Shown here piece by piece: positions 1-64,000 of a DNA stretch of 64,000 bases (positions are counted from its first letter, which is position 1; every line of letters starts with the position of its first letter). A program made the position numbers and the translations under genes. Below the pieces are notes generated by a model. The model worked only from the letters and a program-made list of their open reading frames with translations, did no database searches and had not been told where the DNA came from. The stretch is from Tridacna crocea (taxonomy: Eukaryota > Mollusca > Bivalvia > Cardiida > Cardiidae): the NCBI GenBank assembly GCA_943736015.1, contig OX031059.1, forward strand, positions 59,345,159-59,409,158, in the 5' to 3' direction.

Positions 1-111
1 TTTTTCTGTTTTCTCAGACACTTTGAAATTCACGAGACTTTTTAAATGAGACATTTTACGTAAGACTTTTACACTGTTCAATTGACAAAGTTGTTTGTAA
101 CCGTTCTATTT

Positions 112-339
112 TTAACCCATTACCATATAGTCCCTAATTTTGACGACCCTGAGAAAGAAACCTTTATAAAACATTATAGAAAAAGGAGAAAATGCTGGTA
201 ACCAACATTTCTCCAATTCCCACAATGTTTTCTATCCTTCACAAAAGAAATTTCGAATTCTCAGTCGCTTTTATTTTGTCTTTTGCAAATGCTTTCGATT
301 TGGACAAACCTAAAATTTTGTCATTTGGTAATGAGATAA
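112..339. mobile_element. TTAA palindromic MITE, copy 1 (diverged)
   Basis: The copy begins TTAACCCATTACCA and ends TTTGGTAATGAGATAA, so it shows the family's imperfect terminal inverted repeat. The centre keeps a degraded hairpin (GGAGAAAATGCTGGTAACC). The right arm carries the family's GTC(G/T)TCTGCAAATGCTTTCGATTTGGAC block. The open frame inside it is not a gene. Confidence 0.8.
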
Positions 340-727
340 TAACAGCATTTTCATCTTGCAGCACGCCATTTCTTCAAACGGTGTTAAAAGGGGAAGTTGT
401 ACTTGAGTCTTGCAAAAGTACTTTTATATTTCTTATTTTAAAAAATATGAATGAGTAAACTCATGGAAAACAGATGCCTGAAAATTTTCTTTTTTTTCTA
501 GAAATGTTTGAATACATTAACTACATGTACTTTTATTCAGGGTTGTTTTTATTTTTTTTTTAATATCTTGAATATTGCAGCAGGTTTCGATCAGAAGACT
601 TTTGTCGTATTTACTAATACTGAGCTAGCTCGAGATAATTGGACATGGATTGTGACCTGTCCCCGTGATATACGCAAAAATAGACGGCAAGCAAATTCTC
701 TACCCCCTTGTTATTTCTTTATTATAT

Positions 728-864
728 TGTCCCCTTTTCCCGCAATGTTTAATACCCTATCAAGGACATATTATAATGTAATCATTTGAAACAGCTTTAT
801 TCGTTTTCTGCAAATACTTGCAATCTGGACAAGTCTGAAATATAATCTTGTGATAAAGAGTTAA
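728..864. mobile_element. TTAA MITE, right half only
   Basis: It matches the family from the second half of the central hairpin (CCCCTTTTCCCGCAATG) to a right end AAAGAGTTAA. Its terminal TTAA (861-864) is also the first TTAA of the next copy, so the two abut at a shared target site. The stretch 340-727 to the left holds nothing recognisable. Confidence 0.65.
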
Positions 865-1090
865 CCCATTACCACATAATCCCTACTTTTGACGCCCCTG
901 AGAAAGAAGCTTTTAGAAAATATTGTGGGAAAAGGAGAAAATACTGGTAACCATCGTTTTCTCCTTTTCCCACAATGTTTTCTACCCTTCACAAAACAAA
1001 TTTCAAATTTTTGGTCACTTTTATTTTGTCGTCTGCAAATGATTTCGATTTTCGACACGCCTAAAATATTGTCGTTTGGTAAAGAGTTAA
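861..1090. mobile_element. TTAA palindromic MITE, full-length copy
   Basis: This is one of the clearest copies: 230 bp from TTAACCCATTACCACATAAT to TTTGGTAAAGAGTTAA. It has TTAA at both ends and a central hairpin from about 922 to 990. TTAA ends are the hallmark of piggyBac-type mobilisation. No coding capacity is seen, so it must depend on a transposase elsewhere. Confidence 0.85.
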
Positions 1091-1186
1091 GACAGCATAG
1101 ATCTACTTTATTCGACCACTTGCTATGTCTTATTCATTACGCAATAAAACCCTCTACGCGCGACTTAAGAACCTTTTGCAGACATT

Positions 1187-1238
1187 GTAGACCAAGATCA
1201 GATTGCACAGAACGTGCAGTCTGATCTTGATCTACAGT
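1187..1238. repeat. Short palindrome family C (GATCAAGATCAGACTGCAC hairpin)
   Basis: This is a near-perfect 50-bp inverted repeat built on GATCAGACTGCAC and its complement around GAAC. The same hairpin recurs at least ten times in the window, often preceded by CGCGACTTA...TTCTGCAGAC. Confidence 0.8.
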
Positions 1239-1239
1239 G

Positions 1240-3900
1240 TCCGGAAAAAGATATTTTTCACCACCAAAATAACAGTGGCAATTGGTAATACATGTATTTG
1301 TGGTTTATTTTTACACTCCGTCAGAAAGTGTCATTTAAATCAACTAGCAGGATAGTAGTTAATGTTAACTCTCTTCTCCCAAAGAACCTGTCTTTTTTCT
1401 TTCTTTTACAGAATCTTTCTATTTCCCTGACTTCGCATCCGTAGAAACAGTTTTTCTTCATGATGGTGTCGTTCACAGGGCCCCGTATACAAATTGCAAG
1501 CCGAATTTAATCTCAGGAACAGTATATTTTGCTCGGCTGTTTATTTGATTGGAGAGCTGATAAGCCCAGAATGTGTTCTGGTTTTGTCGTGGTGTCAAAA
1601 TGTTTACATGTTGTAAGAATTACTACACGGATCGAGCATTACCTATTTATCACCATCACTTCAAGGGTTTATCAGACAATTATTTTATTGTTTCTCCCAC
1701 TTTTTTTCTCCCTATTTTTTGGGATTTGGAGGAATAGTTACTGCCAAGCCCCTGTGGCAGAATTTTAGAGCTAGGAATTTAGGGCTATTAATGAAGAGGT
1801 ATTCAGTTCAAACCCCAGAGCAGCCAAAAGTTTTTTTTCCAAACAAAAAGACAGGTATGACTTGTCTCTTTGCATTAAAGGAAACACCTACAACTTAGAC
1901 ATGCAGTATGTTGTATATGCTCTGTGCACGATACAAAACAATATCTGCCCCAAATTTTATTGTCACCCTGGATTGATTTGGACCATAACTTACGAAGAAG
2001 TTCCCATGTAAACTAAAATTGCAAAATGTTGCAATTTTCCCATGACTTTATTATTATTTTCTTTGTTAACGTTCTCATTCAAGACTAGACTGGTTTAATA
2101 TTGATCCAGTTAGGAACCATTACCGGCGAGTTCTAAATTCTATTAACTTGTTTTAGAATTGCAGACTCTTCTAAGAACCAAAGGGTTGAGAATGCTGAAG
2201 TGGTATTTGTCAAGGAACCCATTGTATGGAATTAATAATCTAGAAGAAAAGGAGAAATATTGTTCAAATATTGGCTTAAAAGTCAACCTACTAAGCAAAT
2301 AAATATCATTTCGGCTGAAGGGGAAAGTACTCATGACAAACTTTGGATTATATCGATCATTTGGAGGAGTCATATGTAAACGGTCCCTTGACAGTAGGAT
2401 GCATGATGAATACAGAGAAAAACATTTGAATATATCGAAAAAAATTAAGTTTGTACCTGAAAACTATTATTTTGAAATATCTCGAGTCGTTAACATTTAA
2501 TTTGCAACATTACGATTAATTATTTCGATCTATAAATATTCATGCTCGATCAAATGGAGTAACGGGTAATCATATGATGAACAAGCCATGGGACGAAATG
2601 GTTTTGGAACGAAAATGCCAGGAACAAGCGATCGGTGGACAAATTTTGTATCGTTGCGCCAACAGAAGACTATGAGCGAGTGAAGCTATTTTCAATCAAA
2701 AATTAGTATTTCCATGATCGATGGCCACAATCAATGTATTTCAAAATGCCATTTCAAATAACAGTACTCAGTGCTACCGAAAAACTAATTTGCCAGAGAA
2801 AAATTGAGTTTAACTGGGTTAATTTCTTACGGTAATGCACAAAATAAAACACGCGGTCTTTAAAATTAAATACTGAACTCATAGAGGTATTGTCTTCGAA
2901 AAATACCACAAAAATAGCAGGCGCGTATTTACGATTGCAACTTAGTGCTGGCTGTATTTACTTAAATGGATTATAGACTTCAAAAGTGGGCCGAAAGTGA
3001 CGCTTATTTCAAAATAATAGCATAGGATTATTAAGATTGTTCTTAGTATTTAAAACTTTCTTAAATTTTGAAGGGTTAGTACTAGAAAGTGCAAGTTCTG
3101 TTCCACAAGACTCCTGACATATTAAAAAGTGTTTGCTAGTCAATTTGAGAAGGCGATACAAATAAAAACTGTATGAAAATTGACAAGAAACAAGGCAATA
3201 GTTACAGTTGGTGGAACTATTGATTTTACTTATTTTCAAATACTAGTACTTGTTGCAATTTCTCAAGGGAAGATATGAGTAGGTTTTGCCAGGACAGATT
3301 CTCTTTTTCCGATGTTCCAGTGAACTCCAGACCAGTGTAAACGGCATTTATTTTAGACTTGTAGTGTAGCATTTGAATGGCTTAGTAGTTAAAACTGTTT
3401 TTTATATGATGATTGTTCTGAGGTGATATGAAGAAAAATAAAAAGGCAGTGAATTTCTTTAATATTCATCATTCAGTCAATACAACTCCTAAAACATATT
3501 TAGTGTCGCACCGGTAACTTCATGCTATTTTGAAAATAGAAGAAAATCACTGTCCTAGACTCTGTTCTACTCACTCCATTAAAATGCTAGAGCTTCGGAT
3601 TTTGCCTCTGCTAAACATGAAATCTTTCTCTAATTACGTTCAAAAGGTATAAAATATGGGCGTTTAGGTTTTTCGCTATTCTGCAACAAACATAACATCT
3701 CAGTAAAAGCAGTGTGAACGAGGCCCACGAGGTTGTACATTATATTTCTTCATATGGCACAACACTGCCAAAATAGCAAAATGTCTGTCATTCTAAAATA
3801 TCATTGAACCATCATTTTTAATCAGAGACACAACTTTGATCTTTGAAAAAAAAAGTCGGTTTGTCATTCAGGACTACCATTTTTTTTTAAAATAAAAATG
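1240..3900. other. Non-coding stretch
   Basis: Apart from the possible SINE fragment at 1755-1850 I see only AT-rich sequence with short chance frames on both strands. An AATAAA on the minus strand near 3350 could end the transcript of the 3917 exon candidate. Confidence 0.5.
1755..1850 (+). repeat. Possible tRNA-type SINE fragment
   Basis: It contains a B-box-like GTTCAAACCCCAG preceded by a weak A-box-like region. It is too diverged for a tRNA gene. This is a weak call. Confidence 0.3.
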
Positions 3901-3916
3901 TCCATTCGGAAGCACT

Positions 3917-4066
3917 CTAAATAACCGAGCTGTCGTTACTGTCCTGTTCAGGAGGAGAATGTCTTTCGCTACTCTTCATGATAAACTGGACATTAAATTT
4001 CCTCCGCTTTGCACCAACGAAATAGAGTAGAGGTTCTAAATCAGTAAAAAAGTAAAATGTATTCAT
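3917..4066 (-). CDS. Possible terminal coding exon, perhaps of the bHLH gene
   Basis: This is a 49-codon open frame ending in TAG at 3917-3919. Its C-terminal half is hydrophilic and protein-like (KSSERHSPPEQDSNDSSVI), ending in a possible PDZ-type S-V-I tail. It lies 2.5 kb downstream of the bHLH exon on the same strand. A pyrimidine-rich stretch ending GCAAAG before CGG at 4006 would act as a phase-0 acceptor. It would join HPMNL to RRKFNVQFIMKSSER, where NVQFIM could be a weak counterpart of the family's TWPFMV. Other acceptors are possible: at 4076 in phase 2, and a strong-looking TTTAG at about 4036 that would give a different frame. The upstream part (FTDLEPLLYFVG) also recalls the end of a seven-helix receptor. 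The evidence is circumstantial. Confidence 0.25.
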   Translation of the reverse strand: MNTFYFFTDLEPLLYFVGAKRRKFNVQFIMKSSERHSPPEQDSNDSSVI

Positions 4067-4319
4067 TTTCCTTTAAAGATCGAACTCTTTAGAATTACTT
4101 TAAAAAATATCGAATGATTAAGATTAAATAAGGAACTGCATTTTATGTGCTGGAATCTGCTACCCAAAAGAGCAGTCAAAGTTGAGATTGGTATCTGAAT
4201 GTTATAAGTCTTTCTGCCTTTTAATAGAACACGTTTTCGTCTTACCATTTAAACTTAATCTTGTCGTTACATCTTGGACAGTTTTCTTTCTCAAGCCAAT
4301 GTTTAACTAACGCTTGCTG

Positions 4320-5544
4320 CTAAAATGCCGTTTCCCGGCGTAGAACTAAGGCTCGGTCACTTGTCTTTAAAATTTAAGAACTCACGAAGCCATTTTGTTA
4401 AGTTTCGCTTTCGTTTATTGTTGAACATACTCTCGTTATTTTTGGTGTTAAAATAGCTTTCTGATTTGAAACGACTGTATATATGAAAATATTCAGTACA
4501 ACCATTGCTGCTTGCTGTATTTTAGATGAACCAGTACAGGTGCACAAAGGATTTGTTTGGAAAATGTGACGAAATCAAAGTATGGTTGACTATATGGAGC
4601 GATTGCTTCATGGCCTAAACTGTTTTAAAAATGCAAAAAAAGCTACAGACGTGAACAGTACTGTTGGGTGCATAATCATTTTCACATGAAAAGCTACTGA
4701 AATAATCTTCCTCCCCTATGTATTATTATTTTTACTGGGTGCAAAATTTGTTGTACATTGCAGTCTTTGCAGATAAGAGAAGATACAATATAGAATAGAT
4801 ATAACTAAGCCAAAGAATGTCAATCTGTAATGTTGGTTTGAGGAACAGCGTTTAGATTGAATGTGATTTATCAAAAAAAACTACATCGGATTCCATCTGC
4901 ACATGAACATTTGCAGGCAACGTTTTTCCACCTTGCACCTGACCTAATTTTCTTTGGGGGGAGGGGGAGCGGAAAGGGGAAAGGAGAGGGGATTGATATG
5001 TTGCTGGCATTAAGCAATATCTGCTTTTTTCAACATGAAGTGAATCTCAACTTTTTAACAGGTATTTTAGAATTAATCTTTTTAACAGGCATTTTAGAAT
5101 TAATCAGATTCATTTCTAAATATCGGTATACATAGAGTATAAAGAGTACTTTTCTGGCAAAGCCACTGATTATGATCGAGTCAAGGATTTCTTCAAAGCG
5201 TCCATTCGATACGATGATCTGAATAAAGCTTAACTAGACTTCAAATGTATTTTTTAAAACAAAATATCTGTCCGTTTCAATTAACTTTCTGAAATAAAAT
5301 TTTGGAAATCCTCTCACTTTACTTCACCATTTTATTTTTTGCATTCTTTACAATTTCAAGTGTTGTTTATTGTATAATCTTTCGCAGTCAAAACTAAAGA
5401 AGCACGATTACTAAAATCTCTACAAATTCTTCTTGATTTTTCATTTCGAACAAACAAAATATTGACCAATGAATAAGGGTGACAATAATAAAATATTGAT
5501 GTTTAAGTAAGTATTCATAAAAGCAAAACTCACTTTTCGTTTTG
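4320..5544. other. Non-coding stretch, probable intron of the bHLH gene
   Basis: This is AT-rich sequence with a purine-rich GGGGAGGGGG run near 4960 and a 21-bp direct repeat (TTTTTAACAGG(T/C)ATTTTAGA) near 5055-5090. No supported exon is seen. Confidence 0.4.
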
Positions 5545-5631
5545 TATATCGTCGGTTTTCTTCCAAAATCTGGTAATTACAGCTTGAAACAAGCTGTAGT
5601 TACGAAGTTTTGGAAGTAAATCGACGATATA
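5545..5631. repeat. Palindrome family H (TATCGTCG...CGACGATA)
   Basis: This is an 87-bp imperfect inverted repeat centred on CAGCTTGAAACAAGCTG, with outer arms TATATCGTCG and CGACGATATA. Related hairpins containing CTGTAGTTACGA and TGAAGTAAA occur near 31890 and 61960. Confidence 0.75.
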
Positions 5632-6102
5632 ATTATGAATGTGAAGCAAAGCATCACCATGGTCGCAATGTTTGCATGTACTGTTTGACTAAAACCTACA
5701 CGGATCTTGGACTTACAAAAATGATACGCATATAAATATAATAATATTGTTATAGATCAGACATTTTCTCTCAGAATATAGTCCGAGAGCTGTATAATTT
5801 GCTGTGTAGCATTCTTCCTTTTTCCCCAAACCATTTAAACAAACACGACCCACTGATGATATATTTTGCTACGTTGGCAATTGTTTAGGACAAGAATGGC
5901 CCCTGTCTACCTGGTTGGTTAGGAGACTGTATAACACAACCAGTGTTTCTTTTCTAATGTCAAAGGCTTGTTAAGACTATACAATATACAAAACAGAATA
6001 CTGATCTGAATTTCATCGTTAGATATCACACCATGTACATAGTCACTTACCATTTCAGCGCCATTGCTGCAAACGGGAACTTTTTTGCTTACAGTTTAGC
6101 TT

Positions 6103-6155
6103 AAGATCAGACTGCACAGTAAGTGCATTCTGATATTGGACCGATACTGCCTGCT
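6103..6155. repeat. Palindrome family C, diverged copy
   Basis: It reads AAGATCAGACTGCACAGTAA then GTGCATTCTGAT, a decayed version of the 50-bp hairpin. It lies inside the presumed bHLH intron. Confidence 0.6.
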
Positions 6156-6573
6156 TGTTTAGAAAAGCATGAAAGATAAAAGTATCTTTGTGTTTTAGTG
6201 AGTTGCATTTACGTCCCTCAAAATGATGTTAGTTTGGAAAAAAAAGAGAGGTCTCAATACGACATCTTAACATTAAAAAATTCTTTGATTTTTTAAAAGA
6301 CTTATTGGAGAACAGATTTTGATTAGATACTCAATTCGGCAAAAAATGCTTTGAAAATAAATTGACTAAGTCAAGATATCATAATTAGAAGTTGATTTCT
6401 TTTATGTATATTATATTTTTTTTTAAAATAAAGTTTTGAAAATTAGATTTTGAATGATTTGTTCATACATTTCTATGTACATCTTTGAAATGACGTAAAC
6501 AAGTCTTCATTGCCCCTAATTATAAATGATGTTGGTGGAGGAAGAAATGTTCTTTGAAAATTACTTTACTTAC

Positions 6574-6885
6574 CAAGTTCATTGGATGAACCGTGGACGG
6601 GTTACAAGTAATATCCTCATCTCCATCAAGTATTTGTTTTAAATGGGCAATATAACTGGATGCCAGTCTAAGAGTGTCAAGTTTAGAGAGTTTTGTGTCA
6701 GACGGTACCCATGGTAAAGTCGTCTTTAATTTTGAAAAAGCTTTACTGAGAACACGCATACGGCACCTTTCACGTTCATTCGCTGCATGTCTTTGCATCG
6801 GATGATGCGATTTTGAAAGTTTTCCGAGGGCACAGTCGTTTTCTTCATCACTCGAACTTTTCTGATCTTTTCGCCGTCTCGGCAT
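6574..6885 (-). CDS. TCF21/musculin-like bHLH transcription factor, first coding exon
   Basis: This is a 104-codon exon opening with ATG at 6885, with an in-frame TGA three codons upstream. Residues about 31-88 form a class A bHLH domain. The basic region reads [19 protein letters not shown], helix 1 continues [10 protein letters not shown], the loop is [10 protein letters not shown], and helix 2 is [15 protein letters not shown]. The stretch [20 protein letters not shown] is almost the same as vertebrate TCF21 (capsulin) and MSC (musculin), and the following VHPMNL matches their HPVNL. The N-terminus is short, lysine-rich and serine/acidic, as expected for a nuclear factor. Directly after NL comes a strong donor (GTAAGTAAAG) at a codon boundary, so the reading frame running on to 6520 is intron. 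The family binds E-boxes as heterodimers with E proteins and acts in mesoderm and muscle development; that role is inferred from homology. The usual second exon (TWPF motif) is not seen. Confidence 0.9.
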
Positions 6886-6889
6886 TTTC

Positions 6890-9048
6890 AGTCAGTTTTT
6901 CTGGTCACGGATTAATCCACGGATTAAGACAATAATATCCTTTGAATTGAATTTTCCTTTTTTTTTTCCCCAAACAAATTTCTGCGTAATCAGCTTTTTG
7001 TTTTCGTCCGTGTGTTTTGCCTTGAAATGATTCACATTCCTACATGATTCCAAGTCAACGAAGATAATTTATATGGTACAAAAAGGTATTGCTTATTGTT
7101 ATGATTGTCACTCTCTCTTCACCATAAAAACTGCTAACAAAAAACACAACAACTATGACATTAGACAGAGAAATTGCACATGATTCCAAATTTGTGATTG
7201 TTACTCTCTTTACCGACGCTCTTGTTACAAACGCTGCAACAAAACTTTGCTAAAATTTATCTTCGAAAAGAAAAAGTTTGTAGACTGTCGCTTTTTTTCA
7301 AATAAATTTTAAAGAAGACGATTCTGCTGAATTCCAAAGAGTTTGTTTTCAATTTACAATCTCGTATTATTTATTTTCTAGCTATCAAAATATGAGACCA
7401 TTAAGCGTCATGCTACCACTACAGATTCCATAGTAACACCTGTCGCCTACTCATCCCGGAAACAATCACCTGCTTCTCACTTTAAGATCTTTTAAAAACT
7501 CAACCATTTAACCCATTATACCTTACAGACGATTATTTTTCGCCTGACAGCGGGCGACTTCTAGAACCGTTTTGCATAGAAAAGTTGCTCATACTATTCA
7601 ATTTCTCAATTCGCCACAATATCACTTCTATATACTTAAGTATTAAATATTAATAGATGACTACCCTTATTTCACAATGAGTTTCTTCTAAAGTCATCTG
7701 CTGTTAATTTATTTCTGAGAGTAATTAGTCGAGTTAAACTTTGACGTGGATGTCGGTTTCTTTTTTTCACAGGAAATACAATACCCTAATAAATATAGTT
7801 TCAAGTGATTTAAAATGGTTTAAAAAGTGTGCGCTGTCCTATAAATATATCACTTTCTGAAATCTCGAGTCTACGAGATCTTAAATTATGCGAAGATAAT
7901 GGCATTCGCCTGTTCTTGTTGCCTGTTGGTTTTAAAGTTGAGACTTGGCATTGACATGCGTTACGACCATTTTCTTGGCTAATTATTTCCTGTGTATGAG
8001 CTGTAAACTCATTTCTTCATTGAATCAAACAAAGGTGTTGAAAATGAAGTTCAAAAATGTCTCCATAAAAAAAAATCATAGAATCTTAAAAAAAAATCAC
8101 AATTTAAATCTAAGCCTTAAAAGAGAACTCTTATCAATGAATAAACATCACCGAATATTTATTATATTCTCTTATGTTCTGAATCTTATAGTAAATATTT
8201 AAATCCTGAATATTTGGCTTACGTTTGTCACATTTCAAATTCAGTTTTGAAAAAAAAAAAAAATAACAATCAGAAAATAAAATTTACTTTCACACTGAAA
8301 TACGCATAACTCATACCTCATGCAGAGGATTTTTTCTGACCACTCTTGAAAACACTATGGAGAATCGTAACATTCCATTCCTCCATTTGCCACCATGCTT
8401 TCATTTGTTCTAATGTTTTGTACCAAGTTTATGTTTATTATTCCATTTTTGCTTACGACCTTTTTCGAAGTCTTTCGCTGCAAAATTTCTTCAGTCAAAG
8501 TAATAATTGATAAATATAAAAACACAGAGAAATACATTCGTTCCATAATGTGATAAATTAATATGAAAACACAGAGAAATAGATTCGTTCCATAATGTCT
8601 ACGCTCCAATTTCTCGCCGACTGTATGAATGATTATACATAAATTAATCAGTTCCCCTGTCACAATTACCACACAAACAGGTTCGTCTTTTTTTTCACTT
8701 TATATATTTGTCACAGCCAGACCACCTACGACAGCAAAAAATAATATAACAGCTATACTAGTCAACCCAGTTTTTGTTGTTCACAGCAAAACTATGAAAA
8801 AAGTTCTTTTTTTTATTTTCTAAAACTGGTTTAAAGTTACTAGGATAATGCAGGTTTCTAATTAAGTACCTTTTTGGAGTTCTTTTATGCATTTAATGGT
8901 TGAATAAATACATTTGTAAGAAAATATACATCAAGTGACCGTGAAAATATTCCTATGGCATAATAATGGCTTATTTTTCTGAATTAAGGTTTCACGTGTA
9001 AAATGGTCAAAAGTGAAAATTAAATATATATCTAACGAGGGTGTAGAT
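6890..9048. other. Upstream flank of the bHLH gene, no gene seen
   Basis: This is AT-rich DNA upstream of the bHLH start. It contains a 50-bp direct duplication near 8510-8600 (AACACAGAGAAATA...TTCGTTCCATAATG). No conserved promoter motif can be called from the sequence alone. Confidence 0.4.
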
Positions 9049-9095
9049 TCAAGATCAGACTGCTAGTTTAATGTAGTCTGATCTTAAGCTATGGA
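9049..9095. repeat. Palindrome family C, copy
   Basis: It has the arms AAGATCAGACTGC and AGTCTGATCTT around a changed centre. Confidence 0.7.
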
Positions 9096-9791
9096 GTCTG
9101 AAGAATTTTTGAAAATATGCCTTCTGCAATAAAGATTAAATCGACTTCAACAACGAAATCTGTCGCGAAACGAATTTTATTAATCCTAGAATTTCTCAAA
9201 ATAGCACCCATTCTAACTACTTACGAAGACAGTTATTTCGTAGTAATTAATTCTCATACAACACTATGTCCACTTTATGTGTCTGATAATTATTTCGATG
9301 TCCATTTTTTCTCTACAAGCTTGCAATGTCAATTAGCGATGTCTTTGGCAGGTGCTTCTTTTCTTCACCCAATCCTTATCTTCGGTTTTGTTTACATTCG
9401 ATGTGTACGGGAAATCGCGCGTGATGCAGGCGGAGCGAGCCTAAGAGGAGGCGGAGCTTATATTTACAACATGCGCATACTCATGGCGTTATATGAAAAG
9501 ATGTATTGAAATTGTCTGCTTCTTTGATTTTTGAATAAGTAACTATCGCACAAAAAACGAAGTGGTAATGTCTTTCATTTAGGAATGCTCACTGCAGGAC
9601 GTGCAAGAAGCGCATCACATATCTATGTATCATGTGTATGGTACTTCGTAATTGTGCCCGGTTGACCGGATGACTTGTTTTGCTTACCGCTGTTCTTATT
9701 TCCCAAAAGCCTACACATCTTTTTCAGTGCTCATTATAGAGGAATTGATTTAATTTCAAAACTGAAAATACCAAGTATTCATCACCAAATT

Positions 9792-9855
9792 CTATGTTGC
9801 GGGTATTCATTAGAATCGTCTCATCGAAACGATTCTAATGTGTACCCACAACATG
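9792..9855. repeat. Palindrome family CTATGTTGTGGGT, copy 1
   Basis: This is a 64-bp hairpin with arms ATGTTGCGGGTATTCATTAG and its complement. Copies at 41811-41881 and 62786-62854 share the same arms and centre (GAATCGTCTCA). Confidence 0.8.
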
Positions 9856-10028
9856 TGGTTTTGAAGAGAAACAATGGATTTAGAACACTATCAGCCCCTC
9901 TTATATGGAACTATAATTTTAGAATGTCTAACACTACACTATTGAAAAGCTGCAAGCCACAAAGGTGGCACTAAATGAGGCAAAGAGTAAAAGACAGCTA
10001 GTGCCTTACTTCTTCTTAAAGTTAGATC

Positions 10029-10212
10029 TGGGACCTTATTCACCAACCATTTGTCTTATTCATCAGAATTTTCTACATTGGTAAGGAACACAACTCCTGA
10101 TTGGCTAAACCATTCGGTTTAGCCAGTCAGAGGTTGTGTTACTTACAAATTTAGAAAACCTTGGAGAATAAGACTAAGAATATTCTCAAGAATGGTTGGT
10201 GAATACGGGCCC
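10029..10212. mobile_element. Fully palindromic MITE family F, copy 1
   Basis: This is a 184-bp inverted repeat from GGACCTTATTCACCAACCAT to ATGGTTGGTGAATACGGGCC. The centre is GATTGGCTAAACCATTCGGTTTAGCCAGTC. A second copy is at 60440-60640, and half a copy lies near 54840. Confidence 0.8.
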
Positions 10213-10290
10213 AGCCCGCATAACTCAATTGGAAGAGTGAAGGACTCGTGAACGAGATGTTTCGGATTCAGTTTGGACTAGTCTAAAATT
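10213..10290 (+). repeat. tRNA-type SINE head
   Basis: An A-box-like CATAACTCAATTGGAAGAGT is followed 30 bp later by a diverged B-box (CGGATTCAGTTTG). The spacing resembles a tRNA promoter, but the stem pairing does not look tRNA-like. It probably begins a SINE. Confidence 0.45.
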
Positions 10291-10435
10291 TGTTGCTTAA
10301 ATTTTTAATTTTCTTAACCTGTTCTCCGTCACTTTACCAACCGGTTAAGTTTTAGACTCGTTCAAAAGTCGCTCTTATGCATACATACGAAGAATTATAA
10401 AAATTATGGTGTACAAATGATGGAAAATATTTTTA

Positions 10436-10661
10436 TACTCTTTATCAAAAGACAAAATTTTAGAATGGTCTAAATTGAAAGCACTTGCAGTTGACAAAAT
10501 AATCGTAACTCAAAAATTGAAATTTGTTTCCAGCAGGGTAGAAAACTTTGTGGGAAAAGGAGAAAATGCTGGTTACCAGCATTTTCTCCTTTTCCCACAA
10601 AGTTTTCAAAGGTCTTCCTTCTCAGGGTCGTAAAAACAAGGGATCGTTTGATAAAGAATTG
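10436..10661. mobile_element. TTAA palindromic MITE copy
   Basis: The left arm is diverged and the central hairpin is nearly perfect, with AAAACTTTGTGGGAAAAGG mirrored on the far side. The right arm carries TCAGGGTCGTAAAAACAAGG. The terminal TTAA are no longer intact. Confidence 0.8.
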
Positions 10662-11183
10662 AAACGGTGGAAATGGTGTCTGAAAGGAAGAAAACTGTGG
10701 ATTCCTTTTTCCTTTTTGTTTTCGAAAGTTTTCGACCTGTATTCCAACAACTAATTTGCAATTACCATATCTATTTTGAAGTAATGAAGAGATACAGTAA
10801 AATCTTATTGTCTTATCTCCGAATTATTTTCATTATCTATGGGAATCGCCTTACACAGAATCCGACGAACGTAAAGTTCGCCACAAACAAAGATAGAAAC
10901 AAAATACCTCGTCGTATTTCAAAGCAAATCAGATCATTAACGGAGTGTTTTAACATGATATAAGGAACAAGTGCTAATATAGAATTGCCTTGATTTCTTT
11001 TTGCACTGTCCTTTTGAAATAGTATCTCCCTTGTGATGACTAGCATAAGGCAACGGGTTCGTTCATGTACGACTGGAAAAAAAAGAATGGTATCTAGTAT
11101 ATGACTGACGCTCTGGCAAAGTGGAGCTTAATACATCTCATTATACATAATACCGAGTCAATCACTATAAGGATTATGGGTCC

Positions 11184-11335
11184 TTAACCCTTTACCACAC
11201 AATGACCCCTTTTAACGACCCTAAGAAAGAGGCCTCTTGAAAACTTTGTGGGGAAAGGAGAAAATGCTGGTTACCAGCATTTTCTCCTTTTTCCGCAAAG
11301 TTTTCTACCCTATCAAAGAAAAGTTGGGTCATTTG
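11184..11335. mobile_element. TTAA MITE, left arm and hairpin only
   Basis: It starts at TTAACCCTTTACCACACAAT and keeps the hairpin. It then loses similarity about 60 bp into the right arm, where a family E fragment (TTTTCGCAGTTCCTAGAAGG, about 11359) follows. Confidence 0.75.
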
Positions 11336-12614
11336 AGCCGCTATGATATTATTGCCTGTTTTCGCAGTTCCTAGAAGGTCCCTTTTTTGCGTGATGGATC
11401 ACAAATGATTATCTAGAATTACCTCAAAAATGGAATTTAGGATGCTTGGTGAGTACGGTCCCTGATTCAAGTACGGCTAGCGGCGCTTGTCGCGTGGAGC
11501 GTAGGCAAGGCAAAGCAGCCTTACCATTGTAAAACATACCCAGGGAAGGCATGAAGATAGAGTTACTATCATTATGACTTTTTGACAGTTAAAAACAAGG
11601 AAAAAAGCCCTACAAACAAACATAAGGGTTTTAGCACATTAGTACCAATAATCAACTTTTTCCATAAAATTTATATGCCACTTTTAAAAACATTAGAGCA
11701 CAAGTTGGCTTCTATACAAAAGGAGCCAGGAGAGGTCAGCATCGATGGTTTCCAACAGTTTATTGGCTTTTAATTTCAATATATTTTGGTACATGTAAAC
11801 AAACAAATAAAAAACCACCCTGTAGGAACATCGTATGCTTTACATGATGGTCTTTTGACCTTCTACAGTCGTATTTTCATGTCGCGTGATCTTCTCCAGA
11901 GGTCTTCTTTCTCTTATTTTTCTAAAATCTTCTGTTTTTCTTCTGTTTAGATTTATTTGTTTCATGAAAATTGACAATGATTTGAGAGTTACCAGCAACC
12001 ATGGCATATTAATATTACAAATCTTTTCTGAAATTCTTCATATAATGACGAAACAGACTGTGTATCAGAACAATTTTGCAAGAAAAATGGATTTAGACAG
12101 CATATTCTATGGCGTCTGCCGTTTAAATTAAACTCTGATGACCTCTCCAATAAGTAGAAAGCGATTGTAACTAATAAGTTCTTCTGTTGTCATAACTATG
12201 AACATGTACAGGTGTATTACAACCAAAATACTGATGGTTTGCTGTGAAATCGTGTGGTGTTTTTTCATAGACAGAATTAGTTTACAAATAAATAATTATT
12301 AATCTCTCTATCGCTATCCTGGGACATCATGCAAAACCTCTCAAGTATTATATATCATTAAATTAGATTAAGAACTATCATATAAAGTTTCTTTATTGCG
12401 AATGTCACGTGGAAGGGGCACGCTTAGATAATTTATAAAGGCTTGCTCTTGTAGAGGAAATCAAAGTATTGAAATAACTGTGTAGATGAAAGTCAAACTG
12501 CACAGAACGTTCAAGTTCGATACAGGAAAAATTATAAACCAATAATACCTTTGCAATACTTGGATTTTGAACAATCAAATTGAAAGTTTGATTCATTGGC
12601 AGGAAAAAGGTTAA

Positions 12615-12845
12615 TTAACTCTTTACCAAACAATTCCTGGTTTTTACGACCCTGAAATAGAAGTTTTTTAAAAACATTGTGGGAAAAAGGAGAAAATGCT
12701 GGTAATCAGCATTTTCTCCTTTTCCCAACAATGTTTTCTATCCTGCTGGAAACAATTTCAACTTTTTGAGTTATGTTTATTTTGTTGTCTGCAAATGCTT
12801 TCAATTTAGACCAGTCTAAAATTTTGTGGTTTGGTAAAGACTTAC
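12615..12845. mobile_element. TTAA palindromic MITE copy
   Basis: It starts with TTAACTCTTTACCAAACAAT, has a hairpin at about 12670-12740, and ends GTGGTTTGGTAAAGACTTA. It is nearly complete. Confidence 0.82.
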
Positions 12846-12995
12846 CAGCCGCAAAAGTCGCTGCGATAAGAATCCAACAAATTTCTAATTAGCACGCCCG
12901 CTTACTGATCTGTTATCGGACACAGCGTCCTTTCCGTTTAATATTATTAACTCCCGTGGACAACATTTTTTGTCGTCTTGCGGAAGACGGCTTTT

Positions 12996-13062
12996 GAAAA
13001 CATTGTAACAAAAGGAGAAATTGCTCATAAAGAGCAATTTCTCCTTCTGTCACAATGTTTTC
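12996..13062. repeat. Solo hairpin, alternative core (GAGCAATTTCTCC type)
   Basis: This is a 67-bp palindrome. Its outer arms are GAAAACATTGT, as in the TTAA MITE, but the centre is AGAAATTGCTCATAAAGAGC instead of the usual AAAATGCTGGTTACCAGC. Confidence 0.8.
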
Positions 13063-13894
13063 ACTTGTGCAGATGTTATTTAACCTTATTTCATGCGTTA
13101 TTTCTCTATTCTTCAAAGATTGTCAGCTGCAAATTTGCTTCGGGATGTTATGAATTTACAAGCATATTCACCACGGTCATACATTATCTGGATACATTGT
13201 GATCAATGGAGAATTTGCTATCCGTACGCCACATCATTTTTTTTCTCCCCACAGTAACCATCATGGCATTGACATCAAGATAATGCGCAAAACTGCACGT
13301 TTTAGCACGCATTACTAAGGTTTCAGTGACGTCACTTTCCAGTGACGTGTTTTTATTGAATTGGGGAGCTCAGAATTAAAATTCTACTTCTTCAGCGCAC
13401 TCTTAAAAAAAAAAAACGAAACGAAAAAAAAAAGAAATCAGAAAAAAAAGGTAAAATATGCTCTATGAAAAACAAAAACAAAAAAGAAATTAGGAAAAAG
13501 GTAAAATATGCTCTATAACAAACATAGGAATGGTAAACCTACAGTATAATTAAATCGTTGTAAGGTCAGGTGGCAGGGGACTTGGAAACTTGTTCGAGCC
13601 TTCTGCTCGTGGAGACACGATTCACTAAAGCATACAAGTATGCATCCTAAGCAATATTCGTTTCAATGATTGTCTTATTTCAGCAGAGTAAGAGTAAATG
13701 CGTTGCATCCTCTATATTGAGATATCCTTTGGGACCTTTTAGCCTTATTTACTTGTCTCAAGCGACCCTCTCCTATCAGAAGGTCTAATTAACTGATTAT
13801 TTTGACAGTTAAAACGAAGAAGTGCAGCGATACACACAATATGCGAATTAGATACCAGTCTGATAAGGTTTAAACTCTTATTCAGCTAAGTGAA

Positions 13895-14205
13895 TTAACT
13901 CATTAGCAAACGACAACTTTTCTTACCTAATTTTCCCCCTCACTTTCTGTGATTCTTTTTGTTTGTAAGTTGTACTCTTTGTTCGTGTATCATGTATTCA
14001 TGATTTGAACAACAAACTTGATTGATTGATTTGCTTACGACACAATAAAAGTGACTGAAGATTTGAAATTGGCTTTGTGAAGAGTAGAAAACATTGTGGG
14101 AAAAGGAGAAAATGCTGGTAACCAGCATTTTCTCCTTTTCCCGTAATGTTTTCTACCAACATGTTCTCCTTTTCCCAAAATGTTTTCTACCCTTCACAAA
14201 TTTAA
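13895..14205. mobile_element. TTAA MITE copy with duplicated hairpin arm
   Basis: The left end is TTAACTCATTAGCAAACGAC, the hairpin is at about 14085-14155, and a second TTCTCCTTTTCCCAAAATG arm follows directly (14163-14200). A piece of unrelated DNA separates the left end from the rest. Confidence 0.7.
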
Positions 14206-14494
14206 TGATTCGAAATTACTGTTTTACTGTTGAAAGTGACACAAAGCACCATAGAAAGAAAGAACGCTAATTTCTTAACGACATAGTACAGTTTTGCACT
14301 GAGCTGACAACATAAAATGAGAAAAGTCGACCTCATTATCTTGTACGTATGATAAGCAATGTTCACAATTGGGATTAATTAAATGCAATCTTATTAAAAA
14401 CACGTAGATCGTATAATTAAGGACGATAAAGTATCATAATTTTAGTGTAATATATGGCGCATTGTCCTTCTCTCTCAAGTGGAACCAACTATTT

Positions 14495-14650
14495 ATTATT
14501 TTGGTGTTCATGACTGTGAGGTAAACGTCGGCCTCGTAACAACGAGGTCCCGAGTTCGGTTCCCTGGAGCGGCTGTCAACGGTAGGATTGTTTATTGGCT
14601 CACACATTCGATTCGGTGAGAGCACTAGTGTGGTTTCTAGGGAGCGAATC
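14495..14650 (+). repeat. tRNA-type SINE, uninterrupted copy
   Basis: It reads GGTGTTCATGACTGTGAGG...CGTCGGCCTCGTAAC, then GAGGTCCCGAGTTCGGTTCC (B-box) and a body with GTGTGGTTTCTAGGGAGCGA. It gives the reference arrangement for the interrupted copy at 56325-56985. Confidence 0.6.
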
Positions 14651-14867
14651 GAGAAAAAATAATAAAAGGAGCAAAAACCTTTTTAACCTATCGATGTAAA
14701 ATAATATAAGCCATGCCCTGGTAAAAAGGGGCTTTATGTATCTCTGTGATAGATGATACCAAGCAAGCCATCACATGATCATGGAACCACAGTGTCCATT
14801 TTGTATCGGAAACGACGGAATTATGAGTTAGAATCGTTCTTTGACATACAGTAAATTGATCCAAACC

Positions 14868-14938
14868 AAAAAGTTTCGTCCCAGGTCAGCCTGCACGAAT
14901 TGCACAGGCTGACCTAGGTCGATACTTTTTGTAGATTC
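14868..14938. repeat. Palindrome family E (CAGGTCAGCCTGCAC hairpin)
   Basis: The inverted repeat has arms CCCAGGTCAGCCTG and CAGGCTGACCTAGG around a short loop, followed by TCGATACTTTTTG. Relatives lie at 34650, 63290 and 63705. Confidence 0.7.
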
Positions 14939-15949
14939 ATCGAATGCCCTAATCATAGGGCATTATTCATAATTAAGTTTAAACGACCCCAGGACTATGT
15001 GAAACATAAGAATTCTCAGAATTTTGAACGATGACTTGTTCGGTACTGGAATGGCAATGGTTGATAGATGGAATGGTATTCAATGTCGATTTAAGGTTTT
15101 ACCATCCTAACGCTTCTAGTGCAAAATGGAATGAAATTTCTCATTAGCTGATAAATAAGGATTCATACTTATATAATATTTTTGCACATTTCTATAACTG
15201 ACCAGAAATATCTATGATGTCCGTCTTGAAATTATTTCTTGATATTTTTGTTATTTTTCAGAAAAGGGAGGTACTAATTATCCCCCTTTGTAGTGAGAAT
15301 AGAGTGGCCCTTGATTTATAAATAATTATTCTAAGAAGGAAAAAAAAGAAAAGGTGGCTCGGTCAAATTATTAAAACAATACTCGTTTTCAATATTAACA
15401 TTTTTTTATGATAATAATATAGTGGAAATAGCCGTTTTCCATTAGAATGGTACTACCTTAAAACGATTTTCATTTCAACACTGAAACAGCGAACTTATTC
15501 ATATTTTTCTCGTGTTTCACAAGTACCAGGTTGAGGTGCTAAAGTTTCGTCCAAAAGGATACACAAGGTTTGCTCCTCCCACAGTATCTTTCAAAACTAA
15601 TGCTGTAAAAGCGTAAAATGTTTTGTTAAAGTAATATGTCTATGCGTTGGATTTGTAATTTACTGACAATGCTGGTTTAATAGTAATATTCACTGGCAAG
15701 GCACCCACACAGACACAAGTCTTGGGAAACCAAAAGGAGGGCATAAAGACGAACTATGACTTAGATTCTGTTGACAGTGAAGTAAAATACAAATCAAAGA
15801 TTTTTCTAAATATATGATATTATGAGAATTTAGAGACCAATTTGACGGATCTGGACCATACGGCTGTTTTCATCAACCTGAAATCTGAAAAAAAAAACCG
15901 TTCTGGATTGGGCATGCAACACGCATTTTTAAACAGAATACAAATATTT

Positions 15950-16035
15950 CTGTCCTTTGAATTCCAAGACAGATTTGCAGAGCCAGAAAAGGAACCACTT
16001 TCCGATGGTGATCCGATTCCTAATAAACATTTAAT
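15950..16035. repeat. Direct repeat, first copy (second at 17030-17110)
   Basis: GACAGATTTG followed by CGATGGTGATCCGATTCC matches GACAGATCTG and CGATGGTGGTCTGATTCC about 1.07 kb downstream. The pair flanks the element at 16163-16658. Both copies are open on both strands; function is unknown. Confidence 0.5.
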
Positions 16036-16162
16036 CCCGAAACTTGAATCAACAGATCAAAAAATTAGGCGTCGACATAAAGCCAATTCTAATTTGATAT
16101 TCAAAATAAGAAGACTTTGTATTCCGAAGAGAGAAAATTGATATGACTTGCAATGAAAGAAA

Positions 16163-16658
16163 TAGGGCGTATTCCTTTCGCTACTACGAACAATCCAAAC
16201 ATGTTCTAGGGCAATGGAATATTTCGGAACACTGTGTCGTGTTCTTCAGAACATGTTCTGACTATTTTCATTCAATCGAGGTGCAGTGCACCTGCTGAAC
16301 GGTTGCTAGGTGATACAAGGTGGATGAAAGACGGACAATTCTTCATGGCCAATTTTTCAAATGCCTTTTTTACGATATGAATGCTATACATAGGGGCATA
16401 GTAGACTCGTCTCTACCCCCTCTCTGCAGCTATTCATATCCTCAACTAACACAGCTAAGATAGTAGCTTTTGCAACAGCCATCATGGCAATGTGCTTTCT
16501 TTTCGATACGGTTTAAAACAATGTTCCAAGCATGTTCTATTTAGAAGATACTTCCGGAACAATGTATTGTGTTCTGAAATATTCCTTTCGCACATTCAAG
16601 AACAGCATTCAAGAACACAGAACATTGTGCCAGAACAGGTGAAAGGAATACGACCATA
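16163..16658. mobile_element. Novel TIR MITE with repeated GAACA/TGTTC motifs
   Basis: The element of about 496 bp has ends TAGGGCGTATTCCTTTCGC and, inverted, TATGGTCGTATTCCTTTCAC. The interior carries several AGAACATGTTCT-like half-palindromes close to both ends, facing inwards. No transposase is seen. Confidence 0.65.
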
Positions 16659-17544
16659 GTGTCTCGATCGACGTTTGATTGTGCACTGCCATTTAACTTT
16701 TGGCAAAAATGTTTCGAGGTTGGTATTCAGCCTTCTTTCTTGAGCGACTGAGTTACAAAGATTCACTTTTCGTTTTCTTTTGATTGATGCCTCATGGTTC
16801 ATTCATAACCCCAGCTCAGCCAAAACTCCCTCTCGGTGTCGATGAAACTCATTTCAACAGAGCTCTTTCTTCTTACTTCCACACACTGAACATACTTTCT
16901 GTGAGAAAGCGGTCTTCGACTTGGAAAAAAGTCTGGTACAAAGCACTGGTAAAAGAAACCACAGCAAAGCATAAATAGTTATATTAGTTGCAAAGATATG
17001 AACTGAACAAATAACGGGTTTTCGTCAGATCAGTCGAAAGACAGATCTGACAACAATCAAAGAGCCATTTCTCGATGGTGGTCTGATTCCGCACAACCGT
17101 TGCCATTATCATCATGAAATCTCTTTTTCTACCAAAGCTGTTTACAGTGGCAAAATGGCACTCATACTTAGGACGCAAGAGTAATTTTCACTATTTATCA
17201 TAATTTATCATCTCGCGCTGTCATGAAATAAATCTGAAACAGATAGAAGGCTGATATAAGTGTTGTTAGACGCTTGTTAATGATAAGCGTCCGCTGGGAG
17301 GTGAAATTGAGACTCGGAGATTAAAAGTTTCGGTTACTTATGGTTCACCCCAGGCACCCTTTGACTTTGATTACACCGAAAAACCCGATCTTTCGATTAT
17401 GTGATATTTGGAATATAGTGCAAAGCACCATGAGCGGCATCTTGACAAAAGGGGCTTAACCGGTTAATGCAGATATTTAAGGAATGAAGAGAATTTTATT
17501 TTTTTCATGGAAGTCTGAAAAAAAAACTAGTAACACTTTTGTAT

Positions 17545-17702
17545 GAAACCGAGAAGCGATTTGTCAAAACTGAAAGCATTTGCAAACGACAAAATAAACG
17601 TAATTAAAAATTTGGAACTTGACTTAAGAAGATTGAAAAACATTGTTGGAAGGCTTCTTCTTCAGGGTCGTAAAAACCAGGGATTGTTTGGTAGAAGGGT
17701 CA
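17545..17702. mobile_element. TTAA MITE copy lacking the hairpin
   Basis: The left arm (CTGAAAGCATTTGCAAACGAC) and right arm (CTTCTTCAGGGTCGTAAAAA) are joined at AAAAACATTGTTGGAAGGC. The central hairpin has been removed. Confidence 0.75.
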
Positions 17703-17997
17703 ATCTCAATCCTCGGAAAGAAATTAGCCAATCTGGGCATTCGACTGCCCCCCCTCCCCCACCCATTTCATGTCCTGCTCGCTGCATACGATACCAGCGG
17801 CTTGAACAAATTTTGCTGCCTTTTGACCCCGACGATCAAAAGCAGACCAATAAGTCCTGTTGTTGAATCTACACGGTTTGGTTTGATGAGATACCTAGGT
17901 TCAAAACTGCCCTGTGATAGCAAATCTGTATCTTTATCATTTTTTCTGGAATTGTAAATTTATCATGTGCATCGTCTTCTGTCGACTTTTTTTGCAA

Positions 17998-18075
17998 CAC
18001 ACCAGTTTTGAAAATATTGTTGGCAAAGGAGCAATTGCTCAAATCCGACTCTTTGCAACAATGTTTTCAAAAGAA
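17998..18075. repeat. Solo hairpin, alternative core, diverged
   Basis: GAAAATATTGTTGGCAAAGG and CAACAATGTTTTC flank a decayed GCAATTGCTC centre. Confidence 0.6.
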
Positions 18076-18492
18076 TTCAAGTATCAAACATTAATTCATT
18101 TTGATTCCAGTAGCTTGACATAAAGAGTGAATATTCTTATCTCTGATTCACCTCTAAATCGCATTTCTCTTCGGACATTAACGAAGTTTATTTACATAGA
18201 GCGCTCGTGCATCAAACTCTCAGGTTTCCGTAATGGTCATGCCCGCAGAGGAAAAACAAAGCGGTGGCTTATCAGTGGTATGTATTTATAGTGGTGAAAT
18301 ATAAGAATCTGGCACTTTCCACTGGGAGTACAAGAAAATTTAGAGACGAATTAAAACAATCCGTAACTTTCTGCAGTGATCTAAAACATCTTTCAAAGCG
18401 GTTAATGTCGCCTTTCATAGGAAATCTACTCTAACAAGGCGAGTGCTCAACCGAATAAGGACGGGACTAAAATCTTGACAATTCACCTAACT

Positions 18493-18722
18493 GGCCTGCA
18501 ACACTCGAAAAGGGGCATTCGAACATTTGCGTAAAATGTGGATCCAGATCAGCCTGTGCAAAACGCGCAGGGAAATGCGAAACGAAACTGTCAGTTTCGT
18601 ATATGTTCTGTTTTGCGCAAGTCTATTGAAGCACAAAATCTAATATAGTCGTAAAGTGACGTCTCGGCTGATCCGAGACGACACTTTACGCAACAGTCCG
18701 ATTGCCCCTTTTTGCCTGTTTG
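18493..18722. mobile_element. MITE family D (long inverted arms), copy 1
   Basis: It runs from GGCCTGCAACACTCGAAAAG to a complementary CCCCTTTTTGCCTG. The arms contain GATCAGCCTG and CGAGACGACACTTTACGCA. Two better copies are at 34758-35013 and 58310-58567. Confidence 0.75.
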
Positions 18723-18729
18723 CGTGTAA

Positions 18730-19420
18730 ATATGAAGAACTGACTGGAAGGGGTCACGTGATTGATATGGTTAAAAAGAATCAAGTAGCCATAGCCGATG
18801 CCATATGAGCGGGTTGGTAATCGAGAGATAGAATGTGTCACCATTTCTGATTTGTAAACATTTTTCTTTTAGACAACCAGATATCTCAGGTTTTCTTTTT
18901 AATATAATAAACAATGTTTAAAACAGTCGCAAATACAGCATGGAGATATTTTTTAAAAATCTGTACATATACATTGATGAAGCTAAGGTGTGTCAATAGA
19001 TGTAGTTATGCTGGCATTTGACAGCTGATGTAAAACTATTTCCGGATTGTCCAGGATAAGGAGTGGTATTTCCTGCCTGCATTTTGACCAAATATTTTGA
19101 ATTTATAAACAACACCCTTATTTCAGCTTGATTTCTTTCTGAGTGCGAGAAATTGTGTTTTTATTTACAATGGCTGTTTGATAAAAGCTGACTATTTGCA
19201 GACGTACTGCATTATTTTTTTTAACATAGTCCCGTTCAGTATTTATACAATTATGCCAGATATGTTTAGCGGCCTCAGTGCCACCTTTGAAGGGGCTCGG
19301 CTTTTTCTTTGGAAGTTCATCTACGGCATGTATGACGTCATCATATGGTCAAAATTGGGTACCGGAAATGGTCTCTTTTGGTTTGGAAATCGACGAAAGT
19401 CTGACGGATAGAGATCTGGC
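18730..19420. other. Non-coding stretch
   Basis: No repeat or gene is recognised. The 77-codon frame at 19178 ends within the edge of the following MITE and has no protein signature. Confidence 0.4.
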
Positions 19421-19426
19421 AAATAA

Positions 19427-19625
19427 TCCTTTACCAAACGACAAAATCTGAGGTTAGTCCCAATTGAAAGTTTTTGCAGGCGACAAATTAAATGTTGCTC
19501 AAGTGACAAGCTTTTCTGAGGGGGTAGAAACATCGGTTACCGGCATGTTCTCCTTTTCTCACTGTGTAGTAAACAAGCGAGTTTTTTCTCAGGTGCATAA
19601 AGAAACAGGATAATCTGGAGAAGGG
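19427..19625. mobile_element. TTAA MITE copy, diverged
   Basis: The left arm is CCTTTACCAAACGACAAAAT. The hairpin is partly deleted (CATCGGTTACCGGCATG) and the right arm is weak. Confidence 0.65.
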
Positions 19626-20239
19626 CTAAACCCATATCGGGAGTACCTCGACCTTTCAAGTCCTTCACGGAGACTGTGGAAATACTTCTGGACGTAGTCA
19701 ATATATAGTCTAAGTAAAATTAAGTGCACATTCTTCTAAATCATACAAAGTAAAACTACTTCTATTGTGGTTCCTATAAATTTACAAAACACATACCCTC
19801 TTAGTCAGAATTCAAACAAGGTTTTGATAAACGCAGGTGAATACGACAGAAAAAAACGCTGCCATGTTTGAAATTCAAAGAGCGCAGTATGAAAACCGTC
19901 TTTGACGGCCTGTCTCGTGTACTCTATTTTTTTCACACTTTTTTGTCTAATACAGCATAAACCGATCGTGAAACTATAATTAATGTAGCCGGATAGTTTA
20001 CAAAACCATTTTCATCATCCTTCTAGAGGAAAAGAACACGTGTCAGCAACCGTCGGGCGGGCTGGAGATAGGCAATGAAATATGCTAAAGAAACACTTAT
20101 TTCCGGCTTCGGGGCCTTATCTTTGCCATAAAACTACGCATGAATGATGGAGCCGGGTCTCAGTGAACCATTAAATTTTCTAGGGAGTAAAGAAAGGCTG
20201 TCGAGCTTTGAAATCAGCACATTTTGTCATGTTCTCACA

Positions 20240-20345
20240 TAAGAACATAGTTGGGCGATTTGGCACTGAAAACATCTTATTTCTTAAATAAGGGCTGTGC
20301 GTTCGAATCCATTCCGACTGATGAGCAAGTATGGTCTAAATATTG
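20240..20345 (+). repeat. tRNA-type SINE fragment
   Basis: TTGGGCGATTTGGCACTG (A-box-like) and GTGCGTTCGAATCCATTCC (B-box) are spaced as in a tRNA promoter. The region does not fold as a tRNA. Confidence 0.4.
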
Positions 20346-20427
20346 ACTCTGAGAGATGAAAATACCGTAAAACACCAAATTAACCCTTAGGCTGCCGAGC
20401 GAGACTCACTAACTTTTTGCGTTTAGT

Positions 20428-20477
20428 GTAGATCAAGATCAGACTGCACAGAACGTGCAGTCTGATCTTGGATCTAC
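20428..20477. repeat. Palindrome family C, intact copy
   Basis: This is a 50-bp near-perfect hairpin, GTAGATCAAGATCAGACTGC mirrored around ACAGAACGT. Confidence 0.85.
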
Positions 20478-20808
20478 GCTGCCGATAAGGAGAAACTATT
20501 CCCCAGAATATACCTTTGAAATAGATATGTTTAGGTTTTTAACATCGAAATGTAAATTTCATTTTAGATATTTGGCAGGATAAGAGTTAACAAACAGCCC
20601 GTACCCTTTTCTAAACCAGCAATAAATCTGTTAACAAATTAATTTCGCGGAAATGTCGATGATTCTCCTTAGGCTTCCCCTGCCGGCGAGATTTGCCGTC
20701 CCTGCCTATTTTTTTTTAAAATCCAATTCTACCGAATGTAGATTACTTATGTTTACTGATCCTATCACATTATTTGTACATGTGAGCTGCACTCTGGAAA
20801 ACGGGGGT

Positions 20809-21149
20809 TTAACTCGTTACCAAACGGCAATATCTTAGGCTTGTCCAAATCGAAAGCATTTGTAGACGACAAAATAAAAGTAACTGAAAATTTTAAATTT
20901 GTTTTGTGAAGGGTAGAAAACATTGTGGGAAAAGGAGAAAATACTGGTTAGGCTTGTCCAAATCGAAAGCATTTGCAGACGACAAAATAAAAGTGACTGA
21001 AAATTTGACATTTATCTTGTGAAGGGAAGAAAACATTGTAGGAAAAGGAGAAAATGCTGGTTACCAGCATTTTCTCCTTTTCCCACAATGTTTTCTAAAG
21101 AGTTCTTTCCCAGGGTCGTCAAAAGTAGGGATTGTGTGGTAATGTTTAA
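20809..21149. mobile_element. TTAA MITE with duplicated left arm
   Basis: The left arm occurs twice, at 20809-20947 and 20948-21050. The first breaks off inside the hairpin (AGAAAATACTGGTT) and the second restarts at AGGCTTGTCCAAATCGAAAG. The right end TTAA is at 21146-21149. Confidence 0.8.
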
Positions 21150-21524
21150 ATGAATCTTCTTCCTGCATTATATAAAGCAAAGCCACGTATGATACTCCGC
21201 ATTATATGGATCCACTTCCATTTTCGTTTGTAAACCAAAAAAACGCCAAAATAATGAGGTGAATTTTAGTCTTTTGAACTGCAGAAAATCAATCAATGAC
21301 AAAAAGTTCGACTCAAGCGATACTTTTTATAGATGCATTAGATCACTGTTTCAAAAAGCATTACTCAGTTCTTATTGTTTTTATAAATTATAGTATAACT
21401 TTGACAAAGGACTGTACTTTTTAAAAAATCATATGTATGTGGAATATCTTCTTGCTTTCTTGTAACATTTCATAGTGCAAAGTCGGTGAAAACAATGTGT
21501 CAGGGGCTGCAATAATTTACTTCA

Positions 21525-21674
21525 GTTTAATTTAAACATATTTTATTGTATATATAAACATACAAATGGATTGGAACGAAAGCTGATAAGAGCTTATAGA
21601 GTAACAACATCCACATGATGGAAATAAAGAAAAGGAAAAAAAAAACACATACATACAAAAATTGGTGAGCAAGG

Positions 21675-21713
<39 letters not shown>

Positions 21714-23575
21714 GAGAGAGAGAGAGAGAGAAAGAGAGGGGTGGACTTTTTTGGAAATCATTCGTTAAATCGCTTGCTTTCCTTAATATACGACTGAACT
21801 TTCGAAAAGATTACTTCATTTTCCTGAAAAGTAAGAAAATCATTTCCAAAGAGGAGTGTTTGAAGGTCTATAGTTATTTCATAATATGATATGGAGCGAA
21901 TGAACTTATTTCTTATAGTTTCATAAAGTGGACATTCGAAGAAATAGTGTGCATTTGTCTCTATCGCACCACATACACAGTTAGGAGAATCAACTACATT
22001 TCTTAAGTACAGGTGGTACTTTAGGGAACTACAATTATTTCGTAACCTAGTATGCAAAATTTGAAGGCGTCTTTGTCCTACAAAAAACAATTTATTTGGA
22101 TACGGCCTATAAATGTCCAGATACCTTTTGAAGCATGACAAGGAATTCTGATTTCTGATATCTTGAGGGATTGAGTTCCATTCTTCCACAACGGATGGGA
22201 GAAACGATTTTTTATAGAGATTTGCTCTACAAGCAATGGTTCGTATGTTATTAGAATCGCGCAAGTTGTAATTGTTAAGGTTGCTATTCAAATCAGGGAC
22301 AAGATCGCTCAGGTAGGAGGGAACAAGGCATTAGTCACTTTAAAGAACAATATAAGTTTGTGTTTGCGCCTGCGATCGCCAAGTGACTCCCAACCACATT
22401 AATTTTTAGTTCATCCAAGGAAACCAGTTTGCTACAACCTGTTACTATTCTAGCAGCCTCATTTTGGATTTTGTCTAGATCATTTTTCAAGTATTGAGGT
22501 ATATTGTCCCAAACGACGTCTCCATACTCTATAATAGGTCTAATGAACGTAAAATATATAACTTGAAGAGATTTCCTATCAAGACATATCTTAAGACGAC
22601 GCATTATATTTATCCTTTTCCATGCTTTCTCAATTGAATTTTTAATGTGAACATCCCGTGATCCGTCGTGTGAGAGGTGAAAACCTAAATGTTTATGTGA
22701 CTGGACATTTTCAATATTTATATTTGACATACAGAGATCAGGGTGAATATTTTGTGCATTTTTACGTGTGATGATAAGTGATTCAGATTTTGAAGGATTG
22801 AATTTAACCAGCCAGGTTTCTGCCCAGTTATTAATTTTTTCAATATCTCTTTGAAGAATTTGTCCCGCATCGTTTGGGTTACGGATGATTAATGATAGAC
22901 TAGTACCGTCTGCAAATAGGTTGATACCCGATTCAATGTTTTCGACAATATCGTTAATAAATACTAGAAAAAGAAGCGGACCGACTATCGATCATTGAGG
23001 GACACCAGCATTTATGTATTGGGCATTAGACTGGCCACCTGGCAGGATAACTTTTTGACGCCTGTTACAAAGGTAATTAGAAAGCCAAACGAGTAGTTTA
23101 CCATTTATTCCTGCACGACGTAGTTTGAATACCAAACCCTTATGCCATATTTTATCGAAAGCTTTACTTATATCAAAAAATATAAATCTAATTTCAAGGC
23201 CTTCGTCTAAAGCATTGCATATTTTATTATAAAGGAATGTTACTTGGTTAACTGTAGAGTCGCCAGGCAAAAACCCCGATTGATACGGTGTAAAAAATTT
23301 ATTTTAATTTAAATAATTAAAAATATGTTTAAAAAGTATCCTTTCAAAAACCTTTTCCATTGTATTAAGAAGAGGGATCGGTCTGTAGTTGGACGGCAGA
23401 GAAGGATCACCATTCTTAAAAACTGGACAGACATTAGACATCTTCCATGAAAGGGGTAGTTTACTGGTCTCTAAGCTGAAGTTAAAGAATTGACATAAAG
23501 GATTAATTAACTTTGAAAAATCATTCTTTCTGGATTGCAGAAATTCTACACAAAACTGCAAATTACACGGAAGAG
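21525..23575 (-). mobile_element. 5'-truncated LINE (Jockey/CR1-like reverse transcriptase)
   Basis: On the minus strand, the conceptual protein begins inside the fingers region (LPLSWKMSNVCPVFKNGD, YRPIPLLNTMEKVFERI). It continues through FFDISKAFDKIWHKGL, a GVPQ-SIVGPLLFLVFIND block, the active site FADGTS (normally FADDTS) and the thumb (HKHLGFHLSHDG). It ends in a C-terminal segment with a CVCGAIETNAHYFFECPLY zinc-type motif. There are in-frame stops after FNYLN (about 23289) and GVPQ (about 22990), and a frameshift near 22380. The second catalytic Asp is Gly. The copy is dead and lacks the endonuclease part. AATAAA near 21545 and a GA-rich tract at 21677-21738 lie in the 3' region. The clade assignment is tentative. 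Confidence 0.85.
21677..21738. repeat. (GA)n microsatellite
   Basis: This is about 60 bp of GA dinucleotides with two interruptions, inside the LINE 3' region. The frame of 75 codons through it is not a gene. Confidence 0.95.
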
Positions 23576-23579
23576 AAAA

Positions 23580-24510
23580 AGGATATATCGACAGATTTTT
23601 TTCCCTTGTGATTCATGGTAAAAGCTAACTTTTTTTCTAAGTGAAAATTTTGATTGATTTTTTTTTTCAAACATAATGTTGGTTAAGGCTTTCTTTAGGT
23701 AGTTTACACAATCATGTAGTTTGTATCTATGATTTAAGATTTTTTTAAAAGTAATGTTCTGCTTTTCTTATCTATAATATTGTCATACTAATCACTTCCA
23801 TGATTATTTTAGCACTACACGCAGCAAATAAACAGGCTTTTGCAGGAACTTTTTTCTATATCTGATCTGTCAAACTTTACAGTTGGTCACGGGGTCACAG
23901 GAATAAACATAGAATTGGACTATTTCGCTTGTAATTCATTTGAGAACAAAAAAAAATACAAAAAAACATATTATAAATATATTTTTCATTCATTCTCAGT
24001 TTTTTTTTAAAAACATTAACTCAAATACCGCGGAATATTATAGCTTAAGCTTAAAAGCATGAAAATTGTAGGTCAAAATTGTACGTAAAATGATACGTTT
24101 GTATACATAAGGGTTCTTTTGCGGTCACATCATATCATCGAATTCGTTCTGTCCGACGTACCTTTTCTGTATACTACGTTATTTGGCAACCGTACGCTTC
24201 GCGTCATTTTCAGTATGTTACGATAAATGTTTATAATTTGTTTAGCGGATACAATGTTTGTTTATATATATAATTTCCCAAATAAAACCGTCGCAGCTGG
24301 TCCAGATATAAATAGATATGATACGCATAAACATAATGTGTCAGATATAATTACATTTTAATTGGGGGTTACGGATAAATTACACATTTTCTTAGTATGT
24401 CAGCAGTTCATCAGAATGAACTTGCCAAGAAGTGATTTGTTTATTTATAGTCATTCTTCGAGCGACACATCTGCAAGCGACATTTCCTTAATGAACCGGC
24501 AAGAACCTAA
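23580..24510. other. Non-coding stretch
   Basis: This is AT-rich DNA with homopolymer runs. No repeat family or exon is recognised. Confidence 0.4.
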
Positions 24511-24518
24511 ATCGACTG

Positions 24519-24665
24519 AACTCTCTACCAGACGACAAATTTTTAGGCTTGTCCAAACTGAAAGCATTTGCAGACGACAATTTCAGCATTTTCTTCTTTT
24601 CCCACTTGAAAGGCTTTATTCCCAGGGTCGTAAGAAATCGGTATTGCGCGGTATATGGTTACGAA
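24519..24665. mobile_element. TTAA MITE copy with collapsed hairpin
   Basis: The left arm (AGGCTTGTCCAAACTGAAAG) runs directly into half a hairpin (CAGCATTTTCTTCTTTTCCC) and the right arm (CCCAGGGTCGTAAGAAATCG). Confidence 0.75.
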
Positions 24666-24869
24666 TTTCATTACAAGAAAAGTTCTGGACTTTTAAAACC
24701 TGATTTGACCAGTACTATATTAAGGAAAACCCGGTGGGTGCGTGAAGTTAGCAGTAAGTTCGATAATCGGAGTTCGATATTCAATGTCGAAATGAATATG
24801 CGGATGAGTTGAATTTCATGCCGCAGTAAATTCGCTTTTTTTTTCAAACTCAAAAGATAGTTACGAACA

Positions 24870-27800
24870 TTTATGAATCCCGATTTGAATATCGAAATGA
24901 ATTTCAAGCCAGCAGCAGATTCGCGTGTTTTTATGTTTGGGCATATGGATGTTTATGAGATTGAATATAGATTTGAACATCGAAATGAATATCATGCCAG
25001 CAGCAGATTCACAATTTTTTATGTATGGGCTTATAGATGGTGTAGGAGTTCGCATATAGATATGAATATCGAAATGAATTTCATGCCAGCAGCAGATTCG
25101 CGTTTTTTATGTATGGGCTTATAGATGGTGTATGAGATTGAATATAGATATGAATATCGAAATGAATTTCATGCCAGCATCAGATTCGCGATATTTTATG
25201 TATTGGCTTATGGATGGTGTAGGAGATCGAATATAGATTTGAATATCGAAATGAATATCATGCCAGCAGCAGATTCGCGTTTTTTAATTTATAGGCATGT
25301 GGTTGGTGTATGAGATTGAATATAGATTTGAATATCGAAATGAATTTCATGCCAGCAGCAGATTCGCTTTTTTTTTATGTATCGTCATGTAGATAGTGCA
25401 TGAGATTGAATATAGATTTGAATATAAAAATGAATTTCATGCCAGCAGCAGATTCGCGATTTTGTATGTATGGGCTTATGGATGGTGTAGAAGTACGAAT
25501 ATAGATTTGAATATCGAAATGAATTTCATGGCAGCAGCAGATTCGCGATTTTGTATTAATGGGCTTATGGATGGTGTATGAGATCGAATATAGATTTGAA
25601 TATCGAAATGAATTTCATGCCAGCAGCAGATTCGCGTTTTTCTTATATACGGGCTGATGGATGGTGTGAAAGATCGAATATAGGTTTGAATATCGAAATG
25701 AATTTCATGCCAGCAGCAGATTCGCGATTTTTTATATATGGGATTATGGATGGTGCATGAGATCAAATATAGATTTGAACATCGAAATGAATATCATTCC
25801 AGCAGCAGATTCGCATTTTTTAATGTATGGGCATGTGGATGTCTATGAGATTGAATAAAGATTTGAATATCGAAATGAATTTCATGCCAGAATCAGATTC
25901 GCGATATTTTATGTATGGGCTTATGGATGGTGTATAAGATCGAATATAGTTTTGAATATCGAAATGAATATCATGCCAGCAGCAGATTCACTTTTTTTTA
26001 TTTATGGGAATATGGATGGTGTATGAGATCGAATATAGATATGAATATCGAAAAGAATTTCATGCCAGCAGCAGATTCGCGTTTTTCTTATGTATGGGCT
26101 TATGGATGGTGAATAAGATCGAATATAGATTTAAATATCGAAATGAATATCATGCCAGCAGCAAATACGCGATTTTGTATGTATGGGCTTATGGATGGTG
26201 TATAGGATCGAATATAGATTTGAATATCGAAATGAATTTCATGCCAGCAGCAAATTGGCGTTTTTCTTATGTTTGGGCTTATGGATGGTGTATAGCATCG
26301 AATATTGATTTGAATATCGAAATGAATTTCATGCCAGCGGCAGATTCGCGTTTTTCTTATGTATGGGCTTATGGATGGTGTATAGGATCGAATAAAGATT
26401 TGAATATCGAAATGAATATCATGCCGGCAGCAAATACGCGATTTTGTATGTATGGGCTTATGGATGGTGTATAGGATCGAATATAGATTTGAATATCGAA
26501 ATGAATATCATTCCAGCAGCAGATTCGCATTTTTTATTGTATGGGCATGTGGATGTCTATGAGATTGAATAAAGATTTGAATATCGAAATGAATTTCATG
26601 CCAGCATCAGATTCGCGATATTTTATGTATGGGCTTATGGATGGTGTATAAGATCGAATATAGATTTGAATATCGAAATGAATATCATGCCAGCAGCAGA
26701 TTCACTTTTTTTTATTTATGGGAATATGGATGGTGTATGAGATCGAATATAGATTTAAATATCGAAATGAATATCATGCCAGCAGCAAATACGCGATTTT
26801 GTATGTATGGGCTTATGGATGGTGTATAGGATCGAATATAGATTTGAATATCGAAATGAATTTCATGCAAGCAGCAGATTGGCGTTTTTCTTATGTTTGG
26901 GCTTATGGATGGTGTATAGGATCGAATATAGATTTGAATATCGAAATGAATTTCATACCAGCAGCAGATTCGCGTTTTTCTTATGTATGAGCTTATGGAT
27001 GGTGTATAGGATCGAATATAGATTTGAATATCGAAATGAATTTCATGCCAGCAGCAGATTCGCGTTTTTTATGTACGGGCTTGTGGATGTCTATGAGATT
27101 GAATATAGATTTGAATATCGAAAAAAATTTCATGCCAGCAGCAGATTCGCGATTTTATATGTATGGGCTTATGGATGTTGTCTGAGATCGAATATAGATT
27201 TGAATATCGAAATGAATTTCATGCCAGCAGCAGATTGGCGTTTTTCTCATGTATGGGTTTATGGATGGTTTATAAGATCGAATATAGATTTGAATATCGA
27301 AATGAATTTCATGCCAGCAGCAGATTCGCGATTTTTTATGTATGGGCTTATAAATGGTGTATAAGATCGAATATAGATTTGAATATCAAAATGAATGTCA
27401 TGCCAGCAGCAGATTCGCGTTTTTCTTATGTATGGGCTTTTGTATGGTGTATAAGATCGAATATAGATTTGAATATCGAAAGGAATTTCATGCCAGCAGC
27501 AGATTCGCGTTTTTCTTATGTATGGGCTTATGGATGGTGTATAAGATCGAATATAGATTTGAATATCGAAATGAGTATCATGCCAGCATCAGATTCACTA
27601 TTTTTTATTTATGGGAATATGGATGGTGTATGAGATCGAATATAGATATGAATATCGAAAAGAATTTCATGCCAGCAGCAGATTCGCGTTTTTCTTATGT
27701 ATGGGCTTATGGATGGTGTATAAGATCGAATATAGATTTGAATATCGAAATAAATATCATGCCAGCAGCAGATTCGCAATTTTTCTTATGTATGGGCTTA

Positions 27801-29642
27801 TGGATGGTGAATAAGATCGAACATAGATTTGAATATCGAAATGAATTTCATGCCAGCAGCAGATTCGCGATTTTGTATGTATGGGTTTATGGATGGTGTA
27901 TAGGATCGAATTTAGATTTGAATATCGAAATGAATTTCATGCCATCAGCAGATTTTCAGTTTTTAATGTTTGGGATGTGGATGTCTATGAGATTGAATAT
28001 AGATTTGAATATCGAAATGAATATCATGCCAGCAGCAGATTCACGATTTTCTTATGTATGGGCTTATGTATGGTGTATTAGATTGAATATAGATTTGAAT
28101 ATCGAAATGAATTTCATGCCAGCAGCAGATTCGCGTTTTTCTTATGTATGGGCTTATGGATGGTGTAGAAGATCGAATATAGATTTGAATATCGAAATGA
28201 ATTTCATGCGAGCAGCAGATTCGCGATTTTTTATGTATGGGCTTATGAATGGTGTATAAGATCGAATATAAATTTGAATATCGAAATGAATTTCAAGCCA
28301 GCAGCAGATTCGCGTTTTTCTTATGGATGGGCTTATGGATGGTGTATTAGATCGAATATAGATTTGAATATCGAAATGAATTTCATGCCAGCAGCAGATT
28401 CTCAGTTTTTAATGTTTGGGCATGTGGATGTCTATGAAATTGAATATAGATTTGAATATCGAAATGAATATCATGCCAGCAGCAGATTCGCGATTTTCTT
28501 ATGTATGGGCTTAAGCATGGTGTATGAGATTGAATATAGATTTGAATATCGAAATGAATTTCATGCCAGCAGCAGATTGACGTTTTTCTTATGTATGGGC
28601 TTATGGATGGTGTATAAGATCGAATATAGATTTGAATATCGAAATGAATTTCATGCGAGCAGCAGATTCGCGAATTCTTATGTATAGGCTTATGAATGGT
28701 GTACAAGATCGAATATAGATTTGAATATCGAAATGAATATCATGCCAGCAGCAGATTCGCGATTTTGTAGTTATGGGAATATGGATGGTGTATAGGATCG
28801 AATATAGATTTGAATATAAAAATGAATTTCATGCCAGCAGCAGATTCGCGATTTCTTATGTATAGGCTTATGAATGGTGTATAAGATCGAATATAGATTT
28901 GAATATCGAAATGAATTTCATGCCAGCAGCAGATTCGCGATTTTGTATGAATGGGCTTATGGATGGTGTCTGAGATCGAATATAGATTTGAATATCGAAA
29001 TGAATTTCATGCCAGCAGCAGATTCGCGTTTTTCTCATGGATGGGTTTATGGATTGTTTATAGGATCGAATATAGATTTGAATATCGAAATGTATTTCAT
29101 GTCAGCAGCAGATTCGCGATTTTTTATGTATGGGCTTATGAATGGTGTATAAGATCGAATAAAGATTTGAATATCGAAATGAATTTCATTCCACCAGCAG
29201 ATTCTCAGTTTTTAATGTTAGGGCATGTGGATGTCTATGAGATCGAAAAGAGATTTGAATATCGAAATGAATATCATGCCAGCAGCAGATTCGCGATTTT
29301 GTATGAATGGGCTTTAGGATTGTGTATGAGATTGAATATAGATTTGAATATCGAAATGAATTTCATGCCAGCAGTAGATTCGCGTTTTTCTTATGTATGG
29401 GCTTATGGATGGTGTATAAGATCGAATATAGATTTGAATATGGAAATGAATTTCATGCTTGCAGCAGATTCGCGATTTTTTATAAATGGGCATATGGATG
29501 GTGCATGAGATAGAATATAGATTTGAACATCGAAATGAATATCATTCCAGCAGCAGATTCGCATTTTTTAATGTATGGGCATGTTGATGTCCATGAGATT
29601 GAATATAGATTTGATTATCGAAATGAATATCATACCAGCAGT
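24870..29642 (+). repeat. Left arm: tandem array of ~90-bp units (about 53 copies)
   Basis: The unit contains TTGAATATCGAAATGAATTT, CATGCCAGCAGCAGATTCGC and ATGTATGGGCTTATGGATGG. The length is mostly 88-91 bp, close to a multiple of three, so several frames stay open for many units. Variant units (GGGCATGTGGATGTCTATGA) recur irregularly. A block near 25745-26030 is repeated almost unchanged near 26480-26745, showing expansion by larger segments. Confidence 0.95.
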
Positions 29643-31375
29643 AGAAATGAAATTCATTTCGATATTCAAATCTATATTCGATCTTATACGCCATCCATAA
29701 GCCCATACATAAGAAAAACGCCAATCTGCTGCTGGCATGATATTCATTTCGATATTCAAATCTATATTCGATCTTATACACCATTCATAAGCCCATACAG
29801 AAGAAAAACGCGAATCTGCTGCTGGCATTAAATTCATTTCGATATTCAAATCTATATTCGATCTCATACACAATCCATAAGCCCATACATACAAAATCGC
29901 GAATCTGCTGCTAGCATGATATTCATTTCGATATTCAAATCTATATTCAATCTCATAGACATCCACATGCCCAAATATTGAAAACTGCGAATCTGCTGCT
30001 GGCATGAAATTCATTTCGATATTCAAATCTCTATTCGATTTTATACACCATCCATAAGCCCATACATAAAAAATCACGAATCTTCTGCTGCCATGAAATT
30101 CATTTCGATATTCAAATCTATATTCGATCTTATACACCATTCATAAGCCCATACATAAGAAAAACGCGAATCTGCTGCTGGCATGAAATCCATTTCGATA
30201 TTCAAATCTATATTCGATCTTAGACACCATCCATATGTCCGTACATAAAAAAAGGCGATTCTGCTGCTGGCATGAAATTCATTTCGATATTCAAATCTAT
30301 ATTCGATCTTATACACCATCCATAAGCCCATACATAAGAAAAACGCGAATCTGCTGCTGGCATGAAATTCATTTCGATATTTAAATCTATATTCGATCTT
30401 ATACACCATCCATAAGCCCATACATAAGAAAAACGCCAATTTGCTGCTGGCATGAAATTCATTTCGATATTCAAATCTATATTTGATCTTATACACCATC
30501 CATAAGCCCATACATAAGGATAAAGCGAATCTGCTGCTGGCATGAAATTCATTTCGATATTCAAATCTATATTTGATCTCATACACCATCCATAAGCCCA
30601 TACATACAAAATCGCGAATCTGCTGCTGGCATGAAATTCATTTCGATATTCAAATCTATATTCAATCTCATGCACTATCTATATGACGATACATAAAAAA
30701 AAAAAAAAAACGCGAATCTGCTGCTGGCATGAAATTCATTTCGATATTCAATCTATATTCGATCTCATAGACATCCACATGCCTATACATTAAAAATCAC
30801 GAATCTGCTGCTGGCATGATATTCATTTTTATATTGAAATCTATATTCAATCTCATGCACTATCTATATGACGATACATTAAAAAAAAAAAAAAAAAAAC
30901 GCCAATCTGCTGCTGGCATGAAATTCATTTCGATATTCAAATCTATATTCAATCTCATACACCAACCACATGCCTAAACATTAAAAAACGCATGATATTC
31001 ATGTCGATATTCAACTCTATATTCGATCTTATACACCATCCATAAGCCCATACATAAAAAACGCGAATTTGCTGCTGGCATGAAATTCATTTCGATATTC
31101 AAATCTATATTCAATCTCATAAACATCCACATGCCCATACATTTAAAAACGCGAATCTGCTGCTGGCATGAAATTCATTTCGATATTCATATCTATATTC
31201 AATCTCATACACCATCTATAAGCCCATACATAAAAAAACGCGAATCTGCTGCTGGCATGAAATTCATTTCGATATTCATATCTATATTCGAACTCCTACA
31301 CCATCTATAAGCCCATATATAAAAAATCGCGAATCTGCTGCTGGCATGAAATTCATATCGATATTCAAATCGGGA
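29643..31375 (-). repeat. Right arm: inverted tandem array (about 19 copies)
   Basis: This is the same unit in the opposite direction, joined head to head to the left arm at about 29645. It is one third the length of the left arm. Two A-runs of 16-18 bases (30699, 30880) and some partial units mark local rearrangement. Confidence 0.95.
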
Positions 31376-31649
31376 TTCATAAATGTTCGTAACTATCCCT
31401 TGAGTTTGAAAAAAAAAGCGAATTTAATGCGGCATGAAATTCAACTCATCAGCATATTCATTTCGACATTGAATATCGAACTCCGATTATCGAACTTACT
31501 GCTAACTTCACGCACCCAAACCCGGTACATTATGAAATTATTTTGGCACTATGAGGATTACAACGGTCATTGATCAATTTATTCTTTTGTCACAATGCTA
31601 TGATAAGTTCATACATTATTATACGCGACTTATTGACCTTCTGCAGACA

Positions 31650-31705
31650 GTGTAGATTAAGATCTGAGTGCACAGAACATGCAGTCTGATCTTTGATCTA
31701 CACTG
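31650..31705. repeat. Palindrome family C, copy
   Basis: GTAGATTAAGATCTGAGTGC is mirrored by CAGTCTGATCTTTGATCTAC. It is preceded by CGCGACTTATTGACCTTCTG, as at 1160. Confidence 0.8.
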
Positions 31706-31879
31706 TCCTATTTTGACACACACTGCTGAAAATATGCTTTTGAAATTGCAATATTCTTACTATCGATTTGAAAGGTTTTCCCCCCCCCCCCCATTTATTT
31801 AGTAGGTTATACCTTAAATCGCTTTAATAATTGATGGTTCATTCGGGCGGTTTTTAAGTCTGTTGTAAAGATATTGTCA

Positions 31880-31946
31880 CAGGTATATCGTTTGGTTTAC
31901 TTCAAAAACGCTGTAGTTACGAGGTTTTCGAAGTAAACCATCTATA
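31880..31946. repeat. Palindrome family H, copy
   Basis: The inverted arms GTTTACTTCAAAAACGC and CGAAGTAAACCATC surround CTGTAGTTACGAG, as at 5545. Confidence 0.6.
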
Positions 31947-32078
31947 ATTATGTGGGTGATATAGCCAATGTTTTTGCCTCGCCAGTTACAGGAACTCGAT
32001 CCTATTCGACTGCTGAAAGCACAGTCTGTATATATACTCTGGCATTTTTTTTTATCTTTCAGGCTTGACTAAATATGC

Positions 32079-32144
32079 TGATATCATAGATTAAGATCAG
32101 ACTGCACAAAACGTGCAGTCTGATCTTAAATCTATGACATCAGC
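32079..32144. repeat. Palindrome family C, longest copy
   Basis: The arms extend to GATATCATAGATTAAGATC and GATCTTAAATCTATGACATC, about 66 bp in all. Confidence 0.85.
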
Positions 32145-32149
32145 AAAAG

Positions 32150-32940
32150 CCTAAGTTTTCGCATAAGGCGCTGAGAGGTTAAACTATTCTAATTTTGCAG
32201 CGAATTCTTTCTTTCAATGGACGGCCAAAATCAGAACAAATGAAAGGCTGGTTAAAATTTTATTACGAGTATGAAGTGCATGATAAAAATAATTACAAAA
32301 CACAGTGAATAGACAAAGAGTGTTGTTGGCGATTTTAATGACTCAGTAGATCTAAAAAAGAAAGAATCAAATTCTGACAAGAATTTAGAGAGAAAGTCAA
32401 CCTTATTGTTCTTGAGCTCATACATTTTTTTTAATCCCAAAACAGGTCGAGATAGAATTTATGCTTTTATAGTCTAATATTATTATGAATATAATACTGT
32501 CCATTACTAAAATTTTAGAAGAGTTTTTTTTTTTCAAAATGTGTGATGGAAAGTAACTGGTGAAATACTTAATGGCCATACTGGCAATGGTGAATATTAC
32601 AGGCTGCGATAGAATCTTATAATTCATATGATATAAGCATAAAAGGCATTGATAATAATAGCAATACTAATAGATAAATCCAAAAAACCTAGAAAAAGAA
32701 AATTGTACTGGTTATAGGAATTTATCTGCAATAGTATAGCATCAATTATCAAACAAAATCTATAATTATCTTAAACGCTCACAGCAAATAATATAAATTA
32801 TTGTGAAGAAGGAAAAATTACCACAATACAATCATTTTTAATCATAAAATATTTTTTCTCTTTTGAGATTTTAAAATAAAGTCCGCCAAGTTGCACCACT
32901 CACCAGTTTGTGACGGGTATCGAATCAAAGCATGGCTGGT
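32150..32940. other. Non-coding stretch
   Basis: Very AT-rich. The 62- and 69-codon frames on the minus strand show no motif. Confidence 0.4.
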
Positions 32941-32944
32941 AATT

Positions 32945-33170
32945 CTTTATTGTGTACCGATCTGTTTCGTTAAAACGACCATGTTAAAAAAGCCTTTATA
33001 AAACTGTGGGAAAAGAAAATTATGCGGGTGACCAGCATTTTCTCCTATTCAGACAATGTTTTCAACTGCTACAAAGACAAATTCAATCTTAAAATACATA
33101 CGTTTTTCGGCTAAAGCAAACGGTTTAGATTTGAACTAATCAACATTTTTGTCTTTTGGTAGAGTAAAGA
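32945..33170. mobile_element. TTAA MITE copy, old
   Basis: The hairpin (GGGTGACCAGCATTTTCTCC) is recognisable, and the arms are diverged. The right end is GTCTTTTGGTAGAGTAAAG. Confidence 0.65.
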
Positions 33171-33394
33171 CTTGTGGAGGCTAATCGAAGATATTTGAAA
33201 GACAAATTTTGAAAATAAGGAAAAATAATAATCATTCTTGAGAAATAGAGAACATTGTCATGGTCTGTGAGAAGCCAGAGTTCCTTCTTTCCGACCGGAA
33301 ATGTTCCAGAGTTGTGTACTGCAGAGAAATACGAGCAGTTTCAATAAAGGAAACCACAAAGTATCTAACTATCTAGAGTTAATCGGCCGGAGTT

Positions 33395-33560
33395 TGAAGA
33401 AATATGATTTTAAAAATATAGCAGGAAAAGGAGCATTTTCTGGTTTCTCCCACAATGTCTTTGAAAAAAATCATCATGAGATACACATAATTTATCGTCT
33501 AGATCTATATACAAATGCTTTCAATCATGGACCTGTCGAGTACATTGTCGTTGGATAGAA
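33395..33560. mobile_element. TTAA MITE copy, very old
   Basis: AGGAAAAGGAGCATTTTCTGG, CCCACAATGTCTTTG and CAAATGCTTTCAAT remain in family order. Confidence 0.5.
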
Positions 33561-34030
33561 ATACATAGCAGAGAAGTTTTTGTTTGAAACTGGAGTAAGA
33601 CTAGTGTCCCTAATTCATCTATCTGTGAAAGTAACAATGTAAACTTAAAGTTGTCAAGAAAGGTGACTTATAAGTTTATATATAGGTTTCATTAGCAGTA
33701 TCTCTGTTATGATCACAATTCTTATATTAACGTTATCGATTAGAATTTTAATTCAACTGATTTAATTAGCAAAGCATAAACATGTTTTTTTTGTGTGTAA
33801 ATTTACTGTAAGTTCGAACAAGAAATAATCCAAACTGTGAGTCAATGCTTTGACAACAATTAACTGTATAAATTGCTCCGCAGTGGGATGCAAGAGTGCA
33901 TTCCATTCTCGCGCCCAACGTGCCAGTATGTTTTCTGTCAGTTTTAACGTTCCTGCATACTATATCAATATTATCATCTATACCATAACAACTGTAACGG
34001 CAAAATGCATCTTTTAAAGGCATTCACATG

Positions 34031-34204
34031 CTACGTTGCACCGATAAGCGACCGCAATACTTCTTCTGTAAATTCCTTGAGTTTTTTGTCTCTACAGTGT
34101 GTCAGATGTTCTTTAATCCTCTTCACAAGGCCAGCCTTCTCGTCTGCTAAAGTCCTCTTTTCTGTCATCAGTCTGGTGCTCTCTAAGGCCTTTGTGTCGA
34201 CTGT
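34031..34204 (-). CDS. bZIP gene exon 3: leucine zipper and C-terminus
   Basis: This exon has 57 codons plus TAG, starting after the acceptor GTTCAG. Using this acceptor puts leucines in exact seven-residue register with the last Leu of exon 2. The positions are Leu, Lys (TVDTK), Leu (TRL), Leu (RTL), Leu (AGL) and His (KEH). The heptads end in EHLTHC, which aligns with NLHRPTC of ATF3 and AAHRPAC of Fos. The short tail (RDKKLKEFTEEVLRSLIGAT) is not recognised. An ATTAAA-type polyadenylation hexamer lies at about 33760 on the same strand. Confidence 0.82.
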   Translation of the reverse strand, partial: TVDTKALESTRLMTEKRTLADEKAGLVKRIKEHLTHCRDKKLKEFTEEVLRSLIGAT

Positions 34205-37200
34205 CTGAACTTTTAACAAAACATTAGAAGGCATTGAATTTGTTAAGAACATGAATAAGCACAAGAATTTGTCTAAATATGAATGAAAACATTTTGGTAG
34301 AGGGAGATATTTCTCGTTACGAGCAATTTCTCCCTCTGCTATGATGTTTTCAAAATAATCTGCCGCAAGAGGAAAATGGTCACCTGATGGTTGTAATGAT
34401 TTGTTAATATATCTTCATGTATCAGCACAATCTGTTTGTATTTATAATTAAGGAAACAGCGAAAATGCTGGTTACCAATTTGAAAACTTTTGCACTCTTA
34501 ATAATTGTTAACCGTCACGCTAAAAAGGACAGTCTGGGAATTCCGAACATCAATCAGAGGAAAAGAGACCAAAGTTGAGTCCAGTTTAAGTTGATAGTTC
34601 AAAAGTGATTGTATAACAAGGTAAAATGAACACTTTTCATACAGAAAATATCATAAAAGCAAAAAAATGTCAACCCTGCACAATTCTTGCAGTCTGACCA
34701 GGGTTGATACTTTTCGCAGTTCCCAGAAGGTACCTTTCTGCGTGACGGGCATTATATGGCTTGCAACACGCGAAAAGGGGGATAGCGATATTTGCGTAAA
34801 TTGTCGTCTCGGATCAGCCTGCGCATCCGCGCAGGCTAATCCGAGACGGCACTTTAAGACTACATTAGATTTTGTACAACAGTAGACTTGCGGAAAACAG
34901 AAAATTACATAAAAACCGAAAGTGCCGTCTCCGATTAGCCTGCTCGGACTGCGCAGGCTGATCCAAGACGCCACTTTACGCAAATGTCCGAATGTCCCTT
35001 TTTGCTTGTTGCCGCCCATATTAAAAACTAACAGTTTCTTGCCTAACCATCTATTACTTACTTCAGTAAGTATCTTAACATTTTCTCTCTCCCGATCTCT
35101 CGCTTTTAAAGCTGATCTACGGTTTTGTTCACGACGAGCATTTTTCTTTTGTATTTCGTCTTCCCGTAGCTACAACACATAAACAATGGCTAGAGAAAAA
35201 TTAAAACACTATCATAATTAAATAAAAAGTTAACTTTTAGAACACCCGACGTAAGTACTTAGACTGGTATTTATCGAAAGATTAATTTTGTTGTAAGTCA
35301 GTAGTCTAAGGCCAGGCAGGCTGGATTCAATTTTTTTTTTTCAATCCGTCTGGTAGAGAAATTTCACGTGTGATAGGTGATAGTACAGCTATAAAGAAGT
35401 CAAATTAGGGTGTACGCCAGAAAACAAAGTGGTGCAGATTTTTTTCAGACGACATTTTGTTACCCCACCCACTAAAAATGCATTGAATTGAGCTTATGTG
35501 TATAAACCACAAAATTTCAATATCTTCCGGAGTATATTGATTGAAAATAGGTCTAATTAGCAGTGAAGCACATAAGCAATGGTAAAATTCAGTTACAGGA
35601 GAATGTAACATACATTGGATGTCCTGGTGTTACCCCCACCTACCAAATTTGCACACATTTTTTCATGAGCAACTTAATATCATTTAAGACTTTTGTGTTT
35701 CAACTTCTTGTGAAAGGGTTTGATGAGAACTAAATGCTTACTACTGTACTAAATTGCTGCATTGTATATTTGTTACGGTCTTGCTTATCTTTTACCCCAC
35801 CCACTTATGTATATACACGCGGCCATCTATGAGCTATTATATAATTGTAGCAGATTTTAGGAGACACGATTTTTGAAAATTAAGTTGGATTTTTTGTTTG
35901 ATAAGGTTCCTTATATCCACACTGGAATATTGTCTACTGTGATGCAATGCTAGTCATAACACATCGACATGTCCTTCATGTAACAAAATTGTAAAGCAAA
36001 AGAAATTCCATTCTGATTTAGAAAAATAAATATTTTCTGGTTTAGATTATAATATTTCACTTCGAACCATCTATATAACACATATTTGTTTAATATTAAT
36101 TGAGCATTTTGGAACAAAATTTCGGCACGTTATATGTCAGAGAAGGTCAGTGTTTTGCAACTATTTTGATTTCTTGAAAAAATTACATAGATCTAGTAAA
36201 TGATTCCTAGCCGTTTGTAAGAAAAATGTAATTGTATTTTCCGTTTTGTTCCCAGAAATTGTTTTTATGAAATCAAACGTCGCGGCTTCCTTTCATGAGC
36301 ATTTTTTATCATTGTTATATAAACAAGTTATGTTTTACAGCAATGACATAAAATGTTACAGCACAGACACATATAAGTATCAAAAAAGTTTTGTACTTAG
36401 TGCCTTTATTTGAGAAAAATCAAACGAAATAATAATTGAATAGTTACACATAAAATGAATAAAAGTCATTTGCACCAAAAATACTGTCTTGTTGACAAGT
36501 TAAGACTTTAAATGTTATTACAATTACATTTAAGTTGTTTGAATTACTCTTCTGTACCCACTACATTTATGCTATATGCATTAAAAATATCATTTTTATG
36601 TAGGAAATAAATCTGTTACATCATGACATTTCAACAAGAGGGACATTTGCCCTGGAGTGCTCACCTGAGACTATAGCTTTATATCCCTCATGTTTATGTG
36701 ATGAACTTTAAACTAACCTGTGAACCCAGGGGCTGGGCCAGTTTTGACCCCAAGGGAATAATATGAACAAATTTGGGAGAGGTCCACTAGGAATTGCTAC
36801 ATGCCAAATATCAAAGCTCTATGCCTTCTAGTTTTAGAGAAGAAGAATTTTATAATTTTCTGTCTTTGTTCCTATGTTTGAACTTGTGACCCCCAGGCCA
36901 GGGCCAGTTTTGACCCCAGAGGCATCAAACAAACTTGGTAGAGGTCCACTGGAAGATGCTACATACCAAATACCAAAGCTCTACGGCATCAAGTTTCAGA
37001 GAAGAAAATTTGTAAAGTTTTCCTTCTTTGTTCCTGTCTTCGAATATATGACCCCCGTGGCAGCGCCAATTTTGAACCCAAGGGTATCATATGAACAAAC
37101 TTGGTAGATGTCCACTAGGAGATGTTACATTCCAAATATCAAAGCGCTATGCCTTTTACTTTGTGAGAAGAAGAATATTGAAGTTTTCATTCTTTGTTCC

Positions 37201-40200
37201 TAGGTTGAACTTGTAACCTCCTGGGCGGGGCCAGTTTTGACCCCAGGGGCATCATGTGTACAAACTTGGTAGAGGTCTACTAGGAGATGCTACATACTAA
37301 ATGTCAAAGCTCTATGCCTTCAATTTTCAGAGGAGAAGATTTTTAAAGTTTTCCTTCATTGTTCCTATGCTCAAACTTGTGACCCCGGGGTGGGGCCAAT
37401 TTTGTCCCCAGGGGCATTATTTGAACAAACTTGGTAGAGTTCCACCTGGAGATGGCCACATACCAAATATCAAAGCTCTATGCATTCTACTTTCAGAGAT
37501 GAGGATTTTCAAAGATTTTGTATTTTTTTCCTTTTTGCGGCCATGGCAACCAGAATTTTGAGTGGAATTCTATTTTTGCGGCCATGGCAACCAGAATTAC
37601 GAGTGGAATTCTATTCTAAGAACAATTTTGGTGGAGCTTCACCCAAGGAACATATCTGCCAAGTTTCATCAAGATTTGCCCAGTTATTTAGGAGAAGATG
37701 TCTAAAGCAATTGTTGACGGACGACAGACGCTGGACGTCGGACATAGGACGATCACAGTAGCTCACCTTTAGCACTATGTGCTAAGGTGAGCTAAAAAAA
37801 AGAACCCAGAAAACCACCCACATCTACACCCACACACACACCCAATACCATACACTCATACACATACACACACACAACGCAGCTGTACTGTCAATGCAGC
37901 AAACAAAGAAACTGATGATTGATCATACGTCACGATTACGCTGAATGAACAGCACATTTGTTAATTTTAAGTCATCAAGAGGATTTTAGCTCCACTGGTC
38001 GAAGGCCAGCGGGCTTATTTCATGGCCCGCTGTCCGTCGTGTGTCAGTCCATACGTGCATTAACTTATATTTCAAACATCTCCTCTGACACTAGCCATCC
38101 AAACTTGATGAAACTTCACAGAAATGATCCTGCCATGGTTTTCTTCAGAGTTTCTTGACAGAATCTGATTCCTTCAAAAACTCTGTTTGCCATGGCAACA
38201 AAACTGAAAAATATTGAAATCTTTGAAAATCTTATCTGAAAGCATAATGCCTAGGGCTACCAAACTTGTCATATAGCTTTATGTCGTGAACCTCTAACAA
38301 GTTCCTTCAAATAATAGCCCTGGAGTCGAAATTGGCCCCGCCCCGAGGGTCACAAGTTTTATACGGGATTATATAGGGAAAACTTTAAAGTCCTTCTTTA
38401 GGGCCTTGGGCTACCAAATTTGGCATGTATCTTTATCAACTGGGCGTCTACCAAGAGTACCCAACTTATAGTCCTGGGGTCAAATTTGGCCCGGTTCCGG
38501 GATCACAAGTTTTACATGGGCTTATATTGGGACAGCCTTTAAAAATCTGCTTTTACATAGCCGCAAGGCCTAGGACTACCAAATTTTGTATGTAGCTTTA
38601 TCTAGTGGGCCTCTATCAGAAGGGCCCAAATTATAGCCTTGGGGTTAAGTTTGTCCCCACACCAGGGGTCACAAGTTGTACCTTGGCTTTTGTGTTGAAA
38701 ATTTTATAAATGATATTTTTACTAACCATAATTAAGCCTAGGGCAACCAAATTTAGCCCTGTTTCATGGGTCTCATGTTTTACATGGCTTTTAGGAAACT
38801 TTGAAAATCTTCTTGTTTATAACACAACATTCTAGACCTGTATTATTTGGTACGGGGGTTTATCTTGTGGACCTTTACCAGGATTCAAGTAATTATAGTT
38901 TTATGGTCAATAATGGCTTTGCCCAGGGGTCAAGGATTCATAGCTTTCTCGTAGGATTTTATAGAAAAAAAATGTATGCCTTCAAGTTTAAAACTAATTG
39001 CCCAGAGTAGTAATATGTGGCTTGTAGTGTTTTCATTTATTTGCCAGTGGCACGATACAGGGTCGTCATGGCCCCCTTGTTTTAAGTTATATCCCCTATT
39101 GCATCAGTGAACCGGAGAAACAGATGGATGAAAAAAAAGGGCCCTTTTTTGTTTTCACTTATTAGCCAGTGGAGCGATCATGGCCATAATGACCCTCTTG
39201 TTTCAAGTCATATCCCCTATTGCATCAGTGAAATAGATTAACAGAATAGGAGAGTAAGAATAATAAAGGAAATAAAGCAGCTTAAGTAATGAAAATAGCC
39301 AAATCTTAGTGTTGGCATACTTATGGTAACAGTTGTGAATATATAATGAAATAACGAAATCAAAGGTTAGTGTGCAACAACAACTTATACTGTTGCACTC
39401 ATTAATAGATCATTTTTGAGGTGCTAAATGCTAAAACTCCATAACTGTTCTTAATTCTGGTCCTCTATGTCTGTCCTAGTAGTTCTAGCCAAAACTGTGA
39501 AAAAAATCTAGCCAGAAATATTAACACATTCAATATGAAGACTGTAAATCAGAGAGTGTTTTCAATTCATTCTGCGAGGAACATTTATTAGGTGTTTTAC
39601 GGTATGTGAAATCAGTCAGATTTTATTTAATATAAGTCTTACATACATGTAAATGTGGATTTTTATGAGCATCTTAAATTCAAAAGATTTGTCAAAAAGA
39701 TTGCATTGTTTCATTGGTTTCTTTTTTCATTATTGTGAACATAGGAAAAGTTTAATTTTTGTTATAGGCAAATTTGGGGTAGGCGCGTTTATTAGCATAT
39801 AAAAAAAATCTGCACCACTTTCAGGTCTGGCATCCATGCTTAAAGTGACTCTAATAGGCTATCCTAACTCACTGTACCATTTGAATTTTTCTACCAGATG
39901 GATTGAAAAAAAATTAGAAATAGAGCCTTTTTTTGATCTGAGCCTTAGCCTACAGTGTCGCTGTTCTTTCCCCCTAATTGTATAAATGGTTAGATTTATT
40001 TTGGCGTAAACAATTTTCAGTCTGAAGGAAAAGCAGGATTTTCGTTCGTTCTCTGCAATCTCTGATAACACAAAAGCAACTGAAGTGCTTTATAGAATAT
40101 AAAAGAAAGGATGAGTCCAGTAGTGAATAGAAGAAGCATCATTTCGTTGATGCAAGTTATATACTATGTACCTTGTACTGTATGGGTTCGTGGGGTTCGA

Positions 40201-41299
40201 GAAACAATTCTTCTTCGCCTCTTGTCACTCTATCAAGTTGTAACTTGAATTTCAATTCTTGTTTTACGATAGGGTGTATGGATTTCTCTCTAACTGATTC
40301 CTCTACAGCCTTCGTTATTCCAGATCCATAATCTACATCTCTGGTATTATTTGGTAGTTCCTCCTCGCGGCTTTCCCAGCTTTTGGTATTGGTTAGAGCC
40401 ATTTTCTTCTCACTTTCATTCTTCTGCGACGTATTCTTATCAACTTGCTCTGCGTCTATCTTCTCTGTACGTTCTTGACTGAGGTTTTGCAGACTGCTAT
40501 CAGCAAAACATTCGACATCATCTAAAACTGAAATCAAATCGCCGTCTTCAATATCAAACAATGTCCGTGTGCTTACAAGACTGTCATCCTCTGAAGCTGT
40601 GTTGTTGTCAAACACTTTCTGTGTCCTATAGCTAGATTTATCTATTGATATGTCCTCCATTTCAAGGACGTTGTTGACAACATTGGATTCGGACAGATCG
40701 TCTGTATCATTATATTGAGGAGCATAGAAGTCGTACTTGTTGATCGGCGGCTTTTCTTTAAAATGAGCTCCATTTTCAGTCTCTCGGTCGAAGGATATTT
40801 CTTCAACTTCGGTAATTTTATCCGATGACTTCCCTTCGTTATCCGACGACTTCCGTTCGTACATACTCACATGACCGTTTTTCTGTGTTGAAGTTCTGTC
40901 AACAGCTGATGTTCCGATAATCCATGTATCATTTAAGAACGAAGGGAAATTACCGACACAGCAAGCCTTTTCCTCGTCGCCCGCATAATTTCTACATGAT
41001 TGTGAACTGTGGTAGCCAGACTTGACTTCTACTTGAAATGATGTCTGTAAGTTGATCTTGGAATATGTATCCTTGCGATTTTTACCTACTGGTCTGTATT
41101 TTTTTACACACGGTTTATTTCGCGATAAGTGCCTCTTGCATGTGACAGATCTTTTCTGGATTGTCCCATTTTTCAGTTTTTCAGAGGAAGATCTCAGCAT
41201 GGATCCACTGGATGCATACTTATCAAAGTCTATTAGATGATCGTAACTGGTCGGTAGGAGAAACGATGACATAAATAAAGCTATGGCTTTGGTGAACAT
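34031..41299 (-). CDS. ATF3/JDP/Fos-group bZIP transcription factor, three-exon model
   Basis: The model has exon 1 at 41299-40172, exon 2 at 35169-35062 and exon 3 at 34204-34031, 469 codons before the stop. All introns are GT/AG and phase 0. Joined, exons 2 and 3 give a bZIP domain. The N-x7-R core is NRRSALKAR, and the first zipper Leu follows exactly nine residues later. Heptad d-positions are Leu, Lys, Leu, Leu, Leu, His. The end of the zipper, EKAGLVKRIKEHLTHC, matches the ATF3 pattern EKxxLxxxLxxHxxxC. Exon 1 ends with HPIVKQELKF, close to the VKEELRF motif of vertebrate ATF3. Such factors act in the nucleus as dimers on AP-1/CRE sites in stress and immune responses; that role is inferred. 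Oddities are Ser and Ala at two normally conserved DNA-contact positions, and a hydrophobic first 20 residues. The link between exon 1 and exon 2 is the weakest part of the model. Confidence 0.65.
34295..34355. repeat. Solo hairpin, alternative core
   Basis: GAGGGAGATATTTCTCGTTA is mirrored by CGAGCAATTTCTCCCTC, with outer GAAAACATTT and ATGTTTTC. It lies in intron 2 of the bZIP gene. Confidence 0.7.
34650..34757. repeat. Palindrome family E, copy
   Basis: AAAATGTCAACCCTGC is mirrored by CAGGGTTGATACTTTTCGCA, followed by CCAGAAGGTACCTTTCTGCG. A sister copy is at 63290-63405. Confidence 0.65.
34758..35013. mobile_element. MITE family D, copy 2
   Basis: This 256-bp element has arms of about 110 bp: GGCTTGCAACACGCGAAAAG, TGTCGTCTCGGATCAGCCTG, and the reverse. 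It sits about 50 bp from exon 2 of the bZIP gene, within the intron near its donor site. Confidence 0.85.
35062..35169 (-). CDS. bZIP gene exon 2: DNA-binding basic region
   Basis: This is a 108-nt, 36-codon exon between GTTGTAG and GTAAGTAATAG. It reads LREDEIQKKNARREQ followed by NRRSALKARDRERENVKIL and TE. The order EDE-basic-RRE-x-N matches ATF3 and BATF; BATF has RREKN where this has RREQN. The invariant Asn and Arg of N-x7-R are present. The family normally has Ala-Ala and Cys or Ser at the other contacts (N-x-x-A-A-x-x-C/S-R); here they read Ser-Ala and Ala. From memory, the equivalent exon in vertebrate fos is also 108 nt. Confidence 0.85.
36631..37796 (+). mobile_element. Helitron/pearl-like element with tandem core, copy 1
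   Basis: The 5' end AACAAGAGGGACATTTGCCC is followed by GCTCACCTGAG. Several ~140-bp units follow (CAAAGCTCTATGCCTTC, GGGGCCAGTTTTGACCCCAG), then GACGGACGAC-type sequence. The terminal hairpin is AGCTCACCTT-TAGCAC-TAT-GTGCTAAGGTGAGCT, ending CTAA. A subterminal hairpin followed by CTRR is typical of Helitron 3' ends. Confidence 0.6.
37801..37880. repeat. CA-rich simple repeat
   Basis: This is an imperfect ACACAC/CCCACA tract between two Helitron-like elements. Confidence 0.8.
37984..39207 (-). mobile_element. Helitron/pearl-like element with tandem core, copy 2
   Basis: The minus-strand 3' end is CTGGCCTTCGACCAGTGGAGCTAA. The core units are of about 165 bp with GGCCTAGG(G/A)CTACCAAAT and ACAAGTTTTACATGGGCTT. 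The 5' end appears twice in tandem (39048-39085 and 39170-39207), each followed by ATATCCCCTATTGCATCAGTG. Confidence 0.6.
39210..40150. other. Intronic non-coding stretch
   Basis: Apart from the right inverted end described above, nothing is recognised. Confidence 0.4.
40172..41299 (-). CDS. bZIP gene exon 1: acidic N-terminal region
   Basis: These 376 codons run from ATG at 41299, with an in-frame TAG stop about 25 codons upstream, to a donor AAG/GTACAT at 40171. If unspliced, the frame would run only five codons further. The first 18 residues (MFTKAIALFMSSFLLPTS) look like a signal peptide, so a separate secreted protein is an alternative. The body is rich in Ser, Asp, Glu and Lys, with acidic runs such as LFDIEDGDLISVLDDVECF, as in activation domains. 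A sumoylation-type VKQE lies about 30 residues before the exon end and resembles the ATF3 VKEELRF segment. This is the longest non-repeat open frame in the window. The downstream intron of about 5 kb is filled with transposons. Confidence 0.65.
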
Positions 41300-41536
41300 A
41301 ATGATGAACAATGTAGACTTCGGACAGCTATCTGTGGTATCAATGTCAATCTCCCCGAATTATTCTAAGCTCTGAAGAACAGATTCTTCTAGACAGAGAG
41401 TCAATACTCTTATCGGAATCAAATCTATATTCATAATGATATATAGAAAAAGGACTTAACATGTATTAACATTCGGGATGCTGAAGGAAATCTGCAGGAT
41501 TTCATTGTTGCTATAGGTATAGAAAGGCATGCAAAG

Positions 41537-41655
41537 AATATTTTCTACCCTATCATTGAAGAACTGCACCATTTGAGGCACAATGAAATTGTCATCTGTA
41601 CATGTTTTCAATTTGGACAAGGATAAAAATCTGTCGTCTGGGAAAGTTTGAACGT
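41537..41655. mobile_element. TTAA MITE, right half
   Basis: TTTTCTACCCTATCATTGAA through TTTTCAATTTGGACAAGG to GTCGTCTGGGAAAGTTTGAA. It lies about 240 bp upstream of the bZIP ATG. Confidence 0.65.
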
Positions 41656-41689
41656 CTCATCCAAAAGACTTCTAGTAATTATAGACGGC

Positions 41690-41775
41690 CAGCCGTGGGA
41701 TGCGAACCCATACCCACATGTAGCCCGAGATTTGATGTTCACTGTACCACTTGACAGAATTCCAGATAAGAGGGA
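41690..41775 (-). repeat. tRNA-type SINE fragment
   Basis: On the minus strand, AAGTGGTACAGTGAACATCA (A-box-like) precedes TATGGGTTCGCATCCCA (B-box). Confidence 0.4.
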
Positions 41776-41810
41776 GTGATGCTTTTATAAATCCTTTATT
41801 TCTCTTCCAA

Positions 41811-41881
41811 ACCCTATGTTGTGGGTACTCATTGGAATCGTCTCAAAGAGACAATTCTAATGAGTACCCACAACATAGGGT
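41811..41881. repeat. Palindrome family CTATGTTGTGGGT, copy 2
   Basis: This is a nearly perfect 71-bp hairpin, ACCCTATGTTGTGGGTACTC mirrored to GAGTACCCACAACATAGGGT. It is preceded by GAGGGAGTGATG, as at 62748. Confidence 0.85.
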
Positions 41882-41902
41882 AGAGAGGAGAATTATATAA
41901 AG

Positions 41903-42060
41903 TTTATTTCATCAGCTTGTGGTTAATATGGAGAAATATTTGCCGAAAAAGGGAAAGGTATGCGAAAATAACGAGTTCCGTTAGGCGCGAGTTATTTTCG
42001 CACACTTTTCCCTTTTGAGGCAAATTTTTCCCCATATTAACCATAAGCTGATGAAATAAA
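41903..42060. repeat. 158-bp palindrome with TTTATTTCATCAGCTT ends
   Basis: The arms of about 70 bp include GGTTAATATGGAGAAATATT, AAAAAGGGAAAGGTATGCGA and AAAATAACGAG. The centre is TTCCGTTAGGCG. The frames on the minus strand running through here are artefacts. Confidence 0.85.
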
Positions 42061-42447
42061 TTGTATTTTATATTTTCTCTGATTATTTTTGTCAACAAAT
42101 GTCACTTTTAACTTTTTTAACCGTAGAACAAAAAAATAGTTCCAGATTTTCGGCAGGAAGAAAATATTCACCGTGACGGGGAAATAACCCTCCAGCTTAA
42201 AATACGACATTTCTTTACCCATAACATTTCTAAAAATATACACATGAAATATCAATATAATTTTCAATTTCAAAATCAAAATCACTCCCTCCAGCTGGAG
42301 CTCTGACTTGAACAAAGCGGTGTGATCCATACGCAGACTACAGAATGTTTTGACGCGTCTGCAGAAGAAAATATACCTCCAAACAGATATTGGAAAAAAA
42401 AAACCATTTTTGCTCAGTTTTTGGAAATTATCCATTCCCATCTTTAT

Positions 42448-42634
42448 ATCTTTACCAAACGACACAAGTTTTGTCCAGATTGAACGCATTGGCAGACGTG
42501 AAAAATAAATGTGACTAACATGATGTAATTTGTCTGTAAAAGGGTAAATAACACAGTAGGAAAAGGAGGTATTGTTTTCCAAGGACCCTTTTAAAGAAGT
42601 CGTGAAAACTCGGGATTGTGTTGCCAAAAGTCTA
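42448..42634. mobile_element. TTAA MITE copy, hairpin shortened
   Basis: The left arm TCTTTACCAAACGACACAAG is present. The right hairpin half is missing after AGTAGGAAAAGGAGG; the right arm is GAAGTCGTGAAAACTCGGG. Confidence 0.7.
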
Positions 42635-42756
42635 AGGCACACCCTAGCTGTTACAGCCCGGATATGCACGATTTTTTAGTGGATTATTCTGAATAACAAA
42701 ATGATTAGTGACTATACGCCCTTCCTTTTAACACCCGTTGAGAAATACTCACAAAC

Positions 42757-42812
42757 AACTTCACAGTATATAAACGAACTGTACCCAAACCGGATATTGC
42801 GAGTAAATTCCA
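42757..42812. repeat. Dispersed repeat, inverted relative at 47760-47815
   Basis: ACAGTATATAAACGAACTGT then ACCCAAACCGGATATTGCGA and GTAAATT is found inverted, nearly unchanged, at 47768-47815. It belongs to an unrecognised element. Confidence 0.7.
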
Positions 42813-43404
42813 TGAATCGATTGGTGAAAACAGATGGGTGCCTTTGAATCATTGAGATCGACAGGTTGTTGTGACTTTCACGCAACTTGTAAACATTTGC
42901 ATCATTGAATGAAATAATGTATCTTTCAAATAAATACATCATTTACCATCTTTGGCCGTGTAATTGCTGATAAAGTGCAATACTCGTCTTCACTTCTTTT
43001 GCTCACTGCTATACATGCTGTTTTCACAGGCAATTTATGTATAATTCCGTCTTTTATCCGATACCCATTTGTAAAGTTTTGTTTCTAAATGTATGCTCTT
43101 CACAAAACAGCCAATATATTCCGACAAAATTTGTTAAAATTACCTAAACATGTAGGGAAATTCTGCATGGCGAACGGTTTGATACTGTACCCTTCTTGCA
43201 AATATCAAGTAAATGATCTGTACATTACTTGCGAGTTGGTTGAACGAATTCTTGCGAGTACCATATGGGGATTTCCATTCCTTTTCACCTACACAAGAGC
43301 GAAGCATCTATTACGCACGTTACTAGAGTTCTCAATACAAACTTTGTTTCGCAATTTATTCCTTACATTGTCATTTCAATGCAGTTGTACTGAAGAATCT
43401 GAAA

Positions 43405-43470
43405 TTTTTGTGGCAAAAGGTGGAACTCCTCCTTACAAGCAATGTCACCCTTTGCCACAACACTTTGTAT
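43405..43470. repeat. Solo hairpin, alternative core, decayed
   Basis: TTTTTGTGGCAAAAGGTGGA and CACCCTTTGCCACAACAC remain of the family seen intact at 62263. Confidence 0.55.
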
Positions 43471-43519
43471 GCTGTATAAAATCTAATATACATATCACAA
43501 GTAAAAAATATTAGCTGTG

Positions 43520-44690
43520 ATTACATGTGAATCATTTCTAAGTATACGTTCAAAATTACACGACTTTATCTCATTGGCAAAAAAGTAACATGAGCTTCGC
43601 ACAGCAGTGCATATACGCCCAAAGGGGCTTGTCAGTGAAATGGGTTAAAATCTAGAACCCTACAGAGATCCAAATTTGAAAAGTCACATGCAAAACCACA
43701 CATCATAGGGATTCATTGTAGTAAGTTTCAAATCATTCCGATGGAAACTGTGGGTGCATACAAAAAATGCTGACGGTGACCGACCGTGGCCATAACATAA
43801 TACGACCTTTCCATCGTATAAAAAAAAATCAAAGAGCTGTCAGCACTGTAATCGGTCGACACTAAATAATCTCTAACCTAGCCATTCGACCCCTCGTCTA
43901 CCCACCATGTGTACAATCTTATCCTCGTGCCACCACATATGAAATACGCTATTTTATATTATAAAAGTGGAACAATGATTTTGTTCTTTTGTCATTATCA
44001 GTACCATTTCTGAACACCATTCGTTGTATGTTTTGTTGAAGGATAACGTGTCACAAGGACTATATGTCACATTTTATTTGCGTCTTTAGTTCACGCAGAG
44101 TGTACTGCACAGCTCTTTTATTACAGCAGGGTATGGGTGGAGCTGTATTTTATTTCCATAAGTTAGTGTTTAAATCGGTGATCAAGGCGGACCAGAATAA
44201 AAGACAATATCAAAAATGAAACACGGGGAGATATGTAACAGCTGCGACAGGTCATTGAACATCTATTCTTGTGGCTGTAAACAGTCACTGAAGATCGGGT
44301 TTTTGAGAGAAAAGCATATATAATAGTATGAAAAGACTCGGTTTTATTCTGCTTCCTTTTCATGAGTTACAGGTGGCCCTTCAGATTTTGGAACAAAAAT
44401 TTTATAAAAATAAAATCTTTATACTCCCAAAGCCGTATAATTTTCTTTCATAAAACCCAAATAGTCGAAAACCATCCGACAAGAGAAATAAGAGATTTAC
44501 TACAGCCCAGGTCGACACCGACGGGACACACTGTCTATTTTTACAATTTGCTCATTTACATACTGGGAATACACAGCCGAAGCTTGAAACATAGCGTTCG
44601 AAGAAGACATTATGGAAAACAAATACATGTTTCTTATAGAATTTAAGCGTCATTAGTCACATGCCAGTCACTTATTTATAATCAACATTC
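43520..44690. other. Non-coding stretch
   Basis: No repeat family or exon is recognised. Confidence 0.4.
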
Positions 44691-44699
44691 CCACAATGC

Positions 44700-46405
44700 T
44701 TTTTAGCTCCACTGGCCGAAGGCCAGCGAGCTTATGTCATGGCCCGTTGTCCGTCGTGCGTCCGTCCGTCCGTCCGTCCGTCCGTGCGTCCGTCCGTGCG
44801 TCCGTCCGTCCGTCCGTCCGTGCGTTAACTTTTTCTTTAAACATCTTCTTCTCTGAAACTACCCATCCAATTTTGATGAAACTTCACAGAAATGATCCTG
44901 CCATGGTCCTCTTCAGAATTTCTTAAAAGAATTTAATTCCTTCAAAAACTCTGGTTGCCATGGCAACAAAACTGAAAAAAATTGAAAATCTTTGAAAATC
45001 TTCTTGTCTGAAACCGTAAGGCCTAGGGCTACCAAATTTGGCATGTAGCTTTATCTAGTGGACCTCTACCAAGTTTCTTCAAATTATAGCCCTGGGGTCA
45101 AAATTGGCCCCGCCCCGGGGGGTCACAAGTTTTACATGGGCTTATTTAGGGAGAACTTTAAAACTCCTCTTCTACCTAAGCATAGGGCCTAGGGCTACCA
45201 AATTTGGGATGTTGTTTTATCTAATGGACCTCTACAAAGAGTGTCTAAATTATAGCCCGGGGGTCAAAATTGGCCCCGCCCCGGGGGTACCAAGTTTTAC
45301 ATGGGCTTATATAGGGAGAACTTTAAAATTCATCTTCCACCTAGCCATAGGGCCTAGGGCTACCAAATTTGGCATGTAGCTTTATCTAGTGGACCTCTAC
45401 AGAGGGTGTCCAACTTATAGCCCAGGGGTCAAAATTGGCCCCGCCCCGGGGGGTAACAAATTTAACATGGGCTTATATAGGGAATACTTTCAAAATCTTC
45501 TCGCACCTAGCTATAAGGGCTAGGGCTATCAAATTTTGCATGCAGCTTTATCTAGGGGGTCTCTACCAAGGGTGCCCAAATTATAGCCCTGGGGTCAAAT
45601 TTAGCCCGGTCACAGGGGGTCACAAGTTTTACATGGGCTTATATAGGGAAACTTTAATAATCTACTTGTACATAGCCATATGGCCTAGGGCTACCAAATT
45701 TTGCATGTAGCTTTATCTAATGGGCCTCTAACAAGAGGGCCCAAATTTTAACTTTGGGGATCAAGTTTGACCCACCCCAGGGTTCACAAGTTTTACATTG
45801 GCTTTATAAACCTGTCTCAAGGGTCAGATATTTTTCAGGGCCTTTTATTGAGCAAACTTGTTTTACAGGGCTTTTTATTGGGCAAGATTCAAAAATCTTC
45901 GTGTTTATAACCACACATTCTAGTTTCATATTGTAGGTCTGAGGTCAAAATTGACTCCATCCAGGGATCACAAGTTTAACATGGGCTTCAAAATATGATC
46001 ACTTCAATTTAAACATTAATCAAGGGAAATAACTCTTTTTATGAAAGATAAAGTTTGGTACTATTTACCTCCCTTGATTATCAAACTACATTGATACATG
46101 ATTGGTGCTAGACATTAAGTTTTTTGATAGAAAATATTCTGTTTTCAAGTGTGATTCATTTTGATGCTAATAGTTATGCTCACATGAGGTGAATAATAAA
46201 TTAAAAGTAAGGTTTCTATCATTCAGCTTATTTTTTCCAAGGACTTTACCTTTCATGCTAATGAATTAACCTGCTTGTACTGCCTGACAGTGTCCATTGT
46301 TTTTGAAGGCCCTCTTTGTCATGGTCATGAACACTTGAATTTGTGTGGTAAAGGGTTAAAAAGCCAGTGGAGCGATACAGGGCCATCATGGCCCTCTTGT
46401 TTAAA
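44700..46405 (-). mobile_element. Helitron/pearl-like element with tandem core, copy 3
   Basis: The minus-strand 3' end is CTGGCCTTCGGCCAGTGGAGCTAA, next to a (GTCC)n tract at 44757-44823. About five core units of 150-170 bp follow (ATAGCCCTGGGGTCAAAATT, GGCCCCGCCCCGGGG). The 5' end AAGAGGGCCATGATGGCCCT lies near 46400. The open frames across it share repeated peptides and are not genes. Confidence 0.65.
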
Positions 46406-46409
46406 ATTT

Positions 46410-48055
46410 TTTTGACGCCAAATCTATAAAAAAAAAACCTAATGGGCAACGTAACCTTTTAAGGGAATACCACCCCCATTTTTTTTGTAATATTATGATT
46501 CTTAATTACTGATAATTTGTATTGTTTTTTCATATAAATTTCAGTGATATATATATTATTTAATTTTGGGTGATGTGAAAAACCGATATACCCACCTTTA
46601 AGGAACAGAACGAATTCATGCAATAAGATTTCACATTTCGTATTCATCTGCTAATAGATAAAAAGAGGAATTACCCTTTCCTGAAACGGCATCTTGGACT
46701 CATCCAATTTGGGAGCATTTGGGGGAAAATTTACAGATCTGCTTAATAAAAGTATAATTTTGAAAAAGAATAGAAATGTTACGAGAAAGGAAGAAATTGT
46801 TCGTTGAGTGTAATATCTTCTCAAATTCTTCAATATTTTCTTAAGTGATTGACTGATGACTCATTTCTATGCGGAATAGGAATAACCACTATAAAACAGT
46901 ATTTCGCATAAAACATTCAGATTCTTCAGTGAACATCCCTCACTGGTGTCTTTCTTTATGAGGCTTTTTTAAAATGGTGACACATAAACAAGCGTGCAAA
47001 CTCACTGTCTTAGTATCATCATTAGGTAGCAGAGGCCTGTTCCATAGCTTCAAATCTTTTGGAATACTTTTGAAGTTTTTTTTTTTTATACGAAATTGTT
47101 TCTTTTCTTTTGAGTCAAATTCTTAAATTTTGATCTTGAGGTTTTTCCTTTATGGATTTCCAAATTATGATTTATTAAATCACCAAAGCTTGTGGTTGAC
47201 AGTTTTCTGTAAAGGCATCTGAATTACTCCATTTTATACATGAAAATGTACAGATTTATACCATCAGGCATCAGATTTGTTATCCCAAGAACCGTACAGA
47301 ATATTTGAAAAAACTCCCAAGACATCGTACAGATAGATTTCGAAAACTCGCAAGTAAGGGTACGAATCACCAGCAAGAAACGTACAGCTGACCTACTTTA
47401 CATAGAGGCATTAATTCTTATTTTTTATGTTCAAAATCGAACTTTAAAATGCCCAATGCCGCAAATGTCTTTTTTAATTAATTAATTGCACCAGTTCAAA
47501 CTCAGAAAACGTGTTTCAGCCAGCCTTAACATGATAAAAGCTGATTTAAGATCGGGTCTACTGCAAATGACGCTCTAGCCTGCGGTGAGTATTGAGAATT
47601 TCAATGTTTTAAAGCTAAGAATGATTATGTAGCAGTTTATGTATTAACAATAAAGGTTTGGCGTAAACTATACATAAAGATTCACATAGTTTACATTCAG
47701 CAGTATAAAAGACGCAACCATTTTTATCTCGGCTGTCTCTAATGCAAAGTGGACATCACTGAAATTTACTCGCAATATCCGGTTCGGGTACAGTTCGTTT
47801 ATATACTGTGAGCTTGTGACGCTCGATTTTCCCACCCCCTTTCCGTTTTGATAAATCAATAATTTACAAGAAAAAGTTGATGCAAAACATCAAAGTCGCC
47901 GCAAAAAAAAATTGTTTAATGCTTCAAGAAAGCCAGGGCAAGTAAGTAAATGTCAGTTTTCATCAGCAGATTTTTTAACACATTATGAAATTATGTGAAT
48001 AGTAACCTATATCAAAACTTGTCTTCTGTTACAGTATCTACTACCCTAGCACAGC
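46410..48055. other. Non-coding stretch
   Basis: Apart from the dispersed repeat at 47668-47860, no supported feature is seen. Confidence 0.4.
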
Positions 48056-48060
48056 GCTCT

Positions 48061-48132
48061 TTTAGCTCTTTTCCAAACGACAAATATCAGACTCTTCCAA
48101 ATTCAAAGAGTTGGCAGATGACAATTTAAAAA
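48061..48132. mobile_element. TTAA MITE, left arm only
   Basis: CTCTTTTCCAAACGACAAAT then GAGTTGGCAGATGACAATTT. The rest is missing. Confidence 0.55.
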
Positions 48133-48169
48133 GCTGCAAAAATGGTGGAAAATTCGCTAGTAGTGGGGA

Positions 48170-49611
48170 AAAAGAGGGCCAAGATGGCCCTGGATCGCTC
48201 ACCTGAATTTTCGATAGGACCATAGCCTTTTTTTTTTGAAGGTATTGAAACACTAGAAACAAAATCATTATTTTGCCAAGCAATTTTTAACAGGTCACCT
48301 GTAAAAGTCCTCTCAAAATCTGACCAGCAGTTTGAAAAAAGAAGAATTTTTGGGAGTTTCTTAATTTCCGTACAGTGCAAGTAGCCCCCATTCACTAGAG
48401 TCATGTTTCTTGACCTATCAAAATTTCGCGAACACATTTTGAAAAAGGCCATTCAAGGAATATTTCCGTGAAACAATTTTCAAATCTGACCAGCCGTTTC
48501 AGAGAAGAAGAATTTTCAAGAATTTCTTCATTTCCATATAGTGCAAGTAGCCCCCATTCACCAGGGCAATGTTTCTTTACGAATCAAACTTTCACGAACA
48601 CTTTTCGAAAAGGGTCACCCAAGGAATATCTCTGTGAAAAATTTCCAAAATCTGGCCAGCCATTTCAGAGAAAAAGAATTTTAAAGAATTTCTTCATTGC
48701 CCTATAGTTCAAGTAGCCCCCATTCACCAGAGCCATGTTTCTCGATGAAACAAAATTTCGCGAACATGTTTTGAAAAGGGTCACCCAAGGAACATCTCTG
48801 TGAAATTATTTTAAAATCTGACCAGCCGTTCGAGAGAAGAAGAATTTTTAAGAATTTCTTCATTTACCTATAGCGCAAGTAGCCCCCATTCACCAGAGCC
48901 ATGTTCCTCGACGGATCAAAATTTCGCGAACAATTTTTGAAAAGGGTCATCCAAGGAACATTTCTGTGAAATTATTTTAAAATCTGGCCAGCGGTTACAG
49001 AGAAGAAGAATTTTTAAGAATTTCTTCATTTCTGTATAGTGCAAGAAGCCCCCATTCACCAGAGCCATGTTTCTTGACGGATCAAAATTTCGCGAACAAT
49101 TTTTGGAAAGGGTCACCCAAGGAACATCTGTGTGAAATTATTTTAAAATCTGGCCAGCGGTTTCAGAAAAGAAGAATTTTTAAGAATTTCTTCATTTCTG
49201 TATAGTGCAAGAAGCCCCCATTCACCAGAGCCATGTTTCTTGACGGATCAAAATTTCGCGAACAATTTTTGAAAAGGGTCACCTAAGAAACATCTCTGTG
49301 AAATTATTTTAAAATCTGGCCAGCAGTTTCAGAGAAGAAGATTTTTAAAGAATTTCCTAAAAAATTCTATTTCGTTGCCATGGCAACCAGAGTTTTTGAC
49401 GGAATCAAATTCTGTGAACAATTTTTAAAGAGGACCTCCCAAGGAAATTTCCAGCCAAGTTTGGTCCAAATCCGCCCAGCGGTTTAGGAGGAGTTGATGT
49501 TTAAAGAATTGTTGACGACGCACGACGCACTGACGCAGGACGGACGACGCACGACGGACACCGGGTGATCCTAAAAGCTCCCCTTGAGCACGTTGTGCTC
49601 AGGTGAGCTAA
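48170..49611 (+). mobile_element. Helitron/pearl-like element with tandem core, copy 4
   Basis: The 5' end AAGAGGGCCAAGATGGCCCT is followed by GGATCGCTCACCTGA. About six units of 170-180 bp follow (CCCCCATTCACCAGAGCCAT, ATTTCGCGAACA, AAGGGTCACCCAAGGAACAT). The tail is GACGACGCACGACG-rich and ends in the hairpin GAGCACGTTGTGCTC-AGGTGAGCTAA. Confidence 0.7.
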
Positions 49612-49612
49612 T

Positions 49613-49665
49613 AAAGAAGAAATTGCTTATAACGAGCAATTTCTCCTTATCCAACATGTTTTGAC
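49613..49665. repeat. Solo hairpin, alternative core, partial
   Basis: AAGAAATTGCTTATAACGAG is mirrored by CAATTTCTCCTTATCC, followed by AACATGTTTTGA. It directly abuts the Helitron-like end. Confidence 0.65.
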
Positions 49666-50164
49666 AAAAGAATTTGATAGCACACATGTGATAACCCGTG
49701 TTTGTTTGGGAAAGTGGTGAAAGCAGGGCTAAGTTACTAAAATGTTGCTGTCCTAGGAGAGTATGATTCAAGAGGACGTAAGTTTGCAAAGCATGCTTTC
49801 AATTTAAACAAGTCTAAGACTATAGTGTTTGGTGAACAGTGTTCATAAAGAATCATGCTTTTGCATCGCGCTTTATCATTATGAACAACACAGCGAAAAA
49901 GTGGCCTCGCTCCAGATTTTTTCCACAAATTAAATTTATGCAGAGCTCGTTGAGAAATAAACAAAGGAGTTCTAAACTATCTTTGTTGTAAAAACTAAAC
50001 TTAGAAATAAGTAACCAATAATGGTCAGATACAATCATAACCATCATACCCGTTCTTCGGCGGAATTTAGCACAATTTCAGCAATGCACAATTTCAGCAG
50101 TGGTCATTCAACAAAAAACACACAAATAGTAGGAAAAACTATCTACAAAACAATCAAAATGATT

Positions 50165-50320
50165 ATCAAACCTGTGTACGAAGGTTGTACGAAACGACCA
50201 GCTGGGTACGAAATGACCAAAATTGAAAGTATAAGTAGGTACGAAATGACCAAAATCGTACGAAATGACCTAGGTACGAAATTAACAAGGTACGAAATGA
50301 CTGGAAACCTGTACAGCCTT
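50165..50320. repeat. Short tandem motif GTACGAAATGACC
   Basis: GGTACGAAATGACC or close variants occur about seven times in 130 bp, with variable spacing. Confidence 0.75.
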
Positions 50321-50581
50321 GACCAATGGAAACAAGGCAATTATGTGGACGAGTCCATTTCTCACGAATAGGGACAATAAAAGAAATAATTAGGCGGTTT
50401 TTTGATGTTGTAAGTATTAATAGAACAAAAATAGTATCGTATTGCAATTTCGTAGTTTAGGAATGAATTAAAAAGCCAGTTTAAGGCGAAGTAACGTTAG
50501 AAAGATTCCTTGTTAACCTAACACTCCTATAAAAACGAAATTCCCACTATCCATGTCCTAACTCGAAAAACTATTAAAAAT

Positions 50582-50612
50582 ATAGTCGCGCGCTTCTGCG
50601 CGGCGACTAATC
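50582..50612. repeat. GC-rich hairpin TAGTCGCGCGC
   Basis: TAGTCGCGCGCTTCTGCGCG is completed by GCGACTAA. It resembles the hairpin at 52285 and the CTAA-type ends of the Helitron-like elements. Confidence 0.55.
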
Positions 50613-51201
50613 ATTAAAAATGTTTGTGATTCCTTCAGTTTCCCAGTGAACACCTTGTTCATGGATTTTAGCTTGTGTGGAAATTAGCCGTTTCGTAAAT
50701 AGCGTGTCTTAGATAAATATTAAGTTTTTACGTAGAAGCTGTATTCCAATGAAAATATATCTACATGAACATTATTATCATCGATTATTCACGAAGGACT
50801 CAAAAACTATTGAGATGTTGAACTCACAGCTCACTTCCAGAAATACATTGCTCGTATGTCCAGATTTTAGCATTACAAAGAAGCAGTAGTCCAGCTATGT
50901 TTTACTTTCTAAAATCATTTCCCAGAAGAAGCCATTATTGTGGGATTTTCAAAATCTATAAATACCGCTGATGCAACTGACTCGATTTCTACACGCATTA
51001 TAAATGTGTCATACTTTGGGTCAAGGTAAATAAGGTTCAATGCAAATAAGTAACAATTCCTTTCAGCCTGTGCAGTCCGCGCAGTCCAAACTCTTTGCCA
51101 TTTGTACTTTTTTATGCATATTCAAGAATCATTCTAACTCCTGATTCAGTCGGTTGTAAGACTAAATGGGTTTTACGGATCTAATACATAGAGGATATTT
51201 G

Positions 51202-51374
51202 TTTTTTTCGGTGAAAGATTGAAATTTATTGCATCGAGTGGACACCATCGGTAATATTTTCACTCCTGGCGCAGCCACGAGTGAAAATATTACCGATGGT
51301 GCGCCACGAGTGAAAACATTACCGATGGTGTCCACTCGATGAAATAAATTTCGATCTTTCACCGAAAAAAAAAA
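51202..51374. repeat. 173-bp palindrome with CACTCGATGAAATAAA arms
   Basis: The outer arms TTCGGTGAAAGAT and ATCTTTCACCGAA enclose GAGTGGACACCATCGGTAAT and inner repeats of GTGAAAATATTACCGATGGT. The inner unit is present three times. Confidence 0.85.
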
Positions 51375-53094
51375 CCCAAATATTCAATTTATTTCATGCT
51401 TTTAACCCTTTCTGGTAGGAGTCTTATCAAAATCCAGTACAGTTCTTTTCCGTTATTCCCTGTGGCGTACCCCTTCCGCATAGCAACGCATTACAATATT
51501 ACGTAATGAGCGAGAAATCTAATGTAAATGACGTCATATTTCCCATCTGGTTGTCAGGCACGCGCAATTTACCTAGGCCACAAGAACGTGAAAATCGGTA
51601 TTTTCACTGGTGATACCAGTGTAAGATCGAAAAATATTTTCACTGCTATTTCTCGATATCCTACCGGAAAGCATGAAATATATAATATAAAGTGCTTGCT
51701 GCAACGAATCACAAATATGCATCTAACGCCCTTTAAGGGCCGCTCAAATTATTTCAGGGAAACGATTATCACTTTTTGAAACACTGTATTTAGTTTTTTC
51801 CTTCTATACAAAGGTTTCAAAACTGCAGTGAGTTCAAAAGTGATGATCTCTTATGGCAATATAGAGAATTTCTAAATACATTCAATATTGTGATATTTTC
51901 CAAGTTCAATGATGTTTTGAGTCTGTCATTAAGATAGATGGACAGTTTACGATCTCCATAGCGTTCAAATTTTTTTTATGGAAAATACTATCTGACATTG
52001 CAGATCTACTTTATCTTTGTTCAATTTAGAGTACTTTTTATTGCAGATCTACTTTATCTCTCTGTTCAATTTAGAGTATTTTTCTATACATGTAAATGTC
52101 TATATATGTGGCGTAAAACGGTGATTTTAAAGTCAACGCAGGTCACGTACTCGAGTTTACGAATTTTCAGTGGATCATTGTTCTTTGAGACATATGTGAG
52201 GTAACCACATTTTCGAAAAGTAAATCTATCGAAAATTAAATGATGAAAAGTTAAGAGAGAGAGAGAGGTCCTATTATAATTTATTGGTCGCCCGGCAGAA
52301 GCCGGCGACCTTATATTTAATATAGTTCGGAAGAGATGTTCATGGAGAGTGTAGGTACTTCCGGTTAAAATCTTTCATCATATTCGCCAGGTTTAATTTG
52401 GTAAAATAGGTGTGAATGTATGTGAAATTGTTGTGTGGGGTTTTCTTCACCTTTTTTGAGGTTGTTTACTTGTTTTTAAACCGATAAAGAATCGTGAAAG
52501 AATTATTAACGGTCTGCTGCGCAACATTTTGTGAAACAATTAATGTTCTTGTGCAGAATCCATCTATTTTTAACGCAAATGAACTCGTCCAGTCACATGA
52601 TCTTAGGAACCAATGGAAATGCAGAACTACTCCTACTCTCTACCGTTGTTTGTGCATGTCATATTCTTCGATGATTCGAGTATTTATAGAATGCCATCTA
52701 GCGGGAGATAATGACTCTTTACCGGCAGGCCTAAAGAGCGGAATGGAAATATTTTAGAGCAATGGACGGAATGGAAAAGAAAATACGCATGGAAATATAT
52801 CATGCCTGTTTATTAAATAGAAAAACAATAATGATTTGATTTTTTCTACCCATTAAAGGTAATTTACAAGTAAAAACCAAAAATTATGTTTTTTGTACCG
52901 CTGAAAAAATGTACTTGTAGTGATATTTTTCCTTTATGCACGTATTCCTAGATGGCGAAATGAAAAATTTACCAACAGTATATTGTACCTAAAGTGTTAC
53001 AGGTCTTTAATGTACATGTATTTTCTTAAGGGTAGTAAATTGAAGAAAATGATTAGAATTTCTTTATGCTTATAAGTACTGATGTTAAAACCTT

Positions 53095-53322
53095 TGAACC
53101 CTTTCCAAACGACAAACGTTTGGACTAGACCAAATTGAAAGCATTAGAAGACGAAATTTAAACTCTTGCTGAAAAGATTATTTCTGTCCATGATAGGGTA
53201 GAAAACATTGTGGGAAAAGCAGAAAATGCTGGTTACCAGCATTTTCTTCTTTTCCCACAATGTTTTCAAAAGGCTACTATTCTTGATCCGTAAAAACCAG
53301 GGATTGTTTGGGAAAGGGTTAA
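53095..53322. mobile_element. TTAA palindromic MITE copy
   Basis: The left arm starts CCCTTTCCAAACGACAAACG. The hairpin is almost perfect at about 53198-53266, and the right end is GGGAAAGGGTTAA. Confidence 0.82.
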
Positions 53323-53679
53323 ATTTCCTTTGTGCGGGACTGGCACAATGGAAAAGAAAACCTGTACGCAATAGACATTATACATTTGTTACTATATAAA
53401 GTAAATATGTATGATTTCAAACGTGTGTATTTGTACTCGTATATCTTTCCTAGGGTATATCTGCAGGAATATTGAAATATAAAGTTTTTACTGTTAAAAA
53501 AATATATTTGTAGCAATATTTCCTTCTTTAAGCAGGTAATCTCAGAAGGGGAAATGGAAAAATTACCAAGTTCGAACAAGTACAATATAATGCACCCAAC
53601 ACAGGTCTTAAAGTTTAGATTGAATTTTAAAATGGATAATAACTTGATTTAAATATCAGCTTACATGCATTAGACTGCG

Positions 53680-53860
53680 TGAATCTAGGATCAGAGTTCA
53701 TTTTTGGTAAGTCTGATCTTGATCTACACCCTCTTCAGATATTTCACTGATCGGCCTTGGTTACATGTATCATTTTATATACCGGTACATTACATTGCGT
53801 GAATCTAGGATCAGATTGTAATTTTGGTAAGTCTGATCTTGATCTACACCGTCCTCAGAT
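53680..53860. repeat. Tandem pair of palindrome C variants
   Basis: GCGTGAATCTAGGATCAGA...GGTAAGTCTGATCTTGATCT occurs twice, 125 bp apart, including the flanks (CTCAGATATTTC), so the copy was duplicated locally. Confidence 0.75.
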
Positions 53861-54839
53861 ATTTCGGATTGTTCTAAAAATTTTGTCATTTGGTGGGCAA
53901 AATAAAGATTATGTGTTAAGTTATAAGTTATAAATTAAATAAACTGAAACTTTTTTTCCAATACCTATTGAGTACCCAGATAATAAAACTTCATTTCAAA
54001 TTTCCATTGCGCGGGATAGGTGCAATGGAAAAACAAAATTCGCATCGGAAATATAATTTACTATATTATAAGTTGTAAAGTAAAGTATTTGGTAACCACG
54101 TATGGTTTCAAATGCGTTTATTTTATTTGTAGTCATTGACCAATTATATCTCCAGTTATAAACGAAATACAATATCTTTGTAATCATGGCTGAAAAAATA
54201 TATTTGTCGCATTTTTTTTTTCATTATGCAGTTATTCTCAGATGGCGAAATTGAAAATAGACATAAAAGTAGCATAAAATGTAAATGGGGCATTTGAACG
54301 TTTTCCAGCTCGAAAACCCATACTTTATCTTGACAGTTTGTTATATGACAATGTAGGGCACTATTGTCATGTCAGTTTATTAGAAAACAATATCTATTTT
54401 TTTCTCAAATGAAGAATAACTGAAAAAATTGAAGTCGGATATATTCTCTTGACTGCATATTTGTTTAGTAATGGAAAGAAAAAAAAAATCATTTTCGGGC
54501 GACCTTTGACGCTCTTGCGTCTTCTTTTTCTCTTGTAGCCTAATGATTTGTTATGTTTTGTGTGTGGTACACTTTATAATATTGCATCTGGTCTATAAAT
54601 AGCGCCGATCAATTACACAGGAAGTTAAAATTAATATTTGGAACCAGGCCAGAATTTCTAATGACAAAAATCTTTACTTAAGTGTATATAGACCTAAGTA
54701 ATAGTAATTATAATAAACATAATACATGACACCTACAGTACTTAGACGCTATACCATAAAGAAACAACTGAGTGACTGTAAAGACAGCAAACCTTACACC
54801 GATTGTCTTCGTGTTTGACCAATGGATGTGAGATCAAAG

Positions 54840-54985
54840 GGTTGTATTCACCAACCATTCTGCGATGCATTTTTATTCTTTTTTTTTAGATTTTGAAAGT
54901 AACACCATACCAGTTGCTTTACCCAACCTACCAACCAACCAACCAACCGGCTAACAGACCGACCAGCCGACCAACCAGCGACACA
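54840..54985. repeat. Half of MITE family F followed by (ACCA)n tract
   Basis: GGTTGTATTCACCAACCATT to TTGAAAGTAACACCA matches the left arm of family F. A tract of ACCAACC/GACCAACC repeats follows at 54925-54980. Confidence 0.6.
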
Positions 54986-55072
54986 ATAAAAATTTGAACA
55001 GTTCCTTCTAGAAACGTAACCGTAGACAGTCAGTTATAGCTCAAATAACGGAATTTGTCTTTGTAAAAGTTT

Positions 55073-55286
55073 ATCTCTTTATCAATTGACAAAATTTTGG
55101 ACTTGTCCAAACTGAAAGCACCTGCAAGCAACAAATTAAATGTGGCTCTTACGAGAAAAGTTGTCAGGGAAAGGGTAGAAAACACTGTTGGAAATGGAGA
55201 AAATGCTGGTTACCTGCATTTTCTCCTTTTCCCACAATATTTTCAAAAGCCCTTTTCCTCATCTTTATTAAACTCGGGTTTTTAAG
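55073..55286. mobile_element. TTAA palindromic MITE copy
   Basis: The left arm is ATCAATTGACAAAATTTTGG. The hairpin is at about 55178-55245 and the right arm is diverged. Confidence 0.75.
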
Positions 55287-55374
55287 GCAAATAGAAATTG
55301 CAGCTAACTATCATTTTACTGTTTTAAATTTTGTTTAAAAATCCCGCTATCAACAATATCTAAAACCAAATCCC

Positions 55375-55565
55375 CGGAAGATCAGTCGGTAGCGTGCATG
55401 GTATGAGAAGAAGGCCTTGTAGGTTCGATCTTTGTCTAGGCCAATCTCTTTTCGAGAATTGATGATAGTCATTGCGGCAGGATTCATTCCTCTCTAACAG
55501 CTGGCTATTTCGAGAACTGAGGGAAAGAAGCTAGTAGCTTTGAATTAATATTGTGCGCAGTACTA
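55375..55565 (+). repeat. tRNA-derived SINE, copy A
   Basis: AGATCAGTCGGTAGCGTG (A-box) and GTAGGTTCGATCTTTGTC (B-box) are 33 bp apart. They are followed by a body with TTTTCGAGAATTGATGATAG that recurs at about 57940. Confidence 0.6.
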
Positions 55566-55841
55566 GTTACAGAAACTGTAGAAAAGCCTGGATCGTTACC
55601 CTATCTGTAGTCTCCACGATACAAACTGAAAATATATTGAAATGACATTAACACGGCGGGGAATCACGTGACACAACAACAACAACAATGAGCGATATTT
55701 GAAAAAATTCCCCGACTTCAGGTAAGAAAATCTTCAATAATTCCTTTAATACATGACCGATTGGAATTTAGTTTGAAGCAGAGAAGGCGGAAGGACTCCA
55801 GGGATTTGCTTAATGTGTTAGATTTTTAAACAACACCTGAT

Positions 55842-55910
55842 AAAAAAGTTATTGACGAGCAAACAAATTATTCAGGGTAAAAAAATTGTTTGCTCGTCAA
55901 TAACTTTTTT
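55842..55910. repeat. Palindrome AAAAAGTTATTGACGAGC
   Basis: The arms of about 25 bp (AAAAAGTTATTGACGAGCAA and its complement) surround ATTATTCAGGGTAAAA. This is the only copy seen here. Confidence 0.8.
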
Positions 55911-56016
55911 AAGACATCATTTTTAAGATACAGGAAGCTAAAAAGGTTTCTTTTTTTACAATGTTGCCCTCTCTCTCTACGCTGCAATGTCAGTGGTGTC
56001 CGTAAACTGAACACAG

Positions 56017-56245
56017 TTAACTCATTACCAGACAATCCATAACTTTGACGACCCTGAGAAAGAAGCCTTTAGAAAACATTGTAGGAAAAGGAGAAAATGC
56101 TGATAACCAGCATTTTCTCCCTTTCCTACAATGTTTTCTACCCTTTACAAATCAAATTTCAAATTTTAAGTCACTTTTATTTTGTCGTCTGCAGATGCTT
56201 TTGATTTGGACAAGTCTATAATATTGTCGTTTGGTAATGAGTTAA
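56017..56245. mobile_element. TTAA palindromic MITE, full-length copy
   Basis: It has TTAA at both ends (TTAACTCATTACCAGACAAT, TTTGGTAATGAGTTAA) and an intact hairpin at about 56073-56140. This is a good reference copy of 229 bp. Confidence 0.88.
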
Positions 56246-56324
56246 ATACAAGTAAAACCTAATATAACGTATATAAGAACTGTTGTAACACTGCGCTCTG
56301 TTGTAGTCACTCTTTACTGGTTGG

Positions 56325-56985
56325 TGTCCATAATTGTGAGGAAGAGCGTCGGCCACGTAACCGAAAGGATAGATAGATAGATAGATAAATAGACAGATAA
56401 ATCCTTTATTCAAGATTTGATCTTTACAGATATTCATCATCATACTTTCACAATCATGTATGTATATTTTGGTGTTAGTACAGAAGGATTAAGGTAAAGG
56501 TGAAGTGAGTAGATCGGAAAAAAGTAAAGAAAAATATTACGCTATCATTTACTGAAAGGTTATTGAATGTGACAAATGGAAAATTTCCTTATAAAAACAT
56601 TTTCACTATCTCTCCCCTGTTTTGTTTTCACTTTTCATAGATGATTTGGAATTATTTTTACAGGATGACCCCAACTGTGGTATAGAAATTAATGAATTAC
56701 TTATGATAGTACTTTTATTTGCTGATGACATGGTCATATTAGGAAATAGCCAATCGGATTTGCAATGTCGACTTAATTTATTAAAGGAATATTGTGACAA
56801 ATGGGGGTTGCAGGTGAATTCAGAAAAAAACCAACTCGTAATGGTATTCCGAAAGCGAGTTAATTCAATTATAATTATATAGAATTAGAAGTTGTGAAAG
56901 GCCCCGAGTTCGATTCTCGGGAGCGGGTGTTCATTTAAATATACATTCCGCGTGAGTATGGTGTAGTTTCCAGAAATCAAACTCG
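56325..56985 (+). repeat. tRNA-type SINE split by a LINE insertion
   Basis: The left part ends at GTCGGCCACGTAACCGAAAGG (56368). The right part resumes at GAAAGGCCCCGAGTTCGATT (56896). The uninterrupted relative is at 14495-14650. GAAAGG on both sides is the likely target duplication. Confidence 0.65.
56369..56895 (-). mobile_element. Short LINE insertion with inverted 5' part
   Basis: On the minus strand the left part reads as a LINE 3' end: AATAAAGGATTTATC followed by (TATC)n. The right part (about 56609-56880) encodes reverse transcriptase on the plus strand: LSPVLFSLFIDDLELFL, then LLFADDMVILGNSQSDL and KWGLQVNSEKNQLV. The FADD catalytic motif is intact, but everything else is missing. 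Opposite orientations within one insertion fit twin priming. Confidence 0.65.
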
Positions 56986-57059
56986 ACAGAGATAAATAGA
57001 AAGTTGTAAGAACTTGTTTCTGTATGGATTTAAAAATCAATAGTTCTAAACTATACTAA

Positions 57060-57272
57060 TTACTAAACTACTAAATTTTAGACTTGTCCGAATTGAAAGA
57101 AAAAAAAAACATCAAAATAAATGTGACTCATATACATATATAGCAATTTCTATTTGGAAGCCTACAAAATGTTGCGGAGAAAATGCTGGTTACCAGCATT
57201 TTCTTCTTTTCCCACAATGTTTTCAAATTTTATTCTTGGGGTCGTGAAAAGTGGCGAATATGTGGCAAAGCG
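57060..57272. mobile_element. TTAA MITE copy
   Basis: AGACTTGTCCGAATTGAAAG, half-shortened hairpin (AGAAAATGCTGGTTACCAGC) and GGGGTCGTGAAAAGTGG in order. Confidence 0.7.
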
Positions 57273-57894
57273 TATTAGGGTCAACATTTCAATCAAAAAT
57301 ATCTTTTGTAATAAATAAGGACTTGGAGCAGCATTTACACCTCGTTGACAAAATGTAACATTTATCAATATTATACACCGAATAATACCATTGTCTCTAA
57401 CCATTACTATGGGCTCCTCGGGAATATTTTTAAGGAGTTTAAGTTTTAGCATCGAAGACAATTTCACTTATAACAAGTTTTTTTTTTTCGAAAACCCCTA
57501 AAATTTGTCTGTATAAGGTAGGGGCTAAACACGTCCTGATACAAAATTCAGATCCGCTACATAACCTTTAGATATGTAGGTTTACTGATGACAACACTCG
57601 TCACAACTCTGCCGATTCCGTACCTACAACTAACATCTGTATAACGGTTGTTTGCATTTGAACTGCCAATCAAGTGATCTTATACATGGCGACGCCACTG
57701 TCAATCGTTTACCAACGACATAGATAACCTTGATGAAGTTATTCACACTTATCTATCGATTTGTCGGTCAAAACTTCAAAACTGATAAACCACTTAAAAA
57801 ATGAATGCACGAACTGTTTGTCAAATGAAACATAAACAGAAAATTGAGACTCGGTATACACACTGCACTCTTTTGTACACATATAGGCCCACTC

Positions 57895-58050
57895 TCGTAC
57901 AGGGTGTCACGTGTTCGAATGCACAGCTCGGCATATTACTTTTCCGAAGATTGATGATAGCCTTTGAGATAGAACCCATTCCCTTTCAGCATTGATAATC
58001 TTTTCGACAATGATACTGAGGAATAGAAACCTGTTGCGCAGGAAAATATT
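57895..58050 (+). repeat. tRNA-derived SINE, copy B (5' part lost)
   Basis: CACGTGTTCGAATGCACAGC (B-box) and CCGAAGATTGATGATAGCC align with the copy at 55375. Confidence 0.5.
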
Positions 58051-58309
58051 ATGTTAAGTACCGATAAAAGAATCTCTATAAAAACACAGATCGGTTCTCT
58101 GGTCGCAGCGACAAAACTGGAATAATGTTGAAAATGACACTTGTCTACATACGTACATTTCACAAGACATGGGAAAGTGAATAATTTACTATTTCATTAC
58201 AGGTATCATAAATTAATCTTTCGAGAGTAACTTTGACAGCTTTATAGCTACATAGAGAGAAATACGTTTGTACTTATATCGGCCTGTCGACCTTTCAGTT
58301 GGACGGTAC

Positions 58310-58567
58310 GGCTTGCAACGCACGAAAAAGGGCATTCGGACAGTTGCGTAGAGTGTCGTCTCGGATCAGCCTGCGCAGTCTGCACAGGCTAATCCGACAC
58401 GGCACTTTACGACTATATTAGCTTTTGTGCTTCAGTTAACTTGTGCAAAACAGAAAATTACGTAAAACCGAAAGTGTCGTTTCGGATTAGCCTCCGCGGA
58501 CTGCGCAGGCTGATCCTAGACGACACTTTACGCAAATGTCCGAATGTCTTTTTGCGTGCTGCAGGCC
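58310..58567. mobile_element. MITE family D, copy 3
   Basis: This is the best-preserved copy, 258 bp with inverted arms of about 110 bp. The arms contain GGACAGTTGCGTAGAGTGTC and TCGGATCAGCCTGCGCAGTC. The central spacer includes TTAGCTTTTGTGCTTCAG. Confidence 0.88.
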
Positions 58568-58766
58568 ATATGTGTTAATACTTCGGCTGCTTCGCAAGAC
58601 TCAATTCGCTTTTTCGGACTGAGTAGACCAAGATCAGTTCGTCAAAGACTTGCAGTATATTTTTTGTTTTGACTGAATTAGAATTTAAAGGAAAAAATAA
58701 GAGTTGAGAGTCGTGCTTTTGGGGTTCTTAGAAATACGTGGAACATTCGATTTCAAATTACTTAGA

Positions 58767-58803
58767 TCCATCCATCCATCCATCCATCCATCCATTCATC
58801 CCT
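58767..58803. repeat. (ATCC)n microsatellite
   Basis: About nine ATCC units with one variant. Confidence 0.95.
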
Positions 58804-58989
58804 CCAAACGATAGAAAACTAAAACAGAGCTTATTAGGATACGAGGTTGGCAGTAAAAATTGATGGACTAGAAATTATCAGGTAGGCCAAGAAATTTTCG
58901 GCCAAGTTTCATCAGGAAATGAGAGGTAAACCTCAGTATGTTCTAGTATTAGTTAACCTTTGTCCTGCTTAATAACTAACTATTGCTAT

Positions 58990-59042
58990 TTGAAAGCCAA
59001 GATCAGACTGCACGTTTTGTGCACCATCTTGATCTATACAGT
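58990..59042. repeat. Palindrome family C, copy
   Basis: CCAAGATCAGACTGCACG is mirrored, with losses, by TGCACCATCTTGATCTATAC. Confidence 0.7.
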
Positions 59043-59630
59043 CCACAAAGGTCAGCTAGTCGCGCTAAGCAGCCTTGGGGTAAAATGAAAACTGTACTTC
59101 TGTATTCGCCTTCAGTTGCCTTACAACCAGTTTGATATTTTTGTGCATTTAGGACGGTTGTACCTTACTACGTCTGATCTTTTATTTATAATGTCTGATA
59201 TTTTACGAGACTTTCTGGGCCCGAGGATGAGCCCACCTGGTTGCTCCCATAGGCAGTGCGATATCATTGTCAAGGAAAAAAGTTTTTACCTCACTCTTTT
59301 CAACTGTGATTTGATGCAAGACCAAAAAAGTCATACGAAGGTGGTAATATCTTCATTAAGGTTATTGGAATAAAAACAAGTGATGTTGACTGTTTGACAC
59401 GAGCGGTCTTTGTTACTGGGCTATAACTGTCTGAAATACAAGTACTCAACACAACTGTGGACACATTCCATGTCATTCATGTCCGAGACTAATGTTTCTG
59501 TGACCAGGGCTGATCTCAGTACTGTCAGATTGGTAAAACCGGAAGTGAGGATCGCAATACCGTTAACACATGGCAAGCCTCTAAAGTAATAATTGTATAA
59601 AAGTAACAACAACTGCCAAACTAACTCAAA

Positions 59631-59793
59631 GCCGGTGTAATGCAGAGAAAGTTAATGACCATCCCCTACAAAATGACCCAAGAGGGTTATTTCTCTACGT
59701 AGAATAATGACCCGGGTCATTCCTCTACGTAGAGAAATGACCCATGGGTCATTCTGCAAGGGGGGGGGGGTCATTTCTCTGCATTACACCGGC
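59631..59793. mobile_element. 163-bp palindromic MITE with GCCGGTGTAATGCAGAGAAA ends
   Basis: The perfect terminal arms are GCCGGTGTAATGCAGAGAAA and TTTCTCTGCATTACACCGGC. Inside, TCTCTACGTAGA occurs in two half-palindromes, and ATGACCC/GGGTCAT motifs occur six times with a G-run of ten. This is the only copy in the window. Confidence 0.8.
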
Positions 59794-60171
59794 GTTTAAA
59801 CACATTTAAATTAAAATCATACATAGAAATTTTTTGTTGGATGATAACCTGTTAAAGTACTGTCGGTCCTAGTGTAGAGAAATTAATTTCAAAACTAAGC
59901 TTTAAGTTGTAAGGTCACAATATCTTTTGTTTACTGCTTCAGCCTGATTTTAAAATTCATCTTCTACCAGGGACTTACTTACTCATGGACCGACTGTACA
60001 ATAAATCTGACATTGTTTATTTGCCCGCTTGTGGACTTTAGATTAAAACTTTTGTAGATGATTCTAGGACACATTATCGAAGCATCAGAGTATTCGAAAA
60101 AAGTCTATGAACTGTAATTTAACATCAGAAGAATAAATGCACATAGTATGTCAGGTTCTATTTATAATATA

Positions 60172-60400
60172 TTAACTCTTTACCATACGAGAAAATTTCA
60201 GACTGCTCCAAATTGAAAGCATTTGCAGACGACAAAATAAAAGTGACTGAAAATTTGAAAATTGTTCTGGGAAGGGTAGAAAACACTGTGGGAAAAGGAG
60301 AAAATGCTGGTTACCAGCATTTTCTCCTTTTCCCATAGTGTTTTTAAAAGGCTTCTTTCTCTGGGGTGTCAGGAATAGGGATTGTGTAGTAAGGGGTTAA
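60172..60400. mobile_element. TTAA palindromic MITE, full-length copy
   Basis: It has TTAA at both ends (TTAACTCTTTACCATACGAG, GTAGTAAGGGGTTAA), an intact hairpin at about 60279-60346 and a length of 229 bp. Confidence 0.88.
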
Positions 60401-60439
60401 TGCCCCTATGACAAGTAGATAATAACAATATAAACAATC

Positions 60440-60640
60440 AAGGGTCGATAATCACCAATCAGTCTCAAGAACGTTCCAAGTCTTAATCTTCAGAATTTAG
60501 TCAATGTGAAAGTAACAGGACTTCTGATTGGCTAAACCATTTGTTTTTGCCAATCAGAAGTTCTGTTACTTTCACTTACCAGAAAATCTTGAAGAACAAG
60601 ACAAAGAATGTTCTTGAGAATTGTTGGTGAATACGTACCC
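60440..60640. mobile_element. Fully palindromic MITE family F, copy 2
   Basis: GGTCGATAATCACCAATCAG is mirrored at the right by TTGTTGGTGAATACGTACCC. The centre CTTCTGATTGGCTAAACC forms a stem of about 35 bp with GCCAATCAGAAG. Confidence 0.82.
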
Positions 60641-61088
60641 TGCGCCGCTGCTATTTTCACAAATAAAAATCCCTTCAAACCAGTTCACTGCGTAGTTTTC
60701 GGATCACTCCATATTCGAGTAACCGAATTTCACTGTTTGTGGAAAAAAAGGCTTAGATCGACATCTTAGATTTCAGTCCCTTGAACAAATATTTATACAT
60801 TCCCCTCCCTCTTGTTTTATACTCGCCTTCAAACAAAGTGATATAACATAAACACTCCAACAAAAATACTTTTGGAGGTCAAATCTTGGAGTGCCAAATA
60901 AATGTAAGAGTAAATGGGCTATGCTTTGTGGAAAGGGGGTTAAATGTATCTGCAAAAAGTACTGACCCATGTCAAAGTGGGAAAGAGGACAGTGGAATGG
61001 AAAGCATATTGTTCGGAGCACTGGTAGAAGAAATACCAGGAAAGCATGAATAGGTGAACTGGCCGCCGCGATATGACTGAAATAATGT

Positions 61089-61260
61089 TTAACTCATTAC
61101 CAAACGACAATATTTTAGGCTTGTCCAAATCGAAAGCGTTTGCAGACGACAAAATAAAAGTGACTGAAAATTTGAAATTTGTTTTGTGAACGGTAGAACA
61201 CATTGTTTTTTTAGGACTTCTTCCTCAGGGTCGTTAAATTTCGGCACTGTGTGGTATAGC
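61089..61260. mobile_element. TTAA MITE copy lacking the hairpin
   Basis: The left arm is near consensus (TTAACTCATTACCAAACGAC) up to GTAGAACACATTG. It then jumps to the right arm (ACTTCTTCCTCAGGGTCGTT). The hairpin is absent. Confidence 0.8.
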
Positions 61261-61329
61261 GATAACAGGTGAACTAGCCGCCGCACTTTAAAGAAAATAA
61301 TGTTTAAAACGGCCTTAAACACCATCAAC

Positions 61330-61400
61330 CTAAAACAACAAAAACAACAACAACAACAAGAACTCATGTCAGCCTGCCCAGTCCGCGCAGGCTGAAGTTG
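61330..61400. repeat. (ACA)n tract and family E fragment
   Basis: An AACAAC tract (61333-61358) is followed by GTCAGCCTGCCCAGTCCGCG-CAGGCTGA. Confidence 0.7.
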
Positions 61401-61869
61401 TTTGAGACTTTTATTATTTAGTAACTTTCTGTTAGTCAAAGCACCATCTATCTATAGATCAGCCATTTGCTTGACAGAATGGCTATATGGATATACGTCA
61501 TTATATCGTAGCTTGGTTGGTGTAACACATTACAGAGATGTATTTAGTTCCCTTTTGCAAGAGGACTAGCCTGGCATTCAGGCCCTGCATTTAAGTCATT
61601 CTAAAAAACAAAGTACACAACTATGGTAAAGTCACAGACATATGTCTTGTTACTTGCCCTTCTTCTGAAATACAGGCGTTAAATCAGACATTCAGAAGAT
61701 TGAGAACACAGAGTTTTCGTTTTGCAGTTTTACTCGATGATTTTGTTTTAATGAAAAGGCTCTATTTAACGGACTGACACCAGTCTACAAGAGGACGGTC
61801 TTCCCGTGTTTTGACTTTGTTAACCCTGAAAGTTCCATTGACAACTAGGTTACTTTTTGAGGTCAATGT

Positions 61870-62000
61870 AGAATCTGATCGGTCTGCACAAAACGTGCAA
61901 TCTGGTTGCTGACCTTGGATTTATACTGCCCGTTCTGTTGAGATATTCATTAATAACTACAAGCTGTAGTAAAGAAGATTTTGAAGTAAATCTTTCTCCT
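61870..62000. repeat. Decayed palindromes of families C and H
   Basis: TCGGTCTGCACAAAACGTGC (family C) is followed by CTACAAGCTGTAG and TTTTGAAGTAAATC (family H). Confidence 0.5.
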
Positions 62001-62132
62001 CTGATCTCGATTCACACTTCAGAGTGATAAATTAATGAATAAATATTTTGCAGTTTGTCATTTGGAATCCGTATTTGACAATTTCATTGATTGCTTTCGG
62101 TCCAGCTATTTCACAGAACAACGTACTGCATA

Positions 62133-62192
62133 GATCTGAGATCAGACTGCGTAGTCAGTACAGTTTGATCTTGATCTATGCTGTCAGCAAAG
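62133..62192. repeat. Palindrome family C, copy
   Basis: CATAGATCTGAGATCAGACTG is mirrored by CAGTTTGATCTTGATCTATG. Confidence 0.75.
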
Positions 62193-62262
62193 GCGGCTAA
62201 AATTGTGTTAAGCCTTTACTCCATAGATACTCATTTCTACACATTGCTTGTATGAGCAGTTG

Positions 62263-62329
62263 GAAAACATTGTGGCAAAAGGTGAAATTGCTCGTGACGA
62301 GCAATTTCACCTTTTGTCACAATGTTTTC
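62263..62329. repeat. Solo hairpin, alternative core, intact
   Basis: This is a 67-bp near-perfect palindrome: GAAAACATTGTGGCAAAAGG, then TGAAATTGCTCGT and the mirror. It is the best example of the alternative-core hairpin. Confidence 0.85.
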
Positions 62330-62785
62330 TATGCTATAAAAAGGTGTCATATACACACGAGAAACGGCCTCATCTTTGCTGTTATTTAGGGTCAGTTAGA
62401 GATACCATAAAAATGCCTTATGGGGTAAAGGGTAAAGCATTGAAGGGTAAAGTTGACTAGGGTAATCTTCGCGATGTAAAGGGGATTAACCAGTAGTACA
62501 ATAATTGGTATTCTGAAAGTTGAATTAACTCCCTTAGATAAATAATATACGTTGTACTTTCATAATAAATTATTCTGATTATTTCTGGCTTATAGAGAGG
62601 GAAGGAGGAAAAGAACGGGAGGAGGGAGCAAGGATGACTAAATACATTTAAAATATATCCAAACCTGCCTACTTCGAATTTCCGAGCGGCTTCGAAAATA
62701 CCCGAAGCACAAAATTTTTTATACAGGTGATAGAGCTTCAGAAAAGAGGGAGTGATGGTATTCTGAAGTCATTGTTTTTCTTCAA

Positions 62786-62854
62786 ACCCCTATGTTGTGG
62801 GTACGCATTAGAATCTCATTGAGACGATTCTAATGAGCACCCACAACATAGGGT
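62786..62854. repeat. Palindrome family CTATGTTGTGGGT, copy 3
   Basis: ACCCCTATGTTGTGGGTACG is mirrored by GAGCACCCACAACATAGGGT, preceded by GAGGGAGTGATGG. Confidence 0.82.
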
Positions 62855-63017
62855 TTACTGGAGAATACTAGTAAGTTATATTTTCAATTTTGAAATCAAA
62901 TTCACTACTTCTATCTGGAACTGTGTGATAGAAATAGCTTCACGTGTCAGTGATTCCAAAGATCAATCTGCTAAAATAAATAATAAGCCAATCTCTGTGA
63001 AATGGGGTCTTAAAGCA

Positions 63018-63045
63018 ACTGAAAAAAAAAAAAAAAAAAAAAAAA
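63018..63045. repeat. Poly-A tract
   Basis: This is a run of more than 20 A. The 63-codon frame through it is not a gene. Confidence 0.9.
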
Positions 63046-63289
63046 GAAAAATCACCACCAGGTCAGCCTGGGCAGTCCGCACAGACTTGAGCTTAAAGCT
63101 TATGCTATATAGGTAAATTTTCTACATGTCAAAAAAACAATAAATTGTGACCCATCACGCAAAAAGGGACTGTCTAGGAAGTTCTGTACATTAATTAGAC
63201 TAAAACAGACCAACGATAGCGCAGGTCAGTTTTAGCTGATAATTCAGAAATGACTGTATAAAAAGGTACTCGTACAATGACCACTTTTC

Positions 63290-63405
63290 ATATAGAAAAA
63301 ATGTCATTAAAGCGAAAAATATCAACCCAATTCGCACAGTCTGACCAGGAACTGACAGTTTTCGCAGTCCTAGAAGGTCCCTTTAGGCGTGATGGGTCAC
63401 ATTTC
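63290..63405. repeat. Palindrome family E, copy
   Basis: It matches 34650-34757 in order: AGCGAAAAATATCAACCC, AGTCTGACCAGG, AGTTTTCGCAGTCC, AGAAGGTCCC. Confidence 0.65.
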
Positions 63406-63627
63406 TAACCTCCGGATTTAGTTGGTTGTTTGACTCAATCAATTTAAAAGGAATTCATGATCACGTGACAACTTGCATGTTATCATGCGTCACGGAGATG
63501 CATTTAGTACCCTTTTTCCAGAGCAAGGCTTAAATATATTTGAGCTATACTCTGGCAAAAGGGGGCTTAATGCACCCCCCCCCCTGTAATCCAGTATAAC
63601 AATTATGGATCCATAACACCCATTTCT

Positions 63628-63658
63628 TTTTATATTTTTATATTTTTATATTTTTACA
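63628..63658. repeat. (TATTTTTA)n simple repeat
   Basis: Four units of TTTTTATA between 63628 and 63658. Confidence 0.85.
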
Positions 63659-63704
63659 GCCAACTCCGTCATCTCGAGTTACAATGGTGTATAGTCAAAC
63701 AGAA

Positions 63705-63790
63705 AAGTGACCGATAGCGAAAAGTTTCGGCCAAGGTCAGCCTGCGCGGACTGACCTGGGTCGATACTTTTCGCAGAGTATGGGTCATCT
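63705..63790. repeat. Palindrome family E, copy
   Basis: GCGAAAAGTTTCGGCCAAGG, then TCAGCCTGCGCGGACTGACC and TCGATACTTTTCGC. Confidence 0.7.
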
Positions 63791-63902
63791 GTAAGTGGAA
63801 ATGATTAAGCAGAAAAGTCGTGTCTTATTTTAATCAATCTAGCTTTAAATGACATTGTGCCAATCTGTAGGCTGCCACGCCCGACTCAGACCAAACTTAC
63901 AG

Positions 63903-63960
63903 ACTGTGCAGATCAAGATCAGACTACACAGAATATGTTGTCTGTTCTTAAACTGTCTGA
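63903..63960. repeat. Palindrome family C, decayed copy
   Basis: GCAGATCAAGATCAGACTAC with a weak mirror GTCTGTTCTTAAAC. Confidence 0.6.
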
Positions 63961-64000
63961 AAGAGTGAATATTTCCCGACGAAAAGAACTTGAATCACAA

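Follow-up and report, generated by a model that had tools for sequence, protein, structure and literature searches.

Foldback elements have long terminal inverted repeats (TIRs) of tandem units in opposite orientation, with a target-site duplication at their borders. Most are thought to be related to the Mutator superfamily, although exceptions exist (PMC4079207). In Tetris, a foldback from Drosophila virilis, 37 bp are common to the tandem unit and the flanking domain, matching at ~80% (PMC4079207). In Galileo, one transposase-binding site has been described ~70 bp from the end; of its four tandem repeats, the first two contain two further sites and the last two contain none (PMC3688188). The long inverted arms of Galileo have been linked to chromosomal inversions (PMC2775673). 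Duplications of 8–10 bp, mostly 9 bp, are reported for 45 of 53 Tm1 elements (PMC3169594), 9-bp duplications for Rehavkus and 8–11-bp duplications for Mutator-like elements (MULEs) (PMC6446971). MULEs, and likewise hAT transposons, were reported in every mollusc genome analysed by one survey (PMC10294476). Helentron-type elements have been identified as the source of dispersed satellite-like arrays in the Pacific oyster (PMC7492417).

An earlier note on the DNA studied here regarded foldbacks as known mainly from Drosophila. The published range is wider, with reports from rye, Arabidopsis, sea urchin and Chironomus (PMC4079207) and from nematodes (PMC3169594); the satellite-armed architecture was already known from other animals and plants. 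The same note knew of no mollusc example, and the mollusc-directed open-licence literature, at the level of titles and abstract openings, does not contradict it: a search there for foldback, MULE-NOF and Rehavkus yielded no described mollusc foldback. In the available text of the oyster literature checked, including PMC7492417, the word foldback serves only to name or cite Tetris, and it is absent from the available text of the bivalve transposon survey PMC10294476.

The clam element lies in a 64-kb window, by which we mean the whole stretch of DNA analysed. It spans positions 24736–31517 (6782 bp when the duplication is read as 9 bp) and forms an inverted-repeat element that is complete and apparently lacks coding sequence. 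A foldback-type element had been proposed at this place, and we find its components: inverted ends, long TIRs of tandem units arranged head to head in opposite orientation, and a target-site duplication at the borders. The left flanking domain of the TIR (24736–24881, plus strand) starts with GGGTGCGTGAAG and the right one (31372–31517, minus strand) finishes with CGCACCC, so that the ends read GGGTGCG...CGCACCC under the 9-bp reading. Each domain is ~145 bp long, and the two differ at 4 of the 145 positions compared without gaps. When up to three mismatches were allowed, the outermost 33 bp gave two matches in the window, both exact and one per strand (0 of 100 shuffles). The inverted match of the element halts at its borders. 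No further copy of the element ends was found within the 64-kb window, and no other window match to the element of at least 40 bp at E 1e-8. Exact scans gave 0 matches for a 23-bp end in viral_contigs and 0 for a 31-bp unit core in each of viral_contigs and genome_contigs; the sequences scanned come from viruses and prokaryotes, and the zeros carry no information on bivalves.

Inside the flanking domains, the arms consist of tandem copies of a unit with a period of 89 bp, in line with the ~90-bp unit in head-to-head arrays reported before. The left array (24882–29645, plus strand, 4.76 kb) holds 53 full units and one partial unit. The inverse right array (29647–31371, minus strand, 1.73 kb) holds 19, the innermost being counted together with a partial unit at the tip. 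A search by unit phase located 55 unit starts on the left and 20 on the right; the total of 72 full units leaves out the diverged unit within each flanking domain (two) and a short incomplete unit at the tip of the left arm (one). The arms had been called very unequal (4.8 against 1.7 kb), which the array lengths confirm, and their unit numbers differ 2.8-fold. Within the unit, columns 1–44 are better conserved (mean 0.957) than the remaining columns (0.893). The arrays meet head to head at a junction (29600–29690, not assigned to a strand) with no middle domain; its inversion point at ~29646 (29645–29647) agrees with the 29645 given earlier. The junction folds into a hairpin (z −10.2; 0 of 200 shuffles fold equally well). 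The flanking domain (z −0.8) and the single 89-bp unit (z +0.9) were rejected as hairpin formers.

A stretch of the left flanking domain at 24810–24843 (plus strand), which contains a T run, is common to the array unit. The alignment covers 35 columns with 31 matches, 3 mismatches and 1 gap, and scores 48; the highest score among 1000 dinucleotide shuffles is 40. It begins at unit column 20 and extends beyond column 44 into the less conserved T-rich part, so that the common and the best-conserved parts of the unit overlap without being identical. We regard this stretch as a candidate origin of the array unit. By analogy with Galileo, it is also a candidate transposase-binding site, and the array units may represent additional sites of this kind.

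The window contains 21 open reading frames of at least 120 aa, of which 11 lie within or overlap the element. A homologue search with one of them, a 301-aa frame of translated array, gave 277 candidates, none with E ≤ 0.001, and to the extent of this frame the earlier statement that the element has no coding core holds. A Pfam search of the 10 frames outside the element found no transposase among them and returned only an RVT match below the cut-off and an HLH domain. The HLH domain belongs to the frame at 6520–6891, a TCF21/musculin-like protein (best match 96%) whose nearest named relatives are TCF21-like proteins of Dreissena polymorpha (75%) and Mya arenaria (73%); judged by this frame, the host is most likely a bivalve. 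At 21758–22991, two neighbouring open frames, one with an RVT_1 match below the Pfam cut-off and the other without a match, are probably a broken retrotransposon; that it is of the non-LTR type is our guess. A 400-aa open frame at 40157–41359 has no Pfam match.

Other repeats are present in the window. A dispersed ~230-bp family with a ~70-bp self-complementary core (MITE-like) occupies about a dozen places (112–348, 861–1098, 10419–10660, 11184–11322, 12599–12844, 14029–14200, 20808–21166, 53093–53323, 55070–55261, 56015–56248, 60164–60400 and 61080–61206), and a fragment of it (24519–24580) is found in the DNA that flanks the foldback element on its left. Short sequences related to each other, some of them palindromes (CAGTCTGATCTTAG-like), occur at 31624–31708, 32076–32145, 20425–20481 and 1159–1242, one of them immediately to the right of the element. 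Long self-complementary palindromes of ~170–200 bp are found at 51198–51374 (89%), 59628–59797 (79%) and 60441–60641 (78%). Arrays of a ~165-bp unit, different from the 89-bp unit, lie at 36715–37519, 38240–38754 and 45020–45808, the first running opposite to the second and third, and a GTCC microsatellite (44749–44825) adjoins one of them. They resemble the arrays carried by oyster Helentron/HINE elements, for which four-base microsatellites are described (PMC7492417). A further array at 48315–49484 has a 166-bp unit; only its edge (49326–49559) matches the array at 44.8–45.0 kb, so its unit may differ from the ~165-bp one.

The two arms carry traces of a common history. Merging 14-mers that are single in each arm gave 21 segments, 4 in the flanking domain and 17 outside it. 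The order of these 17 agrees between the arms broadly (rho 0.75; 0.0005 of 20,000 permutations). The signal is imperfect: neighbouring segments are non-independent, and several segments break the order, among them right 187/left 988, right 743/left 4495 and right 1413/left 782. Right unit 2 is 1% different from left unit 3, and the closest counterparts of right units 5 and 6 are left units 5 and 6, although they differ by 21% and 16% when gaps are included. Among right units 1–8, only 2 have the same-position left unit as their closest match, and the permutation value for the diagonal is weaker (0.0145). The best full-arm alignment shows ~88% identity and 53 gap positions; with the end domain left out of account, alignments of the right arm at many other registers of the left array score nearly as high (2337 vs 2189 bits). 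An ungapped scan revealed block duplications in the left arm with lags of 7–8 units and 97–98.5% identity, among them a 260-bp copy at 25776–26035 (plus strand) that is 98.5% identical to 26490–26749 at a lag of 8 units. A BLAST self-search of the left arm at 94% identity or more showed no block longer than 250 bp among the matches listed (at most 40). Judged by their sequences, the arms appear to descend from a single ancestral pair that expanded unequally. The simplest account is that a single ancestral arm was inversely duplicated and that copy number then changed independently, mostly by expansion on the left; loss from the right arm would leave the same picture. New in this analysis are the stretch common to unit and flanking domain, as in Tetris, the broadly conserved order of arm variants, and the left block duplications.

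The heptamer AACCCGG, described before as a perfect 7-bp duplication (24728–24734 on the left), is indeed found on either side of the element, yet the direct repeat continues exactly for one more base in each direction, giving 9 bp: AAACCCGGT at 24727–24735 and again at 31518–31526 (both plus strand). Neither strand of the 64 kb contains this 9-mer anywhere else, and for this base composition a given pair of positions would match over 9 bp by chance with a probability of ~8e-6. With 7 bp, the ends become TGGGTGCG...CGCACCCA and are likewise symmetric (TIR T...A), because the 9-mer by coincidence starts with A and finishes with T. A 7-bp site would need two chance matches and a 9-bp site one chance complementarity (first A, last T); on this count, made on a single copy, we favour 9 bp. 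The 7-bp reading had led to the proposal of a Galileo-like foldback with a P-type transposase. The foldback architecture of that proposal stands; its 7-bp basis is the less likely reading, and the exact 9-bp repeat suits a Mutator-type element better. A P-superfamily origin would agree with AACCCGG at both borders, with the pairing of the adjoining T and A as inverted-repeat ends, and with Galileo, whose TIRs are long and repeated internally (PMC3688188) and whose border sequences are 7 bp (PMC3573991); the direct repeat nevertheless extends beyond the heptamer on either side, and Galileo TIRs, in the available descriptions, have no more than three or four tandem repeats and not tens (PMC3688188, PMC3573991). 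The 9-bp exact repeat of this single copy falls within the 8–11 bp, usually 9 bp, of Mutator elements, and the TIRs (145-bp end domain plus arrays) are long, as in that superfamily. Both features fit Mutator. We consider the P/Galileo alternative live but weaker, and unlikely. Membership of the Mutator superfamily is short of established, as no transposase was seen, and the support for mobility is one duplication, the element being a single copy with none further in the window. TIR superfamilies with 8–9-bp duplications are inseparable by duplication length alone, which, together with the missing transposase, would also suit hAT or Merlin, the former present in all mollusc genomes surveyed. 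We judge such an origin quite unlikely, given that foldbacks are mostly, with exceptions, assigned to Mutator (PMC4079207), and that Merlin was nearly restricted to cephalopods in the automatic libraries of one survey, although the survey also curates three Merlin consensus sequences (PMC10294476).

Two further alternatives concern the arms. A short foldback or MITE could have inserted first and its array grown mostly in place by unequal exchange, in which case the 6.8-kb form would itself never have moved. Such a history concerns timing and does not conflict with a Mutator-type origin. The 2.8-fold difference in unit number agrees with it, as do left blocks of up to 98.5% identity, no more diverged than the ends (4/145). 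Set against this are the many private variants common to both arms in broadly matching order, which suggest that a two-armed array of some length already existed, and we consider growth in place conceivable but doubtful. The strong hairpin at the junction might instead point to an assembly or long-read foldback artefact. Read-through should yield near-identical arms, whereas these show ~88% identity with 53 gap positions and unequal length, and the inverted match ends at borders marked by an exact 9-bp duplication. The gapped identity, the length difference and the flanking duplication fit a read-through artefact poorly, and we consider it highly improbable.

Taken together, the element is likely to be a non-autonomous cut-and-paste foldback DNA transposon, probably dependent on a Mutator-like (MULE) transposase supplied in trans. 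It would have been inserted by transposition, with this enzyme duplicating 9 bp of the target site. Its array unit would stem from a duplicated part of the end domain, maybe containing a transposase-binding site, and an inverted duplication would have given rise to the two arms. Each arm may later have been altered independently by unequal exchange or slippage, leading to 53 units in one and 19 in the other.

We tentatively raise the possibility, on which we place rather less than even confidence, that bivalve genomes carry Mutator-type foldbacks with long satellite arms seeded from the transposase-binding part of their own ends. If so, satellite arrays would have a second means of dispersal through bivalve chromosomes in addition to Helentrons, with arm lengths evolving independently at each end. 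A bivalve foldback with a 9-bp duplication would reveal a distinct, cut-and-paste satellite carrier and would add another case of a satellite unit apparently derived from a transposon's own end, on which the idea that tandem units serve as extra transposase-binding sites could be tested outside insects.

Like the oyster HINE/Pearl elements of Helentron type, the clam element is a satellite-like array on a mobile element in a bivalve; those elements differ in having no target duplication (as stated for Helitrons), subterminal inverted repeats and a short array flanked by two unlike modules (PMC7492417). Membership of the Helentron/HINE group is ruled out by the 9-bp target duplication and the strictly terminal inverted repeats. 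Rehavkus has 9-bp duplications and a minisatellite near the TIR as well, but it carries one transposase ORF, its minisatellite lies only before the 3' TIR, and its hosts in the survey are arthropods and annelids (PMC6446971). With Galileo, the clam element has in common long, internally repetitive TIRs and ends that vary independently. Extra transposase-binding sites are described in some Galileo repeats and are only candidates in the clam units; Galileo, studied in Drosophilidae, differs in its 7-bp border sequences and its maximum of three or four tandem repeats per TIR (PMC3573991, PMC3688188). Tm1, a Mutator/foldback element of root-knot nematodes, resembles the clam element in its composite TIRs, with tandem-motif numbers that are variable and unequal between the ends, and in its mostly 9-bp duplications. 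Its motif is 13–15 bp long, with asymmetric 7-bp outer motifs, in contrast to the 89-bp clam unit, and it has transposase-bearing copies, of which none was seen for the clam element (PMC3169594). Tetris, compared by its published description, differs in its ~220-bp unit, its arms of at most 1.7 kb, as opposed to up to 4.9 kb here, and its host, and the clam element is without the inner or middle domain of Tetris. Both nonetheless have a flanking domain, an outer domain of tandem repeats, a short stretch common to unit and flanking domain, and no conserved ORF, and the 9-bp duplication of the clam element compares with 8–9 bp in three complete copies of Tetris (PMC4079207).
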